IMG/VR virus record: IMGVR_UViG_3300006802_012847
Location: 1-64,000 of that record
DNA: 64,000 bases
Strand: one strand, 5' to 3'
Origin: a virus
This document shows, one piece after another, positions 1 to 64,000 of the stretch. Under the pieces are notes generated by a model. That model was not told the origin of the DNA and did not search any database. It was given only the letters and a program-made list of their open reading frames with translations. Numbering within the stretch: position 1 is the stretch's first letter; each line of letters begins with the position of its first letter. A program made the translations under genes and the position numbers.

Positions 1-510
1 CATAGAAAAGTAGCTTTCATGGTTAGATATGCCTCTGGCAGTAATTATACTAATGGAAACTATGTAGGCAATGGAATTACATGTTATATTTCATCCAGTG
101 GTAAGTCATATTTTGGCGATCAAATGAATATAGATGGAAATATTGAACTTACTGGGCAAGTATACAGTACAGGCAATATGTTTCCTTCTACTACAGATAC
201 TAATACTTTTGACACATATGCATCTTCCGGTGGATCATGGAATGTGAATCACGGTCGTAGTAGTACACCTACACATTGTAGAGTAGTATTAGTATGTCAA
301 AGTACCGATCAAGGTTATGCCGCTGGTGATGAAGTTAATATAGATTCATTTAGTCAATCTGGCAATAATTCTAAATTGGCTCAATATGCTAATAGCACTC
401 AAATGGGTGTAATTGTACCAAGTGGAGCGTATTTGGTAATCAATAAAACTGGAACATCGTGGGGTGGTATAGATGAAACTAAGTGGAAATTTAAAATCTA
501 CTATGGATAA
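1..510 (+). CDS. tail-fibre-like structural protein, 5' end cut by window
   Basis: The reading frame is open from base 1 with no stop before the first ATG at 19, so this is most likely the C-terminal part of a longer protein. The visible part (about 169 residues) is rich in Gly, Ser, Thr and Asn, with no catalytic motif. Its last ~95 residues resemble the C terminus of the next gene: CRVVLVCQSTDQGYAAGDEV here against TRVTLVCKTADGGYAVGDEL there. Such a shared terminal module on otherwise different proteins is typical of tail-fibre tips or fibre chaperone/adhesin domains. Function as a fibre is inferred from composition and context only. Confidence 0.6.
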   Translation, partial: HRKVAFMVRYASGSNYTNGNYVGNGITCYISSSGKSYFGDQMNIDGNIELTGQVYSTGNMFPSTTDTNTFDTYASSGGSWNVNHGRSSTPTHCRVVLVCQSTDQGYAAGDEVNIDSFSQSGNNSKLAQYANSTQMGVIVPSGAYLVINKTGTSWGGIDETKWKFKIYYG

Positions 511-524
511 TTAAAACAATTTGA

Positions 525-531
525 TATTTAT
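525..531 (+). promoter_or_regulatory. TATTTAT late-promoter-like motif, leaderless spacing
   Basis: TATTTATT ends 8 bases before the ATG at 540 and there is no Shine-Dalgarno sequence. It belongs to a recurrent set of such motifs in this window. Promoter function is inferred. Confidence 0.5.
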
Positions 532-539
532 TATATAGT

Positions 540-1364
540 ATGGCAAGTACATGTAACAGTTTAAATGTAAATACGATAAAAGTAAGTTCACTGGCTACTT
601 ATCAAACTAAAGATTTTGGTAGTACAGATATCTTTTTGATGATTCAGAATGACGGTGGTACTTATTATTCCAAAAAAACTACACTGGGGGCTTTAGCAGC
701 ATATATGTTGGCTAGTGGATCTTCTGCTTCTGGCGGTATATCGTATACAGGCAGTTTTATAGGAACTTTTACAGGTTCAAATGCAGTAGCATTATTAGGA
801 ACATCGAGTAACGCTGTAACATCAAGTTATGCTATAAATGCTGGTAATGTAGTATCATCCAGTTATTCTTTAAATTCAAGTAATGCTGTTACTAGTAGTT
901 TTTCTTTAAGATCTGGCAATGCGATAACTTCTAGTCATGCGTTATATTCTAATGAGTCTGATACGGCTATTACTTCTAGTTTTTGTTCTAGATTAACTAC
1001 TGCTGGAAGTAATTATTACGAATATGAATCTACAACATTAGATAGTCATGCTAATAGAATTCAATTCACACATGGATTGGGAGCAATTCCTCAATTAACA
1101 AGAGTTACATTGGTTTGTAAAACAGCAGATGGAGGATATGCTGTGGGTGATGAATTAGATATAGCAAGCGTAATATACAATACACCAAGCGGCGACTATT
1201 ATCAAACCGCATTTTATACTTCATGTAATTCTACATATGTACATGTTGTGTCAAATCCTGCCGGCACAATAGCAGATGGAAATAAAAAATTATATAACTA
1301 TGGTGGGTCTCTAGATACATTGACTACTACGAGTTGGACATGTAAAGTTAGAGCTTGGAAATAA
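540..1364 (+). CDS. tail-fibre-like protein with 12-residue repeats
   Basis: A 274-residue protein. Residues ~85-145 hold about four imperfect 12-residue repeats of the type (S)SNAVTSSYSLN, a beta-rich low-complexity pattern common in phage fibre shafts. The C-terminal ~100 residues match the C-terminal module of the preceding gene (TRVTLVCKTADGGYAVGDEL). The start ATG at 540 is supported by the TATTTATT motif just upstream and a 29-base gap after the previous stop. It is probably a host-recognition or baseplate-attached fibre protein; no enzymatic motif is visible. Confidence 0.6.
   Translation: MASTCNSLNVNTIKVSSLATYQTKDFGSTDIFLMIQNDGGTYYSKKTTLGALAAYMLASGSSASGGISYTGSFIGTFTGSNAVALLGTSSNAVTSSYAINAGNVVSSSYSLNSSNAVTSSFSLRSGNAITSSHALYSNESDTAITSSFCSRLTTAGSNYYEYESTTLDSHANRIQFTHGLGAIPQLTRVTLVCKTADGGYAVGDELDIASVIYNTPSGDYYQTAFYTSCNSTYVHVVSNPAGTIADGNKKLYNYGGSLDTLTTTSWTCKVRAWK
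785..975 (+). repeat. coding repeats, 36-bp period (fibre shaft)
   Basis: Degenerate repeats encoding variants of SNAVTSSYSLN within the fibre-like gene. They are conserved at protein level more than at DNA level. Confidence 0.5.
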
Positions 1365-1388
1365 ATTAGTTTTTATAATAATTTTCAT

Positions 1389-1416
1389 TTGACATTTTTT
1401 CATTTTTCTGTAATAT
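1389..1416 (+). promoter_or_regulatory. sigma70-type promoter of hsp20
   Basis: TTGACA at 1389-1394, a 16-base spacer and TAATAT at 1411-1416 give a near-consensus housekeeping promoter. It is unlike the TATTTAT motif found before many other genes here. Transcription would start near 1423, leaving a leader of about 95 bases before the hsp20 ATG. This suggests expression by unmodified host polymerase, independent of the phage late programme. Confidence 0.6.
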
Positions 1417-1424
1417 ATATTTCT

Positions 1425-1510
1425 AGATGATATGTAAGTTATGTCATCTTCGGTAGTGCTCGAGTGAGGCTACTAAGTAATAGGTTAATAACTTAACTAT
1501 TAAAGAAAGA
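1425..1510 (+). promoter_or_regulatory. structured hsp20 leader, possible RNA thermometer
   Basis: The leader can form a 9-bp stem (AGATGATAT 1425-1433 with ATGTCATCT 1441-1449), a weaker hairpin around CTC/GAG near 1452-1474, and a 10-bp stem with one bulged G (TAATAG.TTAA 1478-1488 with TTAACTATTA 1493-1502). The last stem ends just before the purine-rich ribosome-binding region at 1503-1512. RNA thermometers are known before bacterial small heat-shock genes. A thermometer role here is inference. Confidence 0.35.
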
Positions 1511-1516
1511 AAATAT

Positions 1517-1993
1517 ATGTCATTAATTAGATACAATAGAAATGCGTTTAACGCAAAAGATCAGTTTTTAACTCCATTTGATCATGTCTTCGATCAAGTA
1601 TTTGCAAACACCTTCCCAGAACTTTCTAAAGAGTTTGGCGTTGGATTTTTCGAAAAACAAAGTTATCCGAAAGTAGATGTAATTGACTATGATAACAGAG
1701 TAGAAATTGTTGCCGAAATCCCAGGTCTTACTAAAGATGAAGTGGACGTTGAAGTTCAAGATGATGTTTTAACTATTAGTGGTGAGAAAGTAAAGAATAT
1801 CACTAATAAGGAAGATAAAGGAAATTATATTAAAAAAGAACTTAAACATAGTAGATTTAAAAGAAGTTTTACTCTTGGTGAAAACATTGATAAAGATGTT
1901 CAATCTGCTAAATTTGAGAATGGTGTATTAACTATTACATTAGATAAAGTAAAGCCTGCTACACCAGAAACCAAAAAAGTAAAGATTCTTTGA
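1517..1993 (+). CDS. hsp20: small heat-shock protein, Hsp20/alpha-crystallin family
   Basis: A 158-residue protein of the usual family length. The alpha-crystallin domain spans about residues 50-158: YPKVDVIDYDNRVEIVAEIPG, then GENIDKDVQSAKFENGVL with the conserved NGVL core, then a short C-terminal tail KKVKIL carrying the I-x-L-like anchor. The family acts as an ATP-independent holdase against protein aggregation. Hsp20 genes are known in T4-like phages of cyanobacteria and other aquatic hosts, where they may protect virion assembly. The gene has its own sigma70-like promoter, a structured leader and a purine-rich ribosome-binding site, and is followed by a strong terminator, so it is a single-gene unit. 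Confidence 0.95.
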   Translation: MSLIRYNRNAFNAKDQFLTPFDHVFDQVFANTFPELSKEFGVGFFEKQSYPKVDVIDYDNRVEIVAEIPGLTKDEVDVEVQDDVLTISGEKVKNITNKEDKGNYIKKELKHSRFKRSFTLGENIDKDVQSAKFENGVLTITLDKVKPATPETKKVKIL

Positions 1994-2018
1994 GTAAATA
2001 AATAACGTGTTATGTCAC

Positions 2019-2044
2019 AAGCCTTACAATTTGTAAGGCTTTTT
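2019..2044 (+). terminator. rho-independent terminator after hsp20
   Basis: Stem AAGCCTTAC/GTAAGGCTT (2019-2041) with a short AATTT-type loop, followed by a T-rich tract. It isolates hsp20 from the next gene. Confidence 0.85.
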
Positions 2045-2059
2045 ATTTTGCATTTTGTA

Positions 2060-2066
2060 TATTTAT
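2060..2066 (+). promoter_or_regulatory. TATTTAT motif upstream of membrane-protein gene
   Basis: ATATTTATAT right after the hsp20 terminator, 32 bases before the ATG at 2099. It would give a short A-rich leader. Confidence 0.4.
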
Positions 2067-2098
2067 ATTATAGATAATAATAACAATAAATTATTAAC

Positions 2099-2968
2099 AT
2101 GATTAAATTCAAAAACTTAGTAATATTCACATCACTACTGATTGCTGGCTGCGCCGCTTTTTTTAGTGTGTATGGTATCGGATTATTATTTTCCGGTGCT
2201 TTGGTAGCTGCTATGATTATGGCAAGCTCGTTAGAATTGGGTAAATTAGTAACAACTTCTTGGTTGTTTAGATATTGGAGAGTTGCTAATAAACTTATGA
2301 AAACTTATATGGTATGTGCCGTTATAGTTCTCATGGGAATTACATCGTTGGGTATTTTTGGTTATTTAACAGCTGCTTTTCAAAAAAGTGCGCTTGAAGC
2401 TGAGTTAGCAAATACAAAAATTGCTACATTAGAGGTGCAAAAAACAGACGAACAGAGAAAAATTGAAGATGTTCGTACTACCTTAGACAAATTATTAGCT
2501 TTGAGAGCAGGCCAAGAAGCCCGATTAAGTGAGACATTAACAAATGTTGTCATTGCTAGAAACCCGATTCAACTGCAAAACATTCAGAATCAAATCAATG
2601 AACAGATTGGTAGTATCAATACTCAAATGGATGGAGAAAATGAGAAGTTGAAATCTGCTAATGATAGAATCACTGTAATTGATGATGAAGTGTTTAAATT
2701 GAAGATAGAAAATAGTCAAAAGAAAGATATTACTACATTTAAATTTGTTGCAGACGAATTTGATACAGAAATTAAAAATGTTGTTAAATGGTTTATCATT
2801 GTATTAATAACTGTATTTGATCCATTGGCTGTTGTTTTATTATTGGCATATAACTTGTCTTCAAACTGGAAAGAAGTATCTGAAGAAGAGTATAATCTTC
2901 GCCAAAATAAAGGCAGAAGAGATTTGGAAGAAAAAAAAAATTTAGATACATTGACGGAAGAGGATTAG
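2099..2968 (+). CDS. membrane protein with central coiled coil (frame-0 product of a frameshift locus)
   Basis: A 289-residue protein. Hydrophobic segments lie at about residues 5-50 (two helices), 70-95 and 228-250. Residues ~95-220 form a charged coiled coil. Just before the end, ten consecutive A (2931-2940) are read as EEKKN, after which frame 0 continues only 8 codons to TAG. In the -1 frame the sequence stays open for another 230 codons. The frame-0 product may therefore be the short form of a 513-residue protein. Function is unknown; the topology suggests an inner-membrane or envelope-associated protein. It shares no motif with holins or spanins that I recognise. Confidence 0.7.
   Translation: MIKFKNLVIFTSLLIAGCAAFFSVYGIGLLFSGALVAAMIMASSLELGKLVTTSWLFRYWRVANKLMKTYMVCAVIVLMGITSLGIFGYLTAAFQKSALEAELANTKIATLEVQKTDEQRKIEDVRTTLDKLLALRAGQEARLSETLTNVVIARNPIQLQNIQNQINEQIGSINTQMDGENEKLKSANDRITVIDDEVFKLKIENSQKKDITTFKFVADEFDTEIKNVVKWFIIVLITVFDPLAVVLLLAYNLSSNWKEVSEEEYNLRQNKGRRDLEEKKNLDTLTEED
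2931..2940 (+). other. A10 slippery run, probable -1 frameshift site
   Basis: Ten A contain the heptamer A AAA AAA, a classical -1 slippery site. Slipping back one base joins the upstream membrane protein to the open -1 frame, reading LEEKKKFRYIDGRG. The -1 frame has no ATG, GTG or TTG until TTG 3058, yet it reads as plausible protein from base 2941. An assembly or sequencing error in the homopolymer would look the same. Confidence 0.5.
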
Positions 2969-3639
2969 GTTATTTCACAAAAACTGGATTCTATTGTGAA
3001 GTAGATCCAATAAGATATGTAGATCGTCCAATTCAATGGAAACTAAATTCCAAAGAGTTGGACGATTCTTTTTCTCACGATATAAGTAAATGGCATCCTA
3101 TTAATCTTTTAAATAAAGAAGTTATTGAAATAGTTAAAGAAGTTGAAAAGCCTATTGAAGTTATAAAAGAAGTTGAAGTTATAAAAGAAGTTGTAGTCGA
3201 AAAGCCAGTTGAAGTTATAAAAGAAGTTGAAGTTATAAAAGAAGTTGAAGTTATAAAAGAAGTTGTAGTCGAAAAGCCAGTTGAAGTTATAAAAGAAGTT
3301 GTAGTCGAAAAGCCAGTTGAAGTTATAAAAGAAGTTGTAGTTGAAAAAATTGTTGAAGTTGAAAAACCAGTAGAGGTGATCAAAGAAGTTATAGTTGAGA
3401 AACCAGTAGAGGTAATTAGAGAGATTATAGTGGAAAAGCCTATTGAAGTAATCAAAGAAGTTGAAAAAATTGTTGAGGTTGAGAAACCTGTGGAATTAAT
3501 CAAAGAAGTTGAAAAAATTGTTGAGGTTGAAAAGCCAGTTGAAGTTAAAACAAATACCGAAGTCATAAAAGAAGTTGAGAAAGTTATTACAAAGAGAATA
3601 AGACCGAAAGGTGGTAAAAGCGGATTGTTCAGTTTTTAA
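2938..3639 (+). CDS. EVIKEV-repeat coiled-coil extension, -1 frame of upstream gene
   Basis: The open frame begins at the A10 run and encodes GYFTKTGFYCEVDPIRYVDR, then QWKLNSKEL, about 20 repeats of the type VEKPVEVIKEV (residues from roughly 3115 on), and a basic end ITKRIRPKGGKSGLFSF. The only in-frame start codon is TTG 3058, which lacks a ribosome-binding site and would remove the well-formed N-terminal segment, so synthesis by -1 frameshift from the upstream gene is preferred. The alternating acidic/basic/hydrophobic repeats predict an extended helix or stalk, anchored to the membrane through the upstream half. Function unknown. Confidence 0.55.
   Translation, partial: KFRYIDGRGLGYFTKTGFYCEVDPIRYVDRPIQWKLNSKELDDSFSHDISKWHPINLLNKEVIEIVKEVEKPIEVIKEVEVIKEVVVEKPVEVIKEVEVIKEVEVIKEVVVEKPVEVIKEVVVEKPVEVIKEVVVEKIVEVEKPVEVIKEVIVEKPVEVIREIIVEKPIEVIKEVEKIVEVEKPVELIKEVEKIVEVEKPVEVKTNTEVIKEVEKVITKRIRPKGGKSGLFSF
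3115..3590 (+). repeat. tandem coding repeat (EVIKEV / VEKPV)
   Basis: Many copies of GAAGTTATAAAAGAAGTT and GTCGAAAAGCCAGTT, 18-33 bp units, encoding EVIKEV and VEKPV. The units are close enough at DNA level to recombine and change copy number. Confidence 0.8.
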
Positions 3640-3696
3640 AAATAAAAGCGTTTTTAAAATCTTTTACTATATATTAGTTAAACTCTCTTTATTAAC

Positions 3697-3834
3697 ATGA
3701 ATGACGATGAACTACTAGAATTACGCCAAATATTAAAAACTGCTTACGAAAATAATGACTGGACATCGGTGGAAGATGCGATAGACTATATAAATGAATA
3801 TATAGATACCGACGAAGATGCTGAATTTTTATGA
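3697..3834 (+). CDS. small acidic protein, 45 residues
   Basis: ATG 3697 opens a 45-residue frame, MNDDELLELRQILKTAYENN followed by DWTSVEDAIDYINEYID and an acidic end. Its stop overlaps the next start by 4 bases (ATGA), a typical translational coupling. It is strongly acidic and predicted helical. There is a short AT-rich leader with TATATATTAG but no Shine-Dalgarno. No family recognised; small acidic phage proteins often bind a partner protein. Confidence 0.6.
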   Translation: MNDDELLELRQILKTAYENNDWTSVEDAIDYINEYIDTDEDAEFL

Positions 3835-4160
3835 TGGAAAATTTATTAGTTATATCACTTATATTAACAACTTTAATAAGTACAATATCTATTGTGTTTT
3901 TATTTAAAGCACTTTCTAAAATAGATAATTTAGAACAACAGTTAACATTATCCGAGGAAAATAATTTCTTATTAAACAATTGGGTTACCGATTTTAGAAC
4001 TTTGATATTAAATGTTTATAAGAAGTTGAAATCTGTTGACGACCGTGGTATCTTTGAAAAAGATGATGACGTAGGATTCTTATTTTCAGAATTACTTGCT
4101 ATCATCGATGAATGTAATAAAAGGATTTCCGATGACGACTCTAATGAAGAAAAAAATTAA
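3831..4160 (+). CDS. membrane-anchored coiled-coil protein, unknown
   Basis: About 109 residues (ATG 3831 or 3834). One N-terminal transmembrane helix (LLVISLILTTLISTISIVFL) is followed by a short coiled coil and an acidic C-terminal half (VYKKLKSVDDRGIFEKDDD). It overlaps the 45-residue gene before it by 4 bases and the sigma-factor gene after it by about 29, so all three are translationally coupled. The C-terminal half looks like a conserved protein of T4-like aquatic phages, but I cannot name a function. Confidence 0.7.
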   Translation: MMENLLVISLILTTLISTISIVFLFKALSKIDNLEQQLTLSEENNFLLNNWVTDFRTLILNVYKKLKSVDDRGIFEKDDDVGFLFSELLAIIDECNKRISDDDSNEEKN

Positions 4161-5247
4161 AAACAATACTACCACTGAAAAAACTAAGACTAAATCTAAA
4201 ACCAAATCTACCGAAAAACAAAAGGTAAGGGTGGTTTATGATATAAACGTAGACTCGCCTAAAAAGACAAAGGAGAAGGTAGTTAAAAAAGTTTCAACTC
4301 CTAAATCAAAAAAAGTGGCGCCAAGTAAAGCGGTTAAGAAGAAAGTGACACCAAAGAAGAAGGTAACACCAAAGAAGAAGGTAACACCAAATAAAAAAGA
4401 AACTAAAAATCGGAGGTCCACATCGGAAGTTTCTAACAATAAATTAATACCACAAAATATAGTTGTAAAACGAGATAAAAATGTAGATAAAGTAGACGAT
4501 ATATCTTTATCTAATGAAAATTCATTTGATGTCTCAGATGAACCTAAAAGAGTTCGCAGACGTGGCAGAAATAAAAAAGAAAAGATATATTTTTCCAAAG
4601 CTACTGAGGAAGCTATTATTGAATATAATAGTGAAGATGATAATGACATTCGAAACAAAATATATGAAGAGCGTATAAAATTTAGTTTTGAAAAATTAGT
4701 AGAAAATATATATAACACATTTAAATTTACATACTTTGACTGCGGTCCATTAGATGTACAAAAGGAAACAGTTACGCATTTGGTTGCTAATATTCATAAA
4801 TTTCAAGAAGGAAAAGGTAAAGCATTCAGTTATTTCAGTATTGTTGCTAAAAACTATCTCATATTCCATAATAATAACAATTACAAACGTTTTAATCAAC
4901 ACGTAGATATCAGTGATACTCCAACAGAAGATAGTGTATGTTTACAAAGTGAAGATAAATACTATAAAAACGCACAAACTGAAGAATTCATGAAGTTGTT
5001 GATCAATTATTGGGAAACAAATATTACTAAGATATTTACCAAGTCAAAAGATTTAAATATAGCATATGCTGTTATTGAATTATTTAGAAATTGTGATAGA
5101 ATAGAATCTTTTAATAAAAAGACATTATACCTCTATATAAGAGAAATTAGTAATTGTAAGACTCAACAGATTACAAAAGTCTTGAATAAGATGAAAAGTT
5201 ATCAGACGGTGGTTATGAAAAATTATATAAATAGAGGTATAGTTTAA
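4132..5247 (+). CDS. gp55: late-transcription sigma factor, gp55-like
   Basis: The protein has a very basic N-terminal tail of about 130 residues with repeats of TPKKKV, then a sigma-70-family core: FSFEKLVENIYNTFKFTYFD, then the region-2-like GKGKAFSYFSIVAKNYLI. In T4, gp55 directs host RNA polymerase to late promoters (TATAAATA). The basic tail is far longer than in T4 gp55 (185 residues) and may bind DNA or another factor. The start is uncertain: TTG 4096 is open, but ATG 4132 or 4144 is preferred, near the end of the overlapping upstream gene. This factor is the obvious candidate to read the TATTTAT motifs seen here. Confidence 0.7.
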   Translation: MTTLMKKKIKNNTTTEKTKTKSKTKSTEKQKVRVVYDINVDSPKKTKEKVVKKVSTPKSKKVAPSKAVKKKVTPKKKVTPKKKVTPNKKETKNRRSTSEVSNNKLIPQNIVVKRDKNVDKVDDISLSNENSFDVSDEPKRVRRRGRNKKEKIYFSKATEEAIIEYNSEDDNDIRNKIYEERIKFSFEKLVENIYNTFKFTYFDCGPLDVQKETVTHLVANIHKFQEGKGKAFSYFSIVAKNYLIFHNNNNYKRFNQHVDISDTPTEDSVCLQSEDKYYKNAQTEEFMKLLINYWETNITKIFTKSKDLNIAYAVIELFRNCDRIESFNKKTLYLYIREISNCKTQQITKVLNKMKSYQTVVMKNYINRGIV

Positions 5248-5277
5248 ATTATAATTTAATATTTACTGTATAAAAAG

Positions 5278-5307
5278 AAAACCAATCAATAAAACGATTG
5301 GTTTTTT
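5278..5307 (+). terminator. rho-independent terminator after sigma-factor gene
   Basis: Perfect 10-bp stem AAAACCAATC/GATTGGTTTT with loop AATAAAAC and a T6 tract. It abuts the next promoter motif with one base between, a very compact terminator-promoter joint. Confidence 0.9.
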
Positions 5308-5308
5308 C

Positions 5309-5315
5309 TATTTAT
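5309..5315 (+). promoter_or_regulatory. TATTTAT late-promoter-like motif, leaderless spacing
   Basis: TATTTATTGGAT ends directly at ATG 5321 (5 bases between the heptamer and ATG). It follows the terminator tract immediately, so this block of baseplate genes must be transcribed from here, which is the best single argument that the motif is a promoter. Confidence 0.6.
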
Positions 5316-5320
5316 TGGAT

Positions 5321-5674
5321 ATGGAAACAAATTTTGAAATTTATAAAGGAAAAAATTTTTCCAATTTGTGTAAAGACATCGTAAAAAACTCAGAAAGTAA
5401 GAAAGATCAAATAGATATTCTTATCTCTGAACTTCGTAGCTTAATCAAAACGGTTAATGATGCTGTTATTATTGTTCCATTAATAAAAGATTATTTTGAC
5501 GTAGCTGTTAAAAATGATGAACAATTAGTTAAATTAGCAGCAATTGTTCAAAGGTTGGTAGGAAAAGGTGAAAGTAGTGGTGAAGGAGGATCATTAGTAC
5601 TTACGGATGATGAACGAAAACAATTAATGGAAGAAGTAGTTTCTATTGCTAGTGTTTCTAAAAAAGATAACTAA
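5321..5674 (+). CDS. conserved hypothetical protein at start of baseplate block
   Basis: A 117-residue helical protein (METNFEIYKGKNFSNLCKDI). ATG 5321 is preferred over the in-frame TTG 5315, because the TTG lies inside the promoter motif. It ends with a Gly/Ser linker and a short acidic helix (LTDDERKQLMEEVV). It lies 2 bases before the gp5-like gene. A role in baseplate assembly is possible from position only; I recognise no domain. Confidence 0.6.
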   Translation: METNFEIYKGKNFSNLCKDIVKNSESKKDQIDILISELRSLIKTVNDAVIIVPLIKDYFDVAVKNDEQLVKLAAIVQRLVGKGESSGEGGSLVLTDDERKQLMEEVVSIASVSKKDN

Positions 5675-5676
5675 TT

Positions 5677-7389
5677 ATGAGTTCTTCTACGGATATAACA
5701 AAACAAGTTTATAAACGAGATCAGATGTCGATTGAATCATCAGCACGACAATCTTCAATTTCTGGTTTAGAAAATAACATATACACGGCTGTTGTGGTTG
5801 ATGTTATTTATGATGATAAACATCCGTTTTTTGGCGAAGCTCCTTTTAGTGAAGAATCTCAAAAACCAATCACTATAAATCGAGATGGATTCCCAGCAAA
5901 CTATAAAGGAGATGTACCCGATCCTTTTGAGAAAGATTATAGTTATATTGGTCGAGTAAAAATTAGAGTCTTAGGTAAAGAAATAAAAACTCCACAAGCA
6001 AAACTACCATGGGCTTCTCCATTAGACAACACAATTACTCAATATCCATTGTTAAATGAACAGGTATTAGTTGTACAAATTGGAGATGCTTATTTTTATA
6101 CTAAACCATTAAGTGCATTTAATTTTGTTGGAGTTAACGCAAATTATTCTTTAGAAATTTCTAACAGTGAAAATACACAACCATCTACTCCGTGGGATGA
6201 ACCGTTAAATAGACAGTCTTATATCGCACATCCCATTTTTAAAAATCAAGGAAGATTGGGATATCTAGGTAGTTATTTTATTTTAAATCCTTATATTAGA
6301 AGTTTAAAAAAATATGAGGGAGACACATCTATAGAAAGTAGATTTGGTCAGTCTATAAGATTTACAGGTTATACAGATGTAAGAGCTGATGATAAGTCAA
6401 CTAACGCGTCTTATGCATTAAATCCTTCTCTATTTCCAGCATCAAGTGCTGGTGGTTATGGTAATCCTAGAATAATCATTCGTAATAGACAAAGAAACAT
6501 TGCTTTAAATAAACCTCAACAGTTACATCCAAAGTTACCACCAATACCCGTAATACCAGCAAAAGAAAAAAACTATGGTGGGCAAATAGAAGAAGATATT
6601 AATAATGATGGTTCTACTATAGAGATCAATAGCGGTGGAATTATTTCTAAATGGAAAACTACTGTTTATAAGAGTATGTTTGGTATAACAAGTGGTGGAG
6701 ATCCAACCGAAGAACAAACACAATATAATCCACCTGGCTCTACCGATTTTGTATTTCCAATATTAAATAATGATCAAGTTGTTATTAATACAGATAGATT
6801 GGTATTTAGTAGTAGATTTAGTGAAACACTCCATTTTAGCAAAAAACGATATGGAATTGTTACAGATTCTGAGTATACCGTGGATGCAAATAATCAAATT
6901 GTATTAACAACTAATAAATTAACATGTTTAAACTCACCTCAAATATTTTTAGGACAATATGCTGAAACTAACGAACCTGCACTTCTGGGACAAACTACTG
7001 TCGATTGGTTATATGATCTTTGCAATTGGTTACTTGACCATGTTCATTGGTATCACCACGTGCATCCTTACCCTCATAGTCACCCTGATGCTGGCAGAGA
7101 AAGCCCTGGCAACACTCAAGATTCAGTTCCAGACCAAACACAAATACCAGTACAACAAATAACATTAAAACTACTTCGTGATAACTTACATAAAACTTTA
7201 AGTAGACGAGTATTTTTAACTGGCGGAGGTTATGCGCCAGGTGCAAACGGTGTTAAACCACCTGGGTCTGGAGCAGAGTGCGGTGAACCAACTAATATTA
7301 ATGTAGTAACTGGCGCTGGTGTTGTAGGTGACTTTAAAGGTAGAAATAGAAGAGAAGGACCTGTACAAATAGAATTTCAATTTAATTAA
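5677..7389 (+). CDS. baseplate hub/spike protein with OB fold, gp5-like
   Basis: A 570-residue protein. Residues ~85-150 (YIGRVKIRVLG, KLPWASPL, YPLLNEQVLVVQIGD) match the OB-fold region of T4 gp5/VgrG-type hub proteins. Residues ~380-440 (LVFSSRFSETLHFSKKRYG and SPQIFLGQ) resemble the beta region leading into a spike. A His-rich stretch near residue 454 (HVHWYHHVHPYPHSHP) could bind metal, as in membrane-piercing spike tips. No lysozyme domain is visible, unlike T4 gp5. It precedes gp25 and gp6, consistent with a central baseplate role. Confidence 0.65.
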   Translation: MSSSTDITKQVYKRDQMSIESSARQSSISGLENNIYTAVVVDVIYDDKHPFFGEAPFSEESQKPITINRDGFPANYKGDVPDPFEKDYSYIGRVKIRVLGKEIKTPQAKLPWASPLDNTITQYPLLNEQVLVVQIGDAYFYTKPLSAFNFVGVNANYSLEISNSENTQPSTPWDEPLNRQSYIAHPIFKNQGRLGYLGSYFILNPYIRSLKKYEGDTSIESRFGQSIRFTGYTDVRADDKSTNASYALNPSLFPASSAGGYGNPRIIIRNRQRNIALNKPQQLHPKLPPIPVIPAKEKNYGGQIEEDINNDGSTIEINSGGIISKWKTTVYKSMFGITSGGDPTEEQTQYNPPGSTDFVFPILNNDQVVINTDRLVFSSRFSETLHFSKKRYGIVTDSEYTVDANNQIVLTTNKLTCLNSPQIFLGQYAETNEPALLGQTTVDWLYDLCNWLLDHVHWYHHVHPYPHSHPDAGRESPGNTQDSVPDQTQIPVQQITLKLLRDNLHKTLSRRVFLTGGGYAPGANGVKPPGSGAECGEPTNINVVTGAGVVGDFKGRNRREGPVQIEFQFN

Positions 7390-7392
7390 ACT

Positions 7393-10287
7393 ATGGCAAA
7401 ATGGAAAGAAAAAAAAAGAGGCACTCCTAGTACAATAAATTTATTTGGAGACAAAGTTGCATTTCCTTTGAAAAAAGAAAGTGTATTTCCACTTGCTTCA
7501 TACAGACCATTGTTTTGGGTATTTGCTGGAGATAAAATTTCATGGTTTTCTGGCGGTACTCAAGAAAAAATGAATAAAGTTGCTTTTGATTTTGCAGCTG
7601 ATTTTTTGGATTTACAAGGACAAGCTAATCCAGATGAACCTGTGACTGGTCTTAATGAAAGTCAAAGATTAGCTCTTTTAAATTTATGGCAACAGAATGG
7701 AGTAAATACATTATGGTCTGATGTTAATTTAACAATAGGTATGCCGCCACACGATAAGTGGGTTATAAATCCACAAAGTGGTAAAAATTTTGAGAATGTA
7801 AGTTATGCGAATCAAATTGCCGAAAACTTATTAGCGATTGAACGTGGCGATCAAAATGTGATTCAAGCTATATCTGATAGTACTGGACCAACTGGGTGGA
7901 AATTTGTTAATTCTAGTACAGCAAGAAATCCGACATACTTTGAGTTTAGGGGGCCTATGATTTTTACTCCGTATAATATCGCTAATAGGCCATGGTTTAA
8001 AGAAAATTTTAAAGGTGAATTCGGTCAATTTTTACTTAAGCTTTTGCAGATTGATTTTACAAATAATCCATCTGATTTAGGAACAGCATCAACAGAATTT
8101 CCTATTGACTTTAAAATTTATGCACAATTTGCTATACAATATGCGACTAGATATGAAATTGAATTATTAACACAACGTTTGGATAGAGCGGATGACACTG
8201 GTCAACAATTTCTTGATTATATAGAGGTTGCATATGATGCGGCTAAAATAATTGTTACAAAAGGTGCATCTTTTCCTGAACCTGGATTTGATTCAGTAAA
8301 AAGAATATTTGGAGGAGTATTTGGAAAGCCTGTAGATCCTATACCAGCAGAGCCTGGTCCGCCAACACAAACTATTTCTGGAATTAAAAATAAACCACCC
8401 ACAGTTGATAATCCAAATATTGAACTTCCATCTCAAGTTGTAAAAGGATTAGATCCAAACGTTGCTCAAAGTGCAGCAGCTGCTGCTCGTGGAGGAGGCA
8501 GTAGTTTAGTGTCTGGAGCTGCTGGTGCTGCACAAGGTGCTGTCGGTGGATTAGCTGGAGCTGCTGGCGGATTAGCTAGTCAAGCCCAAGGTGCTGTCGG
8601 TGGTATTGGGGGAGGTATTCAAAATGCTGTTGGTGGTGTTACTGGAGGTATTGGTAATGCTGTTAGTGGTGTTACTGGTGGGATTGGCAACGCTATTGGT
8701 GGTGTTACTGGAGGTATTGGTAATGCTGTTAGTGGTGTTACCGGCGGTATCGGCGGAGCTTTGAGTAATATTCCAGGTGTTGGTGGTGCATTAGGAGGAG
8801 CTGTAAGTGGTGTAGGTGGTGCTGTTGGTGGGCTTACCAGTGGAATTGGAGGAGCAGTAGGTGGTTTAACATCTGGAATCGGAGGCGCTGTTGGAGGGGC
8901 TGTAAGCGGTGCTGGTGGTGTGTTAAATAATTTAGGTAGTGGTTTAGTTGGAGGAGCAGCTATAGGAGCTGGCATAGGAGCATTGGCTGGAAAAGGTAAA
9001 GGAGCATTAATTGGTGCTGCTGGAGGGGCTTTAGCCGGAGGAGCTTTAGATAAATTAAATCCAAAAGGACTTACTCCAGATGGTTTAGGAAAAAATTGGT
9101 CGCCTGATAAATTCAGTCCAGAATCAATTGCTGGGAACAATGTTAAGATAGATCCTAAGACTGGAGCTATAAGTAATATAAAAGATAAAGTAGGGGGATT
9201 AGCTAGTAAAGTTGGCGGTGCTGTTAGTGGTGTTACTGGTGGTATAGGCGGTGCCGTTAGTGGTGTCACTGGCGGAATTGGTAACGCTGTTAGTGGTGTC
9301 ACTGGCGGAATTGGCGGTGCTTTGAGTAATGTTCCAGGCGTTGGTGGTGCATTAGGAGGAGCTGTAAGTGGTGTGGGTGGCGCTGTCGGTGGATTAACTT
9401 CTGGAATTGGAGGAGCAGCTGGTAATTTAGTTGGAAATGTTGGTGCATCTCTAACACCAGGTGGAGGCGGATTAGGAGGAATTGTAAGTTCAGTAGGTGG
9501 AGCTGTAAGCGGAGTCGGTGGTGCTATAGGCAGTTCAGTTGGAGGTGTTGCTGGATCAGCCACTGGCGCTGTTAAAAGTATACCAGGTTTAGGTAATCCA
9601 GTTGGAAATTTAGTTAGTGGGGCTGGAGGTGCGGTAAGTAATGTTGTTGGAGGTATAAGTGGTGGAGTTGGAGGAGGTTTAGGAAAAGTGGGTAGTGGAC
9701 TTAGTGGTACTACTAGTGCAGCTACTGCAGTGGCAACTGCTAAGTTAGATTCTGCGAAATCAACACTCGCGTCTGTTCAATCAGATATGCCAGTTCCGAA
9801 AGTTCCACAAGCAGCATCATCTCCTAGAATAAAAACTGTGGAGATTAAGAAACCAGAACCTAAAGTTGAAAAGCCTACCAAACCAATTGATCAACAAGAA
9901 AAAGAAGAATTTGAAAAATTAAAAACTTTAGCAACACAGTACATTGCAGATTATATTTCTACATATGAAAAAACTAAAGCTATGGGACTTCCTGATCCAA
10001 TCAGTGCGTACTTTAAATCGACGTATTCCAAAGATTTCAAAAGGAAATTAGGAACCAATGTTAAAAGATATACCAGCGAAGATGAAAAATTGAATCCATG
10101 GTACACATATTATGGTGGTATATGGGACAAATATCTTGCCCAAAGATGGACATGGGAAAAATTAAGTAATGATATAAGAAGCAGTGGGAAAACTAAAAAA
10201 ATATTGGAAGAACTTTTAAAAAATCTTGGATACTCTAAGGTCGAAAAATTGAAAAATAATGCCGAGGAGGTGCCTCTTCCACAATAA
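7393..10287 (+). CDS. large glycine-rich baseplate-locus protein with glycine zipper
   Basis: A 964-residue protein in three parts. Residues 1-~310 are a globular domain rich in aromatic residues (LASYRPLFWVFAGDKISWFS). Residues ~355-790 are Gly-rich 11-residue repeats (GVTGGIGNAVS) with a ~55-residue duplication, and around 520-560 a glycine zipper (GGAAIGAGIGALAGKGKGAL). Residues ~840-964 are a charged helical C-terminal domain (YIADYISTYEKTKAMGLPDP). It lies 3 bases after the gp5-like gene and upstream of gp25, so a baseplate or hub role is likely. The zipper could insert into a membrane. No homologous T4 protein can be named; a tape-measure role seems less likely given the repeat composition. 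Confidence 0.6.
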   Translation: MAKWKEKKRGTPSTINLFGDKVAFPLKKESVFPLASYRPLFWVFAGDKISWFSGGTQEKMNKVAFDFAADFLDLQGQANPDEPVTGLNESQRLALLNLWQQNGVNTLWSDVNLTIGMPPHDKWVINPQSGKNFENVSYANQIAENLLAIERGDQNVIQAISDSTGPTGWKFVNSSTARNPTYFEFRGPMIFTPYNIANRPWFKENFKGEFGQFLLKLLQIDFTNNPSDLGTASTEFPIDFKIYAQFAIQYATRYEIELLTQRLDRADDTGQQFLDYIEVAYDAAKIIVTKGASFPEPGFDSVKRIFGGVFGKPVDPIPAEPGPPTQTISGIKNKPPTVDNPNIELPSQVVKGLDPNVAQSAAAAARGGGSSLVSGAAGAAQGAVGGLAGAAGGLASQAQGAVGGIGGGIQNAVGGVTGGIGNAVSGVTGGIGNAIGGVTGGIGNAVSGVTGGIGGALSNIPGVGGALGGAVSGVGGAVGGLTSGIGGAVGGLTSGIGGAVGGAVSGAGGVLNNLGSGLVGGAAIGAGIGALAGKGKGALIGAAGGALAGGALDKLNPKGLTPDGLGKNWSPDKFSPESIAGNNVKIDPKTGAISNIKDKVGGLASKVGGAVSGVTGGIGGAVSGVTGGIGNAVSGVTGGIGGALSNVPGVGGALGGAVSGVGGAVGGLTSGIGGAAGNLVGNVGASLTPGGGGLGGIVSSVGGAVSGVGGAIGSSVGGVAGSATGAVKSIPGLGNPVGNLVSGAGGAVSNVVGGISGGVGGGLGKVGSGLSGTTSAATAVATAKLDSAKSTLASVQSDMPVPKVPQAASSPRIKTVEIKKPEPKVEKPTKPIDQQEKEEFEKLKTLATQYIADYISTYEKTKAMGLPDPISAYFKSTYSKDFKRKLGTNVKRYTSEDEKLNPWYTYYGGIWDKYLAQRWTWEKLSNDIRSSGKTKKILEELLKNLGYSKVEKLKNNAEEVPLPQ
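8629..9420 (+). repeat. glycine-rich coding repeat, 33-bp period, with long duplication
   Basis: GVTGGIGNAVS units repeat every 33 bp around 8636-8760 and 9220-9320. A longer block reading IGGALSN(I/V)PGVGGALGG and on to GGLTSGIGGA occurs at about 8750-8890 and again at 9310-9420, showing internal duplication. Confidence 0.8.
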
Positions 10288-10336
10288 AATACCATTAAAT
10301 TAACTTAAATATAGAACAATACAATAATTATATAAT

Positions 10337-10771
10337 ATGAAAGTAGAAGCATTAAGAGAAATGATAAGAAAAGAGATAAGATCTGTAATCCGGGAGGAAT
10401 TCGGAAATTACTTATCTGAAGTATTTTCTAAACCAAAACAATCTAGTGCAGGAGATATTAGTTTATCTTCTATGGTTTCAGAAAATGTCGAAGAACATGA
10501 ACCGGTTACATCCCACGAACCTAAAAAGTTTGTAAAATACACAAATAATGATCTCTTGAATCAAGTTTTGAATGAAACAAAAGGTGGAGTTCCACAAGAA
10601 GGTGGAGGTCTGGTTTCAATTGAAGGTCAAGTAGATAGTATCTCAAGTGTATTAAATGAATCGGCTGTTAAAGATGCTCCTGAGCCAGTAAAAACTGTAG
10701 CAAAAGCTATTAATAGAGATTATAGTTCTTTGATGAAAGCAATTGACAAAAAACGTACAGATAAAAAGTAA
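10337..10771 (+). CDS. small helical protein upstream of gp25
   Basis: A 144-residue protein. The N terminus is an amphipathic charged helix (MKVEALREMIRKEIRSVIRE), followed by a flexible Ser/Glu-rich middle and a basic end. The ATG at 10337 follows ATTATATAAT, with no Shine-Dalgarno. It sits 3 bases before gp25. The helix-plus-disorder layout suggests an assembly or chaperone protein, but I recognise no family. Confidence 0.6.
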   Translation: MKVEALREMIRKEIRSVIREEFGNYLSEVFSKPKQSSAGDISLSSMVSENVEEHEPVTSHEPKKFVKYTNNDLLNQVLNETKGGVPQEGGGLVSIEGQVDSISSVLNESAVKDAPEPVKTVAKAINRDYSSLMKAIDKKRTDKK

Positions 10772-10774
10772 CAT

Positions 10775-11176
10775 ATGCCAACTCAAACACTTGGACTAAA
10801 AATACCGTTTAGATTGGGTCAGAATGGATATTTTGACGCAAATGTTACAACTATTGGTCAAGTGTCTAGTAATATAAGAAATTTATTATTAACTAAACCA
10901 GGCGAACGAAGGTTTAATAATGAGTTTGGATCGGGTTTATATTCATTATTATTTGATCAGACTGATTTGGATGTAAATAAAGATATTATAATTGACATTG
11001 TACAGCGTGATATTGATAGATTTTTGAATGGAGTGATCGTTGATAATGTAAATGTACAATTATCGACCATTCAACCTGATAACAGAGACATGAATAAGAT
11101 ACTTATTACTGTAGACTTTACATATAATAGTATGGTTGGGACTACAGAAGTTGAAATCTCAAAAAATAACATTTAA
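10775..11176 (+). CDS. gp25: baseplate wedge subunit gp25
   Basis: A 133-residue protein of the GPW/gp25 family, close to T4 gp25 (132 residues). It shows the family core LKIPFRLGQNGYFDANVTTI, LLLTKPGERRFNNEFGSGL and VQRDIDRFL. The protein forms the sheath-initiation point on the baseplate wedge, together with gp6 and gp53. The stop overlaps the start of gp6 by one base (TAATG), so the two are translationally coupled. Confidence 0.93.
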   Translation: MPTQTLGLKIPFRLGQNGYFDANVTTIGQVSSNIRNLLLTKPGERRFNNEFGSGLYSLLFDQTDLDVNKDIIIDIVQRDIDRFLNGVIVDNVNVQLSTIQPDNRDMNKILITVDFTYNSMVGTTEVEISKNNI

Positions 11177-13185
11177 TGGCACAGATAACTAACAAAACAT
11201 TTAAAGCGAATACAAAAGATGTAAATTATGTCAATAGAGACTTTACATCTTTGAAGTCGCAACTTATTGATTTTACTAAACAGTATTATCCATTAAATTA
11301 CAGAGATTTTAGTGAAAGTTCTCCAGGACAAATTTTTATAGAACAAGCAGCTTATGTTGGAGACATTCTTTCTTATTATACAGATCAACAATTTAAAGAA
11401 AGTTTTATTCAATTTGCTACTGATCGTAGAAATTTAGTAAATCAGGCTCAATATTTAGGATATAAACCAAAAGTGTCATCGGCTTCATCTGCTACGATAG
11501 AAGTATTTCAGTTAGTTCCAGCGAAAAGAGTTCAATCGGTGAATAATATCAGTGTAACTAACGAGTATATTCCAGATGAAACTTATTGTTTGATACTAAA
11601 ACCATTTACAAGCTTAAATAGTTTATCTGGAGTTACATTTTTAATTGAAGATAGTTTGGATTTTTCCCAAGATACACCATTCTCTCCAAGAGAAGTATCA
11701 GTGTATAGTCGTGATAATACAGGTGCTCCATTATTTTATCTATTGAAGAAAACTACTAAAGCGTATTCTGGTACACTAATAACAAAACAATTTAGCATAG
11801 GATCGCCACAATCATTTTTACAATTAAAATTAGAAGCAACCAACGTATTAAAAGTAGTAAGTATTGTAGATAGTAATAATAATAACTACTATGAATCACA
11901 ATACTTGGCTCAAGATACTATTCCCATTTCTGTTGATAATGTTCCCCTTAATAATCAAACACTTTCTAAATACAAAGGTGAGACACCTAAATTATTAAAG
12001 TATTTAAGGACAGAAAAAAGGTTTATCACTAGGGTGGATGAATCGAATTACACATATATTCAGTTTGGAGCAAACACAGAAAATTATGATAATACTGTCA
12101 TCATACCAAATCCTTCCAATGTTGGTGTGTCATTGTCTAATTTAAACAAATTGAATATAAGTTTAGATGGAACAAATGTTTTAAAAGCTAATTCTTATGG
12201 AGTCTCTCCATCTAATACAACTTTAACAGTAACTTATATAGTCGGTGGTGGTTTAGATTCTAATGTTAACTCAGGAGAAATTAATACATTTGCTGGTGTA
12301 GCTTATTTAAATGATACAACTGGTTTGACCGATAGTCAAGTAACATTATTTAATAATATTAAGAACTCCTTGAGAGTAAATAATGTAGAAGCCGCAACTG
12401 GTGGTGATGAGGCTGAAACTAACGAGGAAATTAGACAAAATGCGATTGCTAATTTTTCTTCTCAAAACAGAATTATTACAGAAGAAGATATATTACTGAG
12501 AGTATATTCACTACAACCCCAATTTGGAAGTGTAGCTAAAGCATTTGTACAATCAAACTCTACAAGACAAGTTGCTTATTCTGGATTAATTTCTGGTATA
12601 GTGAATGCTACAACTAATAATGAAGTATTAGACTTGAATCCGCTGAATCCATTAGATAGAAGAAAGTTCTTAGAGTCTAATAATCCATTTACAAATAATC
12701 TGTATATACTTGGGTACGACATAAACAAAAATTTAACCAAGATTAATGAAGCAACTTTGTTAAATCTTAAAAATTACCTAAGTCAATATAAAATTTTAAC
12801 AGATAAATTTAATATTATTGATGGATATATTATCAATATAGGTGTGGAGTTTAAGATAAGCGTATTTAACGGATTTAACAAACGTGACGTATTAGATAAT
12901 TGTATTTTTTCAGTTCAAGAATTTTTTGATATAGATAATTGGGGTTTTAATCAACCAATTAATTTAAGTCAGTTGACATTTGAGATTATGAAAAATGAAG
13001 GAGTGCAATCTGTTACAGATGTTCAAATTAAAAACTTAACATATGACAACAATGGTACACAATATTCTCCAATATCATACAACATAAGTATAGCTACACA
13101 AAATAATATTGTTTATCCATCAAAAGACCCTTCTATATTTGAAGTAAAATTTCCAACAACAGACATTAAAGGATTAGTGGTATAA
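11176..13185 (+). CDS. gp6: baseplate wedge subunit gp6
   Basis: A 669-residue protein close to T4 gp6 (660). The N terminus (NYVNRDFTSLKSQLIDFTKQ, SPGQIFIEQAAYVGDILSYY) is the signature of gp6 and gpJ-like wedge proteins. The C-terminal half carries TGGDEAETNEEIRQNAIANF and the EEDI segment typical of the family. gp6 dimers join neighbouring wedges into the baseplate ring. The gene sits in the usual gp25-gp6 order and starts at the overlapping ATG. Confidence 0.93.
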   Translation: MAQITNKTFKANTKDVNYVNRDFTSLKSQLIDFTKQYYPLNYRDFSESSPGQIFIEQAAYVGDILSYYTDQQFKESFIQFATDRRNLVNQAQYLGYKPKVSSASSATIEVFQLVPAKRVQSVNNISVTNEYIPDETYCLILKPFTSLNSLSGVTFLIEDSLDFSQDTPFSPREVSVYSRDNTGAPLFYLLKKTTKAYSGTLITKQFSIGSPQSFLQLKLEATNVLKVVSIVDSNNNNYYESQYLAQDTIPISVDNVPLNNQTLSKYKGETPKLLKYLRTEKRFITRVDESNYTYIQFGANTENYDNTVIIPNPSNVGVSLSNLNKLNISLDGTNVLKANSYGVSPSNTTLTVTYIVGGGLDSNVNSGEINTFAGVAYLNDTTGLTDSQVTLFNNIKNSLRVNNVEAATGGDEAETNEEIRQNAIANFSSQNRIITEEDILLRVYSLQPQFGSVAKAFVQSNSTRQVAYSGLISGIVNATTNNEVLDLNPLNPLDRRKFLESNNPFTNNLYILGYDINKNLTKINEATLLNLKNYLSQYKILTDKFNIIDGYIINIGVEFKISVFNGFNKRDVLDNCIFSVQEFFDIDNWGFNQPINLSQLTFEIMKNEGVQSVTDVQIKNLTYDNNGTQYSPISYNISIATQNNIVYPSKDPSIFEVKFPTTDIKGLVV

Positions 13186-13186
13186 T

Positions 13187-15040
13187 ATGCATACATTTAT
13201 TTATCCATCACAAGACACTTTCATAAATAGCGACAAGCAATATGTCAATAGAAATTTTGGCATAGATGAAATTTTAGAGATTTATGCCAGCAATGATGGT
13301 AGAATATTTGAATATACCAATCCGATTTGGCACGCTCCTCCATGTTCGACATCTTCGTATGGAAATAATGGATGGTTAGCATATGGAACATCGAGTTATT
13401 TTGTGTACTCAGGAAGTTCATGGTATACAATTCCATTTACTACCAATCAATTTTTAAAATTTACCGCAATTGCAAATTTCACTGGAAAATTTTCTTATAT
13501 TACTGGAAGTAATGCTACAGCGTTATATGCTTCTGGATCTGCAACATCAGCATCTGGTTCATTTAGCGGAAGTTTTAGTGTAAATAATCCTACAAATTTT
13601 AATGGAACTATTAGCAGTGCTAGTTTTACTGGTACTATATACAGTGGTTCAAATTTTACAAGCTTAACTTGGAATAATAAATCATATGTAGTGTCTCCAT
13701 TAACAGAAAGTTTAAGTGGATCTGGTGATTTTAAAGGATTAGTAGGCACAGCATATGGATATGGATCTGCTTGTACAGATGGTACGTTTTTTGGAAGTAT
13801 AACCAGTTCTAATTTTGCTGGATATATTTCTGGTAGTGTTGAAGCAAGAGCAGGCGGAGAATACTTAAATGTAGAAAACTTTCAAGGATATTTTGCGGGT
13901 AGACGAGATGGAACAATTAGTGCTCCATCATATAAATATTTTCTAAAAGAACCACAGTTTTCTAGAACTCTAGTAGAATTTGATATAACTAACATAAGTG
14001 CTTCTATAGCAAATAATCAAATTTCTAGTTCAAATATAAAATTTACACTTAATCTAACTGCGTGTGGTCAAAGAAATTTACCACTAGACTATACGCTTTA
14101 TGCTTATCCAGTAAGTCAAAGTTGGGACAATGGAAATGGTCGATGGGCAAATGATGGATCTACAATGGGTGCTAGTTGGAATTTCAGAGATTATTCTGGA
14201 AGTAAAGCATGGTATACTCCATATACTGCTAGTTATCAACAAATAGATTACTTAACCAATTCAGCAAATCAAACTGCTAGTTTTAAACACGGAGGTGGTA
14301 CATGGTATTATGATGTTCCATCGTCATATACTAATAAAGATTTTTGGTTTTGTTCATCCTCTGCATTTCCCGGTTTAAGTGGATCTAGTTTAATTTGCAG
14401 TCAATCATACACGTTGGGACAACAAGGTGACATTACGATGGATGTTACTCCGATTGTACGTTCTTGGATATGTGGATGTGTTCCGAATCAAGGAATTATT
14501 TTAATGTCTTCATTAGAAACTACAGTTCCGCCAGTTGGCAAGACAAATGGATTATTACAATTTTTCAGTAAAGAAACAAATACAATATATTCTCCCTATA
14601 TAGACGTTGCTTGGGATGATACAGTTTATAATACTGGAAGCCTTGCTCCTGTTACAGGTTCTATAGAAAATTTAATTACGTTAAGATCTGTAAAAGAAAC
14701 TTATAAGGCTGGAAGTTTACCTAAAGTATTTGTATTTGCTAGAGATGAGTATCCGCTTAAATCTTTTAATAAAGCGTATCAGCAACCATCGATGATTACT
14801 CCTAAATATCTTCCAACATCTTCATATTATATGATAAAAGATGCTGAGTCTGAAGAAGTTTTTATAGACTTTGATCAATACTCAAAACTCAGCTGTGATC
14901 CAACTTATGGAAATTATTTCAAATTTGATACAACAGGATTACCACAAGAAAGATATTTTAAGATATTTATAAAGGCGGAGTATCCAGATGGAACTGTTAA
15001 TATTGTGGAAACCGATAAAGTGTTCAAAATTGTGAGGTAA
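13187..15040 (+). CDS. baseplate/tail structural protein with DNRLRE-like domain
   Basis: A 617-residue protein. The N terminus (FIYPSQDTFINSDKQYVNRN FG) and the segment around residues 270-480 (LVEFDITNIS, QSWDNGNGRW, DVTPIVRSWICG) match the DNRLRE type of beta-sandwich, often carbohydrate-binding. A middle Gly/Ser/Thr-rich part reads GSFSGSFSVNN and NFNGTISSASF. It starts 1 base after the gp6 stop, so it belongs to the same transcript. It may be a peripheral baseplate or fibre-attachment protein. No T4 equivalent can be assigned. Confidence 0.6.
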   Translation: MHTFIYPSQDTFINSDKQYVNRNFGIDEILEIYASNDGRIFEYTNPIWHAPPCSTSSYGNNGWLAYGTSSYFVYSGSSWYTIPFTTNQFLKFTAIANFTGKFSYITGSNATALYASGSATSASGSFSGSFSVNNPTNFNGTISSASFTGTIYSGSNFTSLTWNNKSYVVSPLTESLSGSGDFKGLVGTAYGYGSACTDGTFFGSITSSNFAGYISGSVEARAGGEYLNVENFQGYFAGRRDGTISAPSYKYFLKEPQFSRTLVEFDITNISASIANNQISSSNIKFTLNLTACGQRNLPLDYTLYAYPVSQSWDNGNGRWANDGSTMGASWNFRDYSGSKAWYTPYTASYQQIDYLTNSANQTASFKHGGGTWYYDVPSSYTNKDFWFCSSSAFPGLSGSSLICSQSYTLGQQGDITMDVTPIVRSWICGCVPNQGIILMSSLETTVPPVGKTNGLLQFFSKETNTIYSPYIDVAWDDTVYNTGSLAPVTGSIENLITLRSVKETYKAGSLPKVFVFARDEYPLKSFNKAYQQPSMITPKYLPTSSYYMIKDAESEEVFIDFDQYSKLSCDPTYGNYFKFDTTGLPQERYFKIFIKAEYPDGTVNIVETDKVFKIVR

Positions 15041-15041
15041 T

Positions 15042-15518
15042 ATGGCTGATTTATTTGTCGAATATAATGTTGGTCTGACAGATTTGCAAAAATTTAAAGA
15101 CCTGGGAGAATTTTCAAACAACATCGATGAGTTTGGAAATTTTCAACTCATTTACAATAATGTTGCTCAACAAGATGGCAAAGTTTATTATACAAAAATG
15201 CCATTAAGAGTACTAGATTATAACGATGAAAAAATCTTAGACACAAATAACCCAGGGTTTGAAGAACTTCAATCTGAAGACCGTAAAGAACAACAAGACG
15301 TTAACCAAATTTTAGAACAATACAATATTGCTATCGAAGAAAACAGAATTTTAAATCAAACAGTTAATACTCTTGTACAAAAATACGAGAACAATGATGA
15401 TAAACAAGTTATTGCCGCGATGCAAAAAGAATTGATAGGATTGAGAATACAATTAGGACAAGGAAACGTCCCATCAGACTTTAGTGATCAGTTTCCATTT
15501 TTACCATTAGAGAATTAA
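15042..15518 (+). CDS. small coiled-coil structural protein, unknown
   Basis: A 158-residue protein. The N-terminal half is beta-rich (LFVEYNVGLTDLQKFKDLGE). Residues ~85-140 form a coiled coil (IEENRILNQTVNTLVQKYEN). It has a rare GAGG ribosome-binding-like sequence 6 bases before ATG 15042, which may be chance because it is also the end of the upstream gene. It lies between two large tail proteins with gaps of 1 and 3 bases, so it is probably a small wedge or connector protein. Confidence 0.55.
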   Translation: MADLFVEYNVGLTDLQKFKDLGEFSNNIDEFGNFQLIYNNVAQQDGKVYYTKMPLRVLDYNDEKILDTNNPGFEELQSEDRKEQQDVNQILEQYNIAIEENRILNQTVNTLVQKYENNDDKQVIAAMQKELIGLRIQLGQGNVPSDFSDQFPFLPLEN

Positions 15519-15521
15519 CGT

Positions 15522-18500
15522 ATGCCATACAGTTATTTAACAATAGATGAACAACAACTAACTACGGGTATAGTTGATAGTTCTTATTTTCCAGATAATC
15601 TACAAGAGCTGTATGAACAAAGTTTGTCCGATCAAGAAAAATTCTTTGGTTCATCCCCATATGATATAATTGAATGTTCTATATACAATGCAGATCAAGA
15701 AATTTTAGCATTTAATAGAATATATCCCACGGTTACATTTTCTGTTATACAAGGAAGTTATTATGACATAAATAATATATTGACGGAATATGATTTTAAT
15801 AAGCCGTTTACCAATTATGCTAAATTTAATAATCAAGTTTTATTAAATACAAGAGACTTTATAAAACAAAGTGATTTATCTCCGGGGCTATATTTTGTAC
15901 TTTATAATTTCATAAGGAATATTGCGGGAAATCCAGATTATAAATTAGCAATTAAAGAAGTTTCGCCGAGTAGAAAAGAAATAAGACTTTCCTATGGATT
16001 TAATACAGACTCGTCTCCAGAAGCAGACGATGTTAGAATTAGGGCTCAAGCATTTGCGGATAAAAAGTTTTTATTTTTACAATTATCTAATCAAATAAAT
16101 CAAATTATAGATAATAATCCTATTTCTGTTAACTTTAGGGAAAATGAAGATAATTTTAATTATTTGGAAGTTGCTCAAAATCTAGGATTAAAATCTCAAG
16201 CTGAGTTACAACAATTTATTATAGACACATATGTTGGTTATGATAAAATTATCACTTTATCGAGCAATGACACAAGTATAAAACAAACATCGAAGTTTAT
16301 AGGTATAGATACTCAGATAAAAAATTTCACATATACATACAACGACACAGAATTTACAGAAAGTGAAATTTTATTAGCATTTAAAACTATAGTTGCTAAA
16401 GTATCTCAAGATAGAATTTTACAAAAAACTTCACTTAATGAAGCTCAATTAGAACAAGCTATAGAAGTATTTGTAAAAGTAATTTATACCGATTGGTTGG
16501 AAACACAAACATCCGATTTGTTAGAAAATTATGCTAATAGATATTTTGGTCTTTTTAAGAATGCTTTAAATTTCGGAAATGGAAATTTAATTAAAATTTT
16601 AGACCATGCAAATTATTTCAATACAATTGATGGTCAAACTAATATACAGGTAAAATTAGATGAACCACTTCCATTAGAATATGATATTAGAAGCACGTGT
16701 TGGGTTTCTAATATTTCTTTATCGCCTTTATATTTTAAAGCAAATGTATTTTCTGAAGCAGTCAAACGAAATGTTTCATTGAATGGTGTAAATTTTGATG
16801 TAACCGTTAATGTATCAAATGCATCGAATGAACCGTTTGAAAGTAACAACGAGGATTCATTGTTGTATGCTAAACTCAGAGTACAACAAAAAATTAATGA
16901 TCTATTAGTAGACTATGATAATTTTTCTAATTTTATTTTATATTCGTCAGCTGAGTTAAGAACAAAGATAGCAAAAAATAAAATTTTAGATTATGATCAA
17001 AAAGAAACAAAGAAAAATTTATTATCGCAAACATCTTCATTAGTTACTACACCAATTAGTGCGTCATATGCGGCTGATTTTGAAAAACTGACAAAAGAAC
17101 AAATTTATATTTTAAATTCATTCGATGAATATGAATCTTATCTATTCTTTAATACATCAAGTATAAATGAAAAAATAGAAGATGGTGTTGATTATGACTT
17201 AGAAAATCCTGATAGTTTGATTAATCAGCTGCCAGAATATGTTCGTGAAGATCAAGATTCGTTAGATTATTTAAAGTTTACATCAATGGTTGGACACTTT
17301 TTTGATAATATAATGTTGTATATCAAAAAGTTCCCAAAAACCTATCCATTGGGGATGTCAGAAAACAGTGATTATCCCAAAAATTATTTAGATGAACTTT
17401 TAAATTCATTTAGCTGGGACACTTTAAATCTTAAATTGCAAAATAGTGATATGACGCAGTTTTTGTTTAACGACTCACAGTTTAGTGGATCACTTTCTAG
17501 TTCTTACTTTGAATATGGCAAATCAATATTAAACAGATTTGCAAACAACTTACCATACATTTATAAAACTAAAGGTACAGCGAACTCTTTGGAGTTAATT
17601 AGATCCATATTTGGAATTCCAGCAGAATTGGTAAATATTCGTGAGTATGGGAGTACAGATGTAACTGTTAATAGACAAAACTATTATGACTTCGAAGATA
17701 TTTTATACTTTGTTAGAATCAAAGATGATAGATATATCAAATTTGATTACAAGCCTCAGTATTACACGTATTTGCCGTTGGTAAAATATACAGAAACTGG
17801 ATCGGCATATTCTTCATCGTGGAGTACAGGTTCGTCTGGATTTTACCCATATACATCATCGGTTGGATTGATTGAAGAATTTACTTCATTTAAAACTATT
17901 GAAAGTACGTTTAGATTTAAGACTGATAATTACGATAAAGATAAGAAAATTCCGATAATTCAGAAAACTAGAAATGGGAAATTAGATTGGAAGGTTTATG
18001 TTCAAAAGACCCAACAAAAACAATCTGGTAAGTTGGTATTTGATATACATCCATATGAGTCTGGTTATACATCTAGTATTGTGAGTGATGAACTTCCATA
18101 TTTCAATGGTTCATTGTATACGTTTATGGTTAACCGTGATATATTAGGTTCATACGCTTTATACGATTCCGATAATACTGCATCTTCTAGTTTATATTCT
18201 AGTTCACGTTTTGTAAGTAATAGTGTAATTATAAACCTATCATCGAGCTTTACATCATCTGCCGCTGAAAAGTATGTTCCGTATGAATATAAACTTTCTG
18301 TAAATCAATATGAAGGTTCGTTGAAAAACTTTTATAGTAAGAAAACGAAGATAATTAACTACGCACAAAATCAATATTTTTCATCTGGTAGTTTTTATGT
18401 AGGAAATTATAATACTAATATTAACTTTAATGGTAATATTGACAAAATTAAAGTATTTAGAGAATCTGTTTCTGACGAAGACTTCGACGAACACAGTTAT

Positions 18501-20027
18501 AATTTGGATTCTATTTCCAGTCCAACGAAAAGTACAGTATATGATAACTTACTTTATTTATGGAGTTTCGACACGCCAGTTGAATTGTGGCCGTTAAGTG
18601 CTAGTAATCCAGCATCTTTGACTGCATCTATAGTGCCGAATCAGAATATTCATTACACATCCTCGTTTACAGCATTTAATTTTGCTGGAGAATATGTAAC
18701 ATTACCTTATCCTAAATGTGTACCAGCATTTATTTCTGAATTTCCATATGAGTTTGATAAAGTTGTTTTAAAACAAGCTTTAAATGCTAATAACTTTGGT
18801 CCAAACTATAAAAATAATGTTAAGATAAATAAAATAGATGAGTTTGCTTCATCAAATCTAGTTCCATATGATTATTCAACCGGAACAAAAGATATTATTG
18901 GTGCTGATAGTAACATTGTTGGATTTTACATAAGTCCATACAGTTATTTAGAAGGAAAGATCGAAGACTTTTTAGGCAAAGAAGGTATTACAGACGTAAT
19001 CGGCGATCCAAAATATTTAACATCTCAAAATTATCCAGAGTTAGACGTTCGATTAAAAGAATTTTCATCAACTAATCAAAAATATATTTATCCACAAGAG
19101 TTTTATTCGACGTATAAATTTTATATAGACTTTACTATATTTGATTATATTAAAAATGTTATTCCGAATAGAGCATCTTTGAAAAATGGTCTTTTAATTG
19201 AACCATCTATTTTAGAGAGAAAGAAATTTAATTATAAAGATGTTACTTATAATGTAAGTGGTCTGTATACATCTAGTATTAACTTTGATAACTCAGCAAA
19301 ATTAAGTCCTACGTCTACAACTGGCAGTTCTATGAACATCTCAATGCCATTTTTAAACACATATGATACAGATAGAGATCAGTACAACTTTTCTAGGTTT
19401 GAAATTCCATCATCTATAGACGATAGAGACTTTATTTATGCTAAGTATGGAAAATATATTGATGTAGATTCAAATGGATTCCACATTAGAAACACATATA
19501 ATGTTTCAGATAATGATTATTATCAGATGCGAAATGATAATGGACAGATTGTAACATTTACTGCTAGTTTTGATAGAGTTAGTATAGTTGGTTCGGGGTC
19601 TGTTACTGGCTCATCAGCATTAACTAATATATATAGAGGTATAGGAAACAGTGGATATTCAGAAAGACATTTGAGTAAACAAACATTTGCTGGTTCTAGA
19701 GATACTTATACTGCTGTAAGTGGTTCTAACTTTGTGATTATAAATGGCGTTAAGAGATTTGCTCCTGCTAAGTTAAATTTCTATACATATATAAAGGGAA
19801 AAAATGATTCTTCGACAACTGTAAATAGAAAAGGAGTTCCGAATGGATCTAGCCCTGTAACTACTATACCAGGATATTTAAGTTTAAATATTAGTAGTAG
19901 TAATTCTCCAATTTATGGTACTACTACTGGTTCTGTTGGTGATCCAAATAATTTATTTGTTCCATTACCGTTAACGGCATCTATGGAAACGAGTGCTAGT
20001 TTAGAAGAATATATCATGAATTTATAA
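15522..20027 (+). CDS. giant baseplate wedge protein, gp7/gpI-like with lectin-like region
   Basis: A 1501-residue protein, the largest here. Around residues 620-720 (LLNSFSWDTLNLKLQ, NLPYIYKTKGTANSLELIRS, IFGIPAELVNIREYG) it has the pattern of P2 gpI/T4 gp7-type wedge proteins, in which a truncated-helix motif precedes an FGIP segment. Residues ~750-1080 contain a concanavalin/LamG-like beta-sandwich pattern (FRFKTDNYDKDKKIPI, YNTNINFNGNIDKIKVFRES). The gp25-gp6-gp7 order fits. It probably initiates wedge assembly and may carry a carbohydrate-binding arm. Confidence 0.6.
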   Translation: MPYSYLTIDEQQLTTGIVDSSYFPDNLQELYEQSLSDQEKFFGSSPYDIIECSIYNADQEILAFNRIYPTVTFSVIQGSYYDINNILTEYDFNKPFTNYAKFNNQVLLNTRDFIKQSDLSPGLYFVLYNFIRNIAGNPDYKLAIKEVSPSRKEIRLSYGFNTDSSPEADDVRIRAQAFADKKFLFLQLSNQINQIIDNNPISVNFRENEDNFNYLEVAQNLGLKSQAELQQFIIDTYVGYDKIITLSSNDTSIKQTSKFIGIDTQIKNFTYTYNDTEFTESEILLAFKTIVAKVSQDRILQKTSLNEAQLEQAIEVFVKVIYTDWLETQTSDLLENYANRYFGLFKNALNFGNGNLIKILDHANYFNTIDGQTNIQVKLDEPLPLEYDIRSTCWVSNISLSPLYFKANVFSEAVKRNVSLNGVNFDVTVNVSNASNEPFESNNEDSLLYAKLRVQQKINDLLVDYDNFSNFILYSSAELRTKIAKNKILDYDQKETKKNLLSQTSSLVTTPISASYAADFEKLTKEQIYILNSFDEYESYLFFNTSSINEKIEDGVDYDLENPDSLINQLPEYVREDQDSLDYLKFTSMVGHFFDNIMLYIKKFPKTYPLGMSENSDYPKNYLDELLNSFSWDTLNLKLQNSDMTQFLFNDSQFSGSLSSSYFEYGKSILNRFANNLPYIYKTKGTANSLELIRSIFGIPAELVNIREYGSTDVTVNRQNYYDFEDILYFVRIKDDRYIKFDYKPQYYTYLPLVKYTETGSAYSSSWSTGSSGFYPYTSSVGLIEEFTSFKTIESTFRFKTDNYDKDKKIPIIQKTRNGKLDWKVYVQKTQQKQSGKLVFDIHPYESGYTSSIVSDELPYFNGSLYTFMVNRDILGSYALYDSDNTASSSLYSSSRFVSNSVIINLSSSFTSSAAEKYVPYEYKLSVNQYEGSLKNFYSKKTKIINYAQNQYFSSGSFYVGNYNTNINFNGNIDKIKVFRESVSDEDFDEHSYNLDSISSPTKSTVYDNLLYLWSFDTPVELWPLSASNPASLTASIVPNQNIHYTSSFTAFNFAGEYVTLPYPKCVPAFISEFPYEFDKVVLKQALNANNFGPNYKNNVKINKIDEFASSNLVPYDYSTGTKDIIGADSNIVGFYISPYSYLEGKIEDFLGKEGITDVIGDPKYLTSQNYPELDVRLKEFSSTNQKYIYPQEFYSTYKFYIDFTIFDYIKNVIPNRASLKNGLLIEPSILERKKFNYKDVTYNVSGLYTSSINFDNSAKLSPTSTTGSSMNISMPFLNTYDTDRDQYNFSRFEIPSSIDDRDFIYAKYGKYIDVDSNGFHIRNTYNVSDNDYYQMRNDNGQIVTFTASFDRVSIVGSGSVTGSSALTNIYRGIGNSGYSERHLSKQTFAGSRDTYTAVSGSNFVIINGVKRFAPAKLNFYTYIKGKNDSSTTVNRKGVPNGSSPVTTIPGYLSLNISSSNSPIYGTTTGSVGDPNNLFVPLPLTASMETSASLEEYIMNL

Positions 20028-20073
20028 TATCTATTTTAGCATAAAACACAAAATCAATGATAATTATTAGTAT

Positions 20074-20718
20074 ATGGCATATTTAGATAACAACGTAATT
20101 ACGATTAACGCGGTTTTAACCCGAAAAGGGCGTGAAATCCTCGCAAAAACAGGCGGATTGAACATCACTGCGTTTGCATTAGCGGATGATGAAATTGATT
20201 ACACACAATTTAATCCTACTCATCCGATGGGAAGTGCATACTACGATATTGCAATTAGAAATACGCCTGTAATGGAACCTATCACCGATGAATCACAATT
20301 AATGAAGTATAAGTTGGTAACATTAAATGAAGGTGTTACTGCTGTACCTACTATTAGTGTCGCTCAGAGTGTAATTACTATTGACCGTGATTACACAGGT
20401 GAAATTAGTATCAGTCCGAGTACCAATCCAACATATAACGTAACATTAGGATACACTGCTATTTTGGCAAATAAAAATGTAGGAACTTTAGTGGTTACCG
20501 AGACAAACAGTTTGAATTCGACCACGGCTACAGTGCCATCCTTTGCAGGTGATCTTGCTTCGCAGACATCCCAGTCCGTTGTTGGAAATAAATTTAGATT
20601 TGTGCCGAATGCTTCATTAGCAAAAACAACTACGACGAATATTACAATTATTGGCAATGAGAGTGGCGGAAACACATCAATTACAGTAACTGTTAAAGTG
20701 CCTACAACAACAACTTAA
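20074..20718 (+). CDS. tail structural protein, conserved N terminus
   Basis: A 214-residue protein. The N-terminal ~95 residues (YLDNNVITINAVLTRKGREI, LNITAFALADDEIDYTQF) match a short domain common in T4-like aquatic phages next to baseplate genes. The C-terminal half is Thr/Ser/Val-rich with Ig-like beta repeats (TISVAQSVITIDRDYTGEIS). This points to a virion surface protein attached by its N-terminal domain. Function unknown. Confidence 0.6.
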   Translation: MAYLDNNVITINAVLTRKGREILAKTGGLNITAFALADDEIDYTQFNPTHPMGSAYYDIAIRNTPVMEPITDESQLMKYKLVTLNEGVTAVPTISVAQSVITIDRDYTGEISISPSTNPTYNVTLGYTAILANKNVGTLVVTETNSLNSTTATVPSFAGDLASQTSQSVVGNKFRFVPNASLAKTTTTNITIIGNESGGNTSITVTVKVPTTTT

Positions 20719-20726
20719 TTTGAAAT

Positions 20727-21836
20727 ATGATTTTTAGTCAATTTACAACGGATGATATTGTATCAGGTAGAATAAATCAGGTGTCTTCTGGTTTATTTGG
20801 TACCACAGGTAGTTTATATTTAAGTCAATCTCAATTCACCACATCATCTGCATATAATACAGCTCCTACAGGCTCTTCAGCATTTGATGTAAAAAACGGA
20901 CAGTATTATCTAAATGTACAATATAATAGTGAAACATATTTTGCATTAGCATATGGTGATTATGCTAACAGTGGTAGTTCTGAATTTGATGACCCAGATA
21001 ATGCTACAACTGTTTTAACAAATGAAACTAAAGTAATTTATTCGGAATATAAAAATACACTTTTACAACCAAGTGATGATTTATTTTCGTTTGCTTCTGG
21101 AAGTGCTACAACTCCAGTAGATGGTCAACAAATATTCGTGATGAACTTTTCATCCGATAAAATTAAAGATCAATTAGATCCAGGCCAGATTCAAATAAAT
21201 TTAAACGGAACAAGTGGACAGTTTTCATTTATTGATGATTCTCAAGTAATAAATAAACAACAGAGTGTATATAATTTGATTTCTGGTTCTGTAGTTAACG
21301 GAGTTCCTACGCCATATTTGTCAAACGGTAGTCCAGTATATGCTGGGGTTGGACTATTTTATCCATCTCAGGGTGTAGTTATTTTTAATGCTGAAAAAAC
21401 AAATGATATTGTTGGATTTTACCGATCAAGTGATATAGACAGTAGATTATCAAATGCTAGTACTTATGATAACACTAATTCATATGATAAATACTGGAGA
21501 TTGTGGTTTAGATCTTTCTATAAAGCTATTAAATCGTCTACAAAAACTATGGCGGCAAGACGTAGTGAATTTGTACCAAGTACCAATTATTTCGTACGTG
21601 TAAAAAATAAAGAATTTAATTATACAAATAATCCAACATTTGTTTCTGATGGTACGGACGGTAAAACAAAAGGAACAATTATATATCAAGATTTAATTAA
21701 TAATCCTAGAACTTATATTACAAGTGTTGGACTTTATAATGCAAATAATGAGTTAGTCGCTATTGGTAAAATAAGTAGACCGATTCAAAAGAGTTTTGAT
21801 AGTGAATTACTGATTAAGGTTAGATTGGATTTTTAG
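20727..21836 (+). CDS. tail structural protein sharing C-terminal module with the gene at 34123
   Basis: A 369-residue protein. The last ~75 residues (FNYTNNPTF, then TYITSVGLYNANNELVAIGK and ISRPI) resemble the end of the protein at 34123-36714 (YITDVGLYAGADLVAIAKIA, SPI). The rest is Ser/Tyr/Asn-rich with no catalytic motif. It ends TAG immediately followed by TAA, a double stop, and then a stem-loop. Probably a fibre or baseplate-attached protein whose C-terminal module docks to a common partner. Confidence 0.6.
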   Translation: MIFSQFTTDDIVSGRINQVSSGLFGTTGSLYLSQSQFTTSSAYNTAPTGSSAFDVKNGQYYLNVQYNSETYFALAYGDYANSGSSEFDDPDNATTVLTNETKVIYSEYKNTLLQPSDDLFSFASGSATTPVDGQQIFVMNFSSDKIKDQLDPGQIQINLNGTSGQFSFIDDSQVINKQQSVYNLISGSVVNGVPTPYLSNGSPVYAGVGLFYPSQGVVIFNAEKTNDIVGFYRSSDIDSRLSNASTYDNTNSYDKYWRLWFRSFYKAIKSSTKTMAARRSEFVPSTNYFVRVKNKEFNYTNNPTFVSDGTDGKTKGTIIYQDLINNPRTYITSVGLYNANNELVAIGKISRPIQKSFDSELLIKVRLDF

Positions 21837-21859
21837 TAAAAAAAATAAAATATTTGAGT

Positions 21860-21891
21860 AATATCGCTCAGTTTTTATATTGAGCGATATT
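21860..21891 (+). terminator. stem-loop after tail block, likely terminator
   Basis: 11-bp perfect stem AATATCGCTCA/TGAGCGATATT with a 10-base loop. The following tract (ATTATTTAT) is AU-rich but not a clean U run, so termination strength is uncertain. Confidence 0.6.
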
Positions 21892-21924
21892 ATTATTTAT
21901 AGATAGGATTTTTTTCAAATAATC

Positions 21925-21931
21925 TATTTAT
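21925..21931 (+). promoter_or_regulatory. TATTTAT late-promoter-like motif, leaderless spacing
   Basis: CTATTTATAATAGG ends at ATG 21938 (6 bases after the heptamer). A second copy, ATTATTTATAGATAGG, lies at 21891-21906 just after the stem-loop. Confidence 0.55.
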
Positions 21932-21937
21932 AATAGG

Positions 21938-23599
21938 ATGATAAAATTTTTTAAAAATGAAGATGTAATAGTAACACCATTTACTATTGCTAAAGATCAA
22001 GTAGTTAATAGTATATTTGACGATTTGATTGTTGGTAATATTGGTGAAGAAATCTTTCCTATAATATCCCCCGTTACTTTTTGCAATGACAGTTTGTCTG
22101 GAAGTTGTTCATCTTCCTCCATTTCATCCGAATACTATATAGCTGCTAGTCAGTTTGAAGATCCTGTCGGTTTTCAAATTGGAAGATATGTTCCATCTAG
22201 TTCAGTATTTTATCCATCTGGAAGTCAGTATTATAATGCTAATACAAATCCAGTTAATACAGATGGAACTTATCAAAGACAAGTTTATAATACTATTGAA
22301 AAAATGTATTATAATAATTATAACAATGCTTATAATATATTTGGTATAGATGGATTTTATGCCGCAAATATGTCTAGTAGTCTGGTAAATGATATTTCCG
22401 TATTTAATTTAACTATTCCTCAAGCGGGTGATAGAATTAGAACCAATACTTTAAAATTGAATAACCAAACAGGTGATATAGTTGCTGAAATTGTAGATGA
22501 CGGTAATTATAATTTGATTTTATCTGGTTCTTATTTTATCAATAAATATGAATTGAGTAGTGATGCTAGAGATTTAACCACGCCATTGGACGGATGTGGA
22601 TTAGGAGCATATATAAACGATCCTACGGCTGATTTGTCAGATTGTTGTCCGTCTCCTTCTCCTTCTCTAACTCCAAGTGTCAGCGTAAGTGTTACACCAA
22701 GTATCAGTGTTACACCAAGAGTTACACCAAGTGTTACACCAAGTATAAGTGTTACACCAAGTGTTACACCAAGTATAAGTGTAACACCAAGTGTCAGTGT
22801 AAGTATAAGTGTAACACCAAGTGTCAGTGTAAGTGTAACACCAAGTATTAGTGTAACACCAACTATTAGTGTAACACCAAGTATTAGTGAAAGTGGTCCA
22901 CCTGTGCCGCCGGCAAGTCCGAGTGAAAGTGCTCCACCTGTGCCGGTATCACCGAGCGAGACTCCTCCAGTAACACCAAGCACTAGTGTAACACCGAGTG
23001 AGACTCCTCCAGTAACACCAAGTGTCAGTGTAAGTGTAACACCAATTATTAGTGTAACACCAAGCACATCGACTGGTTATTGGACTTATGTATCTTTGTA
23101 TCACTCATTCCCAGATAGTTGTTCAAAGGAACCATCGTGTGTTTATTATCCAGATTGTGATCCATGTTGGGATGAGGATGGTGATCCGCAACCCACCAGA
23201 GAATATTGTGCAGACGGTTTGTGGGAGTTAGAAACTACAATTCAATCACAAATTGGTTTTGAGCAATTTGGCACCGAAGCTTCAACTGCTGATTGTAATA
23301 CAAATGTTTTGGGTCCATGCTCTAATGCATTCGGCAATATGCAATATATTGCTACAATTAAATATGCATATAATTTTAATCCAAGTGATCATTCTGGAAC
23401 AGCAGCAATAACAGTTATAGGCAATGCGCCTGATACAGATTCATTATCGGCATGTTGCACAGGCGACCATGGACTTACAATTGGCATAGTAAACGCCATG
23501 GACTATGTAACACTATTTACTAATATAGCATCGTATGTAGGAAATCCAAATCAATGTGGCGATGGATCTCAAACCTTTCCATATATTGTGGGAATATAA
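21938..23599 (+). CDS. tail protein with mucin-like Ser/Thr/Pro stalk and Cys-rich tip
   Basis: A 553-residue protein in three parts. Residues 1-~225 are a Ser/Asn/Tyr-rich structural domain (SGSCSSSSISSEYYIAAS). Residues ~236-370 are almost only P, S, T and V in repeats of PSISVTPSV. Residues ~375-553 are a Cys-rich globular domain with at least 15 Cys (SFPDSCSKEPSCVYYPDCD). The layout is anchor, extended stalk, disulphide or metal-stabilised tip, typical of an adhesin. The Ser/Thr-rich stalk is a possible O-glycosylation target, and six glycan-related genes follow directly. That link is inference from position. Confidence 0.6.
   Translation: MIKFFKNEDVIVTPFTIAKDQVVNSIFDDLIVGNIGEEIFPIISPVTFCNDSLSGSCSSSSISSEYYIAASQFEDPVGFQIGRYVPSSSVFYPSGSQYYNANTNPVNTDGTYQRQVYNTIEKMYYNNYNNAYNIFGIDGFYAANMSSSLVNDISVFNLTIPQAGDRIRTNTLKLNNQTGDIVAEIVDDGNYNLILSGSYFINKYELSSDARDLTTPLDGCGLGAYINDPTADLSDCCPSPSPSLTPSVSVSVTPSISVTPRVTPSVTPSISVTPSVTPSISVTPSVSVSISVTPSVSVSVTPSISVTPTISVTPSISESGPPVPPASPSESAPPVPVSPSETPPVTPSTSVTPSETPPVTPSVSVSVTPIISVTPSTSTGYWTYVSLYHSFPDSCSKEPSCVYYPDCDPCWDEDGDPQPTREYCADGLWELETTIQSQIGFEQFGTEASTADCNTNVLGPCSNAFGNMQYIATIKYAYNFNPSDHSGTAAITVIGNAPDTDSLSACCTGDHGLTIGIVNAMDYVTLFTNIASYVGNPNQCGDGSQTFPYIVGI
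22666..23070 (+). repeat. PSVTP/SISVTP coding repeat (mucin-like stalk)
   Basis: Repeats of AGTGTAACACCAAGT and close variants over about 400 bp encode PSVTPSISVTP. The antisense strand is also open for 178 codons because of the regular repeat. Confidence 0.85.
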
Positions 23600-23673
23600 C
23601 AAAAATTTATTAAAAAGATTTTTACATGGGTTTTTAATATGTATGAGTAAAATTGAAAGTGTTAATATAAGTT

Positions 23674-26373
23674 ATGACCAATAAAAAAAGTTCTTCTCCA
23701 AAAAAGACTATTAAGAAGTCTGTTCCGAAAAAGCAATCAGTTAAAAAGGTTGTAAAAAAGACAACAAAAGTTGAAAAAACTTCTACGGATAAAATTTTTG
23801 TTCAGATTGCTAGTTATAGAGATCCGCAACTGTTACCTACTTTGCGAGATATGTTTAAAAATGCAAAACATCCAGAAAATATTGTGGTTGCTTTGTGTTG
23901 GCAACATGACGAAAAAGAGTCTTTAGAAGAATTCACCAACGATGTGCGATTTAAGATTATCGACATTCCATATAAACAAGCTAAAGGAGTTTGTTGGGCT
24001 AGAAGTAAACTAAATGAGTTGTATAATGGTGAAGAATATACGATGCAATTGGATTCGCATCATAGGTTTGTTGAGAATTGGGATGAAACTTTAATTTCTA
24101 TGATTAATGGGTTAATTAAAAAAGGACATAAAAAGCCAGTTTTATCAGCTTATATTCCGTCATATGAGCCATCAGATCCATTGCCTGATGAAGGTAAAAT
24201 TCGTGAACCTTGGAAACTAAATTTTGATAGATTTTTACCAGAAGGTCCGGTTGTGTTTAGACCCGCAACAATAGATAACTGGAGAGAAATTGATTCGCCT
24301 GTTCCAGCAAGATTTATGTCTGGTCATTTTATTTTTACATCGGGTCAATTTATTAAAGACATTCCATATGATCCAGATTTATATTTTTATGGAGAAGAAA
24401 TAAGTTTGGCGGTACGTGCATTTACAAGTGGATATGACCTATTTCATCCACATAGATGTGTAGTTTGGCATCAATATACTAGAAAAGGCGCACTTAGACA
24501 TTGGGACGATGATAAAAATTGGAACAAATTAAATAGTAGCGCATATGAAAAAGTCACCGCACTTTTGGGAGTAGATGGCAAAAGAATTGAATTTGAACAA
24601 TATGGGTTAGGAAAAGAAAGAACGTTGGAAGATTATGAGAAATATTCTGGAATTAGGTTTAAAGATAGAGCTGTGCAAAAATATACTTTAGATTTTAATC
24701 TTGCTCCGAATCCAAAATATAAAACTAAAAAAGAATATGAAAACTCTTTCTTAAGAGTGTTTAAGCACTGTCTAGACATTTATGAAGGCGACTTACCAGA
24801 AAAAGATTATGACTTACTGGTTGTAGAATTTAAAGATGACGATGGAAATTCCATTAGATGTGATTTGGGAGAAGAAGAAACGAAAAACACATTAGCTTCT
24901 TCATTAGAAGACCGGTTTTATAGAATATGGAGAACTGCGTATATAGATTTTGTGCCCGAGAGTTTTGTATTTTGGCCTAGAAGTAAATCTAAAGGATGGA
25001 TGAAAAGGATTGAAACTCGTTTGCCTAGATCGAAGATAAAATACTCATCATCTCCAGATAGTTTGTGGGATAAATTTGATGAGTCTAAGAGTTTTACATC
25101 AAAGGGAAATAGAACTAAAAATAAAAGAAAAATATTTTTACATATACCAGCGTATAGAGAGCCTGAATTAATTCCTACTATTGAAAGTGCTATTAAAAAT
25201 GCGAAATATCCTAATAGACTAGTTTTTGGGATATGTCGTCAGTATAACCCAGATGATAAATTCGATGATTTAAGCAAATACGAAAAAGATAAAAGGTTTA
25301 AGATCATCAATATGTTATATACTGAAGCAAAAGGATTACCGTTTGCTAGATATCAATGTAATACTATGATTACAGACGAAGATTATGTATTACAATTGGA
25401 TAGTCATCATAGGTTTGCTGAAAACTGGGATGAGACATTAATAGACATGCACGATGGATTAAAATCAAAGGGACATAAAAAACCTATTATTGGTGGGTAT
25501 CTACCATTTTATCAACCAGAAAATGATCCTGCTGGCAGAGTAAAAATTCCATTTCAGTCAGTTGCTTCATGTTTTTATCCACATGGAACGTTGTTTATAC
25601 GACCAGGCGCATTTGCTCCAGGTGTAGATTTATCTGAACCACCAGCTGCTAGATTTTTATCTGGTCATTTTTCTTTTGCTGATACACATTGGGCAAAAAC
25701 TATAAAACACGATGTTGACATTTATTTCAGCGGTGAAGAAATTAATTTAACAGTTCGATCATTTACACACGGATACGATCTGTTTCACTTAAATAAAACT
25801 GTCATATGGCATGCTATGGAGAGAAAAGAACGTAATGGAATTTTAGTCTGGGATGACCAATGGAAGCGAGGCGATACAGCGTGGACGACAGAACAAGATA
25901 AAGCTAGGGCAAAAATAAGACAGTTACTTAGAACTGAGTATAATGGTTTTGATCTTACTGGATATGATCTTGGTACTGAACGTACAATTGAAGATTATGA
26001 AAAATACTCAGGTTTCAATTTCAAAGAAAGAACTTTCAACAATGAAGCTGTTCAAAATGTTATTCCAGATTTAAACAGAGTTAGTTCGGAACAAAATAAA
26101 TTGAAAAAGTCTTTTTATCATTTAGTAACTATTACAAAGAATGAATTACCAAACAATGATTATAGTAAAATATTAGTTGCTTATGACAATGAGAAAGGTA
26201 TTGGAATTCATACAAGATATATCGAGGGTGAGGAGTTAACACAGTTTACAAGTGGCAAAGCAAATATTCACTACGAAGATTATATGTTTTTAGAAGAATG
26301 GCCAAAACGGGTAGTGTACTGGGGATTTAGTGATTCACGTGGATGGGCTGAACGTGTTGAACAGCTTTTATAA
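23674..26373 (+). CDS. tandem-domain GlcNAc-transferase-like glycosyltransferase
   Basis: An 899-residue protein with a Lys-rich N terminus (KKSVPKKQSVKKVVKKTTK) and two homologous glycosyltransferase domains. Domain 1 (residues ~40-420) shows IFVQIASYRDPQLLPTLRD and MQLDSHHRFVENWDETLI. Domain 2 (~485-899) shows IFLHIPAYREPELIPTIES and LQLDSHHRFAENWDETLI. Both carry the DSH metal/nucleotide-sugar motif and a YGEE/SGEE box of the 'glycosyltransferase (GlcNAc)' family, whose eukaryotic member glycosylates Skp1. Both copies keep their key residues, so two activities or specificities are likely. It is the first gene of the glycan cluster and its stop overlaps the next start. Confidence 0.85.
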   Translation: MTNKKSSSPKKTIKKSVPKKQSVKKVVKKTTKVEKTSTDKIFVQIASYRDPQLLPTLRDMFKNAKHPENIVVALCWQHDEKESLEEFTNDVRFKIIDIPYKQAKGVCWARSKLNELYNGEEYTMQLDSHHRFVENWDETLISMINGLIKKGHKKPVLSAYIPSYEPSDPLPDEGKIREPWKLNFDRFLPEGPVVFRPATIDNWREIDSPVPARFMSGHFIFTSGQFIKDIPYDPDLYFYGEEISLAVRAFTSGYDLFHPHRCVVWHQYTRKGALRHWDDDKNWNKLNSSAYEKVTALLGVDGKRIEFEQYGLGKERTLEDYEKYSGIRFKDRAVQKYTLDFNLAPNPKYKTKKEYENSFLRVFKHCLDIYEGDLPEKDYDLLVVEFKDDDGNSIRCDLGEEETKNTLASSLEDRFYRIWRTAYIDFVPESFVFWPRSKSKGWMKRIETRLPRSKIKYSSSPDSLWDKFDESKSFTSKGNRTKNKRKIFLHIPAYREPELIPTIESAIKNAKYPNRLVFGICRQYNPDDKFDDLSKYEKDKRFKIINMLYTEAKGLPFARYQCNTMITDEDYVLQLDSHHRFAENWDETLIDMHDGLKSKGHKKPIIGGYLPFYQPENDPAGRVKIPFQSVASCFYPHGTLFIRPGAFAPGVDLSEPPAARFLSGHFSFADTHWAKTIKHDVDIYFSGEEINLTVRSFTHGYDLFHLNKTVIWHAMERKERNGILVWDDQWKRGDTAWTTEQDKARAKIRQLLRTEYNGFDLTGYDLGTERTIEDYEKYSGFNFKERTFNNEAVQNVIPDLNRVSSEQNKLKKSFYHLVTITKNELPNNDYSKILVAYDNEKGIGIHTRYIEGEELTQFTSGKANIHYEDYMFLEEWPKRVVYWGFSDSRGWAERVEQLL

Positions 26374-27368
26374 TGGATGAAAATAAAATATTGTTGGAAT
26401 GTTATTTTGCGCCCGCAGCAGGCGCAAATGATTTTTTAGCAGACATTTTTAATTTAATTTTTGATAAACTTAAAATATTATATCCGAAGTTTGAATTCAA
26501 AAATATTCTACCGAATGAAGGAATTTGCGTAATACCACCGAATAATGTATTCGGAAGTTCCGGCGGATTAGTTAGTTTTCAAATTAGAAATCCTATTAAT
26601 AATAAAGTAATATTTCTTAGTTTTTGTGACAGAGGAATAGAATTTAACGAATGTGTGGACGCTTGGGCACCAATGTTAGAAAAATATGAAATAGTTCAAT
26701 ATATAGGCGGGTTGGGAGTATCGTTATCGAATGAAGAAATATATGATAAGTACAAAATAAAAAGATTTAATTTTTTACCATACTTATCTACTGGTAATCA
26801 TCGTGATCTATTTAAGGATTGTATTACTGATTATGATATTGATTCAAAAGAAAGAAAAGTTTGTTTTTTCACATCTTTATATTATCCTAGAACGGAAATT
26901 TGCGATATTTTAGTTAAACATCCACTGTTTGAAATTAAAACATCTAAACGTGATAAATCATATTATGCGGATTTACGAGATAGTGAATATTTTAACGCAG
27001 TATCTAAATTTAGAATGGGTTTAAGTTTAAATGGAGCAGGAGAAGTATCTATAAGAGATTTTGAATATTTCGGTCTTAATATTCCTTGTATAAGACCATT
27101 ATTACTTACTAAATTCTCTCCCGAAATAATTCCAGATATACATTATATTCCATTTGATTTTTGTTCGCCGACTGCAAATCAATATTACAGCCAAAGTAGT
27201 GATGAAATTGCCGATCTTATAATTGATAAGGTTGAAAAAACGATTGATGATGTAGAAAAATTAAAGGCGGTGTCAAAACAAGCAAATGAATATTATAAAA
27301 AATATTTAAACGTACCATATTTAGTCGAATCATTTTTCAAAATTTGCGATCTTGATAAATTAATTTAA
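26373..27368 (+). CDS. glycosyltransferase, exostosin/GT-B-like
   Basis: A 331-residue protein whose start overlaps the previous stop by one base (TAATG). The C-terminal half has the pattern FRMGLSLNGAGEVSIRDFEY FGLNIPCIRP, which matches LSVPGIGELCMRDIEYM..GIPMLR in the proteins at 32163 and 33132. This Gly/Glu-containing segment is like the nucleotide-sugar-binding Rossmann half of GT-B transferases. It ends with EYYKKYLNVPYLVESFF, again like its paralogs. The sugar and acceptor cannot be read from sequence. Confidence 0.65.
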   Translation: MDENKILLECYFAPAAGANDFLADIFNLIFDKLKILYPKFEFKNILPNEGICVIPPNNVFGSSGGLVSFQIRNPINNKVIFLSFCDRGIEFNECVDAWAPMLEKYEIVQYIGGLGVSLSNEEIYDKYKIKRFNFLPYLSTGNHRDLFKDCITDYDIDSKERKVCFFTSLYYPRTEICDILVKHPLFEIKTSKRDKSYYADLRDSEYFNAVSKFRMGLSLNGAGEVSIRDFEYFGLNIPCIRPLLLTKFSPEIIPDIHYIPFDFCSPTANQYYSQSSDEIADLIIDKVEKTIDDVEKLKAVSKQANEYYKKYLNVPYLVESFFKICDLDKLI

Positions 27369-27410
27369 CAAGAATATGACTATATATTATATACAGAAAG
27401 AATTACAATC

Positions 27411-29036
27411 ATGGCAAATATAAGTTTTTACGGATCGCATAACGCTACGTACGTGGTTGAAGAAAATGGGGAAATCCTTATAGTTTTGGAAGTCGAAAGA
27501 TTTTTAAATTACAAAAACTCCGGCATGGCGCAGTATCAGTGTCCTAAAAATTCGGATTTAATATTTTTATCTGAGTATATTCCAGACTTCTTAAAAAGAA
27601 CATTAAACATAAAAGAATTTGATACGTGTTATCACTTAAATACGGATGTTATAATGGATAAAGTGTATCATTTAGAGAAGGGGATTAAAGCAAAAAATTA
27701 TGTGTATGCACTTCATCATGAAGCTCACGCTGCTGGTTGTTTTTATCAGTCTCCATATCAAGATGCTTTAGTATTCAGTTTTGATGGAGGTGGTAATGAT
27801 GGTTTTTTTAATGTTTATTTAGCCAATCGAGAAACTTCTGTTACCCGATTGCAAGAAGTTTTAAATCCTATTGAAAATCATCCACATATACATCACGATA
27901 TAGGATTTCCATACATGATATTTGCTCATTATTTAAAAGATATTCAATTTGAATGTTTAGGTTGGGGCAATTTAGTATATCCAGGTAAAATAATGGGATT
28001 AGCTCCATATGGAAAAGTAAGAGATGAATGGATGGACGCATTCATGCACTTTTATAAGACAAAACCATGTGGTCAAACATATGAGGCAAAGATAAAAGAA
28101 CTTGGAGATAAAATCGGCGTTGTTTTTAACATAGAGAACCGATTCGATGGTGAGTTGGCATATGATATCGCCGCCACTAATCAAAGAGCATTCGAAGAGT
28201 CATTTTTAGAAGTTGCAAAACCGTGGTTAGAAAAATATCCAGATCTTCCAGTTTGCATCGCCGGCGGGTGTGGGCTTAATATTATTCTGAATACACGAAT
28301 CAAGAAAGAATTTAATCGTGATGTATTCGTTGGACCTAATCCAAATGATTGTGGAATTGCTGCTGGTGTACTTCTTCATGTAATCCGACCAAAAGATCCA
28401 GTCGATTTAACATATTCAGGTACAAAACTTTTAGATTTAGATACTATTCCGGCTAGATTACAAAATGATGAATTTTCACATCATTTTACTACACATCACG
28501 TAAATATGGATGAAATTGTTGATGACTTAATTGAAGGTCATATTGTGGGTGTTGCTAGGGGGAGAGCAGAACACGGTCCTAGAGCTTTAGGCAATAGAAG
28601 TATATTGTGTGATCCATCTATACCCGATATGAAAGATACTTTAAACCATAAAGTTAAACATAGGGAATGGTATAGACCGTTTGCTCCGGTGGTTAGATTG
28701 GAAGATGTATCAAAATATTTTGAATGGGAGGGAGAATCTAGATGGATGAGTTTTTGTCCGTTGGTTAAAGAAGAATGGAAAGATAAGCTATCTGCTATAA
28801 CACATGTTGATGGAACTGCTAGAGTTCAAACTGTTACGAGAGAACAGAATGAATTCTTATATGATTTGTTAACTAAATTTAATGAAAAACGTGGTATAGG
28901 AGTTTTATTAAACACATCATTTAATGTAAATGGAAAACCTGTATTGTCTACGGTTGACGACGCATTTAAAATTTTTACAAAAACTGAATTGTCTAGGTTA
29001 TTAATTGAAGATTATTATTTTAGAAAAAATGTATAA
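27411..29036 (+). CDS. carbamoyltransferase, NodU/CmcH family
   Basis: A 541-residue protein, a usual length for the family. N-terminal ASKHA-fold domain: HHEAHAAG near residue 101 (metal-binding His), FSFDGGGNDG near 122, IAGGCGLN near 284. C-terminal YrdC-like part: GRAEHGPRALGNRSILCDP near 382 and REWYRPFAPVV. Family members transfer carbamoyl from carbamoyl phosphate, via carbamoyl-AMP, to a hydroxyl of a sugar or antibiotic. I recall phage members reported to carbamoylate 5-hydroxymethylcytosine in DNA. Here its neighbours are glycosyl- and methyltransferases and no hydroxymethylase is in the window, so a glycan acceptor is as likely as DNA. Confidence 0.92.
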   Translation: MANISFYGSHNATYVVEENGEILIVLEVERFLNYKNSGMAQYQCPKNSDLIFLSEYIPDFLKRTLNIKEFDTCYHLNTDVIMDKVYHLEKGIKAKNYVYALHHEAHAAGCFYQSPYQDALVFSFDGGGNDGFFNVYLANRETSVTRLQEVLNPIENHPHIHHDIGFPYMIFAHYLKDIQFECLGWGNLVYPGKIMGLAPYGKVRDEWMDAFMHFYKTKPCGQTYEAKIKELGDKIGVVFNIENRFDGELAYDIAATNQRAFEESFLEVAKPWLEKYPDLPVCIAGGCGLNIILNTRIKKEFNRDVFVGPNPNDCGIAAGVLLHVIRPKDPVDLTYSGTKLLDLDTIPARLQNDEFSHHFTTHHVNMDEIVDDLIEGHIVGVARGRAEHGPRALGNRSILCDPSIPDMKDTLNHKVKHREWYRPFAPVVRLEDVSKYFEWEGESRWMSFCPLVKEEWKDKLSAITHVDGTARVQTVTREQNEFLYDLLTKFNEKRGIGVLLNTSFNVNGKPVLSTVDDAFKIFTKTELSRLLIEDYYFRKNV

Positions 29037-29041
29037 TACAT

Positions 29042-32000
29042 ATGAATGTTAAAAAAGTTATATCAGATTCGTTAAATTACATAGGAAAAAACCACAACAA
29101 CATATCAGTCATTCAAATTGGTGCTGGCGACGGCACTACATTTGATGATACCAGAGAATATTTAGATAAATATAACTGGGATGCAATATTATTAGAGGCC
29201 AATCCAGAGTTATATCAGGATCTAAAATCCAATTTCAAGGATAGAAACAATTACACGTTTGCCGAAAATATTATTTCAAACAGAAATGGAATGGTGGATT
29301 ACTTAATATTTCCACACAATGCGTTTGATGAAGAAACAGATTTACCAGAGTATAAATATAAATATAAATTTTTAGGATCTTTGTACCCTCTTAAAAATAC
29401 ATTAACAGATGATAACTCGACAAATACTCACTATAGAAATAAATCTAGTAAAGATATTAAAGTTCAATCTCTGACGCTTGAATCATTTTTTGAAAAATAT
29501 TCTGTTAAAAATTTTGATATACTTTTATGTAATCTTCAGGGACATGATTGGACTGTACTTGACCAATTAGATTTAGAAAAATATAAACCTAAGTTTATCA
29601 GATTAGATTATATGAATCTGTCTAATGAACATAGAGAATTAGCTGCGAAAAAACTTAGAGACAATAATTATGAAGTTTTTATTGGAAAAAACATAAATGC
29701 TATTCAGAAAAATTTGTGGAAAGACATTCTTGATTCCGACAATGGTGAAGATCCAATATCATTGACTAATCTATTTAATGAATATGGTACTGATAAAAAT
29801 ATAAGCGAATACAATGTATTATACGAGTCGTTATTTCATGATATTAAAGACAGTTTTAAAAATGTGTTAGAGATTGGGGTTGGAAGCTGTAAACCAAGCA
29901 GTACATGTTTTGCTGGCAATCAAAGAAGGCATCCACATTATAAAGTGGGTGGAAGTTTAAGAGCTTGGAGGGACTATTTTCCAAATGCTTTTATAGAAGG
30001 AATTGATATTGCAGAAGACTGTTTATTCGAAGAACATAGAATTAACTCGTATATTATTAGCTCCATCGATAAAAACCAAGTTGATGAACAATTCGGTGAA
30101 AATGGTAAATATGATTTAATTGTTGATGATGGATTACATACATGTGTTGGTCAATTACAAACTCTTAAAAACTTTTTTCCAAAAGTAAAAGATGGAGGAT
30201 TTTACGTAATAGAAGATTTAGGTGGTGGTGGAGATGCATGCAACCTGTTTATCGATCAAAAAGAAGATGTTGAAGAAGTTATAGGAAACAGTGAGTATTA
30301 CTGGCGTGGAAATATTTTATTTATAAGAAAAACTAACACTGTCAGGCGATGTGTAGATAATGTAAAAGATTTATTAACACCATTGAATGTGTCTGAAAAT
30401 GTTGATTCTACGGTTGAACAATCTATAGATGTAGTTGAGACTGTTGATGATAAGCCTAAAGATGAAAATGATTCGGATTTAACTGTTGTAACAGGTCTTT
30501 GGAATATAGGTCGTTCTGGTCGTTCATGGGATCATTATGTAGAGTCATTTCAAAAATTACTGGCTATGCCGCAGAAAATGTTCATTTATATTTCAAAAGA
30601 ACATGAACACTTAGTATGGGAAAAACGAGAAAAGCATAACACATTTGTAAAAATATATGAATTAGAAGATGTTAAAAATTTATATAGTCCATTTTGGGAA
30701 AAAACTCAAAATTTAAGAACAAGTGACGAATGGTTAAATATTACCGGTAAAGATGGTTGGTTAAAATTATCTCCACAAGCAACTTTAGAATGGTATCTCC
30801 CAATTGTTCAATCTAAAATGTTTTTATTGAATGATGTTACTATTTGGAATCCATTTCAAACAAATCATTTTATTTGGATTGATGGTGGCATAACTAATAC
30901 AGTATGGGACAAATATTTAGTAGAAGATAATGCACTTAGTAATATTACTAAGTATTTAGATTCATTTTTATTTCTAAGTTATCCATATTCAAATGCTGGC
31001 GAAATTCATGGGTTTAAATCGGATGATATGAACCGATATGCGAGCGTTAACAAAATTGAATACGTGTGTCGAGGAGGTTTATTCGGTGGTACTAAAGAAG
31101 CAATCAATGAGGCTAATAGAACATATTACTCAACATTGATGAGTAGTTTATCAGAAGGATTAATGGGAACCGAAGAAAGCATATTCACAATTATGTCATA
31201 TGCTGAACCAGATAAATATAATAGATATATGTTGGAAATAACGGGCCATATTTTGAAATTTATAAAAGCTATGCTCGATGACAATGTTGAAATGGTTAAA
31301 GTTGTTAATCGTAGATCATTGGATCATGTTCCAGCATCTGTTGTATCTATAAAAGATTTGAAAATGTCTTTATATATGTTGTCATTTAATTTCCCACAAC
31401 AAGTCGAAAGCACTATTAAGACTTGGTTAAAACATCCTAAATGGATTAAAGATACAAGAAATATTTTAATTGATAACTCCACTAACCAAGATGCCATAGA
31501 AAAAAATGAAGAGTTATGTAAAAAATATAATTTTGAACATATAGTCACAAACAAAAATTTAGGAATTAATGGTGGTAGGTTTTTAGCAGCAGAGCATTTT
31601 CAAAATTCTGATAGCGATTATTATTTGTTTTTGGAAGATGATATGGAAATTTGTGCTCCAGATAATAACGGATTTTGTAGAAATGGTTTCCGACGATATG
31701 TACCAGATTTATACAGTAAAGTTTTAAAAATCTTAGAAGGTGATGATGTAGATTTCGTAAAACTATCTTATACTGAGGTATATATGGATAATAATATTCA
31801 AGTGTCGTGGTACAATGTTCCACAGAGAGTCAGAACAGCTCAATGGCCTTATTATGATAAATTGCCTATTAGTGGCCTTGATAAAAATTGTCCAAGAACA
31901 AAGTTTGACACTATTGAAGTAATAGATGGATTATCTTATATCAAAGGACAAATTTATTATGCTAACTGGCCAATGGTGGTTGGTAAAAAAGGAAACCAAA

Positions 32001-32173
32001 AAATGTTTTTAGATATTACATGGGCTAATCCATACGAACAAACTTGGATGAGTCAAATGTATCAAGATACCGTCTCTGGCAAATTGAAACCTTCTGTTTT
32101 ATTAGCTAGTCCTATTAATCACAATAGAATTGTTTATTACAAGCCAGAAGAAAGAAAAGAAAATGCAGGATGA
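29042..32173 (+). CDS. four-domain protein: FkbM methyltransferase, second methyltransferase, two glycosyltransferases
   Basis: A 1043-residue protein. Residues 1-~230 are an FkbM-type SAM methyltransferase (VIQIGAGDGTTFDDTREYL, LLEANPELYQDL, FDILLCNLQGHD). Residues ~240-440 are a second class I methyltransferase like macrolide sugar O-methyltransferases (VLEIGVGS, SLRAWRDYFPNAFIEGIDIA, YDLIVDDGLHTC). Residues ~478-740 resemble the HtrL/YibB/WlaTC glycosyltransferase family (TVVTGLWNIGRSGRSWDHY, FIWIDGGI). Residues ~775-1043 are a GT-A domain (LYMLSFNFPQQVESTIKTWL, YLFLEDDMEI). An acidic linker joins domains 2 and 3. One polypeptide would both extend and O-methylate a glycan, perhaps capping it. 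Start ATG 29042 is 5 bases after the carbamoyltransferase stop. Confidence 0.8.
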   Translation: MNVKKVISDSLNYIGKNHNNISVIQIGAGDGTTFDDTREYLDKYNWDAILLEANPELYQDLKSNFKDRNNYTFAENIISNRNGMVDYLIFPHNAFDEETDLPEYKYKYKFLGSLYPLKNTLTDDNSTNTHYRNKSSKDIKVQSLTLESFFEKYSVKNFDILLCNLQGHDWTVLDQLDLEKYKPKFIRLDYMNLSNEHRELAAKKLRDNNYEVFIGKNINAIQKNLWKDILDSDNGEDPISLTNLFNEYGTDKNISEYNVLYESLFHDIKDSFKNVLEIGVGSCKPSSTCFAGNQRRHPHYKVGGSLRAWRDYFPNAFIEGIDIAEDCLFEEHRINSYIISSIDKNQVDEQFGENGKYDLIVDDGLHTCVGQLQTLKNFFPKVKDGGFYVIEDLGGGGDACNLFIDQKEDVEEVIGNSEYYWRGNILFIRKTNTVRRCVDNVKDLLTPLNVSENVDSTVEQSIDVVETVDDKPKDENDSDLTVVTGLWNIGRSGRSWDHYVESFQKLLAMPQKMFIYISKEHEHLVWEKREKHNTFVKIYELEDVKNLYSPFWEKTQNLRTSDEWLNITGKDGWLKLSPQATLEWYLPIVQSKMFLLNDVTIWNPFQTNHFIWIDGGITNTVWDKYLVEDNALSNITKYLDSFLFLSYPYSNAGEIHGFKSDDMNRYASVNKIEYVCRGGLFGGTKEAINEANRTYYSTLMSSLSEGLMGTEESIFTIMSYAEPDKYNRYMLEITGHILKFIKAMLDDNVEMVKVVNRRSLDHVPASVVSIKDLKMSLYMLSFNFPQQVESTIKTWLKHPKWIKDTRNILIDNSTNQDAIEKNEELCKKYNFEHIVTNKNLGINGGRFLAAEHFQNSDSDYYLFLEDDMEICAPDNNGFCRNGFRRYVPDLYSKVLKILEGDDVDFVKLSYTEVYMDNNIQVSWYNVPQRVRTAQWPYYDKLPISGLDKNCPRTKFDTIEVIDGLSYIKGQIYYANWPMVVGKKGNQKMFLDITWANPYEQTWMSQMYQDTVSGKLKPSVLLASPINHNRIVYYKPEERKENAG

Positions 32174-33113
32174 CATCACAGTTTATTATAAGCCGTGCGA
32201 TCAAATTCACATGTGGTGGGGACTTCACCATATACTAAAATCATTGGTTGATTATTTAAAAGACAATAAGAATGCTAATGTAATTGAAAAAGATGAATTT
32301 GTATACAACAATCGTTCTTATAAAGTTAATGATAGCCACTGTCTTATTTATAATAAACAAAAAGATTCATATACACTTATCACATTCACGGACCAACAAT
32401 GTGAATTAATTTGTTTTCTTAATGCACGAAATAATCCGAATGATACATTAGTTTGTTCACAACTGTCCAAAACAAATGTATTTGATATTCCTAGAAATTA
32501 TAAAATCGTGCCGAATATTTACGCTGTGAGTCGTGCGTTCATGATATACGATGATCCAGTAGATTTACTTTATGAAAAACGATTGTTGAGAAAATCGCAA
32601 AGTGGATTTTTAGACAAATTGTTATTCAGAGGAAATTGTGCTATAAGTGGATGTGATAGAAGAGCAGTTCTATTATTGACAGGTCAACATGATTTTGTTG
32701 GCTGGGAGCCTAACGATACATACTTTACCAAAGATTTAATATCATATTCTGTTGGTTTATCTGTTCCCGGAATTGGAGAATTGTGTATGAGAGATATTGA
32801 ATATATGTCAGTAGGTATTCCGATGTTGAGATTTAAATATATTAGAGAAGAAACATTGAATCCCAGTTTGGTGCCTAATTATCATTATATTAGTATAGAC
32901 AGAATGGATAACGATGCAACTATTGAACGTACAGCCGGAAATGGACTAAATCCACTTAACTATAGTTTAAAATATTTGGAGAAGTTTAATGAGGTTAGAA
33001 AAGATCTGGACTTTTTAGAGTATATTTCTAAAAATGCTAGAAAATATTATGAAGATTACTTGCATCCAAATACGAGATTGAATCACCTTTTGAAGATATC
33101 AGAGTTAACATAA
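32163..33113 (+). CDS. glycosyltransferase, paralog of the next gene
   Basis: A 316-residue protein. ATG 32163 (MQDDITVYYKPCDQIHMWWG) is preferred over the in-frame TTG 32130, and overlaps the previous stop by 11 bases. Motifs: LLFRGNCAISGCDRRAVL and LSVPGIGELCMRDIEYM followed by GIPMLRFKYI, then NPSLVPNYHYISIDRMD. It is very similar along its length to the gene at 33132 and distantly to 26373. The Gly-rich segment fits a GT-B nucleotide-sugar site; 'exostosin-like' is the nearest family I can suggest. Confidence 0.65.
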   Translation: MQDDITVYYKPCDQIHMWWGLHHILKSLVDYLKDNKNANVIEKDEFVYNNRSYKVNDSHCLIYNKQKDSYTLITFTDQQCELICFLNARNNPNDTLVCSQLSKTNVFDIPRNYKIVPNIYAVSRAFMIYDDPVDLLYEKRLLRKSQSGFLDKLLFRGNCAISGCDRRAVLLLTGQHDFVGWEPNDTYFTKDLISYSVGLSVPGIGELCMRDIEYMSVGIPMLRFKYIREETLNPSLVPNYHYISIDRMDNDATIERTAGNGLNPLNYSLKYLEKFNEVRKDLDFLEYISKNARKYYEDYLHPNTRLNHLLKISELT

Positions 33114-33131
33114 AATTCTATATTTTTAATA

Positions 33132-34064
33132 ATGTATCATGGTTTAGAAATATATTATAATATAAGTGAAAAAATCCTTTTACAGCCGTATGGATTTCAT
33201 TCGCTTATATGTGAATTTGTACAATATTTTCAGAATAAAGAAGGTGTTAATATTATTAATACCAACATTTTTTCTTATGGTGGGAATGAATATGATGTTG
33301 ATCCCTGCAATATTTTGGTTTTTAACAAGTTTAAAAATTCATATACACTAATTACATTTGTGGATTGTCAGTGTCAGTTGACATCATTTTTAAATTGGCG
33401 TGATAATTCAAATGATAAACTTGTATGTGCTCAGCTACAGATGACAGATGTTCTTTCTAAACCACATAAATATAAAATAATACCAAACACGTATTCGGTT
33501 AGTGATCAGTTTATTATATATGATGATCCAATAGATTCATTATATGAAAAAAGAAGTAGTAAAAAACATTTTAATAATAAATTATTATTTAGAGGAAATT
33601 GTTCATTAATAGGATGTGATAGACGACCTATATTAATGTTATCGGGTATGCCAGATTTTGTTGGATGGCACGGCACCTCAGAATATTGGAATGAATTAAT
33701 AGAATGTTCTATAGGTTTATCTGTTCCCGGAATTGGAGAATTGTGTATGAGGGATATTGAATATATGGCAATTGGAATACCAATGTTGAGATTTAAATAT
33801 ATTGGGGAAACATTGAATCCTAGTTTGGTGCCTAATTATCATTATATTAGTATAGATAGAATGGATAACCACCCTGATATAGAAAGAACAGGTGGAAATA
33901 ATCCAGCAGAATATGCCCTCGTTTATTGGAATAAATTTAATGAAATTAAAAAAGATTTAGATTTTTTAGAGTATATTTCTAAAAATGCTAGAAAATACTA
34001 CGAAGATTATTTACATCCATCTACTAGACTAACACATTTTTTAAAAATAACAGAATTAGATTAA
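33132..34064 (+). CDS. glycosyltransferase, tandem duplicate
   Basis: A 310-residue protein, tandem copy of the preceding gene. The shared core LSVPGIGELCMRDIEYM is identical, and the C-terminal block FLEYISKNARKYYEDYLHP is identical too. The N-terminal third differs more, where acceptor specificity usually lies in GT-B enzymes. A TATTTTT motif (33121-33127) lies 4 bases before the ATG, one mismatch from the late motif. It closes the glycan cluster. Confidence 0.65.
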   Translation: MYHGLEIYYNISEKILLQPYGFHSLICEFVQYFQNKEGVNIINTNIFSYGGNEYDVDPCNILVFNKFKNSYTLITFVDCQCQLTSFLNWRDNSNDKLVCAQLQMTDVLSKPHKYKIIPNTYSVSDQFIIYDDPIDSLYEKRSSKKHFNNKLLFRGNCSLIGCDRRPILMLSGMPDFVGWHGTSEYWNELIECSIGLSVPGIGELCMRDIEYMAIGIPMLRFKYIGETLNPSLVPNYHYISIDRMDNHPDIERTGGNNPAEYALVYWNKFNEIKKDLDFLEYISKNARKYYEDYLHPSTRLTHFLKITELD

Positions 34065-34110
34065 AAGAGATATTTGGTCAATATCGCTAAACAAAATAGG
34101 ATTCGTGATA

Positions 34111-34117
34111 TATTTAT
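34111..34117 (+). promoter_or_regulatory. TATTTAT late-promoter-like motif, leaderless spacing
   Basis: ATATTTATAGTTA ends at ATG 34123 (5 bases after the heptamer). It marks return to structural-gene transcription after the glycan cluster. Confidence 0.55.
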
Positions 34118-34122
34118 AGTTA

Positions 34123-36714
34123 ATGTCGAATTTATTTAGCATATATAATGAGAACTTTGGAGGAAATGTAGTTACAAACGGAAAATTCATAGCCGTTTCA
34201 AACATAAATTCCAAAACATACTCATGTGACGAAAATTTTTCTAGGATCGGAGAAGTTAGAGTGTATAGAAAAAATGACTTTTCTATAAATTATTCTCTCG
34301 ATAAAGTATACAGACATCCGTTATATGGTACGCAAATTTATTATACAGAACAGTCTTCTAGTGCTGCCAGATCTTCATCTCTTTCGCCAGAACAAAGTGG
34401 ATCATCTTTAGATACAACATCGAGTTTTGATTGTTGTGGAGTATTTGAAATAGATGGCGATCCTACTATTTTCAAACAAACTCAGTATGGATCAGCTTTA
34501 TCTATTTGTGAAAGGTATTTAACAATTGCAGATACTGGTGTCAGCCAAAGTTTTAATAATGTTAATTCTTCATTTGCTTGTGTAGATATTTTTAATTTAT
34601 ATGATCAATCGAATACAGGTTCTTGTGTAACAGAAAATGACTCAACATTTACATTGCCTAATAGTCCATTTTACAGAATAAGCGGATCTATATCATCTAG
34701 TTTTGGTCATGCTGTTGCAGTTTCTAATAACTATTTAGCAATTTCAGCTCCAAATCAAAGTGTATATTCGTCTAATGATGATGGATTAGTATACATTTAT
34801 AAGTTAATTAGTGGTTCATACACATGTGGTTATGAACTGATGCAGACATTGATACCACCGCACACTAATAGTTATTTTGGGTCTGATATTTACTTGGATA
34901 AAATCAACGAAAATAAATTAGTTGTCGCAAATGGATTATCACAAGCAAATAAAGTTTATGTATATCATTTAATTAATGACTCATGGACATTAAAACAGAC
35001 TTTAACAAACAACACATCATCTAAATGGTTCAGACTTCAAAATGGAAATACTTACGAGGAAACACCATGGTTACCCGTGTCACAGAGTTATGGTAAATTT
35101 GGTTATTCAGTTGCTGTAGCTGGGAGACATTTAGTAATTGGCGCTCCTGAAGATTTGACTTATTATGAATATTCTTCTTCAAATGATGCATTACCATTAA
35201 GAAGACGAGGATCAATTTCCAGTTATCATTTACCAACTGGTTCTGCGGATTTTCAATTTGTATTTCGTGAAAAATTATATGGTGACATAAATACTTTTAA
35301 AGACAATATGTTTGGATATGATGTAGATGTAACATCAAAATATGTATTAGCAGGTTCGCCAAAAATTTATTCTCCATTTTCTAGTTTATATTTATCCGAA
35401 TCGATTGGTAGATATAATATAAATCTAGAACCAAATGACTTTGGAGCTAGTACCTTCAATGGACAAGCTTTATTATATAATATAATTACATCTTCATGTC
35501 AAGATTCATTTGATTTAAAACAATCTACAACAATTCCAATTTCTTATAGAAAAAGAACAGATGAATCTTATAGTGCATTTGGTTTGTCGGTAGGATTGTC
35601 TGATGAAAACTTAGTCATAGGATCTCCAATTCCTTTAAATAACGATTTTTATTTACAAACACCGTATGCTTTCGAACAATCTTCTAGTGGTATATTTACA
35701 TGTGGCACAGCTGATTCAGTACCGGCATCGTTTATTAGAATGGAAGATGTTATTTGTGTATGTGATGATCAACATGATATGAATAGTTATGTCAGTGGAT
35801 CAGTTGTATTTATAGAAGAAGGACCGATAGTTGAAGAATTACATGGAAAAGCATTTATATATGATTTTGCAGATTTACAAAAAGATGGATTAGTAGGAAA
35901 TATATTTTATTCCAACAATAGATTTGTAATAAATAATACTGGTAGTATATTAAAAGATTTATTAAAAAATCCAGATGAAAATTATTTAACAGATTATGTT
36001 TATGGTACATATGACAGTCAGATAACTCTTAATGAAAAACAATATATTTGTACAGTAGAGCCTGGTGAATTTAATGTATCTACGAATCCGACAGCTTTAA
36101 CAGCTTCATACACCGGATCTTATAATGTAATAAACAAAAATACGTTCACATTTGAAAATTTAGACATTATTCTGAGATTTATCAATTATAAATTAACTTC
36201 CACACATGTTGAGTCTTGGTGGGATGTATTAGTAGAGGGAGAAGTCCAACAAAGCATATTTGGATTTTTCTCATCTTCTGTAGACAACTATGCAGCTAAT
36301 AGATTGACAAATCCATTAATATGTGAATTAGCAAATAAAAATTTTGATGTGAATAAAGATGGAATTGTTAGTTACGACGATGCTTACATGATCTGGAACT
36401 ATTTTATAGAGAATTTAACTATAGAAAATTATTATCAATATATTTCGCCGACATCGAGACGTAAAAATTATAACGATATTATATCATTTTTAGATTTAAA
36501 AACTGCTAGAAATAGTCAAAATAAGATCAAGGGAGAATTCTTTAATTATAATTATAGCTCGTCGGTTGATCCAACAGGATCTTATTTAGCACCATATATA
36601 ACAGACGTTGGTTTGTATGCTGGAGCTGATTTAGTGGCTATAGCAAAAATAGCTTCACCTATAAAAAATAATGGACAAATACCTATTAATATTGTGGTGA
36701 AATGGGATACATAA
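34123..36714 (+). CDS. virion protein with FG-GAP beta-propeller and EF-hand/dockerin-like motif
   Basis: An 863-residue protein. Four FG-GAP-like blades are visible near residues 193 (FGHAVAVSNNYLAISAP), 325 (FGYSVAVAGRHLVIGAP), 396 (FGYDVDVTSKYVLAGSP) and 486 (FGLSVGLSDENLVIGSP), as in integrin-type beta-propellers. Near residue 741 DVNKDGIVSYDDA is a calcium-binding EF-hand/dockerin loop. The C-terminal module (YITDVGLYAGADLVAIAKIA) is shared with the protein at 20727. Taken together it looks like a calcium-stabilised surface or adhesion protein attached through the shared C-terminal module. It lies just after the glycan cluster. Confidence 0.65.
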   Translation: MSNLFSIYNENFGGNVVTNGKFIAVSNINSKTYSCDENFSRIGEVRVYRKNDFSINYSLDKVYRHPLYGTQIYYTEQSSSAARSSSLSPEQSGSSLDTTSSFDCCGVFEIDGDPTIFKQTQYGSALSICERYLTIADTGVSQSFNNVNSSFACVDIFNLYDQSNTGSCVTENDSTFTLPNSPFYRISGSISSSFGHAVAVSNNYLAISAPNQSVYSSNDDGLVYIYKLISGSYTCGYELMQTLIPPHTNSYFGSDIYLDKINENKLVVANGLSQANKVYVYHLINDSWTLKQTLTNNTSSKWFRLQNGNTYEETPWLPVSQSYGKFGYSVAVAGRHLVIGAPEDLTYYEYSSSNDALPLRRRGSISSYHLPTGSADFQFVFREKLYGDINTFKDNMFGYDVDVTSKYVLAGSPKIYSPFSSLYLSESIGRYNINLEPNDFGASTFNGQALLYNIITSSCQDSFDLKQSTTIPISYRKRTDESYSAFGLSVGLSDENLVIGSPIPLNNDFYLQTPYAFEQSSSGIFTCGTADSVPASFIRMEDVICVCDDQHDMNSYVSGSVVFIEEGPIVEELHGKAFIYDFADLQKDGLVGNIFYSNNRFVINNTGSILKDLLKNPDENYLTDYVYGTYDSQITLNEKQYICTVEPGEFNVSTNPTALTASYTGSYNVINKNTFTFENLDIILRFINYKLTSTHVESWWDVLVEGEVQQSIFGFFSSSVDNYAANRLTNPLICELANKNFDVNKDGIVSYDDAYMIWNYFIENLTIENYYQYISPTSRRKNYNDIISFLDLKTARNSQNKIKGEFFNYNYSSSVDPTGSYLAPYITDVGLYAGADLVAIAKIASPIKNNGQIPINIVVKWDT

Positions 36715-36717
36715 TTA

Positions 36718-36724
36718 TATTTAT
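36718..36724 (+). promoter_or_regulatory. TATTTAT motif, short leader
   Basis: ATATTTATTATAT 21 bases before ATG 36746. Confidence 0.4.
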
Positions 36725-36745
36725 TATATAAGAACTTAAAATATT

Positions 36746-37228
36746 ATGGCAACTTTACCCGATAGTAAAATCATAGATCGTGAATCGTCTGTTAAAAGTT
36801 TAGCAGATAGATATTTGGCAGGTCAACCTGCTGGTGGTGCATATAATGTACAAAAAGACGTTAAAACCAACGGAACAAATGAATTAGCTTTAGGAGGAAG
36901 TAGTTTTGATCAAACTTATACAACCGAAAAAGGTTTTAAACTAGGTGCGACTACAGGCACCGAAAACTTTAATAATAAGTCTCTTAATTATAGTGATACT
37001 ATCAATGGTGGTGTCAAAACAACAGGCGTCAATCAGATTTCTACTAATTGGAATGGAAATGCTTCTTTAAAAGATGCTACATATACTGTAGATCCAGGTT
37101 TTAAATTGCAAGCTCCTTTAGGTCAAACGCAGTTTAAAGATGCTCAAGGAAATGAATCCAGAAATCAGTCGATTTATTTAAAAGGATTCAATAGTAACAA
37201 ATATATTAACGGCAAGTTCAGTCGATAA
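36746..37228 (+). CDS. unknown 160-residue protein
   Basis: A Gly/Asn/Thr-rich protein without Cys. Weak internal repeats are seen: YNVQKDVKTNGTNEL, YTTEKGFKLGATTGTENF and YTVDPGFKLQAPLGQTQF. No catalytic motif or family recognised. It follows the propeller protein and precedes DNA-metabolism genes, so it could be the last structural gene of the block or an independent late protein. Confidence 0.55.
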   Translation: MATLPDSKIIDRESSVKSLADRYLAGQPAGGAYNVQKDVKTNGTNELALGGSSFDQTYTTEKGFKLGATTGTENFNNKSLNYSDTINGGVKTTGVNQISTNWNGNASLKDATYTVDPGFKLQAPLGQTQFKDAQGNESRNQSIYLKGFNSNKYINGKFSR

Positions 37229-37242
37229 TATATATATTGTTA

Positions 37243-37755
37243 ATGGTTATATTAGGTTTAGACTCATCAACATCTACTACTGGATGGGCAATTAGTGTCG
37301 GTGGTAAAATTAAACATGCTGGTTTTATTGATACTAAAAAGTTAGAAACTACTAAAGAAAAAACGTTACACGTGATTTCGGAGTTAGAAAAAGTCCCACT
37401 TATAAAAAAAGTAGATTATATTAACCTTGAAGCCGCCCTTAGTGGTTTTGCTGGAGGATTTACATCGCAACAAGTAATTATAACTTTGGCAAGACACAAT
37501 GCTGTATTTGCTTATATAATTGAAGAACATTTCAAAAAGAAAGTCAATCTTTTATCAGTTACAACAATGCGCAAACAACTATTTGGTAAATGTAGAGTTA
37601 AAGGTATTAAACCAAAAGAGTTTGTGAAGGAAGAACTAGAAAAAATGGTTCCAGATATTACTAAATTCAACATTAAAAATAAAAAAGGAAATTGGGACGA
37701 AAGAAACAGTGACATGTACGATGGAGTTGTATGTGCATTGTATCAACAAATATAA
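37243..37755 (+). CDS. RuvC-like Holliday junction resolvase
   Basis: A 170-residue protein using ATG 37243 (the in-frame TTG 37237 is less likely). RNase H-fold acidic motifs are visible: ILGLDSSTSTTGWAI with the first Asp, YINLEAALSGF with the Glu, and SDMYDGVVCAL with the last Asp. The length fits phage RuvC-type nucleases, which resolve branched DNA before packaging, a role of gp49 in T4. It begins a block of DNA-metabolism genes (resolvase, primase, gp47/46). Confidence 0.8.
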   Translation: MVILGLDSSTSTTGWAISVGGKIKHAGFIDTKKLETTKEKTLHVISELEKVPLIKKVDYINLEAALSGFAGGFTSQQVIITLARHNAVFAYIIEEHFKKKVNLLSVTTMRKQLFGKCRVKGIKPKEFVKEELEKMVPDITKFNIKNKKGNWDERNSDMYDGVVCALYQQI

Positions 37756-37798
37756 ATGCTTGATTTTTATCATTTGTACATTACTCTGATAATGACCT

Positions 37799-38716
37799 AT
37801 GGTAGAAAAATCCGTTATTGAAACATTAAGTAGACTTTTCAAGCATACTCCCATCATTCAAAAAGGTGGTACTGAAGTAATGTTTTTCTGTCCAAATTGC
37901 GATCATTACAAAAAGAAACTTAATGTAAATACTACGAATGGGTATTATCATTGTTGGGTGTGTAATTTTAGTGGCAAAAGTTTTAGGACTCTTTTAAAGA
38001 AGTTAAAAGCACCGAAAGAGTTTTATGATATACTTTGTCAAATAAAATCAAAAGTCAGTTCTTTTAAAACTGAGGACACTAAATTATTTTTGCCGAGTGA
38101 GTTTGTTCCATTGTATAACAAGTCATCTGACATAGGTCATAAACATGCACTGTCATATTGTGTTAAAAGAGGACTAACGGTTCACGATATTGTAAGATAT
38201 AATATTGGATATTGTTCAGATGGTGTTTTTAAAAATAGGATAATAATTCCATCATACTCTGCATCTGGAGATTTAAACTTTTATTGTGGTAGAGACATTT
38301 ATGATAGTAAAATGAAATATCGATTGTGTGACTCGTCTAAAGACATGATTGGATTTGAACTATTTACAGATTTTAATCATCCGTTAACTTTGGTCGAGGG
38401 AGTATTCGATGCTTTTTCTGTAAAGTATAATGCTGTTCCTTTATTTGGAAAAACATTATCTCATAGTTTGAAATTAAAGTTGATGAAACAAAAACCGCCA
38501 CGGATAAATGTTTTATTAGATAATGACGCAATTCAAAATAGTATAGGAATATGTGAATTTCTTATTCAGAATGGAATTGATACACGATTGGTTTTATTAG
38601 ATGGAAAAGATCCAAATGAGTTAGGACATATAAAAACTTGGAATGCCATAGATGCATGTGATAGGATGACTGAGAGTAGTTTATTTAAATTAAAGATTAA
38701 GTATAAAATTTTATGA
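37799..38716 (+). CDS. gp61: DNA primase, DnaG/gp61-type
   Basis: A 305-residue protein. The N-terminal zinc-binding domain has FFCPNCDHYKKK and YYHCWVCNFSGKS (CxxC...CxxC). The TOPRIM domain has TLVEGVFDAFS with the catalytic Glu, NVLLDNDAIQ and DGKDPNELG with the metal-binding Asp residues. It makes RNA primers for lagging-strand synthesis at the phage replisome. No helicase domain is fused. Its stop overlaps the gp47 start by 4 bases (ATGA). Confidence 0.85.
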   Translation: MVEKSVIETLSRLFKHTPIIQKGGTEVMFFCPNCDHYKKKLNVNTTNGYYHCWVCNFSGKSFRTLLKKLKAPKEFYDILCQIKSKVSSFKTEDTKLFLPSEFVPLYNKSSDIGHKHALSYCVKRGLTVHDIVRYNIGYCSDGVFKNRIIIPSYSASGDLNFYCGRDIYDSKMKYRLCDSSKDMIGFELFTDFNHPLTLVEGVFDAFSVKYNAVPLFGKTLSHSLKLKLMKQKPPRINVLLDNDAIQNSIGICEFLIQNGIDTRLVLLDGKDPNELGHIKTWNAIDACDRMTESSLFKLKIKYKIL

Positions 38717-41535
38717 TTGTATTAAAAAATACACAGACTAACATTGATAATGTAGTACAAGTTTCGGATATTCACATTAGATTAACTAAACGACATGACG
38801 AATATACTTCTGTATTTGATAAGTTGTATAGTGCATTGGATAAATTAAAAAATAATACAAATGTAATTTGTTTAATAACAGGTGATGTATTTCACAACAA
38901 AGTAGATTTATCGCCAGAATGTGTTAAGTTAGGAAGTGATTTTCTAAAACAATGTGCTGACAGAGTTCCTACAATTTTAATTGCGGGAAATCATGATGCG
39001 TTATTAAATAATAAAAGTAGGTTAGATAGTTTAACTCCAATTGTTGAAGGATTAAATCATCCTAATTTACATTATTTAAAAGAAACAGAAATTTATAGAT
39101 ACGAAAATATTTTATTCAATCATTATAGTGTATTTGATGAACCCGATAAATACATTAATTTTGATACAGTTCCTACAAAATATAAATTAGAAACGGACCA
39201 TCATATTGCTTTATTTCACGGACCTGTTAATGATGCTGTTACCGATGTTGGGTATACTGTAAGTAATCGTGCTATTACGAATGATATTTTTGACGGACAT
39301 CATATGGTTATGCTTGGAGACATTCATAAACATCAAGTCTTACAAGAATATGATGAAAACAATAATAAACCGGTGATTGTTTATGCGGGGTCAATGATTC
39401 AACAAAATCATGGAGAAGAACTTAAAGGACATGGATTTTTATTGTGGAATTTAAAAAGTAAATTATTTAAACATTATGAACTGCCCAATGATTATGGGTA
39501 TTATACTATTGAAATCGATAAAGGACAGTTAATAACTGATATCACTGATATTCCTAAAAAGGCTAGAGTTCGTGCAAGATGTTTTGAATCAATTCCATCT
39601 CAAGTCAAGAATATCATGAATGAGATAAAAAATAAATGTGAAGTTATAGAATCTACATTTATACGAATTGATGAATATGCAAATTCAATGGTTAAAAGTA
39701 ATGGTATATTAGATATACATAATATATTCAATACCGATTATCAAAATACTCTGATTGAAGAAGCACTAGTTGCAAAGAAAGTTGAAAGGCCTTTAATTGA
39801 AAAAATTAAAGAGTTAAATGCTAACATAAATACCGAAATATCAAAGGACAAGACTCCGAAAAATATTAGATGGAGGCCAAAGACTTTTGAATTCGATAAT
39901 ATGTTTAGTTATGGAGAAAATAATTTCATTGATTTTACAAAGTTAAAAGGAACGATAGGTTTATTTGCTCCTAATGCAAGTGGAAAATCATCTATCATGG
40001 ATGCATTAGCATTTTGTATTTTTGATAAATTTAGTAAAGGATATAAAGCTATCCATGTGATGAATGCTCAAAAAATGAGTTTTCGTTGTAAATTTAATTT
40101 TGAAGTTAGTGGAGTAGATTATTTCATCGAACGTGAAGGCAAATCAGACAAAAAAGGAAATGTAAAAGTTAATGTTAAGTTTTATAAAATAGATAATGAT
40201 GGAAATGAAGTTCCTTTGAATGGAGAAGCCAGACGAAGCACAAATGATATTATTAGAGATTACGTTGGTTCGTATGATGATTTTATTTTGACAGTATTGA
40301 GTGTTCAAAATAGCAAGGCTGCATCTTTTATTGACTTGGGACAGACAGAACGAAAAGATTTGTTGTGTCAGTTTATGGGACTTAATCTATTTGATAAACT
40401 ATACAGTGTGGCAAATGATAATTTCAAAGAAACAAATACATTGTTAAAGAACACTAGCAGAGAACAGTTAGAAGAAGAGTTAAAAGATGTTCAAGATGAT
40501 ATCAAAATCAATAAAAGTAAAATTGATGAGTGTCATAAACAAAATGAATTATTGGAAAATGATAAAGATGTTGAAAGTAGTATTTTGTTAAAACTAAGTA
40601 ATGATATTGTTAAATTAGATAGTTTTGATTTTGATATTAAAGATCTAGAATCCAAAAAAATTAAATTAGATTCTAACATTATTGATATAGACAAAAATAT
40701 AAAGCTAAATCGATCTGAACTGTCATCTATTAAAGAAGAATTAAAATCGTTGGAGAGTGAATTGGCTAATTGTGAAAACATTGAAGGAGACTTTGATGAA
40801 TACAGATTATATAAAACAAAAGAAGCAAAGAAATTATCAGAAATTGAACAACTGAAACTTCTTATTAAAACGAAAGTTGATAAACTTAAAAAATTAGAAG
40901 AACACAAATACGATCCAGATTGTGAATTTTGTGTCAATAATGTTTTTGTTAAAGATGCTATTGCAACTAAAAATGAATTAGAAGAAGAAAAGTTAAATGC
41001 TAATAACATTGTTTTAGAATATAATGAATTAAAACAAAAAGTTGAATCGTATGGTGACATTGAAACGAGATATAAAAGTTGTCAAAAACTACAAACTGAT
41101 AAATCTTCTAAAGAAAAAGAATTAAATAATGTTAATTCATTGATATTGAAGTTTGAAAACTCTCTTATAAAAGATAAAAATGAATTGAAATCGGTCAGTC
41201 AACATATCGACACATTTTATAAGAACAAAGATATTATTGAAAATAACACAAAACTTTTAAAAGAAATTGAATCTCAGAAGAATTTGATTAAAGAAATTGA
41301 ATTAAAAATGAAATCTAATAATCAAATTTTACATGAAGCATTAAATGAGTCTGGAACGATAAATTTTAAATTAACCAATGTTACAGAAAAACTAGATAAA
41401 GTTAAAGAGTTAGAAGAATCTTATGAAGCTTATAAATTATATACTTCTTTGGTAAGTAGAGATGGTATTCCATACAATGTAATTAAAAAGACATTGCCAG
41501 AAATTGAGAAAGAAGTAAATAATATCCTACACTAG
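38713..41535 (+). CDS. gp47-gp46: fused recombination nuclease gp47-gp46 (SbcD-SbcC), amber-interrupted
   Basis: A 940-residue reading frame. Residues 1-~345 are the gp47/SbcD metallophosphatase (VVQVSDIHIR, ITGDVFHNKVDL, LIAGNHDALL). Residues ~385-940 are gp46/SbcC: Walker A FAPNASGKSS near residue 418, long coiled coil, zinc hook CEFC near 737. In T4 these are separate genes. At 41533 an in-frame TAG follows VNNILH; the same frame then continues with the rest of gp46 (signature, Walker B). Family members normally have a Gln near this place (CAG to TAG is one change). Without readthrough the ATPase lacks its second lobe. Confidence 0.85.
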   Translation: MIVLKNTQTNIDNVVQVSDIHIRLTKRHDEYTSVFDKLYSALDKLKNNTNVICLITGDVFHNKVDLSPECVKLGSDFLKQCADRVPTILIAGNHDALLNNKSRLDSLTPIVEGLNHPNLHYLKETEIYRYENILFNHYSVFDEPDKYINFDTVPTKYKLETDHHIALFHGPVNDAVTDVGYTVSNRAITNDIFDGHHMVMLGDIHKHQVLQEYDENNNKPVIVYAGSMIQQNHGEELKGHGFLLWNLKSKLFKHYELPNDYGYYTIEIDKGQLITDITDIPKKARVRARCFESIPSQVKNIMNEIKNKCEVIESTFIRIDEYANSMVKSNGILDIHNIFNTDYQNTLIEEALVAKKVERPLIEKIKELNANINTEISKDKTPKNIRWRPKTFEFDNMFSYGENNFIDFTKLKGTIGLFAPNASGKSSIMDALAFCIFDKFSKGYKAIHVMNAQKMSFRCKFNFEVSGVDYFIEREGKSDKKGNVKVNVKFYKIDNDGNEVPLNGEARRSTNDIIRDYVGSYDDFILTVLSVQNSKAASFIDLGQTERKDLLCQFMGLNLFDKLYSVANDNFKETNTLLKNTSREQLEEELKDVQDDIKINKSKIDECHKQNELLENDKDVESSILLKLSNDIVKLDSFDFDIKDLESKKIKLDSNIIDIDKNIKLNRSELSSIKEELKSLESELANCENIEGDFDEYRLYKTKEAKKLSEIEQLKLLIKTKVDKLKKLEEHKYDPDCEFCVNNVFVKDAIATKNELEEEKLNANNIVLEYNELKQKVESYGDIETRYKSCQKLQTDKSSKEKELNNVNSLILKFENSLIKDKNELKSVSQHIDTFYKNKDIIENNTKLLKEIESQKNLIKEIELKMKSNNQILHEALNESGTINFKLTNVTEKLDKVKELEESYEAYKLYTSLVSRDGIPYNVIKKTLPEIEKEVNNILH

Positions 41536-41556
41536 ATTGTAGAATTTACTATTACT

Positions 41557-41901
41557 TTGAATACAGATGGTAAAAATATAATGACCAATATTGTGTACGA
41601 TGATAAATATTGGCCTTTAGAAATGGCAAGTGGTATGGAGAAGTTTATTAGTGGACTCGCAATAAGAGTAAGTTTAATCAATATTAGCAATTTACCAAGA
41701 CCAAATTGTATATGTATTGATGAAGGATTTGGTTGTGCTGATAGTGATCACTTGGGTCAGATGGGTTCATTATTTACATACTTAAAACACCAATTTGAAT
41801 TCATTTGGGTTATTAGTCATTTGGATCAATTAAGAGACATGGTTGACGAACATCTAGAAATTAAAAAAGAAAATGGATTTAGTAAGATAAATTGTGTTTG
41901 A
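41557..41901 (+). CDS. gp46: C-terminal lobe of gp46, separated by in-frame TAG
   Basis: Same frame as the upstream gp47-gp46 gene. It encodes the ABC signature (MASGMEKFISGLAI), Walker B (CICIDEGFG), D-loop (CADSD) and H-loop (WVISHLDQ), which are needed for ATP hydrolysis. Possible starts are TTG 41557 or ATG 41581, both without Shine-Dalgarno. The coding sense begins right after the TAG at 41536 (IVEFTITLNTDGKNIMTN). So this is either the readthrough part of one protein, a separately started half, or the tail of a broken gene. A strong terminator follows. Confidence 0.75.
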   Translation: MNTDGKNIMTNIVYDDKYWPLEMASGMEKFISGLAIRVSLINISNLPRPNCICIDEGFGCADSDHLGQMGSLFTYLKHQFEFIWVISHLDQLRDMVDEHLEIKKENGFSKINCV

Positions 41902-41918
41902 TTTATTTTTAAACAGTT

Positions 41919-41952
41919 CCGTCAAAGTGAATGCCATTCTGACGGTTTTTTT
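41919..41952 (+). terminator. rho-independent terminator after gp46
   Basis: Outer stem CCGTCA/TGACGG (41919-41924, 41940-41945), inner stem GAATG/CATTC, then a T7 tract. Confidence 0.85.
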
Positions 41953-41984
41953 GTGCATTTGTTATTTTTTTGTCTAAAAAGTTC

Positions 41985-42032
41985 AAAGTCGTTATAAATA
42001 GTATGATGTTCGACTTTTTTGGCAATATTTAT
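41985..42032 (+). promoter_or_regulatory. sheath-gene promoter region: TATAAATA and TATTTAT motifs in a hairpin context
   Basis: TATAAATA at 41993-42000 equals the T4 late-promoter consensus. It lies in the loop of an inverted repeat AAAGTCG/CGACTTT (41985-41991, 42011-42017) followed by T6, which itself looks like a weak terminator. TATTTATA follows at 42026-42033, 52 bases before the sheath ATG. Which motif is used cannot be decided by reading. Confidence 0.45.
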
Positions 42033-42070
42033 AAATTAACATAACTTAAAAAAAGTTAAAAGTTTACTGA

Positions 42071-42075
42071 AAGGA
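42071..42075 (+). promoter_or_regulatory. strong Shine-Dalgarno of sheath gene
   Basis: AAGGA 9 bases before ATG 42085, one of only a few clear Shine-Dalgarno sequences in the window. Confidence 0.6.
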
Positions 42076-42084
42076 AAATAACAT

Positions 42085-45000
42085 ATGCCAATACAAGAAG
42101 GTGGAAGATTCAGTCCAACACAAAATATAGTGAGTCCAGGCGTATTTACACGCGAAAACGACTTATCGGGGCTAGCACAAGGCGTAGCCAACATAGGAGG
42201 GGCAATTGTGGCGCCGTTTGCTGACGGTCCCGCGTTTTACCCCAATATTATAACAGACGTAGCAACTTTAGAACAACGATTCGGTTTAGCCGATGGAATT
42301 TACTACGGTCCATATACAGCAAAAGAATATTTGTTGCAACAAGGTATTGTGACAATTGTTCGTGTAGGTGGATTAACTGGTTACTGGCAGAAAAACCCAC
42401 TAGTGGTTTATGCCCAACCAGGTGAATGGGATAGAAGTTCGGACATAGGAGCGTTAACAACAGCGTCCTTTATGTACTTAAATAGTGATGATTATACCAC
42501 TAATATTCAATATGTACATAGTTCGTCCGCGTATGAAATTTCAGCATCTACATCAGTTCACAGAACCGGTTCATTATCTGGTGTGGGATGTACAGGTCAA
42601 TTAACTACGTTGTCCGAAATTTCTTCCTTTTTGGGATCTAATTCTGGCCTACCGTCAATTAATAATTTATCTGCTTCATTAGCAGCTGCATATGGGGATC
42701 GTAAATTAGTATCATTGACAAGTATTCAAGCTTATACCGCATTTTCTGCATCTGTTGTTGCAGGTGGTAAAAAAGTTGGAACTACTTCCGACTACACACT
42801 TGCTTGGTGGGATGTTAATAAAACAATTCCATCTGGTTCATTGTATGAATCTGGAAGTAATGGTTCAAGTACTATTGGCATTAATTCTACACTTAATGGT
42901 ACTTACACTCCAGGCGGTGGAAAATCATTTAGTGCTGGATCTGGTTCATATCTGACTGCTTCGGTTATTATGACCACCTCTGGACAAATTAAATGGCCAT
43001 TTGTGTTTGTCAATAATGCTGTTTCAACTGGAGTTACTGTAACTTCTTATGTGAATAATGCAGAGGCACAACCAACTGGAAGTAACTTTAGAGTTATTTC
43101 TTCGTATGATAACTCATCTATGGTGTTTAGTGGAAGTATCAATGCTAGATTTGGTCCAAAAGGAGCTACTAGTGGATATCCATCATCTTATAATGGAGAA
43201 GGAGCTAGTTTAAGTGGAAGTAAATTATATTACAATAAACAAGTTTCTTTAGGTACTGTTAAAACTGGAATGTTGGCAAGGTCATTCGATGGGGTAAGTT
43301 TACCATCATGGGCTGCTGGATATCATTATTTATCCTCCAGTGTTCAAGGATCGGATACTGATGAAGAAACACAAATTGCAACAGCAATTGCAGAAAGTAC
43401 AGAAACTACTTACTTATTATCTTGTAGTGTTCTTAATGTAGGAAGTACTACTTCTCAACTCTCATTGACATACGATCAAGATACATTTGATGCTACTAGT
43501 ACATTATACATAAAGTCTGGTAGTTTCACTGCTGTTCGTAGTGCCGCAACTTGTGGTGCTGGTTTAAGATTCTTAGGTATAATTAACGGTGAATATGGTC
43601 CATTTGCTGGAACATTTACTGCTAGTGATGCCGGATTAAATGATCCATGTAATCCAGTAACTGATGTACGTAAACCAATGGTATTATCTGTATTAGCAAA
43701 TACCCAAAATGCTTCTACGCAATTTGGAACAGATTATACAGTTAATGGGTTTGCAACTTCAACCATTAGTCAACAAACTAGTTCGGTATTTCCATACAAT
43801 GGAGGCGTTAATCCTACAGAGAATGATTATCAATTAGTATTGAAGTATAACTACACTGACACAGAAGATAATACTTTTGCTGGCACTTATGGTTATTATA
43901 ACTTTAGTTTAAATGAAAGTGATAATAACTACATTAAAGATGTATTTGGTATGATTGCTACTGTTGGTAATCCTGCTAAACAAATTGCTGGACAAAAAGT
44001 TGAAGCAGCTTACAACTATGTATTGTTTGAAGATTCTATCAAACGATTCTTAGCTGAGAAAACTAGACCTTCGGCTGAAGGTGGTGGTTGGCAGTTAAGA
44101 GTTGCTTCAGTGCCATCTGCTTCGTTCTCCACAGGCGAATCTATGAAGTTTGTTGATCAATATTCATATGATCCAAATAGCGGTGACTCACAGTTTGCTA
44201 TCACAAATGCAAAAACACCATGGATTTATTCTCAAAAGGTATCTCCATTCAAGGGTAGTGCTGATGAAGCTGCTAAACCAACCAAATTCAAATTATTTAA
44301 AGTTCACACATTAAGTGATGGTACTTTAAGTAATAAGAAATATAAGATTGAAATTAGTAACGTTAAATTAGCAGGCACAGTTCCAGGTAGTGATTGGGGT
44401 ACATTCACACTTGCTGTACGTGCTTATAGTGATACTGATAAGAGACCTAAGTATTTGGAAATCTTCCAGAACTTAAATCTAAACCCAGACAGTGCTAACT
44501 TTGTTGCACGTAGAATTGGTGATAGATATTCTTATATTACGTTTGCTGGCAAGATCATAGAATTCGGTACTTATGCTAATTTGAGTAAGTATATCAGAAT
44601 TGAAATGACTGACGTTGCTTATCCAGATATTGTTGTTCCTTATGGATTTGAATCATACTATGCTCCGGTAGACGGAACAATGAGTACATTGTTACCTGCT
44701 GTAAGATATAGTAAGGCTTCTATCTTCGGATTGTCGCCTGGTAAATATCCATCTGGTACTGTGTTTGGTGAGGTTCCAGAAGCATCTGACGAACTTGCTT
44801 CTCTATATCCTACATCTTCGTTTGGTGTTGGTGTTGAAAATGACACTAAGAATTGGTTTAAACCACTTCCAACTTATGGTGGTGCTGATCAAAATGGTGA
44901 CAACATTGACTTCAGTTTGGAAGATAAATCTTATGGAGGAGGAACTAGTGGATATTATGGACAAGGTGTACCAGCAAGTACAGGTTCTTTACTTGCTCCA

Positions 45001-46062
45001 AGTCTAAGTGGTAGTATTCCTGCTACATACGATCCAGTTAATGAAACTACTTACGTTAAACTTCGTAAATTCATTCTCGGATTCCAAGGTGGTTTTGATG
45101 GTCAATGGCCAGCAATTCCAATTAATGTAGGAAGTGATATTACTGCTGGTAACACTCAAGGTATGGATTGTACAAATATCAAGAGTCCAGGTAGTATCGC
45201 ATACAAACAATGTATTGCTGCTCTTGGAAATGCAGATGAGTTCGATATCAACTTGATTGTATTGCCAGGTATCTTCAGAGAACAACACAGCTATGTAACT
45301 GAAATTACAATTGATATGTGTGAAGCTCGTGGAGATTGTTTCTACATTATGGATAACGTAGTATTCCCTGCTAGTAACCAATCTATTGGATTAATTGATG
45401 CAGCTCTTAATTCGGTTGCTACAATTGATAGTAACTATGTTGGTACATACTATCCATGGGTTAAGATTCTTGATACGAACATGAACAAGATCATCAGTGT
45501 TCCTCCATCAGTTGTCTTACCGTCGGTATACGCATCAAATGATAATGCTGCTGCTGAATGGTATGCTCCAGCTGGTTTAAATCGTGGTGGAATTACAACT
45601 GCTGTTCAAGTTCTTGATAGATTGACACACGCAGAACGTGATCAACTCTATGAAGGTCGTGTCAATCCAATCGCTGCGTTCCCAGGTCAAGGTATTGTAG
45701 TTTGGGGTCAAAAGACTCTCCAAATTGCTCCAAGTGCTCTTGATAGAATTAATGTAAGAAGATTGTTGATCAACTTGAAGAAGTTTATTGCAAGTTCAAG
45801 CAACTATTTGGTATTCGAACAAAATGTTGCTTCTACACGTAATAGATTCTTGAGCATCGTCAATCCATTCTTGGAAAGTGTACAACAACGTAATGGTATT
45901 TACGCTTACCAAGTCAAGATGGATGCCGAAAACAACACACCAGACTTGATTGATAGAAACATCCTATACGGACAAATCTTCATTCAACCAACCAGAACCG
46001 CTGAGTTCATTATCTTGGACTTCAACATTCTGCCAACTGGAGGGGCTAGTTTTAGTGCTTAA
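42085..46062 (+). CDS. gp18: tail sheath protein gp18, enlarged
   Basis: A 1325-residue protein, about twice T4 gp18 (659). The N terminus (FSPTQNIVSPGVFTRENDLS, GVANIGGAIVAPFADGPAFY) and the C terminus (RRLLINLKKFIASSSNYLVF, GQIFIQPTRTAEFIILDFN) are typical sheath sequences that form the inter-subunit handshake. Residues ~115-660 are an inserted, Ser/Thr/Gly-rich beta-type region (TGSLSGVGCTGQLTTLS, SGSNGSSTIGINSTL) that is presumably displayed outside the sheath. The conserved last third uses more C-ending codons (ATC, TTC, AAC) than the insert. It has its own promoter region, Shine-Dalgarno and terminator. Confidence 0.93.
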   Translation: MPIQEGGRFSPTQNIVSPGVFTRENDLSGLAQGVANIGGAIVAPFADGPAFYPNIITDVATLEQRFGLADGIYYGPYTAKEYLLQQGIVTIVRVGGLTGYWQKNPLVVYAQPGEWDRSSDIGALTTASFMYLNSDDYTTNIQYVHSSSAYEISASTSVHRTGSLSGVGCTGQLTTLSEISSFLGSNSGLPSINNLSASLAAAYGDRKLVSLTSIQAYTAFSASVVAGGKKVGTTSDYTLAWWDVNKTIPSGSLYESGSNGSSTIGINSTLNGTYTPGGGKSFSAGSGSYLTASVIMTTSGQIKWPFVFVNNAVSTGVTVTSYVNNAEAQPTGSNFRVISSYDNSSMVFSGSINARFGPKGATSGYPSSYNGEGASLSGSKLYYNKQVSLGTVKTGMLARSFDGVSLPSWAAGYHYLSSSVQGSDTDEETQIATAIAESTETTYLLSCSVLNVGSTTSQLSLTYDQDTFDATSTLYIKSGSFTAVRSAATCGAGLRFLGIINGEYGPFAGTFTASDAGLNDPCNPVTDVRKPMVLSVLANTQNASTQFGTDYTVNGFATSTISQQTSSVFPYNGGVNPTENDYQLVLKYNYTDTEDNTFAGTYGYYNFSLNESDNNYIKDVFGMIATVGNPAKQIAGQKVEAAYNYVLFEDSIKRFLAEKTRPSAEGGGWQLRVASVPSASFSTGESMKFVDQYSYDPNSGDSQFAITNAKTPWIYSQKVSPFKGSADEAAKPTKFKLFKVHTLSDGTLSNKKYKIEISNVKLAGTVPGSDWGTFTLAVRAYSDTDKRPKYLEIFQNLNLNPDSANFVARRIGDRYSYITFAGKIIEFGTYANLSKYIRIEMTDVAYPDIVVPYGFESYYAPVDGTMSTLLPAVRYSKASIFGLSPGKYPSGTVFGEVPEASDELASLYPTSSFGVGVENDTKNWFKPLPTYGGADQNGDNIDFSLEDKSYGGGTSGYYGQGVPASTGSLLAPSLSGSIPATYDPVNETTYVKLRKFILGFQGGFDGQWPAIPINVGSDITAGNTQGMDCTNIKSPGSIAYKQCIAALGNADEFDINLIVLPGIFREQHSYVTEITIDMCEARGDCFYIMDNVVFPASNQSIGLIDAALNSVATIDSNYVGTYYPWVKILDTNMNKIISVPPSVVLPSVYASNDNAAAEWYAPAGLNRGGITTAVQVLDRLTHAERDQLYEGRVNPIAAFPGQGIVVWGQKTLQIAPSALDRINVRRLLINLKKFIASSSNYLVFEQNVASTRNRFLSIVNPFLESVQQRNGIYAYQVKMDAENNTPDLIDRNILYGQIFIQPTRTAEFIILDFNILPTGGASFSA

Positions 46063-46073
46063 TTAAAAAACAC

Positions 46074-46101
46074 AAAACCTCATCGTAATTGATGAGGTTT
46101 T
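46074..46101 (+). terminator. rho-independent terminator after gp18
   Basis: 11-bp perfect stem AAAACCTCATC/GATGAGGTTTT, 6-base loop GTAATT, U-rich tail. Confidence 0.9.
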
Positions 46102-46143
46102 ATTTTGTTTACTAGGTTTTTAACTTTTTACCCACTTATATAC

Positions 46144-46150
46144 TATTTAT
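46144..46150 (+). promoter_or_regulatory. TATTTAT late-promoter-like motif, leaderless spacing
   Basis: CTATTTATTAAT ends at ATG 46155 (4 bases after the heptamer). Confidence 0.5.
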
Positions 46151-46154
46151 TAAT

Positions 46155-46898
46155 ATGAAGAATATTAAAAAAATCTGTGAATGGACTGGTCAAGAATTTT
46201 ATGTTGATTTTAAACATAGAAATCAAAGATTTATAGATAAAAATGCAATGTATACTTGGCGAAAAAATCAAAATAGAGAAACTGTTAAATGTTTAAAATG
46301 TGGAAACGAATTTGAAAGATATAAAAATATATTACATCCAAAAAGCGGAAAACCCACACAATATTGTTCCAATGAATGTAACAGAACGTCCGATGAAAAA
46401 CGAGAAAAATTAAAAAAATGGGCAAATTCAAACAGTAATCATTGGTTTAATAAAAAGTGTCAATCTAAAGTAAAATTGACAAAACTTGAAAAATACGGAG
46501 ATGAAAATTACAACAATACAGAAAAGTCAATAGAAACTTGTTTATCTAAATATGGTGTTCCGTATACAGTTTATTTACCACATGTTAGATCAAATGGCAA
46601 AACCATATCTAAATTTCAAAAAAGAATTTATGATGAGGTTAAAAAAGAATATTCGGATGCTTTATTAGAAGAATATCTGTCGGATATAAATAAATCGGTC
46701 GATATTTATGTTCCTTCAAAGAAACTAATAATAGAATGTTTTGGTGATTATTGGCATTGTAATCCAAACGTATATAAACCAGAATACTATCATAAAAATG
46801 TTAAGTTAACAGCTAAACAAATTTGGGATAGAGATAATGAACGAATTGAACATTTCAAAAAACTCGGTTATGATATAAAAATAGTTTGGGAATCATAA
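46155..46898 (+). CDS. free-standing homing endonuclease, Vsr-like (EDxHD) fold
   Basis: A 247-residue protein. The N terminus has a zinc-finger pattern (VKCLKCGNEFERYK, QYCSNECNR). The middle has short repeats typical for DNA-recognition modules (KLEKYGDENYNNTEKS, CLSKYGVPYTVY). The C-terminal ~90 residues (VDIYVPSKKLIIECFGDYWH CN, IWDRDNERIEHFKKLGYDIK, IVWES) show the very-short-patch-repair-like nuclease fold with E, D, H. Such genes spread between phages by cutting an allele that lacks them. It lies between terminators and promoters of the sheath and next genes, a typical place for a free-standing element. Confidence 0.7.
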   Translation: MKNIKKICEWTGQEFYVDFKHRNQRFIDKNAMYTWRKNQNRETVKCLKCGNEFERYKNILHPKSGKPTQYCSNECNRTSDEKREKLKKWANSNSNHWFNKKCQSKVKLTKLEKYGDENYNNTEKSIETCLSKYGVPYTVYLPHVRSNGKTISKFQKRIYDEVKKEYSDALLEEYLSDINKSVDIYVPSKKLIIECFGDYWHCNPNVYKPEYYHKNVKLTAKQIWDRDNERIEHFKKLGYDIKIVWES

Positions 46899-46906
46899 AC
46901 AGTTTA

Positions 46907-46913
46907 TATTTAT
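46907..46913 (+). promoter_or_regulatory. TATTTAT late-promoter-like motif, leaderless spacing
   Basis: ATATTTATAATAT ends at ATG 46919 (5 bases after the heptamer). Confidence 0.5.
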
Positions 46914-46918
46914 AATAT

Positions 46919-47206
46919 ATGATACTTTTTTCTAAAATTTTTAATGATATCAAAGAATCGGATGAATCTGGTAATTACGATGAACTAGTCAGATTAATTG
47001 ATGTTGTTTTGAATGATACTAATAAATTAGTTGTAGATAACTTAGAAGCTATTAAAAAAATGATTCAAAGCGGTAATATTAATAAAGACATTTTAGAAGT
47101 TTATTTATCTAATTACAAACGTTATTTTAATAGAGATAGTGGTGGAACACCAGAAGTAGTTAGAGGAATAACAATGCAAAGTAAAATCGAGGATTTATTA
47201 AAATGA
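46919..47206 (+). CDS. small helical protein, unknown
   Basis: A 95-residue helical protein (ELVRLIDVVLNDTNKLVVDN, AIKKMIQSGNINKDILEVYL). Its stop overlaps the next start by 4 bases (ATGA), so it is coupled to the flavodoxin-like gene. It lies in the region where T4 has genes between sheath and terminase, but no T4 homolog is recognisable. Confidence 0.55.
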   Translation: MILFSKIFNDIKESDESGNYDELVRLIDVVLNDTNKLVVDNLEAIKKMIQSGNINKDILEVYLSNYKRYFNRDSGGTPEVVRGITMQSKIEDLLK

Positions 47207-47976
47207 TTACTTTATTAGATTTATTATCAGAAGCTAAATTGCCTCAGAGTGAACAAAATATGGATTTGTATGCTCGGAAGTATAAACGTACAATAGATTA
47301 TTTAAGTGGTAAAAATAAAGTATTGTTATTAACAACTAGCAATCGTCGGAGTGTACACAGAGAAGATATTCCTAAAAGTACGCAGTTGGCAATTAAAGCG
47401 CAAGAATTTTTAGGTAAAGAAAAAGTAACTTTAATTGATACTACAAAATTAAACATAGTCCCATGTGAAGGAAATGTTTCATCTAAATGGGGAAATAATT
47501 GTGGCATAAAGGATGCGTCATTAAAAGACAAAGAGAAAAACCCAACTGGAAATCATCGTTGTTGGGCTAGTATAAATAATAAAAATGATGAACTTTGGAA
47601 AATAAGTAAAGAATTATTTGAAAGTGACTGTGTTGTATTTTTTACAAGTATAAGATGGGGTCAAGCAAATGGCTTTTATCAAAAATTAATTGAAAGATTA
47701 ACTTGGATAGAAAATAGATTTCATAGTTTAAGAGAAGGAAATATTGTAAAAAATATCGATGCTGGGGTTATAGCAATTGGTCAAAACTGGAGAGGAAAAC
47801 AAGTAGTAGATGTTCAAAAAGAAGTGCTAGAATTTTATGGATTTAATACTCCGAATGAGTTATACTGGAATTGGCAATATACACAAGATGCGGATGACGA
47901 AACATTAAGATCTTATAAAAAGGCAATTACTACATTCGACAAAACATTTAAACCGAATTCATATGATAAAATTTAA
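47203..47976 (+). CDS. flavodoxin-fold NAD(P)H-dependent FMN reductase-like protein
   Basis: A 257-residue protein with flavodoxin-like segments: KVLLLTTSNRRS at residues ~45-56 (phosphate loop), VTLIDTTKLNIVPCEGNVS, CVVFFTSIRWGQANGFYQKL with the S-RWG-NG flavin-contact pattern, and a C-terminal helix. An inserted KDKEKNPTGNHRCWASINNK carries one Cys. Family members reduce flavins or quinones using NAD(P)H. It would be an auxiliary metabolic gene of unknown use in infection. It overlaps both neighbours (4 and 14 bases). Confidence 0.65.
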   Translation: MITLLDLLSEAKLPQSEQNMDLYARKYKRTIDYLSGKNKVLLLTTSNRRSVHREDIPKSTQLAIKAQEFLGKEKVTLIDTTKLNIVPCEGNVSSKWGNNCGIKDASLKDKEKNPTGNHRCWASINNKNDELWKISKELFESDCVVFFTSIRWGQANGFYQKLIERLTWIENRFHSLREGNIVKNIDAGVIAIGQNWRGKQVVDVQKEVLEFYGFNTPNELYWNWQYTQDADDETLRSYKKAITTFDKTFKPNSYDKI

Positions 47977-49012
47977 TAAACTTTTAAAGAAAATTATAAA
48001 AGAAGTATTGTCAGAGGGTGGTGTAGGAGGACATATGGCCCATCCATTCGATTTTGCTTCTAATGGCAAGGAGTTAATTGATATTTTTAATAAAACAATT
48101 CTATCATTAGAAAAAGGCGACAGTGGTAGTGTTAAGATAGATGGTGTTAACTCTAGTATTAGATTAGTAGATGGTCGATTTGTTATGGATAGAGGTAGCG
48201 CCAAAGCATTTGATTTAAAAGGCATGCGTCCAGAAGATTTGCCGAATAGATTTGCTCCAGGCCATGGTTTTATAAAAATCGGAAGTAAGGTGATTAATAT
48301 TTTCGACGAAGCTATTCCGTCAACTAAATCTGAACTTAAAAGTTTAGGGTTATTAGACAATCCTAATATTCTGTTGAACATAGAATATGTCGAAGGTCAA
48401 ACTAATGTTGTTGGTTATGATAACATTGGAAACTTTTTAGCAATTCATGGACTTAAAGAAATTAAACCAAGAACATTTGGAAAAGACGGATCTGTTAAAA
48501 GCAGAAGCACTGTTGAAATTCCTTATGATAAAAATGTAATGCAATCTTATATAAATAAGTTAAACGTGGTTGCTAAAAAACATGGATTTAAAGTATTAGG
48601 AAGTGTTGATACGAAACTAAAAAGTAGACCTAAATTAAATAGTGCTTTAAATGAAAAGATTACATTTTATCCAGAAGGATTGCCCGTTACTAAAACATTA
48701 AATGAGTGGTTGAAGGATGTTAAAATTGAAACACCGTTAATTACAAGAAAAGAGTTTTTGAATGTAACTAATAGTAAAAACTTGTCTAAAGATTTTGAGG
48801 GAAAAGATGTTAATAGATTAATTAATGATTCTGTTGTATATCTTGCTACAGTTAAACTAGGCGATGAAATACTAAAACAAGCTACAAGTGAAATTGGAGA
48901 TTTAAGTTCCCATGAAGGAATTGTTATTCGCGATCCAAGTATTTATAAAGATCCATACAAAATTACAGGTAATTTCTTAATAAGAGGCATGGGCAGTGAG
49001 TTTGGAAAATAA
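47963..49012 (+). CDS. ligase-superfamily nucleotidyltransferase (KxDG), putative RNA/DNA ligase
   Basis: A 349-residue protein. GSVKIDGVNSSIRLVDGRF near residue 55 has the KxDG motif I of covalent nucleotidyltransferases, with the candidate adenylated Lys58. LLNIEYVEG near 140 fits motif IIIa, HEGIVIRDPS near 316 fits motif IV and KDPYKITG may be motif V. The spacing is longer than in small RNA ligases. It would seal nicks or repair host/phage RNA or DNA; substrate unknown. It starts inside the end of the flavodoxin-like gene. Confidence 0.6.
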   Translation: MIKFNKLLKKIIKEVLSEGGVGGHMAHPFDFASNGKELIDIFNKTILSLEKGDSGSVKIDGVNSSIRLVDGRFVMDRGSAKAFDLKGMRPEDLPNRFAPGHGFIKIGSKVINIFDEAIPSTKSELKSLGLLDNPNILLNIEYVEGQTNVVGYDNIGNFLAIHGLKEIKPRTFGKDGSVKSRSTVEIPYDKNVMQSYINKLNVVAKKHGFKVLGSVDTKLKSRPKLNSALNEKITFYPEGLPVTKTLNEWLKDVKIETPLITRKEFLNVTNSKNLSKDFEGKDVNRLINDSVVYLATVKLGDEILKQATSEIGDLSSHEGIVIRDPSIYKDPYKITGNFLIRGMGSEFGK

Positions 49013-49036
49013 AATAAATACGTATTAAACAAAGTT

Positions 49037-49675
49037 ATGAAAAAAGGAAAATCTAATTTAGATATTCTTCGCAATTATGTCGAAGGAACTCGACCATTTA
49101 TTCAAGTTGGCTATGATGAAAATACTGCTTTGGAAAGTAGAAAAGAGGGTGAAGAATGGGAAGATGGTAGGGGTAATAGATGGAAAAAAGAAAATGGTAT
49201 CAAGAAAAAAATATCGAAGAAAGCTACAATAATTAATGAAAAGAGATGTAGGATTTGTAACTGTGATACTCGTTGGGGCAATTATTTAGATGATAGAGTT
49301 TGGCCGAAAACTCAACTTTGTTATGATTGTTTTAATGAAGAAGAAACTAGAATGAAGTTAGACGGCACTTGGGAAATATTTAATAAATTAAGAGATTTAA
49401 AAAATGGAAAATCTGCTTTATTAGATCACAAAAGTAAATTTGAACAAACTAAAAAATGGTGTGAAGAAAATAAGGGAAAGCCGTTGGAGTTTGTGAATGA
49501 AGATGGCAGTATTGAGAAGTGGGAAGGCGATACTAGCGCAGAAAAAATATTAAAAGATGTTACGTCAGATTTAGGAATACTTGAGAATAGATTGACTGAA
49601 ATAAATGATCTTATTGATGGATTAGAAAAAGAATATGAGTCAAAATCTAAGAGAAATAATAAAACAAGAATATAA
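49037..49675 (+). CDS. zinc-binding coiled-coil protein before terminase, gp16 candidate by position
   Basis: A 212-residue protein. RCRICNCDTRWGN near residue 74 and QLCYDCFNEEE near 100 give a four-cysteine zinc site. Coiled-coil segments flank it (residues ~115-150 and 180-205). It overlaps the terminase start by 41 bases. In T4 the small terminase gp16 sits directly upstream of gp17, so this is a candidate by position only. The Cys-zinc motif is not a known gp16 feature. Confidence 0.5.
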   Translation: MKKGKSNLDILRNYVEGTRPFIQVGYDENTALESRKEGEEWEDGRGNRWKKENGIKKKISKKATIINEKRCRICNCDTRWGNYLDDRVWPKTQLCYDCFNEEETRMKLDGTWEIFNKLRDLKNGKSALLDHKSKFEQTKKWCEENKGKPLEFVNEDGSIEKWEGDTSAEKILKDVTSDLGILENRLTEINDLIDGLEKEYESKSKRNNKTRI

Positions 49676-50483
49676 GAAGTGTGTAGAAAATCCAATATAC
49701 TTCATGAAGAAGTATGTGAAGATTCAACACCCGATTAAAGGAACATGTAGTTTTGATTTATTTCCTTTTCAAGAAGAAGCATTATCTAGTTTAGTAAATA
49801 ATCCACTAAACATTATCTTGAAAAGTCGTCAAATGGGTATTTCTACTCTTACAGCTGCATATAGTTTGTGGTTGATGACGTTTCACAATGATAAAAATAT
49901 TCTTTGTATTAGTATTACACAAGAAACTGCAAAAGAAATTGTCACCAAAGTTAGATTTGCTAACGATAACCTTCCGTCATGGTTAAAAGTTCAATGTGTA
50001 GAAGATAATAGATTAAGTCTTCGTTTAAAAAATGGTTCTCAGATTAAAGCAGTATCTTCTGCTGGAACTGCTGGTCGTTCTGCCGCACTATCGCTTTTGG
50101 TAATAGATGAAGCTGCTTTTATTGATGGCATTGAAGAAATATGGTTATCTGCTCAATATACCTTATCTACTGGTGGTAGAGCAATTGTGTTGAGTACACC
50201 GAATGGAGTGGGTAATTTCTTTCATAAAACGTGGATAGGAGCAGAGTCTGGCGATAATGGATTTAAAACAATAAGACTTCCGTGGCATTTACATCCAGAA
50301 CGAGATCAAGCATGGCGTGATAGACAAACAGAATTATCTGGTGTAAAAGGCGCGGCACAGGAGTGTGATTGTATATGGGGAGAATCTGTCGTCCGAGTTA
50401 AAGATAAAGATACGAATGAAGAATTTACAATTTCTTTAAAAGATTTATATAATTCGGGGTATTGTATAATTAATAATATTTAA
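49635..50483 (+). CDS. gp17: large terminase gp17, N-terminal ATPase part with IntN of split intein
   Basis: A 282-residue frame. Residues 1-245 are the terminase ATPase: LKSRQMGISTLTAAYS (Walker A), LLVIDEAAFIDG (Walker B, catalytic Glu), IVLSTPNGVGNFFH (coupling motif). At residue 246 the sequence AQECD is followed by CIWGESVVRVKDKDTNEEFT, an intein block A with catalytic Cys1, and after 37 intein residues the frame ends with TAA. The nuclease half is in the next gene, which begins with the rest of the intein. Protein trans-splicing would join D245 to C112 of the second polypeptide and give a 529-residue terminase, close to the family length. Confidence 0.9.
   Translation: MSQNLREIIKQEYKKCVENPIYFMKKYVKIQHPIKGTCSFDLFPFQEEALSSLVNNPLNIILKSRQMGISTLTAAYSLWLMTFHNDKNILCISITQETAKEIVTKVRFANDNLPSWLKVQCVEDNRLSLRLKNGSQIKAVSSAGTAGRSAALSLLVIDEAAFIDGIEEIWLSAQYTLSTGGRAIVLSTPNGVGNFFHKTWIGAESGDNGFKTIRLPWHLHPERDQAWRDRQTELSGVKGAAQECDCIWGESVVRVKDKDTNEEFTISLKDLYNSGYCIINNI
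50370..50480 (+). mobile_element. IntN, 37-residue N part of atypically split intein
   Basis: Starts at Cys (TGT 50370), CIWGESVVRVKDKDTNEEFT, and ends at the TAA. It holds block A only. Canonical split inteins have N parts of ~100 residues. This short N part is like the AceL-TerL intein, known from metagenomic phage terminases, which has a ~25-residue N part. Confidence 0.85.
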
Positions 50484-50529
50484 TTTTTTTAAAAATACTT
50501 ATATAATTTTGATATTAGAATAAAATATA

Positions 50530-50862
50530 ATGGAATTTAAATTAAATAAAAATTTAGAGATACTTACCCCAACTGGATATAGAAATTTCCACGGTATTCG
50601 TAAATTAACAAAAGATGTTTGTTTTGAAATAAAATTTAATAATAATAAAAAATTAAAATGTTCAGAAACACATGTTTTTATCAGTGATAACAAAGAAATA
50701 AAAGCAAATGAGTTAACCGTAAAATCTTCAATTGACGGTAAAAATGGAGAATCTGTAATTGTTACAAGTATTAAAAAAATACAAGAAACTATAGATCTTT
50801 ATGATATTGTAGAGGTAGATAATGGTAATGTGTTTATTGTAGATGATATAGTTTCACACAAT
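50530..50862 (+). mobile_element. IntC, 111-residue C part of atypically split intein
   Basis: From ATG 50530 to Asn (AAT 50860-50862), followed by Cys+1. It holds blocks B, F and G, ending VSHN with the penultimate His and terminal Asn needed for cyclisation. No endonuclease domain in either part. Confidence 0.85.
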
Positions 50863-51717
50863 TGTGACTTCTCAACTTCTGGTAATCAAGTTGTATCTGT
50901 AGAAACATTAGAATATTATAAAGCTACGTTTGTTGTTGATCCTATTGAGAAAAGAGGAGCAGGCGGTGATTTTTGGATATGGGAGAGACCCGATTATAGT
51001 AAAAACTATATTATAAGTGCTGACTGCGCTCGTGGTGATAGTAGTGACTATAGTGCATTTCAAATATTCGATGTTGAAAGTATGGAACAAGTGGGTGAAT
51101 ACAAAGGTCAAATTACCACTAAAGATTATGGCAATATGTTAGTTGCGGTGGCCACAGAATATAATAACGCATTGTTAGTTGTAGAAAATAACAACATAGG
51201 ATGGGCTACTCTCCAACAAATAATTGATAGAGATTATAAAAATACTTTCTATAGTACTCCAGATTTAAATATAATTGATGTTGAACACAGTTATACTAAT
51301 AAACTCAGTCGTCAAGATAAAAAGTTAATAGCTGGATTTACAACTACAAATAAAAATAGACCTTTGATTATCAGTAATATGGAATCGTGTTTTAGAGATA
51401 AATCTATTACAATTAAGTCTGTTAGATTATATGAAGAATTGAATGTTTTTATTTGGCATGGAGCTAAAGCAGAAGCTATGAGAGGATATAACGATGACTT
51501 AGTAATGTCCTTAAGTATAGGCTTGTGGATTCGTGATACAGCGCTTAAACTAAGAAATGAACAAATAAGTTATACTAAGAATATGTTAAGCGGAATTAAA
51601 AAAGTAACTAGTGTAGAAACAAGACCAGGGCCGCAAAATAAGATATTAGCATCTCCAGAAGAGTCATGGGCTATGGAAGTTAATGGGAAAAAAGAAAACT
51701 TAAACTGGTTATTGTAA
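50530..51717 (+). CDS. gp17: large terminase gp17, IntC of split intein plus C-terminal nuclease part
   Basis: A 395-residue frame. Residues 1-111 are IntC: NLEILTPTGYRNFHGIRKL, block B KCSETHVFIS, block F LYDIVEVDNGNVFIVDD, block G IVSHN. Residue 112 is Cys+1 (CDFSTSGNQVVSVETLEYY), the start of the terminase C-extein. The nuclease domain shows YIISADCARGDSSDYSAFQI (metal-binding Asp residues), VVENNNIGW and GYNDDLVMSL. The start codon ATG 50530 is 46 bases after the first half's stop. This half cannot act as terminase without the ATPase half, so trans-splicing or tight association is required. Confidence 0.9.
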   Translation: MEFKLNKNLEILTPTGYRNFHGIRKLTKDVCFEIKFNNNKKLKCSETHVFISDNKEIKANELTVKSSIDGKNGESVIVTSIKKIQETIDLYDIVEVDNGNVFIVDDIVSHNCDFSTSGNQVVSVETLEYYKATFVVDPIEKRGAGGDFWIWERPDYSKNYIISADCARGDSSDYSAFQIFDVESMEQVGEYKGQITTKDYGNMLVAVATEYNNALLVVENNNIGWATLQQIIDRDYKNTFYSTPDLNIIDVEHSYTNKLSRQDKKLIAGFTTTNKNRPLIISNMESCFRDKSITIKSVRLYEELNVFIWHGAKAEAMRGYNDDLVMSLSIGLWIRDTALKLRNEQISYTKNMLSGIKKVTSVETRPGPQNKILASPEESWAMEVNGKKENLNWLL

Positions 51718-51741
51718 TACTTATATATAAGATAATACTGT

Positions 51742-54700
51742 ATGGACGATAAATCATTTCAAGAATTAAAAAACAGATCATTATATGCTAAATTAAAAAG
51801 ATTATTTAGCAATGATGTAGTTGTTCGAAATGTTGGTGGTAAAAAATTAAAAGTAATTGATACCGATGAAGTTTTTTATGCAACGGATCGTAATAGTTTA
51901 AGAGACAGATTTAATCGTCTAAGAACTACATCATATAATCAATATACCAGAGATTATAATTTATCCTATCAAAGTTCCCGTGTAGAACTATTTCGTGATT
52001 ATGATTGCGTTGGACCAGATACAGTAGTACCACTACCCGATGGAACTTTTCCCACGATCGCGGAACTTGCTGAAAAATATAAAGATAAACCTCAAGAAAG
52101 ATTTTATGTATTTTCATATGATCATGAAACAGACAGTATAAAATTAGGTAAAGCATATCATCCTCGTAAAAAGAAAGGAAAACGTCAAGGATATAAAGTA
52201 ACATTTGATAATGGTCAATATGTCATTGCCAGTCTTAAACATCCATTTATGATGCGAGATGGAACATATAAACGAACATTTGAACTTAGAGTTGGTGATT
52301 CTATAATGCCATTTTATCAAAGAGAATACGGATATAAAAAACACGGGTTTAAAAGATATCGTAGATTGTATAATTTTTCAAAAGGATGGCAATCAGAACA
52401 TAAAATTGTCGCTGAACAATTTGATAGACCTCTTAAAAAAGGAGAGGTTGTACATCATATCAATATAAATGGCGCTGATAATAGTCCAGAAAATCTTTTG
52501 ATAATGGATTGGAAAGAACACAAAAAATTTCATTCTGAATATAATAAAAATGCGTTATGGGGTAAAGAAAATTATGAGAAACAACTAAATAAGTTGAGAT
52601 CACATCCGAATTATATTAATAGAAATATTCATCATTGGAATGGGGAAAGAAAGGGAGAAAATAATCCATTTTATGGAAAAATACATACCGATGAATCAAA
52701 TAAACAGAGATCAGATACTTTAAAGGAAGTATTTAAAAATAGAAATCAAAATGGAAATAAAAATCCAAAATATAGAGATGATATAACTTTTGATAATGTT
52801 AAAGAAAAAGCATACGAATATTATAAAGAATATTCTAAAATTAATCTTTGGGATTTTATTAAACATATACATTGTGATCACTCCACTCTTCAAAATCGTT
52901 TAAAAACAGAAGGACATGATTGGAAATCATTCAAACAAGATGTTGAAACAACATTGAATCATAAAATTATTTCAATAGAACACATTGGCGAAGTTGATGT
53001 ATACGATGTAACAGTTGAAAAATATGAAAATTTTGCAACAGATAGTTGTTTCGTCTCGAATACAATGGATATGGACCCAATTCTTGCTGCAGCATTAGAC
53101 ATATATGCAGATGAATGTACTACTAGAAATGAAATGGGCGAAGTAATCACTGTTAGAAGCACTAATGATGATGTTAAATTAGTATTAAACAATTTATTCT
53201 ATGACATTTTAAACATTGAATTCAACTTATGGTCGTGGATTCGTAGTTTAGTTAAATATGGTGATTTTTATTTAAGACTTTATATAAGTCCAGAGTATGG
53301 GGTTTATATGGTAGAACCACTAAGTACTTACTATGTCACCCGTGTAGAAAATGCTCATTTAACTAATAAAAATTTTGTAAAGTTCCAAGTTAATATGCCT
53401 TATGGTAATAAGATTGAAGACCTCGAAAATTACCAAATGGCACACTTTAGACTACTAAGTGATAGTAACTTTCTGCCATACGGTAAAAGTATGTTAGAAG
53501 GCGCAAGACGTGTCTGGAAACAATTAAGTTTGATGGAGGATGCAATGTTGATTCATCGTATCATGCGTGCTCCAGAAAAACGTATTTTCAAAGTAGATAT
53601 TGGTAACATCCCACCAAATGAAGTGGACAATCACATGGAGAGAATCATTAGTCAAATGAAAAAAACTCCATATCTAGATCAAAATACTGGTGATTATAAT
53701 CTTCGATTTAATTTACAAAACATGGTCGAAGACTTTTTCTTACCAGTTCGTGGTAGTGATAGTGGTACTGCTATAGATAATTTGCCAGGTCTAGAGTGGA
53801 CAGGTACAGATGATATCGAATATCTACGTAATAAAATGATGGCTGCTCTTAAAATACCTAAAGCATTTTTGGGTTATGATGAAACTGTAAGCGGTAAAGC
53901 TACATTAGCAGCTGAAGATATTCGTTTTGCTAGAACAATTCAAAGACTCCAAAGAATCGTTGTTAGTGAATTAAATAAAATAGCAGTAGTTCATTTATAT
54001 AGTCAAGGATATCGTGATGAGGCTCTTGTTGATTTTAGTTTAGAATTGACAAATCCATCTACAATCTTTGAAAAAGAAAAACTCGATGTTTGGAAAAGTA
54101 AAGTTGAAGTTAGTGAAGCTATGCAGCAAGAAAAACTGTTTAGTAAGAAATGGATTTACGAAAATGTATTTGGTATGTCTGACCAAGACATGATTACAAT
54201 GCAAAAACAACTGGTTGATGATGCTAAAGGAATGTATCGATTTAAACAGATCGAAGAAGAAGGTGATGATCCAGCATTAGCATTTTTAAAATCTAAAGAC
54301 GAAGAAGGCGGAGAAGGAGCACCAGAAGAAGGTGGGGAAGAAGGGGACTTAGGAGATCTTGCTGGTGGTACTGGCGAAGAAACGCCTGAAGGTGGAGCCG
54401 AAACTGAACCAGCAGCTGGGGGTGGTGGCGAAGAAGAAACACCTACATTAACTGAAAAAACGAAATTGACTGCTCATGAACGTGAAAAAGCAGCAAAAGA
54501 AAAAGAAAAAAATCGGGATAGAGACCAAACTGGAAGAAAAAAAGCTAATGATTATAGATTTGGCGAAGATCCATTAGGTTCTCTGGAATTAAATTCGGAA
54601 CCTGATAGAAGTGTATCTCATAAATATAAAGGTAGATCTCCTTTATCGCTTGAGGGATTATCTTCTATATTAGATGAACTAGAACAACATAAATCTATGT

Positions 54701-54762
54701 TGAATGAGACCAAAGAAAAATCATCAGGGTCTTACATGGATGAAATAAATATTAAAGAATAA
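51742..54762 (+). CDS. gp20: portal protein gp20 containing an HNH intein
   Basis: A 1006-residue precursor. Extein 1 (residues 1-88, to VELFRDYD) and extein 2 (from T441, TMDMDPILAAALDIYADECT) join into the typical gp20 sequence. Later gp20 motifs are WSWIRSLVKYGDFYLRLYIS, MEDAMLIHRIMRAPEKRIFK and IPKAFLGYDETVSGKATLAA. The spliced protein would be 654 residues against 524 in T4 gp20. The extra length is a Gly/Glu-rich low-complexity C terminus (EEGGEEGDLGDLAGGTGEE). The portal forms the dodecameric DNA channel at the capsid vertex. It follows the terminase by 24 bases. Confidence 0.93.
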   Translation: MDDKSFQELKNRSLYAKLKRLFSNDVVVRNVGGKKLKVIDTDEVFYATDRNSLRDRFNRLRTTSYNQYTRDYNLSYQSSRVELFRDYDCVGPDTVVPLPDGTFPTIAELAEKYKDKPQERFYVFSYDHETDSIKLGKAYHPRKKKGKRQGYKVTFDNGQYVIASLKHPFMMRDGTYKRTFELRVGDSIMPFYQREYGYKKHGFKRYRRLYNFSKGWQSEHKIVAEQFDRPLKKGEVVHHININGADNSPENLLIMDWKEHKKFHSEYNKNALWGKENYEKQLNKLRSHPNYINRNIHHWNGERKGENNPFYGKIHTDESNKQRSDTLKEVFKNRNQNGNKNPKYRDDITFDNVKEKAYEYYKEYSKINLWDFIKHIHCDHSTLQNRLKTEGHDWKSFKQDVETTLNHKIISIEHIGEVDVYDVTVEKYENFATDSCFVSNTMDMDPILAAALDIYADECTTRNEMGEVITVRSTNDDVKLVLNNLFYDILNIEFNLWSWIRSLVKYGDFYLRLYISPEYGVYMVEPLSTYYVTRVENAHLTNKNFVKFQVNMPYGNKIEDLENYQMAHFRLLSDSNFLPYGKSMLEGARRVWKQLSLMEDAMLIHRIMRAPEKRIFKVDIGNIPPNEVDNHMERIISQMKKTPYLDQNTGDYNLRFNLQNMVEDFFLPVRGSDSGTAIDNLPGLEWTGTDDIEYLRNKMMAALKIPKAFLGYDETVSGKATLAAEDIRFARTIQRLQRIVVSELNKIAVVHLYSQGYRDEALVDFSLELTNPSTIFEKEKLDVWKSKVEVSEAMQQEKLFSKKWIYENVFGMSDQDMITMQKQLVDDAKGMYRFKQIEEEGDDPALAFLKSKDEEGGEGAPEEGGEEGDLGDLAGGTGEETPEGGAETEPAAGGGGEEETPTLTEKTKLTAHEREKAAKEKEKNRDRDQTGRKKANDYRFGEDPLGSLELNSEPDRSVSHKYKGRSPLSLEGLSSILDELEQHKSMLNETKEKSSGSYMDEINIKE
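52006..53061 (+). mobile_element. portal intein with HNH homing endonuclease (352 residues)
   Basis: Cys1 at 52006 (CVGPDTVVPLPDGT), block B VIASLKHPFM, an HNH endonuclease core at precursor residues ~236-268 (VVHHININGADNSPENLLIM), DNA-binding segments (GENNPFYGKIHTDES), block F YDVTVEKYENFATDSCFVSN, Asn last, then Thr+1. The penultimate residue is Ser rather than His. Confidence 0.9.
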
Positions 54763-54793
54763 ACAATTACCGAAGATTTTTTATTTTTAATTA

Positions 54794-54800
54794 TATTTAT
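54794..54800 (+). promoter_or_regulatory. TATTTAT motif, short leader
   Basis: TTATATTTATAAATAATAA 17 bases before ATG 54818; the motif overlaps its own reverse complement (TATAAATA). Confidence 0.4.
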
Positions 54801-54817
54801 AAATAATAAAGAACTAT

Positions 54818-55693
54818 ATGCGAAAGAAAGCTAAACATTCAAAATTCAAAAACAGTGGGGTGCTGTTTGAATTGTTGACTCGTCAGATTACAGCAGATAT
54901 ATTGGCCGGTCGTGACGAATCTTTTACAAAAAATTTGATGTTTCGTTATTTTAATGAACGCACCGTACTTGGAAAAGAATTTCAATTATATAATTTTATT
55001 GTAAACGAGACATCTAAAAGTGTGGAGTCTGCTGATCGTATTTTAAATGTCGTCTTACACACACGTTCTAAACTTAATGAACGTGAGTTGGAAAAACAAA
55101 AGTATAATCTTATTAAAGAAATCAAAGAAAAATATAACATCGATGAATTTCTTAAAAATAAGATTCCTAACTACAAACTTTATGCTTCTGTTTACAAGTT
55201 GTTTGAAGATCAATCTCCAGGCGAGTCAAAATTTGAAGTTAAAGAAATTATTGAGGCTAAGGAATGTGTAGTAGAAAATTTAACTAAAGAACGTCGAGTT
55301 GATGAAAAGTCTTTAGATGTATATAGTTCTCAAACACCTGAAGTTAGATTATTAGCATATAAGTTCTTGATTGAAAACTTCAATAAGAAATATTCTTCTT
55401 TGTTATCATCTCAGAAAGACTTATTGAAACAATATATTACAAATGTTTCAAATACAAACAAGTTTACTGATTATGTTAATAAAGAATACAAACGTGTCTC
55501 TGAATCATTAAAAGATTCGACTTCATCTATTGAAAACGATGTAATTAAAATTAAGTTAAATGAGACCGTTTCTCAACTATCTGGTAAAGTAATTACTGGT
55601 GTAGTCAAGGAAAATCAATTATCCGCGCTTTTAAGTGCTTATGAATTGATTGAGGAAATTGATAGACTAAAAAATGAAAAGGTCTCTTCTTAA
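54818..55693 (+). CDS. conserved head-module protein, unknown
   Basis: A 291-residue basic, helical protein (KFKNSGVLFELLTRQITADI, LAGRDESFTKNLMFRYFNER, TVLGKEFQLYNFIVNE). Similar proteins follow the portal gene in many T4-like aquatic phages, to my recollection. Its position between portal and protease corresponds to gp67/gp68 in T4, but it is larger and shows no clear similarity. Likely a prohead core or assembly protein. Its end overlaps the next start by 20 bases. Confidence 0.6.
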   Translation: MRKKAKHSKFKNSGVLFELLTRQITADILAGRDESFTKNLMFRYFNERTVLGKEFQLYNFIVNETSKSVESADRILNVVLHTRSKLNERELEKQKYNLIKEIKEKYNIDEFLKNKIPNYKLYASVYKLFEDQSPGESKFEVKEIIEAKECVVENLTKERRVDEKSLDVYSSQTPEVRLLAYKFLIENFNKKYSSLLSSQKDLLKQYITNVSNTNKFTDYVNKEYKRVSESLKDSTSSIENDVIKIKLNETVSQLSGKVITGVVKENQLSALLSAYELIEEIDRLKNEKVSS

Positions 55694-56801
55694 AGAATCT
55701 ATCGATGAAATTAGAGATATTGTAAAAAAATATGCTCAGAGTTATCGACAGAATGAAGAAGCATGTAATGATAAATATCATACATGGTTAGATAATCACG
55801 CCGATAAACTTTCCAAATTGTCTCCAGAGCTGGTTGATAAAATAAAATCAGCCGTATTAACTAGAATTAAAGAAGCATCTACTAGTAGTGCAGCTGGAGC
55901 CTATATGACTCCATTTGCTTTTTCAACCAGAGGGCCTGGTAATGTAAGAGCTGCCACACAATTGGGATATAGACTAGCTAAGCCTGTTAAAAGAAGTCCC
56001 AAATATGCTTTAGAAAATCAAGTGTACAGTGAACCAGCATATGTAACACCTGCACAAGATATCGGGTTAGTATCAACTTGGGAAGATGAAAATGGTTTAA
56101 TTCAACACGGAGATCCAGAAATGGACCCAGGCTTGGATGGTTACAAGCAATGTGAACTGCCTACTACAGAAACTATTGTTAAAGAAGGAATTGGAGTATC
56201 TAAATATATGACATTGGAAGCAGAAATAGAACCTGATGTGAAGGTGAAAGAAAAAGAGAAGGTGATCGTGAAAGATCCTCAACAAACTCCCACGCCTTCA
56301 GTAAATGTACAAACTTATAATGTATTACCTGATTTCACTGCATTTGATGTTAAATTAAAAAATAGTACAGAGAAATTAAAGTTGGACTTACAGAAGAAAA
56401 TCCAAGATCAAATTTTAAATAAGAAGGTTGTTATTCGCGCCGCTAAGGGATATAAACAACCAGAAATGGATTATACTGTTAATGTAACAGGTGTTGCAAT
56501 TGATTATTACTACGATAGATACGTTATTATTGTGGTTGGCCGTGAAGAAAACAAACAAAAAGTTTCCAAATTCTTTTTGAAGCCTGGATATAAAATTAGA
56601 ATATTAGGTCCTGCTGATGTGAAACCTAAAGATAAATATCAAATTGCTAAATCACAAGCTTTAGTTGATCTAGATGCTTCTGCGATTGGAAGTGATAACG
56701 TTGTAACATCACCTGAACCTATTGCTAAACCAAAAGAAGAACCAGTTGACCAACCTTTGGCAGAATTTACTTTTAAAAAACATTTAGATCAATTGAATTA
56801 G
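55674..56801 (+). CDS. conserved head-module protein, unknown
   Basis: A 375-residue protein. N-terminal helical part (LKESIDEIRDIVKKYAQSYR), a middle with SSAAGAYMTPFAFSTRGPGN, then a C-terminal mixed domain (NKKVVIRAAKGYKQPEMDYT, DYYYDRYVIIVVGREENKQK). It ends with TAG. The segment GAYMTPFAF is often seen in phage proteins between portal and protease. It may be an internal head or core protein processed by gp21; no motif proves this. Confidence 0.55.
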   Translation: MKRSLLKESIDEIRDIVKKYAQSYRQNEEACNDKYHTWLDNHADKLSKLSPELVDKIKSAVLTRIKEASTSSAAGAYMTPFAFSTRGPGNVRAATQLGYRLAKPVKRSPKYALENQVYSEPAYVTPAQDIGLVSTWEDENGLIQHGDPEMDPGLDGYKQCELPTTETIVKEGIGVSKYMTLEAEIEPDVKVKEKEKVIVKDPQQTPTPSVNVQTYNVLPDFTAFDVKLKNSTEKLKLDLQKKIQDQILNKKVVIRAAKGYKQPEMDYTVNVTGVAIDYYYDRYVIIVVGREENKQKVSKFFLKPGYKIRILGPADVKPKDKYQIAKSQALVDLDASAIGSDNVVTSPEPIAKPKEEPVDQPLAEFTFKKHLDQLN

Positions 56802-56808
56802 AAATACT

Positions 56809-57417
56809 ATGAAAACCGTACTTATTGATGTATTACCATTTGAGTTTAAAAAATCGTCACTTAATGAATCATTGAGTGATGGAAAATTATTAGTAACAGG
56901 CGTATTACAACGTGCTGATCACAAAAATCAAAATGGTAGAGTATACCCAGAAGAAATTTTAAAGCGTGAGTCTGACAAATACATGGACAACTTTGTTAAA
57001 CAACGTAGAGCTATGGGCGAATTAGATCATCCAGAGAGCAGTGTTGTTAATCTTAAAAATGTCAGTCATAATATTGTTGACATGGGTTGGGATGGAAAAG
57101 ACTTAGTTGGTACAGTTGAAATTTTACCAACACCAAGTGGTAACATCTTAAAAGATTTATTAAAGGCTGGTATTTTATTAGGCATAAGTAGTAGAGGATT
57201 AGGTAGTGTTAAAAAAGATATGCATGAAGGTGCAGATGTTGTTCAAGACGACTTTGACTTGATTGCTTTTGATTTTGTAAGTAATCCATCTACACAAGGT
57301 GCGTTTATGTATCCAGGTGGAAAAATAAACGAAGGAATTGTTCCAGTCACAAATAATATTGTTAATCCTTATGCTAATGTAGAAAGAATTATTCACGATA
57401 TTATATCAGAATTATAA
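56809..57417 (+). CDS. gp21: prohead maturation protease gp21
   Basis: A 202-residue protein near T4 gp21 (212). LLVTGVLQRADHKNQNGRVY is the family N terminus. GELDHPES near residue 67 has the catalytic His, and LLGISSRGLGSV near 124 has the catalytic Ser of the phage prohead proteases. NDLIAFDFVSNPS-type sequence follows (FDLIAFDFVSNPSTQGAF). It cleaves scaffold and capsid proteins during head maturation. It lies 7 bases after the previous gene. Confidence 0.95.
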   Translation: MKTVLIDVLPFEFKKSSLNESLSDGKLLVTGVLQRADHKNQNGRVYPEEILKRESDKYMDNFVKQRRAMGELDHPESSVVNLKNVSHNIVDMGWDGKDLVGTVEILPTPSGNILKDLLKAGILLGISSRGLGSVKKDMHEGADVVQDDFDLIAFDFVSNPSTQGAFMYPGGKINEGIVPVTNNIVNPYANVERIIHDIISEL

Positions 57418-57424
57418 TATTTAT
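57418..57424 (+). promoter_or_regulatory. TATTTAT motif, short leader
   Basis: ATATTTATTATTAAC 24 bases before ATG 57449; it starts right at the stop of gp21. Confidence 0.4.
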
Positions 57425-57448
57425 TATTAACAATCAATTTAATGTAAT

Positions 57449-57901
57449 ATGATAAAGTTTAAGAAATTAGCTGAAAGTATGTCTCCAGAGGAAGCGTATA
57501 AACCTTTGGCGCAAGAAGAAAAAGTTAAACTCCGTGAGACTGTAAAAGCGTACAACGAATATCGTAATGCTTTGAAAGCGGAAGCTATTTATGCTACTGC
57601 TGCTAAAATCTCAGAAGCAATTAACTTAGCAGAACGTTATGCTTTGCGTGAATGTGGAGAGTGGATGGAGGCAAAGATGGTAGAACGTGATATGAAAGAA
57701 GTAAAAAAACTTTCAAATAAGCTAGTTGAAGAAGCAAACAAAATAAAAGAAGTAGAACACCAATTAGAAATGTTATATGAAGAAATTGGTTTAAAATTAG
57801 AACGTTATTTTGAAATTGCAGATCCAGTTGAAGAAAACTCTGAATTGCCAGGTGCAAGACCTATTGTTCAGACACACCAACAACCTCCATATCAAGACTA
57901 A
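57449..57901 (+). CDS. coiled-coil head-module protein, unknown
   Basis: A 150-residue, almost entirely helical protein (SPEEAYKPLAQEEKVKLRET, MVERDMKEVKKLSNKLVEEA), with a Pro/Gln-rich end. Position after gp21 and before gp22 suggests a prohead core component. No family recognised. A strong terminator follows. Confidence 0.55.
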   Translation: MIKFKKLAESMSPEEAYKPLAQEEKVKLRETVKAYNEYRNALKAEAIYATAAKISEAINLAERYALRECGEWMEAKMVERDMKEVKKLSNKLVEEANKIKEVEHQLEMLYEEIGLKLERYFEIADPVEENSELPGARPIVQTHQQPPYQD

Positions 57902-57923
57902 TACATAACTTTATGTGTGCAAG

Positions 57924-57952
57924 AAAAAGCCCTTCAAAAGAAGGGCTTTTTT
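57924..57952 (+). terminator. bidirectional terminator between convergent genes
   Basis: Perfect 12-bp stem AAAAAGCCCTTC/GAAGGGCTTTTT with an AAAA loop. It has U tracts on both strands, serving the + gene ending at 57901 and the - gene ending at 57956. Confidence 0.92.
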
Positions 57953-57955
57953 GTT

Positions 57956-58309
57956 TTATATATTTAAAGAAGGAGTTGAGTCTATATACTCAAGCATTTT
58001 TTTAAAAGTTTCAAAAACATATTTTCGATTAGTTTCTAATACATAACCTTCATTCGTTTTGTATGCTTTTATATTTACTTTTTTACTATCTTCTTCTAGA
58101 TTTTGAAGTTCGACTTCGCAAGTCATTTCGTCTTCACTGTTTATTATGAATCCCATGTCTCCTAAAGTATCGATTTCGTTAAATTTCCATCCTTTGGGGT
58201 TTTCAATATCAGAAAGATTATATCTAGATTCTTTTACTGAATCTTCGTCTTCATTATCAGCACGATTCAAGAATGCTTTAAATTTTATTGTGTTTGGTTT
58301 ATAGTCCAT
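57956..58309 (-). CDS. unknown acidic protein, second gene of minus-strand pair
   Basis: A 117-residue acidic protein (MDYKPNTIKFKAFLNRADNE, DMGFIINSEDEMTCEVELQN). Beta-rich pattern, no family recognised. Its start overlaps the end of the upstream minus gene by 11 bases, so the two are translationally coupled. It ends at the bidirectional terminator. Confidence 0.6.
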   Translation of the reverse strand: MDYKPNTIKFKAFLNRADNEDEDSVKESRYNLSDIENPKGWKFNEIDTLGDMGFIINSEDEMTCEVELQNLEEDSKKVNIKAYKTNEGYVLETNRKYVFETFKKMLEYIDSTPSLNI

Positions 58310-58898
58310 ATGCGTTAATTCTATCTATGAAGTCTGATAATACTTTAGTTTTTACTTCATCTTTGTTGTCAAATATACTACTGAGTGCGTATGCGACATT
58401 TTCAACTGATTTATCGTCATCCGCATCTGATCCAACTATTCCTACAAAGCAACCGTAATTATAAAGACCAGGATTTTCATTATTTTTTAATTTCTTAAAT
58501 ACATAAGTCTTTGATGTTCCGTTATTGAAAACATTGGCAGATAATTCATTCGTAGATTTTTTATGAACGAAATTAACTCTACCCATACCACCAAACCCGT
58601 TTTGTTTATTTTGAAAAGATAATAATTCTTTTTTATCAAATGGAACTCCGCCATTTTGACTTAGTACTTGTTTAAGACTTTGATTTGGAACTTCTCTCAT
58701 TTTACTCATACTATACTCATTTTCTTTAAGATTTTTGAGTATTTCTTTGAGTTTAGTAAAATCTTTTACATCACTTGGTTTTATATCTTTTGCCATTTTT
58801 CTTACTTTGGTTGATACCTTTTTTAACGGAATATTACCTGTTTGTACTCCACGTACTAATCTAAACAGTCTTGCTTGTTTTTCGCTTTTTGCAGGCAT
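58299..58898 (-). CDS. DUF3008-like N-terminal domain protein, first gene of minus-strand pair
   Basis: A 199-residue protein. MPAKSEKQARLFRLVRGVQT and VRKMAKDIKPSDVKDFTKLK resemble a short domain common in phages (DUF3008-like 'PAKSKAQ' proteins). The C-terminal half (NFVHKKSTNELSANVFNNGT, VGIVGSDADDDKSVENVAYA) is of unknown type. ATG at 58896-58898 is 6 bases after a TATTTAT motif on the minus strand. The pair interrupts the head module between the gene at 57449 and gp22, which suggests later insertion. Confidence 0.6.
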   Translation of the reverse strand: MPAKSEKQARLFRLVRGVQTGNIPLKKVSTKVRKMAKDIKPSDVKDFTKLKEILKNLKENEYSMSKMREVPNQSLKQVLSQNGGVPFDKKELLSFQNKQNGFGGMGRVNFVHKKSTNELSANVFNNGTSKTYVFKKLKNNENPGLYNYGCFVGIVGSDADDDKSVENVAYALSSIFDNKDEVKTKVLSDFIDRINAYGL

Positions 58899-58904
58899 AT
58901 ACCA

Positions 58905-58911
58905 ATAAATA
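58905..58911 (-). promoter_or_regulatory. TATTTAT late-promoter-like motif on minus strand, leaderless spacing
   Basis: Read on the minus strand, ATATTTATTGGTAT ends at the ATG (6 bases after the heptamer). Same arrangement as the + strand sites, which supports a directional element. Confidence 0.55.
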
Positions 58912-58944
58912 TAATTTTTTTTTGCATTTTTAGAATTTTAATTA

Positions 58945-58951
58945 TATTTAT
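58945..58951 (+). promoter_or_regulatory. TATTTAT promoter motif of scaffold-capsid operon
   Basis: ATATTTATTTTAA followed by a leader of about 90 bases. The leader begins with a 7-bp hairpin ACACCAA/TTGGTGT (58960-58977, loop TTGT) and holds a second hairpin TTGGA/TCCAA (58997-59010). It ends with Shine-Dalgarno GAAAGGA (59032-59038). The hairpin right at the 5' end may stabilise the abundant capsid mRNA. Confidence 0.5.
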
Positions 58952-59048
58952 TTTAAAATACACCAATTGTTTGGTGTCTACTGCAATTTAACTTCTTTGG
59001 AGTTCTCCAATAACTTCACGACAAAAAATAAGAAAGGATAATTATATC

Positions 59049-60122
59049 ATGAGCGATCTATTAAAGGAAAGCATCGCAGACGCAAAAGCTGTTCGTGAAA
59101 CTGCTATTGCTAATGCTAAAACCTTTCTTGAGGAAAACTTTGCAAAGAGCATGAAAGAAATGTTTGCTGAGAAACTCAAGGAAGAATCAGAACAACAAGA
59201 GGAATCTGTTGAACCTACCACTGAGGTAGACGAAAACTTAGATTCTTCTGGTATCGGTAAAGATAGTGGTAACACTGTCTCAAGTCAACGTCCAGTCGAA
59301 CCATCTACTGCTGCAAGCAAGAATACGGTTCCAGCTGGAAAACAAGAATTTGATGCTGCTCTTGAAGAGAGCGAAGAAATTACTAGCGAAGAGTTAGATG
59401 AAATTCTTGCTGAACTAGAAGGTCAAGAAACTGTAGCCGAAACAGCACCAATCGCTGAAGAGGAAGAAGTTGAAGCCGAAGAGGAAGAAGAAATCAACTT
59501 AGAAGCATTAATCGCTGAACTAGAAGCTGAAACTAACGAAGGACATGGTATGGCACATGATGTTGCTGCTATCAGAGACGACGAAGATCAGATTTCTAAA
59601 TTAGCAAAAGATGCTGGTGAAGATGCCGCTGATATCAGCAGTGAAGAAATTGCGGAAGATGGCGATGGATCTGAACCAAGTATCGATGAGATGGCTGATG
59701 CTCTTCTCGCTATTAATGAAGAAAATGAACAATTGAAAAAAGAACTAAGTGAACACCAAGAAACCGTTAAGTACTTGAAGGGTGTATTGGAAGAAACTAA
59801 TCTTTTGAATGCTAAATTGCTTTTCACCAACAAATTGTTCAAAGGAAAGAATTTAACTGAGAGTCAAAAACTCAAGGTTATCAATACGTTTGATTTAACC
59901 AAAACATTACGTGAGATTAAATTAGCGTATACCGTTTTAGCCGAATCATTTAATGCCGGTGGATCGGTTGCCAAGAAAAAAACTAATGCAACTGTCTCAA
60001 CTATCACCGAAGGTTTGGCAAGCAAACCAGTATCCAGTACAAAGCCTGAAGCTAACATTGTAGAGCCTCAAGCTGATGACATGGCCTCTCGATTCCAAAA
60101 ACTCGCTGGAATTGTAAGGTAA
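59049..60122 (+). CDS. gp22: prohead scaffold (core) protein gp22
   Basis: A 357-residue, very acidic, helical protein. The N terminus (MSDLLKESIADAKAVRETAI) and C-terminal region (KYLKGVLEETNLLNAKLLFT, NKLFKGKNLTESQKLKVINT, LREIKLAYTVLAESF) match gp22-type scaffolds. The middle (~45-190) is Glu-rich low complexity. Position between gp21 and gp23 is as in T4. It has a promoter, structured leader and strong Shine-Dalgarno. It forms the internal core around which the capsid assembles and is then cleaved by gp21. Confidence 0.88.
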   Translation: MSDLLKESIADAKAVRETAIANAKTFLEENFAKSMKEMFAEKLKEESEQQEESVEPTTEVDENLDSSGIGKDSGNTVSSQRPVEPSTAASKNTVPAGKQEFDAALEESEEITSEELDEILAELEGQETVAETAPIAEEEEVEAEEEEEINLEALIAELEAETNEGHGMAHDVAAIRDDEDQISKLAKDAGEDAADISSEEIAEDGDGSEPSIDEMADALLAINEENEQLKKELSEHQETVKYLKGVLEETNLLNAKLLFTNKLFKGKNLTESQKLKVINTFDLTKTLREIKLAYTVLAESFNAGGSVAKKKTNATVSTITEGLASKPVSSTKPEANIVEPQADDMASRFQKLAGIVR

Positions 60123-60157
60123 TTTAGTTTGCGAGTAAAACCAAAAAAATAATAGAT

Positions 60158-60163
60158 AGGAGA
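60158..60163 (+). promoter_or_regulatory. strong Shine-Dalgarno of capsid gene
   Basis: AGGAGA 6 bases before ATG 60170. Confidence 0.65.
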
Positions 60164-60169
60164 AATAAT

Positions 60170-61909
60170 ATGGACGTAAAGAGTCTACTAACAAATAATA
60201 TGAATCCACAGGCTAAGTTAATGCAAGAAACCCGTGGACTACAAAGCAAGTGGGACAAGACTGGTCTTCTTGAAGGTATAAATGGTGTTGAAAAAGCACA
60301 CATGTCCATCCTTTTGGAAAACCAAGCTAAACAATTGTTGGACGAAGCTTCAACAACTGGTACTTCCGCTAATAGTGAACAATGGGCAGGCGTTGCTCTT
60401 CCATTAGTAAGACGTGTATTTGCTGAGATCGCAGCTAAGGAATTCGTATCGGTTCAACCAATGAATCTTCCTTCTGGTCTTATCTTCTACTTGGACTTCA
60501 AATATGGAAACAATGGTCTAGGTCATACAGCTGGTGATAGCTTATTCGGTGGTAACCAAAAGAAATTAGGTTCTACAGACGAAGCTGTTAAAGGTTTGTA
60601 TGGTCAAGGTAGTTTTGCTTATTCTGAAAGAAGTGCTAGCAGTAATAACGGGGCTGTTACAAATGGTCTCTGGACTGTTGCTTCTGCTTCTTTAAGTGAA
60701 ACCCAATTCGCATTGTTAAATACAGGTTCTAATGGTTTTGTTAAGGGTGTATTTAAATTGACAATTAATGTTGATGAAAATACACAAGCCACAGCAACTG
60801 CTGCTAATGGATATATGTACAACGTTGACTTAAACGCTGTACGTTCTTTCCAAGCCAAGAAAGCCAATGCTACTAATTACACAATGTTAAACACTTACGC
60901 CTATGCTGATAACACAGGTAGTTTGGCTAACCCATACTATCGTGTACACTTGTTCGTAAGTCAATCTAGCGCAGTTGCAGCTCCAACAGTATCTGGATCT
61001 GTTATTTACACGATCCAACCAACTGATGATGCTCGCGGTGACTTCGAAGATGGTAAGACTGCTGGTGAAGGTTCTGGTAATTCTGCATTTACTGAAACCC
61101 AAGCTATTGGTATTGACATTAACATCCCAGAAGTTAACTTGGAACTCAAGAGTGAACCAATCGTTGCTAAAACTCGTAAGTTGAAAGCAGTCTGGACCCC
61201 AGAACTTGCTCAAGACTTAAATGCTTATCACAGCATTGACGCAGAAGCAGAATTAACTGCTCTCTTGTCTGAGTATGTATCGATGGAAATCGACCTTGAA
61301 ATCCTCGACATGCTAAATGAGTCTGTTCTTGGTAGCACAACCGAAGCTTGGTCTGCCCAAATCGGTACTGAATACACCAAGAGCGTAAACGCTACAACTG
61401 GAAGAGCTAGTTTCACAAGAAACATCGACGCTTCTCCAAATCGTACCGCTTATGTCAAATCTACTTGGTTCCAAACTCTTGGTAACAAGATCCAAAAGGT
61501 ATCCAATAAGATTCATCAATTGACATTACGTGGTGGTGCTAACTTCTTGGTATGTTCACCAGACGTTGCAACAATCCTTGAATCTATTCCAGGCTATGTT
61601 GTTAACACGGATGGCGATCAAGCTAAGTTCGCAATGGGTGTAAGCCGTGTAGGTAGCTTCGCAAGTAGATTCCAAGTTTACAAGAACCCATACATGACCG
61701 ACAATGCAATTCTTGTTGGTTTCCGTGGTTCTAACTTCTTGGAAACTGGTGCGGTATATGCTCCATACATTCCGCTCATCCAAACTCCATTGGTATACGA
61801 TCCAACAAACTTCACACCACGTAGAGGTGTTATGACCCGCTACGCTAAGAAGGTTGTTCGTCCTGAGTTCTACGGTAAGGTTCTTATCTCTGATCTCGAC
61901 ACCGTATAG
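60170..61909 (+). CDS. gp23: major capsid protein gp23
   Basis: A 579-residue protein (T4 gp23: 521). LPLVRRVFAEIAAKEFVSVQ and PMNLPSGLIFYLDFKYG are the hallmark gp23 sequence. ETQAIGIDINIPEVNLELKS, KARKLKAVWTPELAQDLNAY-type sequence (KTRKLKAVWTPELAQDLNAY) and the C terminus RYAKKVVRPEFYGKVLISDL fit as well. It has strong codon bias to C-ending codons, matching high expression. The N-terminal ~60 residues are the region usually removed by gp21. It ends TAG after DLDTV, the usual family end, and a very strong terminator follows. Confidence 0.97.
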   Translation: MDVKSLLTNNMNPQAKLMQETRGLQSKWDKTGLLEGINGVEKAHMSILLENQAKQLLDEASTTGTSANSEQWAGVALPLVRRVFAEIAAKEFVSVQPMNLPSGLIFYLDFKYGNNGLGHTAGDSLFGGNQKKLGSTDEAVKGLYGQGSFAYSERSASSNNGAVTNGLWTVASASLSETQFALLNTGSNGFVKGVFKLTINVDENTQATATAANGYMYNVDLNAVRSFQAKKANATNYTMLNTYAYADNTGSLANPYYRVHLFVSQSSAVAAPTVSGSVIYTIQPTDDARGDFEDGKTAGEGSGNSAFTETQAIGIDINIPEVNLELKSEPIVAKTRKLKAVWTPELAQDLNAYHSIDAEAELTALLSEYVSMEIDLEILDMLNESVLGSTTEAWSAQIGTEYTKSVNATTGRASFTRNIDASPNRTAYVKSTWFQTLGNKIQKVSNKIHQLTLRGGANFLVCSPDVATILESIPGYVVNTDGDQAKFAMGVSRVGSFASRFQVYKNPYMTDNAILVGFRGSNFLETGAVYAPYIPLIQTPLVYDPTNFTPRRGVMTRYAKKVVRPEFYGKVLISDLDTV

Positions 61910-61932
61910 TCTATGGTTTAAGGGTAATATTC

Positions 61933-61963
61933 AAGGCTCGGCTCAAAAGGCCGAGCCTTTTTT
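61933..61963 (+). terminator. strong rho-independent terminator after gp23
   Basis: 10-bp GC-rich stem AAGGCTCGGC/GCCGAGCCTT, loop TCAAAAG, T6 tract. Confidence 0.95.
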
Positions 61964-61995
61964 GTTTTTTGATTTGAAGGCGCATATATATTCAT

Positions 61996-62364
61996 ATGAA
62001 CAGATTTGAACAAACAGTATTATTAAAACACGCGGGCGGTATTACAGCACAATGGTTAAATTCGTTTTCCAATCAAGTGGCTATTTGTACCTATTCACCT
62101 AAAGACAATGGAAAATATTCTTTAGATTATGTATCGAGTCCATGGACCGGAATTAATAAACACGATACAGATGATTCATCTCAGTGGGAGTTAACTATCA
62201 TACCAGGTTATGAGAAAGAAAGAGAACAAATTGCTTCGGAAGCGATGTTGATTTTAACGTGTTTAAATGCTAGTGTTGGTGGAGAAAGAGCTTTACAATC
62301 AATCTGGAATGCTCCTACAATTGGTTTTGATTGGCCTGAACACCACGAAGAGTCAGGAGAATAA
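61996..62364 (+). CDS. unknown 122-residue protein
   Basis: A protein with aromatic and acidic residues (WLNSFSNQVAICTYSPKDNG, SSQWELTIIPGYEKEREQIA). No family recognised. It stands alone after the capsid terminator and converges with the minus-strand Mom-like gene 6 bases away. Confidence 0.55.
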   Translation: MNRFEQTVLLKHAGGITAQWLNSFSNQVAICTYSPKDNGKYSLDYVSSPWTGINKHDTDDSSQWELTIIPGYEKEREQIASEAMLILTCLNASVGGERALQSIWNAPTIGFDWPEHHEESGE

Positions 62365-62370
62365 TTTTAG

Positions 62371-63147
62371 TTAAAAAAACGTATTAGTTGATTCTACGAG
62401 TATTTCATAAACTTCTTCTTTAAACGATGTATTTTTCGGATAAGGGAGAAGTTTATGTTTTAATGACTTAGTAAGTTTTTTGTTTTCAATTTTATTGCTT
62501 ATAAATTTAATGTAACGATGCTTACCACTTTCACGTTTTCTCCAAAAAGTTTTTCCAATTCTTTCTTTTAGTTTGTCTACACTGTGCGTTTTCCATCTAG
62601 CATACACACTTCTACTATGTATCCATTCATAACTTGGAGGACCAATTAAACTAACACTATAATTTGGCATTAGAGCTACATCTACATAATTATCTCCTTG
62701 ATATAAAAATCCAGTTGCTTGATATATAGTTCCAGTGTGACCTGCTTCACTATCAGCGTAACTTAGAATACATTTAATTCTTGGAAATTCTATATTCAAT
62801 TGTCTGAAACTTTCTGCTATACAAAAACTCTCCATATTTTTTCCATATCCATCTTCTATCCATAAACGTGTCAATTCAAACACGTTTTCGTTTTTTAAAA
62901 GAGGACTTATACTGGTACTTGCATTTCTTCCAACTGCATTTCCATAAACCATCACACCAATTAATTTGTATTCATCGGTATTGAAAAAATCATTATTGAT
63001 GTCATCTTTATAATAAACTCCGTATGCTACAGTGCAACTTGTCCATTTATGTGAATAATGATGTTTTTCAATCAAATTTCGTGCTACGGACTTATTGATA
63101 GATTTCAAATGAATTAAATTTGTATCACAATATTCAGAGTTTTTCAC
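62371..63147 (-). CDS. Mom-like (GNAT-fold) DNA modification protein, candidate
   Basis: A 258-residue protein starting at GTG 63147. KSVARNLIEKHHYSHKWTSC, AYGVYY, LIGVMVYGNAVGR, VFELTRLWIEDGYG, SFCIAESFRQLN and ILSYADSEAGHTGTIYQATG resemble the Mom protein family of phage Mu, which modifies adenine in phage DNA to escape restriction. The HYS and YAD..GH.G.IYQA segments are its most conserved parts, to my recollection. The C-terminal ~70 residues are basic and may bind DNA. An unrelated GNAT acetyltransferase is the alternative. Confidence 0.6.
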   Translation of the reverse strand: MKNSEYCDTNLIHLKSINKSVARNLIEKHHYSHKWTSCTVAYGVYYKDDINNDFFNTDEYKLIGVMVYGNAVGRNASTSISPLLKNENVFELTRLWIEDGYGKNMESFCIAESFRQLNIEFPRIKCILSYADSEAGHTGTIYQATGFLYQGDNYVDVALMPNYSVSLIGPPSYEWIHSRSVYARWKTHSVDKLKERIGKTFWRKRESGKHRYIKFISNKIENKKLTKSLKHKLLPYPKNTSFKEEVYEILVESTNTFF

Positions 63148-63201
63148 AATTTAAGTCTAAATGATACAGAATATTTGTCAATTTATTATAATTCTATATT
63201 G

Positions 63202-63208
63202 TATTTAT
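63202..63208 (+). promoter_or_regulatory. TATTTAT late-promoter-like motif, leaderless spacing
   Basis: GTATTTATATTTGT ends at ATG 63214 (5 bases after the heptamer). It decides the start of the following gene. Confidence 0.5.
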
Positions 63209-63213
63209 ATTTG

Positions 63214-63652
63214 TATGATTCCAGTCGAACTAATTTCTATGGCCGCGGGTAGTATAACAGGCTTTATATTTAAATATGCAGCACAACGTGCAAAGGAAAG
63301 GCACGATAACTTTCAATTAGCTTTACAAGGTATAGAAGCACTTGATAAATCTAGAAATGCAGCTGTTGACCGCGTTTCTATTGATGCTGGTAAATGGGTT
63401 AGGAGACTTATAGTTGTTAGCACGTTATTCGGCGTGATAATTGCTCCATTCGTTTTATCATTATTAAACGAACCTATTTATGTTCAAGTGGATTCAGCCG
63501 CACGTACGTGGTTTTTTGGATTATTTGGTGGTAGTCCAGAAACATATTTTGTTCGAATAGATGGTTATTTAATGATCCCAGAAGTCAGACAGACATTAAC
63601 TGCTATTGTTGGTTTTTATTTTGGGAGTTCAACTGTTTCTTCCACTAAGTAA
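63214..63652 (+). CDS. holin-like membrane protein
   Basis: A 145-residue protein. ATG 63214 (MIPVELISMAAGSITGFIFK) is preferred over ATG 63161, because the longer form would begin inside a Mom-gene promoter region and the TATTTAT motif lies just before 63214. Hydrophobic segments: ~5-22, ~70-92 (LIVVSTLFGVIIAPFVLSLL) and ~125-140 (TAIVGFYFGSS). A charged helix separates the first two (AQRAKERHDNFQLALQGIEA). The layout resembles small phage holin-like proteins of aquatic T4-like phages. The lipoprotein gene that follows supports a lysis-gene pair, but function is inferred. Confidence 0.55.
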
Positions 63653-63655
63653 ACT

Positions 63656-64000
63656 ATGAAAAATTTTGTTATATTTATATTAATTTTCTTAACCAGTTGT
63701 TCATCGGGTGGAGGTTTTGGTAGTGTATTTTTAAACAAAAAAAACTTAGTTAAAGATCCAGATGTTCCATATGTTTTACGTTTGAAAAGTGACGTTATTG
63801 AATCGAATCAATTAAAATCTGATTTGGAGTCATCTGTTAAACCAATTGAAAAAACGAATGAAAAAAAAGTTTTAGTGTTTAGTCCATCACAAAATTCTGT
63901 AATTAGCATTCCCCTCAAATCTGATAAGAAAGAATATTTGCAAGAGGACAAAAAAGCAGAAAGAGATGAACGTATATTTGTTGAAGATAAAAATGTTAAT
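63656..64000 (+). CDS. lipoprotein, 3' end cut by window
   Basis: ATG 63656 opens a frame that runs off the window (115 codons visible). The N terminus MKNFVIFILIFLTSCSSGGG is a bacterial lipoprotein signal with lipobox LTSC (Cys15). The rest is charged and flexible (KKAERDERIFVEDKNVN at the cut). It starts 3 bases after the holin-like gene. An outer-membrane spanin is one possibility, but it may equally be an envelope or superinfection-exclusion lipoprotein. Confidence 0.6.
   Translation, partial: MKNFVIFILIFLTSCSSGGGFGSVFLNKKNLVKDPDVPYVLRLKSDVIESNQLKSDLESSVKPIEKTNEKKVLVFSPSQNSVISIPLKSDKKEYLQEDKKAERDERIFVEDKNVN

What the first reader, a model, noticed from the sequence alone, without database searches (positions are those of the whole stretch)
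21938..34064. Phage-encoded glycan cluster directly behind a mucin-like tail protein
Six consecutive genes encode two GlcNAc-transferase-like domains, three related GT-B-like transferases, a carbamoyltransferase, two methyltransferases and two further glycosyltransferase domains. They follow immediately on a tail protein whose 130-residue stalk is almost only P, S, T and V. The parsimonious hypothesis is an O-glycan made by the phage on its own virion stalk, then capped by methyl and carbamoyl groups. This would be an undescribed virion-glycosylation system. Alternatives are DNA hypermodification or host surface modification.
Basis: inference. Interest (0 to 1): 0.85.

Follow-up and report, generated by a model that had tools for sequence, protein, structure and literature searches.

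The report
Phage mucin-like tail stalk glycosylation cassette
This uncultivated T4-like phage carries, right behind a mucin-like tail-region protein, a set of sugar-attaching enzymes that probably coats that protein with a decorated sugar chain, and the same pairing recurs in many unrelated phages.

Summary
Six genes (23674-34064) encode two PF11397 (GT60-type polypeptide-GlcNAc-transferase-like) domains, three related GT-B enzymes, a TobZ-type carbamoyltransferase, an FkbM and a second methyltransferase domain and two GT-A domains. They follow a protein with a 142-residue stalk that is 93% P/S/T/V/I.

In 67 non-redundant phage loci around this GT, the gene immediately upstream carries a P/S/T-rich stalk in 27 of 65 cases and the gene immediately downstream in none. 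Other large ORFs of the same loci score 8%, random viral ORFs 0.2%. The adjacent stalk proteins fall into 16 unrelated groups, so a composition is shared, not a gene family. In reverse, 17 of 50 stalk-bearing records hold the GT, against 0 of 50 random ones.

The only isolates found (XacN1, CM1, RAS14) share the cluster; in XacN1 and RAS14 it accompanies a TP-rich giant tail-region protein. XacN1 is reported to contain at least two glycoproteins.

Thymidylate-synthase-type genes, 2OG oxygenases and membrane proteins are rare or absent, which disfavours DNA hypermodification, hydroxyproline and host-surface models. Best reading: phage-encoded mucin-type O-glycosylation of a tail stalk. Glycosylation itself is not shown.

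The parts
21938..23599 (+). Stalk protein (553 aa): conserved N-terminal part, P/S/T/V stalk, Cys-rich C-terminal domain; proposed acceptor
   Evidence: ORF; homologue in L013 42% identical over full length with a different stalk sequence of the same composition
22646..23071 (+). Mucin-like stalk, residues 237-378, 93% P/S/T/V/I
23674..26373 (+). Fused tandem GT60-type (PF11397) glycosyltransferase, proposed initiator on Thr/Ser
   Evidence: Pfam E 5e-122; two domains at 23782-25020 and 25114-26367; alignment A1 with invariant DSH-R-F and GEE motifs
26373..27368 (+). GT-B-fold glycosyltransferase 1 (same family as 32163 and 33132)
27411..29036 (+). O-carbamoyltransferase (TobZ/GdmN/NodU type), proposed glycan cap
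   Evidence: Pfam; PDB matches to O-carbamoyltransferases, best E 5e-51
29042..32173 (+). Four-domain protein: FkbM methyltransferase, second methyltransferase, HtrL-type GT-A, second GT-A
   Evidence: the double GT-A part occurs in 48 of 66 GT60 loci
30476..32164 (+). Tandem GT-A half of 29042 (HtrL_YibB plus second GT-A), the second conserved element of the cassette
   Evidence: A4, 34 sequences; AlphaFold2 pLDDT 90; Foldseek to LH3, COLGALT1, K4 chondroitin polymerase
32163..33113 (+). GT-B-fold glycosyltransferase 2 (ORF listed from TTG 32130)
33132..34064 (+). GT-B-fold glycosyltransferase 3, 60% identical to 32163
   Evidence: AlphaFold2 pLDDT 87, pTM 0.88; Foldseek
20074..21836 (+). Two conserved structural-region genes (20074, 20727) that precede the stalk gene here and in L013, L024, L051, L393, L423
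34123..36714 (+). FG-GAP repeat structural-type protein that closes the cassette here and in L013
   Evidence: Pfam FG-GAP_2 E 1e-11

Best explanation
The cluster is a phage-encoded, cytoplasmic, mucin-type O-glycosylation cassette for the phage's own tail stalk. The tandem GT60-type enzyme (23674) puts a first sugar, probably alpha-GlcNAc from UDP-GlcNAc, on many Thr/Ser of the P/S/T-rich stalk of 21938. The double GT-A enzyme (C-terminal half of 29042) and the three GT-B enzymes extend it. The FkbM and second methyltransferase domains and the carbamoyltransferase cap it. The GT60 and double GT-A enzymes are the conserved frame and the genes between them vary between phages, so phages would change the virion glycan while keeping the attachment chemistry. 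The product would be a stiff, hydrated, glycan-coated stalk on the tail. Shown: the genes, families, folds, adjacency and recurrence. Inferred: that the stalk is the acceptor, the sugars and linkages, that 21938 is in the virion, and the benefit.
For: (1) Enzymology by family: characterised GT60 enzymes attach GlcNAc to polypeptides; T. cruzi TcOGNT1 makes GlcNAc-alpha-Thr in mucin-like surface proteins (PMC9472816), Toxoplasma Gnt1 acts on Skp1 (PMC6939170). (2) Position: over 67 non-redundant loci a stalk lies at gene position -1 in 27/65 and at +1 in 0/65, with 0-14% at the other positions from -8 to +10; 26/66 against 43/511 other large ORFs, p 5e-10. (3) Random viral control: stalks in 1/411 large ORFs and 2/117 loci, no GT60. 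(4) Reverse: 17/50 stalk records have GT60, 0/50 random; in a Pfam scan of 59 genes downstream of stalks PF11397 is the commonest family and the only glycosyltransferase. (5) 31 upstream stalk proteins form 16 unrelated groups after masking. (6) L393, L397 and L423 carry stalk and GT60 genes in alternation. (7) Many of 150 cassette genes match glycan families: FkbM, GT25, GT10, GT34, GT7, O-methyltransferases, carbamoyltransferase, UDP-galactopyranose mutase, sulfotransferase. (8) XacN1 and RAS14 share GT60, carbamoyltransferase and the double GT-A gene plus a TP-rich 3100-3300 aa protein next to the baseplate genes; XacN1 has at least two glycoproteins. (9) Enzymes look soluble: no predicted membrane segment in the cluster, 1 of 150 cassette genes.
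Against: No glycan, acceptor or donor is demonstrated. The identity of the XacN1 glycoproteins is not given in the main text. About a third of GT60 loci have no stalk in view; of 16 such records fetched wholly or mostly, 3 had one elsewhere. One GT60 clade (L027, L033, L040, L076, L083) lacks local stalks. GT-B matches are fold-level only (TM about 0.5 or lower). Membership in GT60 rests on Pfam PF11397; no characterised GT60 sequence was compared directly. The second GT60 domain sits on a very long branch. The stalk records and the random records differ in size.
Confidence: 0.72

Rival explanations
1. DNA hypermodification: the carbamoyltransferase and glycosyltransferases decorate hydroxymethylated bases, as in T4 or the 5-hydroxymethylcytosine carbamoyltransferase phages.
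For: A phage carbamoyltransferase acting on 5hmC is proven, in contigs that also encode thymidylate-synthase-type enzymes (PMC8670742). Virus-encoded GTs that modify DNA with diverse glycans are known (cited in PMC12619734). 4/50 GT60 records and 2/30 carbamoyltransferase records have a PF00303 gene.
Against: No PF00303 match in the own 100 kb record. The PF00303 hits in other records lie tens of kilobases or more from the cluster. The same paper reports carbamoyltransferases next to glycosyltransferases in unmodified contigs. DNA modification does not explain why the gene at -1 encodes a P/S/T stalk.
Confidence: 0.06
2. Host-surface modification: the cassette alters host LPS, capsule or S-layer glycoprotein to exclude other phages.
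For: HtrL_YibB, GT25 and FkbM families also occur in bacterial surface-glycan loci (established knowledge). The same gene set exists in a Bacteroidetes genome, Jiulongibacter sediminis (L429).
Against: No predicted membrane segment in the six genes and 1 in 150 cassette genes, so no Gtr-type flippase or polymerase and no lipid carrier enzyme. The genes sit inside the structural region and follow the stalk gene. In Jiulongibacter too the cassette lies beside a TP-rich stalk gene.
Confidence: 0.07
3. Hydroxyproline-linked glycosylation as on Skp1: prolines of the stalk are hydroxylated first and the GT60 enzyme acts on hydroxyproline.
For: Toxoplasma Gnt1 of GT60 requires hydroxyproline (PMC6939170); stalks are 19% Pro.
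Against: Only 2 of 47 GT60 records have a 2OG-Fe(II) oxygenase of PF13640 and the own record has none. Thr is the commonest residue of the stalks (35%). A host enzyme or another oxygenase family is not excluded.
Confidence: 0.05
4. The cassette glycosylates a different virion protein, and sits near the stalk gene only because both are variable cargo of the tail region.
For: About a third of GT60 loci have no stalk in view; XacN1 shows at least two glycoproteins.
Against: Large ORFs of the same +-10 kb carry stalks in 8% of cases against about 41% at -1 and 0% at +1. Stalk and GT60 genes alternate in L393, L397 and L423.
Confidence: 0.1

Closest known systems
T. cruzi mucin-type O-glycosylation by GT60 TcOGNT1/2
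   Same: PF11397/GT60-type enzyme together with Thr-rich mucin-like proteins; further sugars and caps added
   Different: Eukaryotic Golgi enzyme acting on a cell-surface protein; here a soluble, fused or tandem phage enzyme and a tail-region protein, with predicted methyl and carbamoyl caps
Virion glycosylation in mycobacteriophages (Freeman et al. 2023)
   Same: Phage-encoded glycosyltransferases acting on virion proteins
   Different: There the glycans are at C-termini of capsid and tail-tube subunits (as cited in PMC12619734); here a P/S/T stalk and a cassette of about ten domains. The mycobacteriophage enzymes were not compared here
Xanthomonas phage XacN1 glycoproteins (ORF334 region)
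   Same: Homologous GT60, carbamoyltransferase and double GT-A genes, TP-rich giant protein; at least two glycoproteins detected
   Different: Jumbo phage; cluster on the opposite strand from the tail genes; single GT60; the acceptors are not named in the main text
Serine-rich adhesin glycosylation (GtfA, SdgB)
   Same: Cytoplasmic O-glycosylation of low-complexity Ser-rich stalks; the GT-B model matches these folds
   Different: Different initiator (GT-B instead of PF11397); secreted bacterial adhesins; no sequence homology shown
5-hydroxymethylcytosine carbamoyltransferase phages
   Same: TobZ-type carbamoyltransferase in a phage
   Different: No thymidylate-synthase-type gene in this record; neighbours are glycan genes

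Membership tests
GT60 / PF11397 polypeptide GlcNAc-transferases | Significant match to the PF11397 profile | tested here: met
   E 5e-122, 408 bits against a cut-off of 21
GT60 / PF11397 polypeptide GlcNAc-transferases | Conserved putative catalytic motifs retained | tested here: met
   DSH-R-F, GEE and WDD motifs invariant in both window domains and six relatives; that they are catalytic is not shown
GT60 / PF11397 polypeptide GlcNAc-transferases | UDP-GlcNAc donor, Thr/Ser or hydroxyproline acceptor | not testable with these tools
   No solved relative by sequence; needs an enzyme assay
Phage virion glycosylation systems | Phage-encoded GTs linked to a virion protein gene | tested here: met
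   Gene -1 enrichment and reverse test; virion location of the stalk protein is inferred from gene context
Phage virion glycosylation systems | Glycan demonstrated on a virion protein | not testable with these tools
   Glycoproteins reported for XacN1 (PMC5852040), acceptor not named there
DNA base hypermodification (5cmC/5hmC type) | Thymidylate-synthase-type hydroxymethylase in the genome | tested here: not met
   0 matches in the 100 kb record; the record may be incomplete
DNA base hypermodification (5cmC/5hmC type) | TET/JBP oxygenase | tested here: inconclusive
   No match, but the control did not ring anywhere
O-carbamoyltransferases (TobZ/NodU) | N- and C-terminal carbamoyltransferase domains | tested here: met
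   PDB matches to novobiocin enzyme, GdmN, TobZ
Gtr-type serotype conversion | Membrane flippase and membrane GT | tested here: not met
   No segment above 1.6 on a 19-residue hydropathy scale in any cluster protein
Skp1-type hydroxyproline glycosylation | Prolyl hydroxylase partner | tested here: not met
   PF13640 absent from the own record, 2 of 47 records including it; other oxygenase families not tested

The most novel reading that the evidence does not exclude
A widespread, exchangeable glycan-serotype system of tailed phages: stalk genes paired with dedicated GT60 initiators (fused in tandem here), framed by a double GT-A enzyme, with a variable middle that lets phages change the methylated, carbamoylated or sulfated sugar coat of their tail stalks; a sister system occurs in Bacteroidetes.
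Probability: 0.45. Interest if true: 0.87.

Novelty: new variant of a known kind. Interest (0 to 1): 0.76.

Why it matters
It would be a prokaryotic-virus counterpart of mucins: low-complexity Thr/Ser/Pro stalks whose sequence drifts while composition is kept, coupled to their own initiating enzyme. At least 577 viral stretches encode a relative of the enzyme, so it may be a common and overlooked layer of phage surface chemistry, relevant to adsorption, particle stability and recognition. Cultivated phages with the cluster exist, so it is directly testable now.

Tried and rejected
Close-relative search with the GT-B protein 33132 in viral contigs found nothing; relatives came instead from GT60 loci. 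tblastn of 26373 and of the stalk protein in isolated phages: none. Sequence search of solved structures with the GT60 and double GT-A profiles: none. PF12851 search uninformative because the control did not ring. Literature searches for phage GT60 or mucin-like tail proteins found nothing relevant; the library holds only openly licensed papers, and the Freeman 2023 paper was not held. A hydroxyproline model was considered and set aside. The bacterial GT60 set is a poor control: many members are GC-rich with unrelated low-complexity ORFs (7 of 65 upstream stalks).

Full report
Observation. The window is bases 1-64000 of a 100,318-base IMG/VR virus record. It is T4-like: Gp23 capsid, T4 portal, T4-type terminase, tail sheath, gp6-like wedge, with gp32, RecA-like, DnaB and ribonucleotide reductase genes in the rest of the record. 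The six genes and the stalk protein are as described. The likely start of the 32130 gene is ATG 32163. The stalk is far outside the range of the other proteins of the window: best 130-residue P/S/T/V fraction 0.88 against 0.48 for the next.

What the enzymes are. 23674 has two PF11397 domains. Characterised members of the corresponding CAZy family GT60 put GlcNAc on polypeptides: T. cruzi TcOGNT1 on Thr of mucin-like proteins (PMC9472816), Toxoplasma Gnt1 on hydroxyproline of Skp1 (PMC6939170). The equation of PF11397 with GT60 is from my own knowledge. The three GT-B proteins form one family with an invariant RD and HY pair and a near-invariant C and E; the AlphaFold2 model is confident (pLDDT 87) and Foldseek puts protein O-glycosyltransferases (SdgB, POGLUT1, GtfA) among its best matches, TM about 0.5 or lower; a profile search also gives POGLUT1 weakly (E 0.03). 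The C-terminal half of 29042 is modelled at pLDDT 90 (pTM 0.58) and matches two-domain GT-A enzymes (LH3, COLGALT1, K4 chondroitin polymerase). 27411 matches solved O-carbamoyltransferases.

Co-occurrence test. An alignment of the GT60 domain (A1) found at least 577 related viral stretches, of which 80 were fetched, besides 8 found with the window protein alone. After removing near-copies (90% identity or more), 67 loci remained, the window included. A stalk was defined as a 50-residue stretch with at least 60% P+S+T, 15% P and 25% S+T; the cut-offs were set after a first look at eight loci and then kept for all sets. Result: 43 of 67 loci have a stalk within the fetched stretch; the immediate upstream gene is a stalk in 26 of 66, against 43 of 511 other ORFs of 250 aa or more in the same loci (Fisher p 5e-10). 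The position profile is sharp: -1 27/65, +1 0/65, -2 8/58, others at most about 11%. In random viral loci, drawn with an arbitrary 14-mer, 1 of 411 large ORFs and 2 of 117 loci have a stalk and none has GT60. In the reverse direction, 17 of 50 records picked by a stalk DNA pattern encode GT60 against 0 of 50 random records (the stalk records are larger, but not enough to explain 17 against 0). Of 59 genes immediately downstream of such stalks PF11397 is the commonest Pfam family (6) and the only glycosyltransferase.

Not one gene family. With the stalks masked, the 31 stalk proteins within 3 kb upstream fall into 16 groups with no detectable similarity between groups. On the GT60 tree stalk presence needs 13 changes against 20 in shuffles, so it is clustered but was gained or lost repeatedly. 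Between the window and its nearest relative L013 the stalk protein is 42% identical over its full length, while the stalk has changed from SVTPSISVTP-type to SLTPTPSLTATPS-type repeats: composition is kept, sequence is not.

Architecture. The double GT-A gene is in 48 of 66 GT60 loci and in no random locus. The genes between vary: among 150 of them are FkbM, GT25, CmcI-type O-methyltransferase, GT10, GT34, GT7, carbamoyltransferase, UDP-galactopyranose mutase and sulfotransferase families. Loci found through the carbamoyltransferase instead of GT60 also have GT60 (21 of 35), the double GT-A gene (17 of 35) and stalks (10 of 35), often with two adjacent GT60 genes, of which the window's enzyme is a fused form. 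In L393, L397 and L423 the order is stalk, GT60, one or two further stalks, GT60. The same cassette stands beside a TP-rich protein gene and a second GT60 in the Bacteroidetes Jiulongibacter sediminis (L429).

Isolated phages. Only XacN1, CM1 and RAS14 in 50,697 phage records have a relative. XacN1 and RAS14 carry GT60, carbamoyltransferase and double GT-A genes in one cluster, and a 3313/3138 aa protein next to baseplate wedge genes with a TP-rich stretch near its C-terminus. The XacN1 paper reports at least two glycoproteins and suggests its own GTs (ORF328, ORF334) as the cause (PMC5852040). This is independent experimental support, although the main text does not name the proteins.

Rivals. 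DNA hypermodification needs a hydroxymethylated base; PF00303 is absent here, present in 4 of 50 GT60 records and in 2 of 30 carbamoyltransferase records, tens of kilobases or more from the cluster in each. The proven 5hmC carbamoyltransferase co-occurs with such genes (PMC8670742). Host-surface modification is disfavoured by the lack of membrane proteins. Hydroxyproline glycosylation is disfavoured by the rarity of PF13640 oxygenases. That the true acceptor is another virion protein remains the strongest rival.

Mechanism, with what is shown and what is inferred. Shown: gene content, families, folds, adjacency, recurrence. Inferred: GT60 starts O-glycans on Thr/Ser of the stalk in the host cytoplasm during late infection, GT-A and GT-B enzymes extend, methyl and carbamoyl groups cap. 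A dense coat would stiffen and hydrate the stalk, and a variable cap could change how the particle is recognised. No step of the chemistry has been demonstrated.

Verdict.

Noticed in passing
window 51742-54762: T4-like portal gene (Portal_T4 residues 441-824) interrupted by an intein (Intein_splicing 97-438, E 1e-17) with HNH and NUMOD3 motifs.
   Followed up: partly
window 49635-51717: Large terminase appears split into two ORFs (49635-50483 N-terminal ATPase, 50530-51717 C-terminal part), with an HNH-type gene at 46155-46898; possible split gene or intron.
   Followed up: no
L003:18535-19317 (record end, outside the window): A second TPSVSV-type stalk protein, cut by the record end, directly after a DruA-like gene (L003:17301-18506, PF14236 E 5e-23).
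   Followed up: no
L429:3948-11151 (Jiulongibacter sediminis): Bacterial copy of the cassette: GT60, carbamoyltransferase, FkbM plus double GT-A, divergent from a TP-rich stalk gene followed by a second GT60. It suggests a bacterial protein glycosylation system, possibly the source of the phage one.
   Followed up: partly
L393, L397, L423: Stalk and GT60 genes alternate before the carbamoyltransferase, as if each stalk had its own initiator.
   Followed up: partly
window 42085-46062: Tail sheath protein of 1325 aa whose sheath domains match only from residue 1016 on; about 1000 extra N-terminal residues.
   Followed up: no
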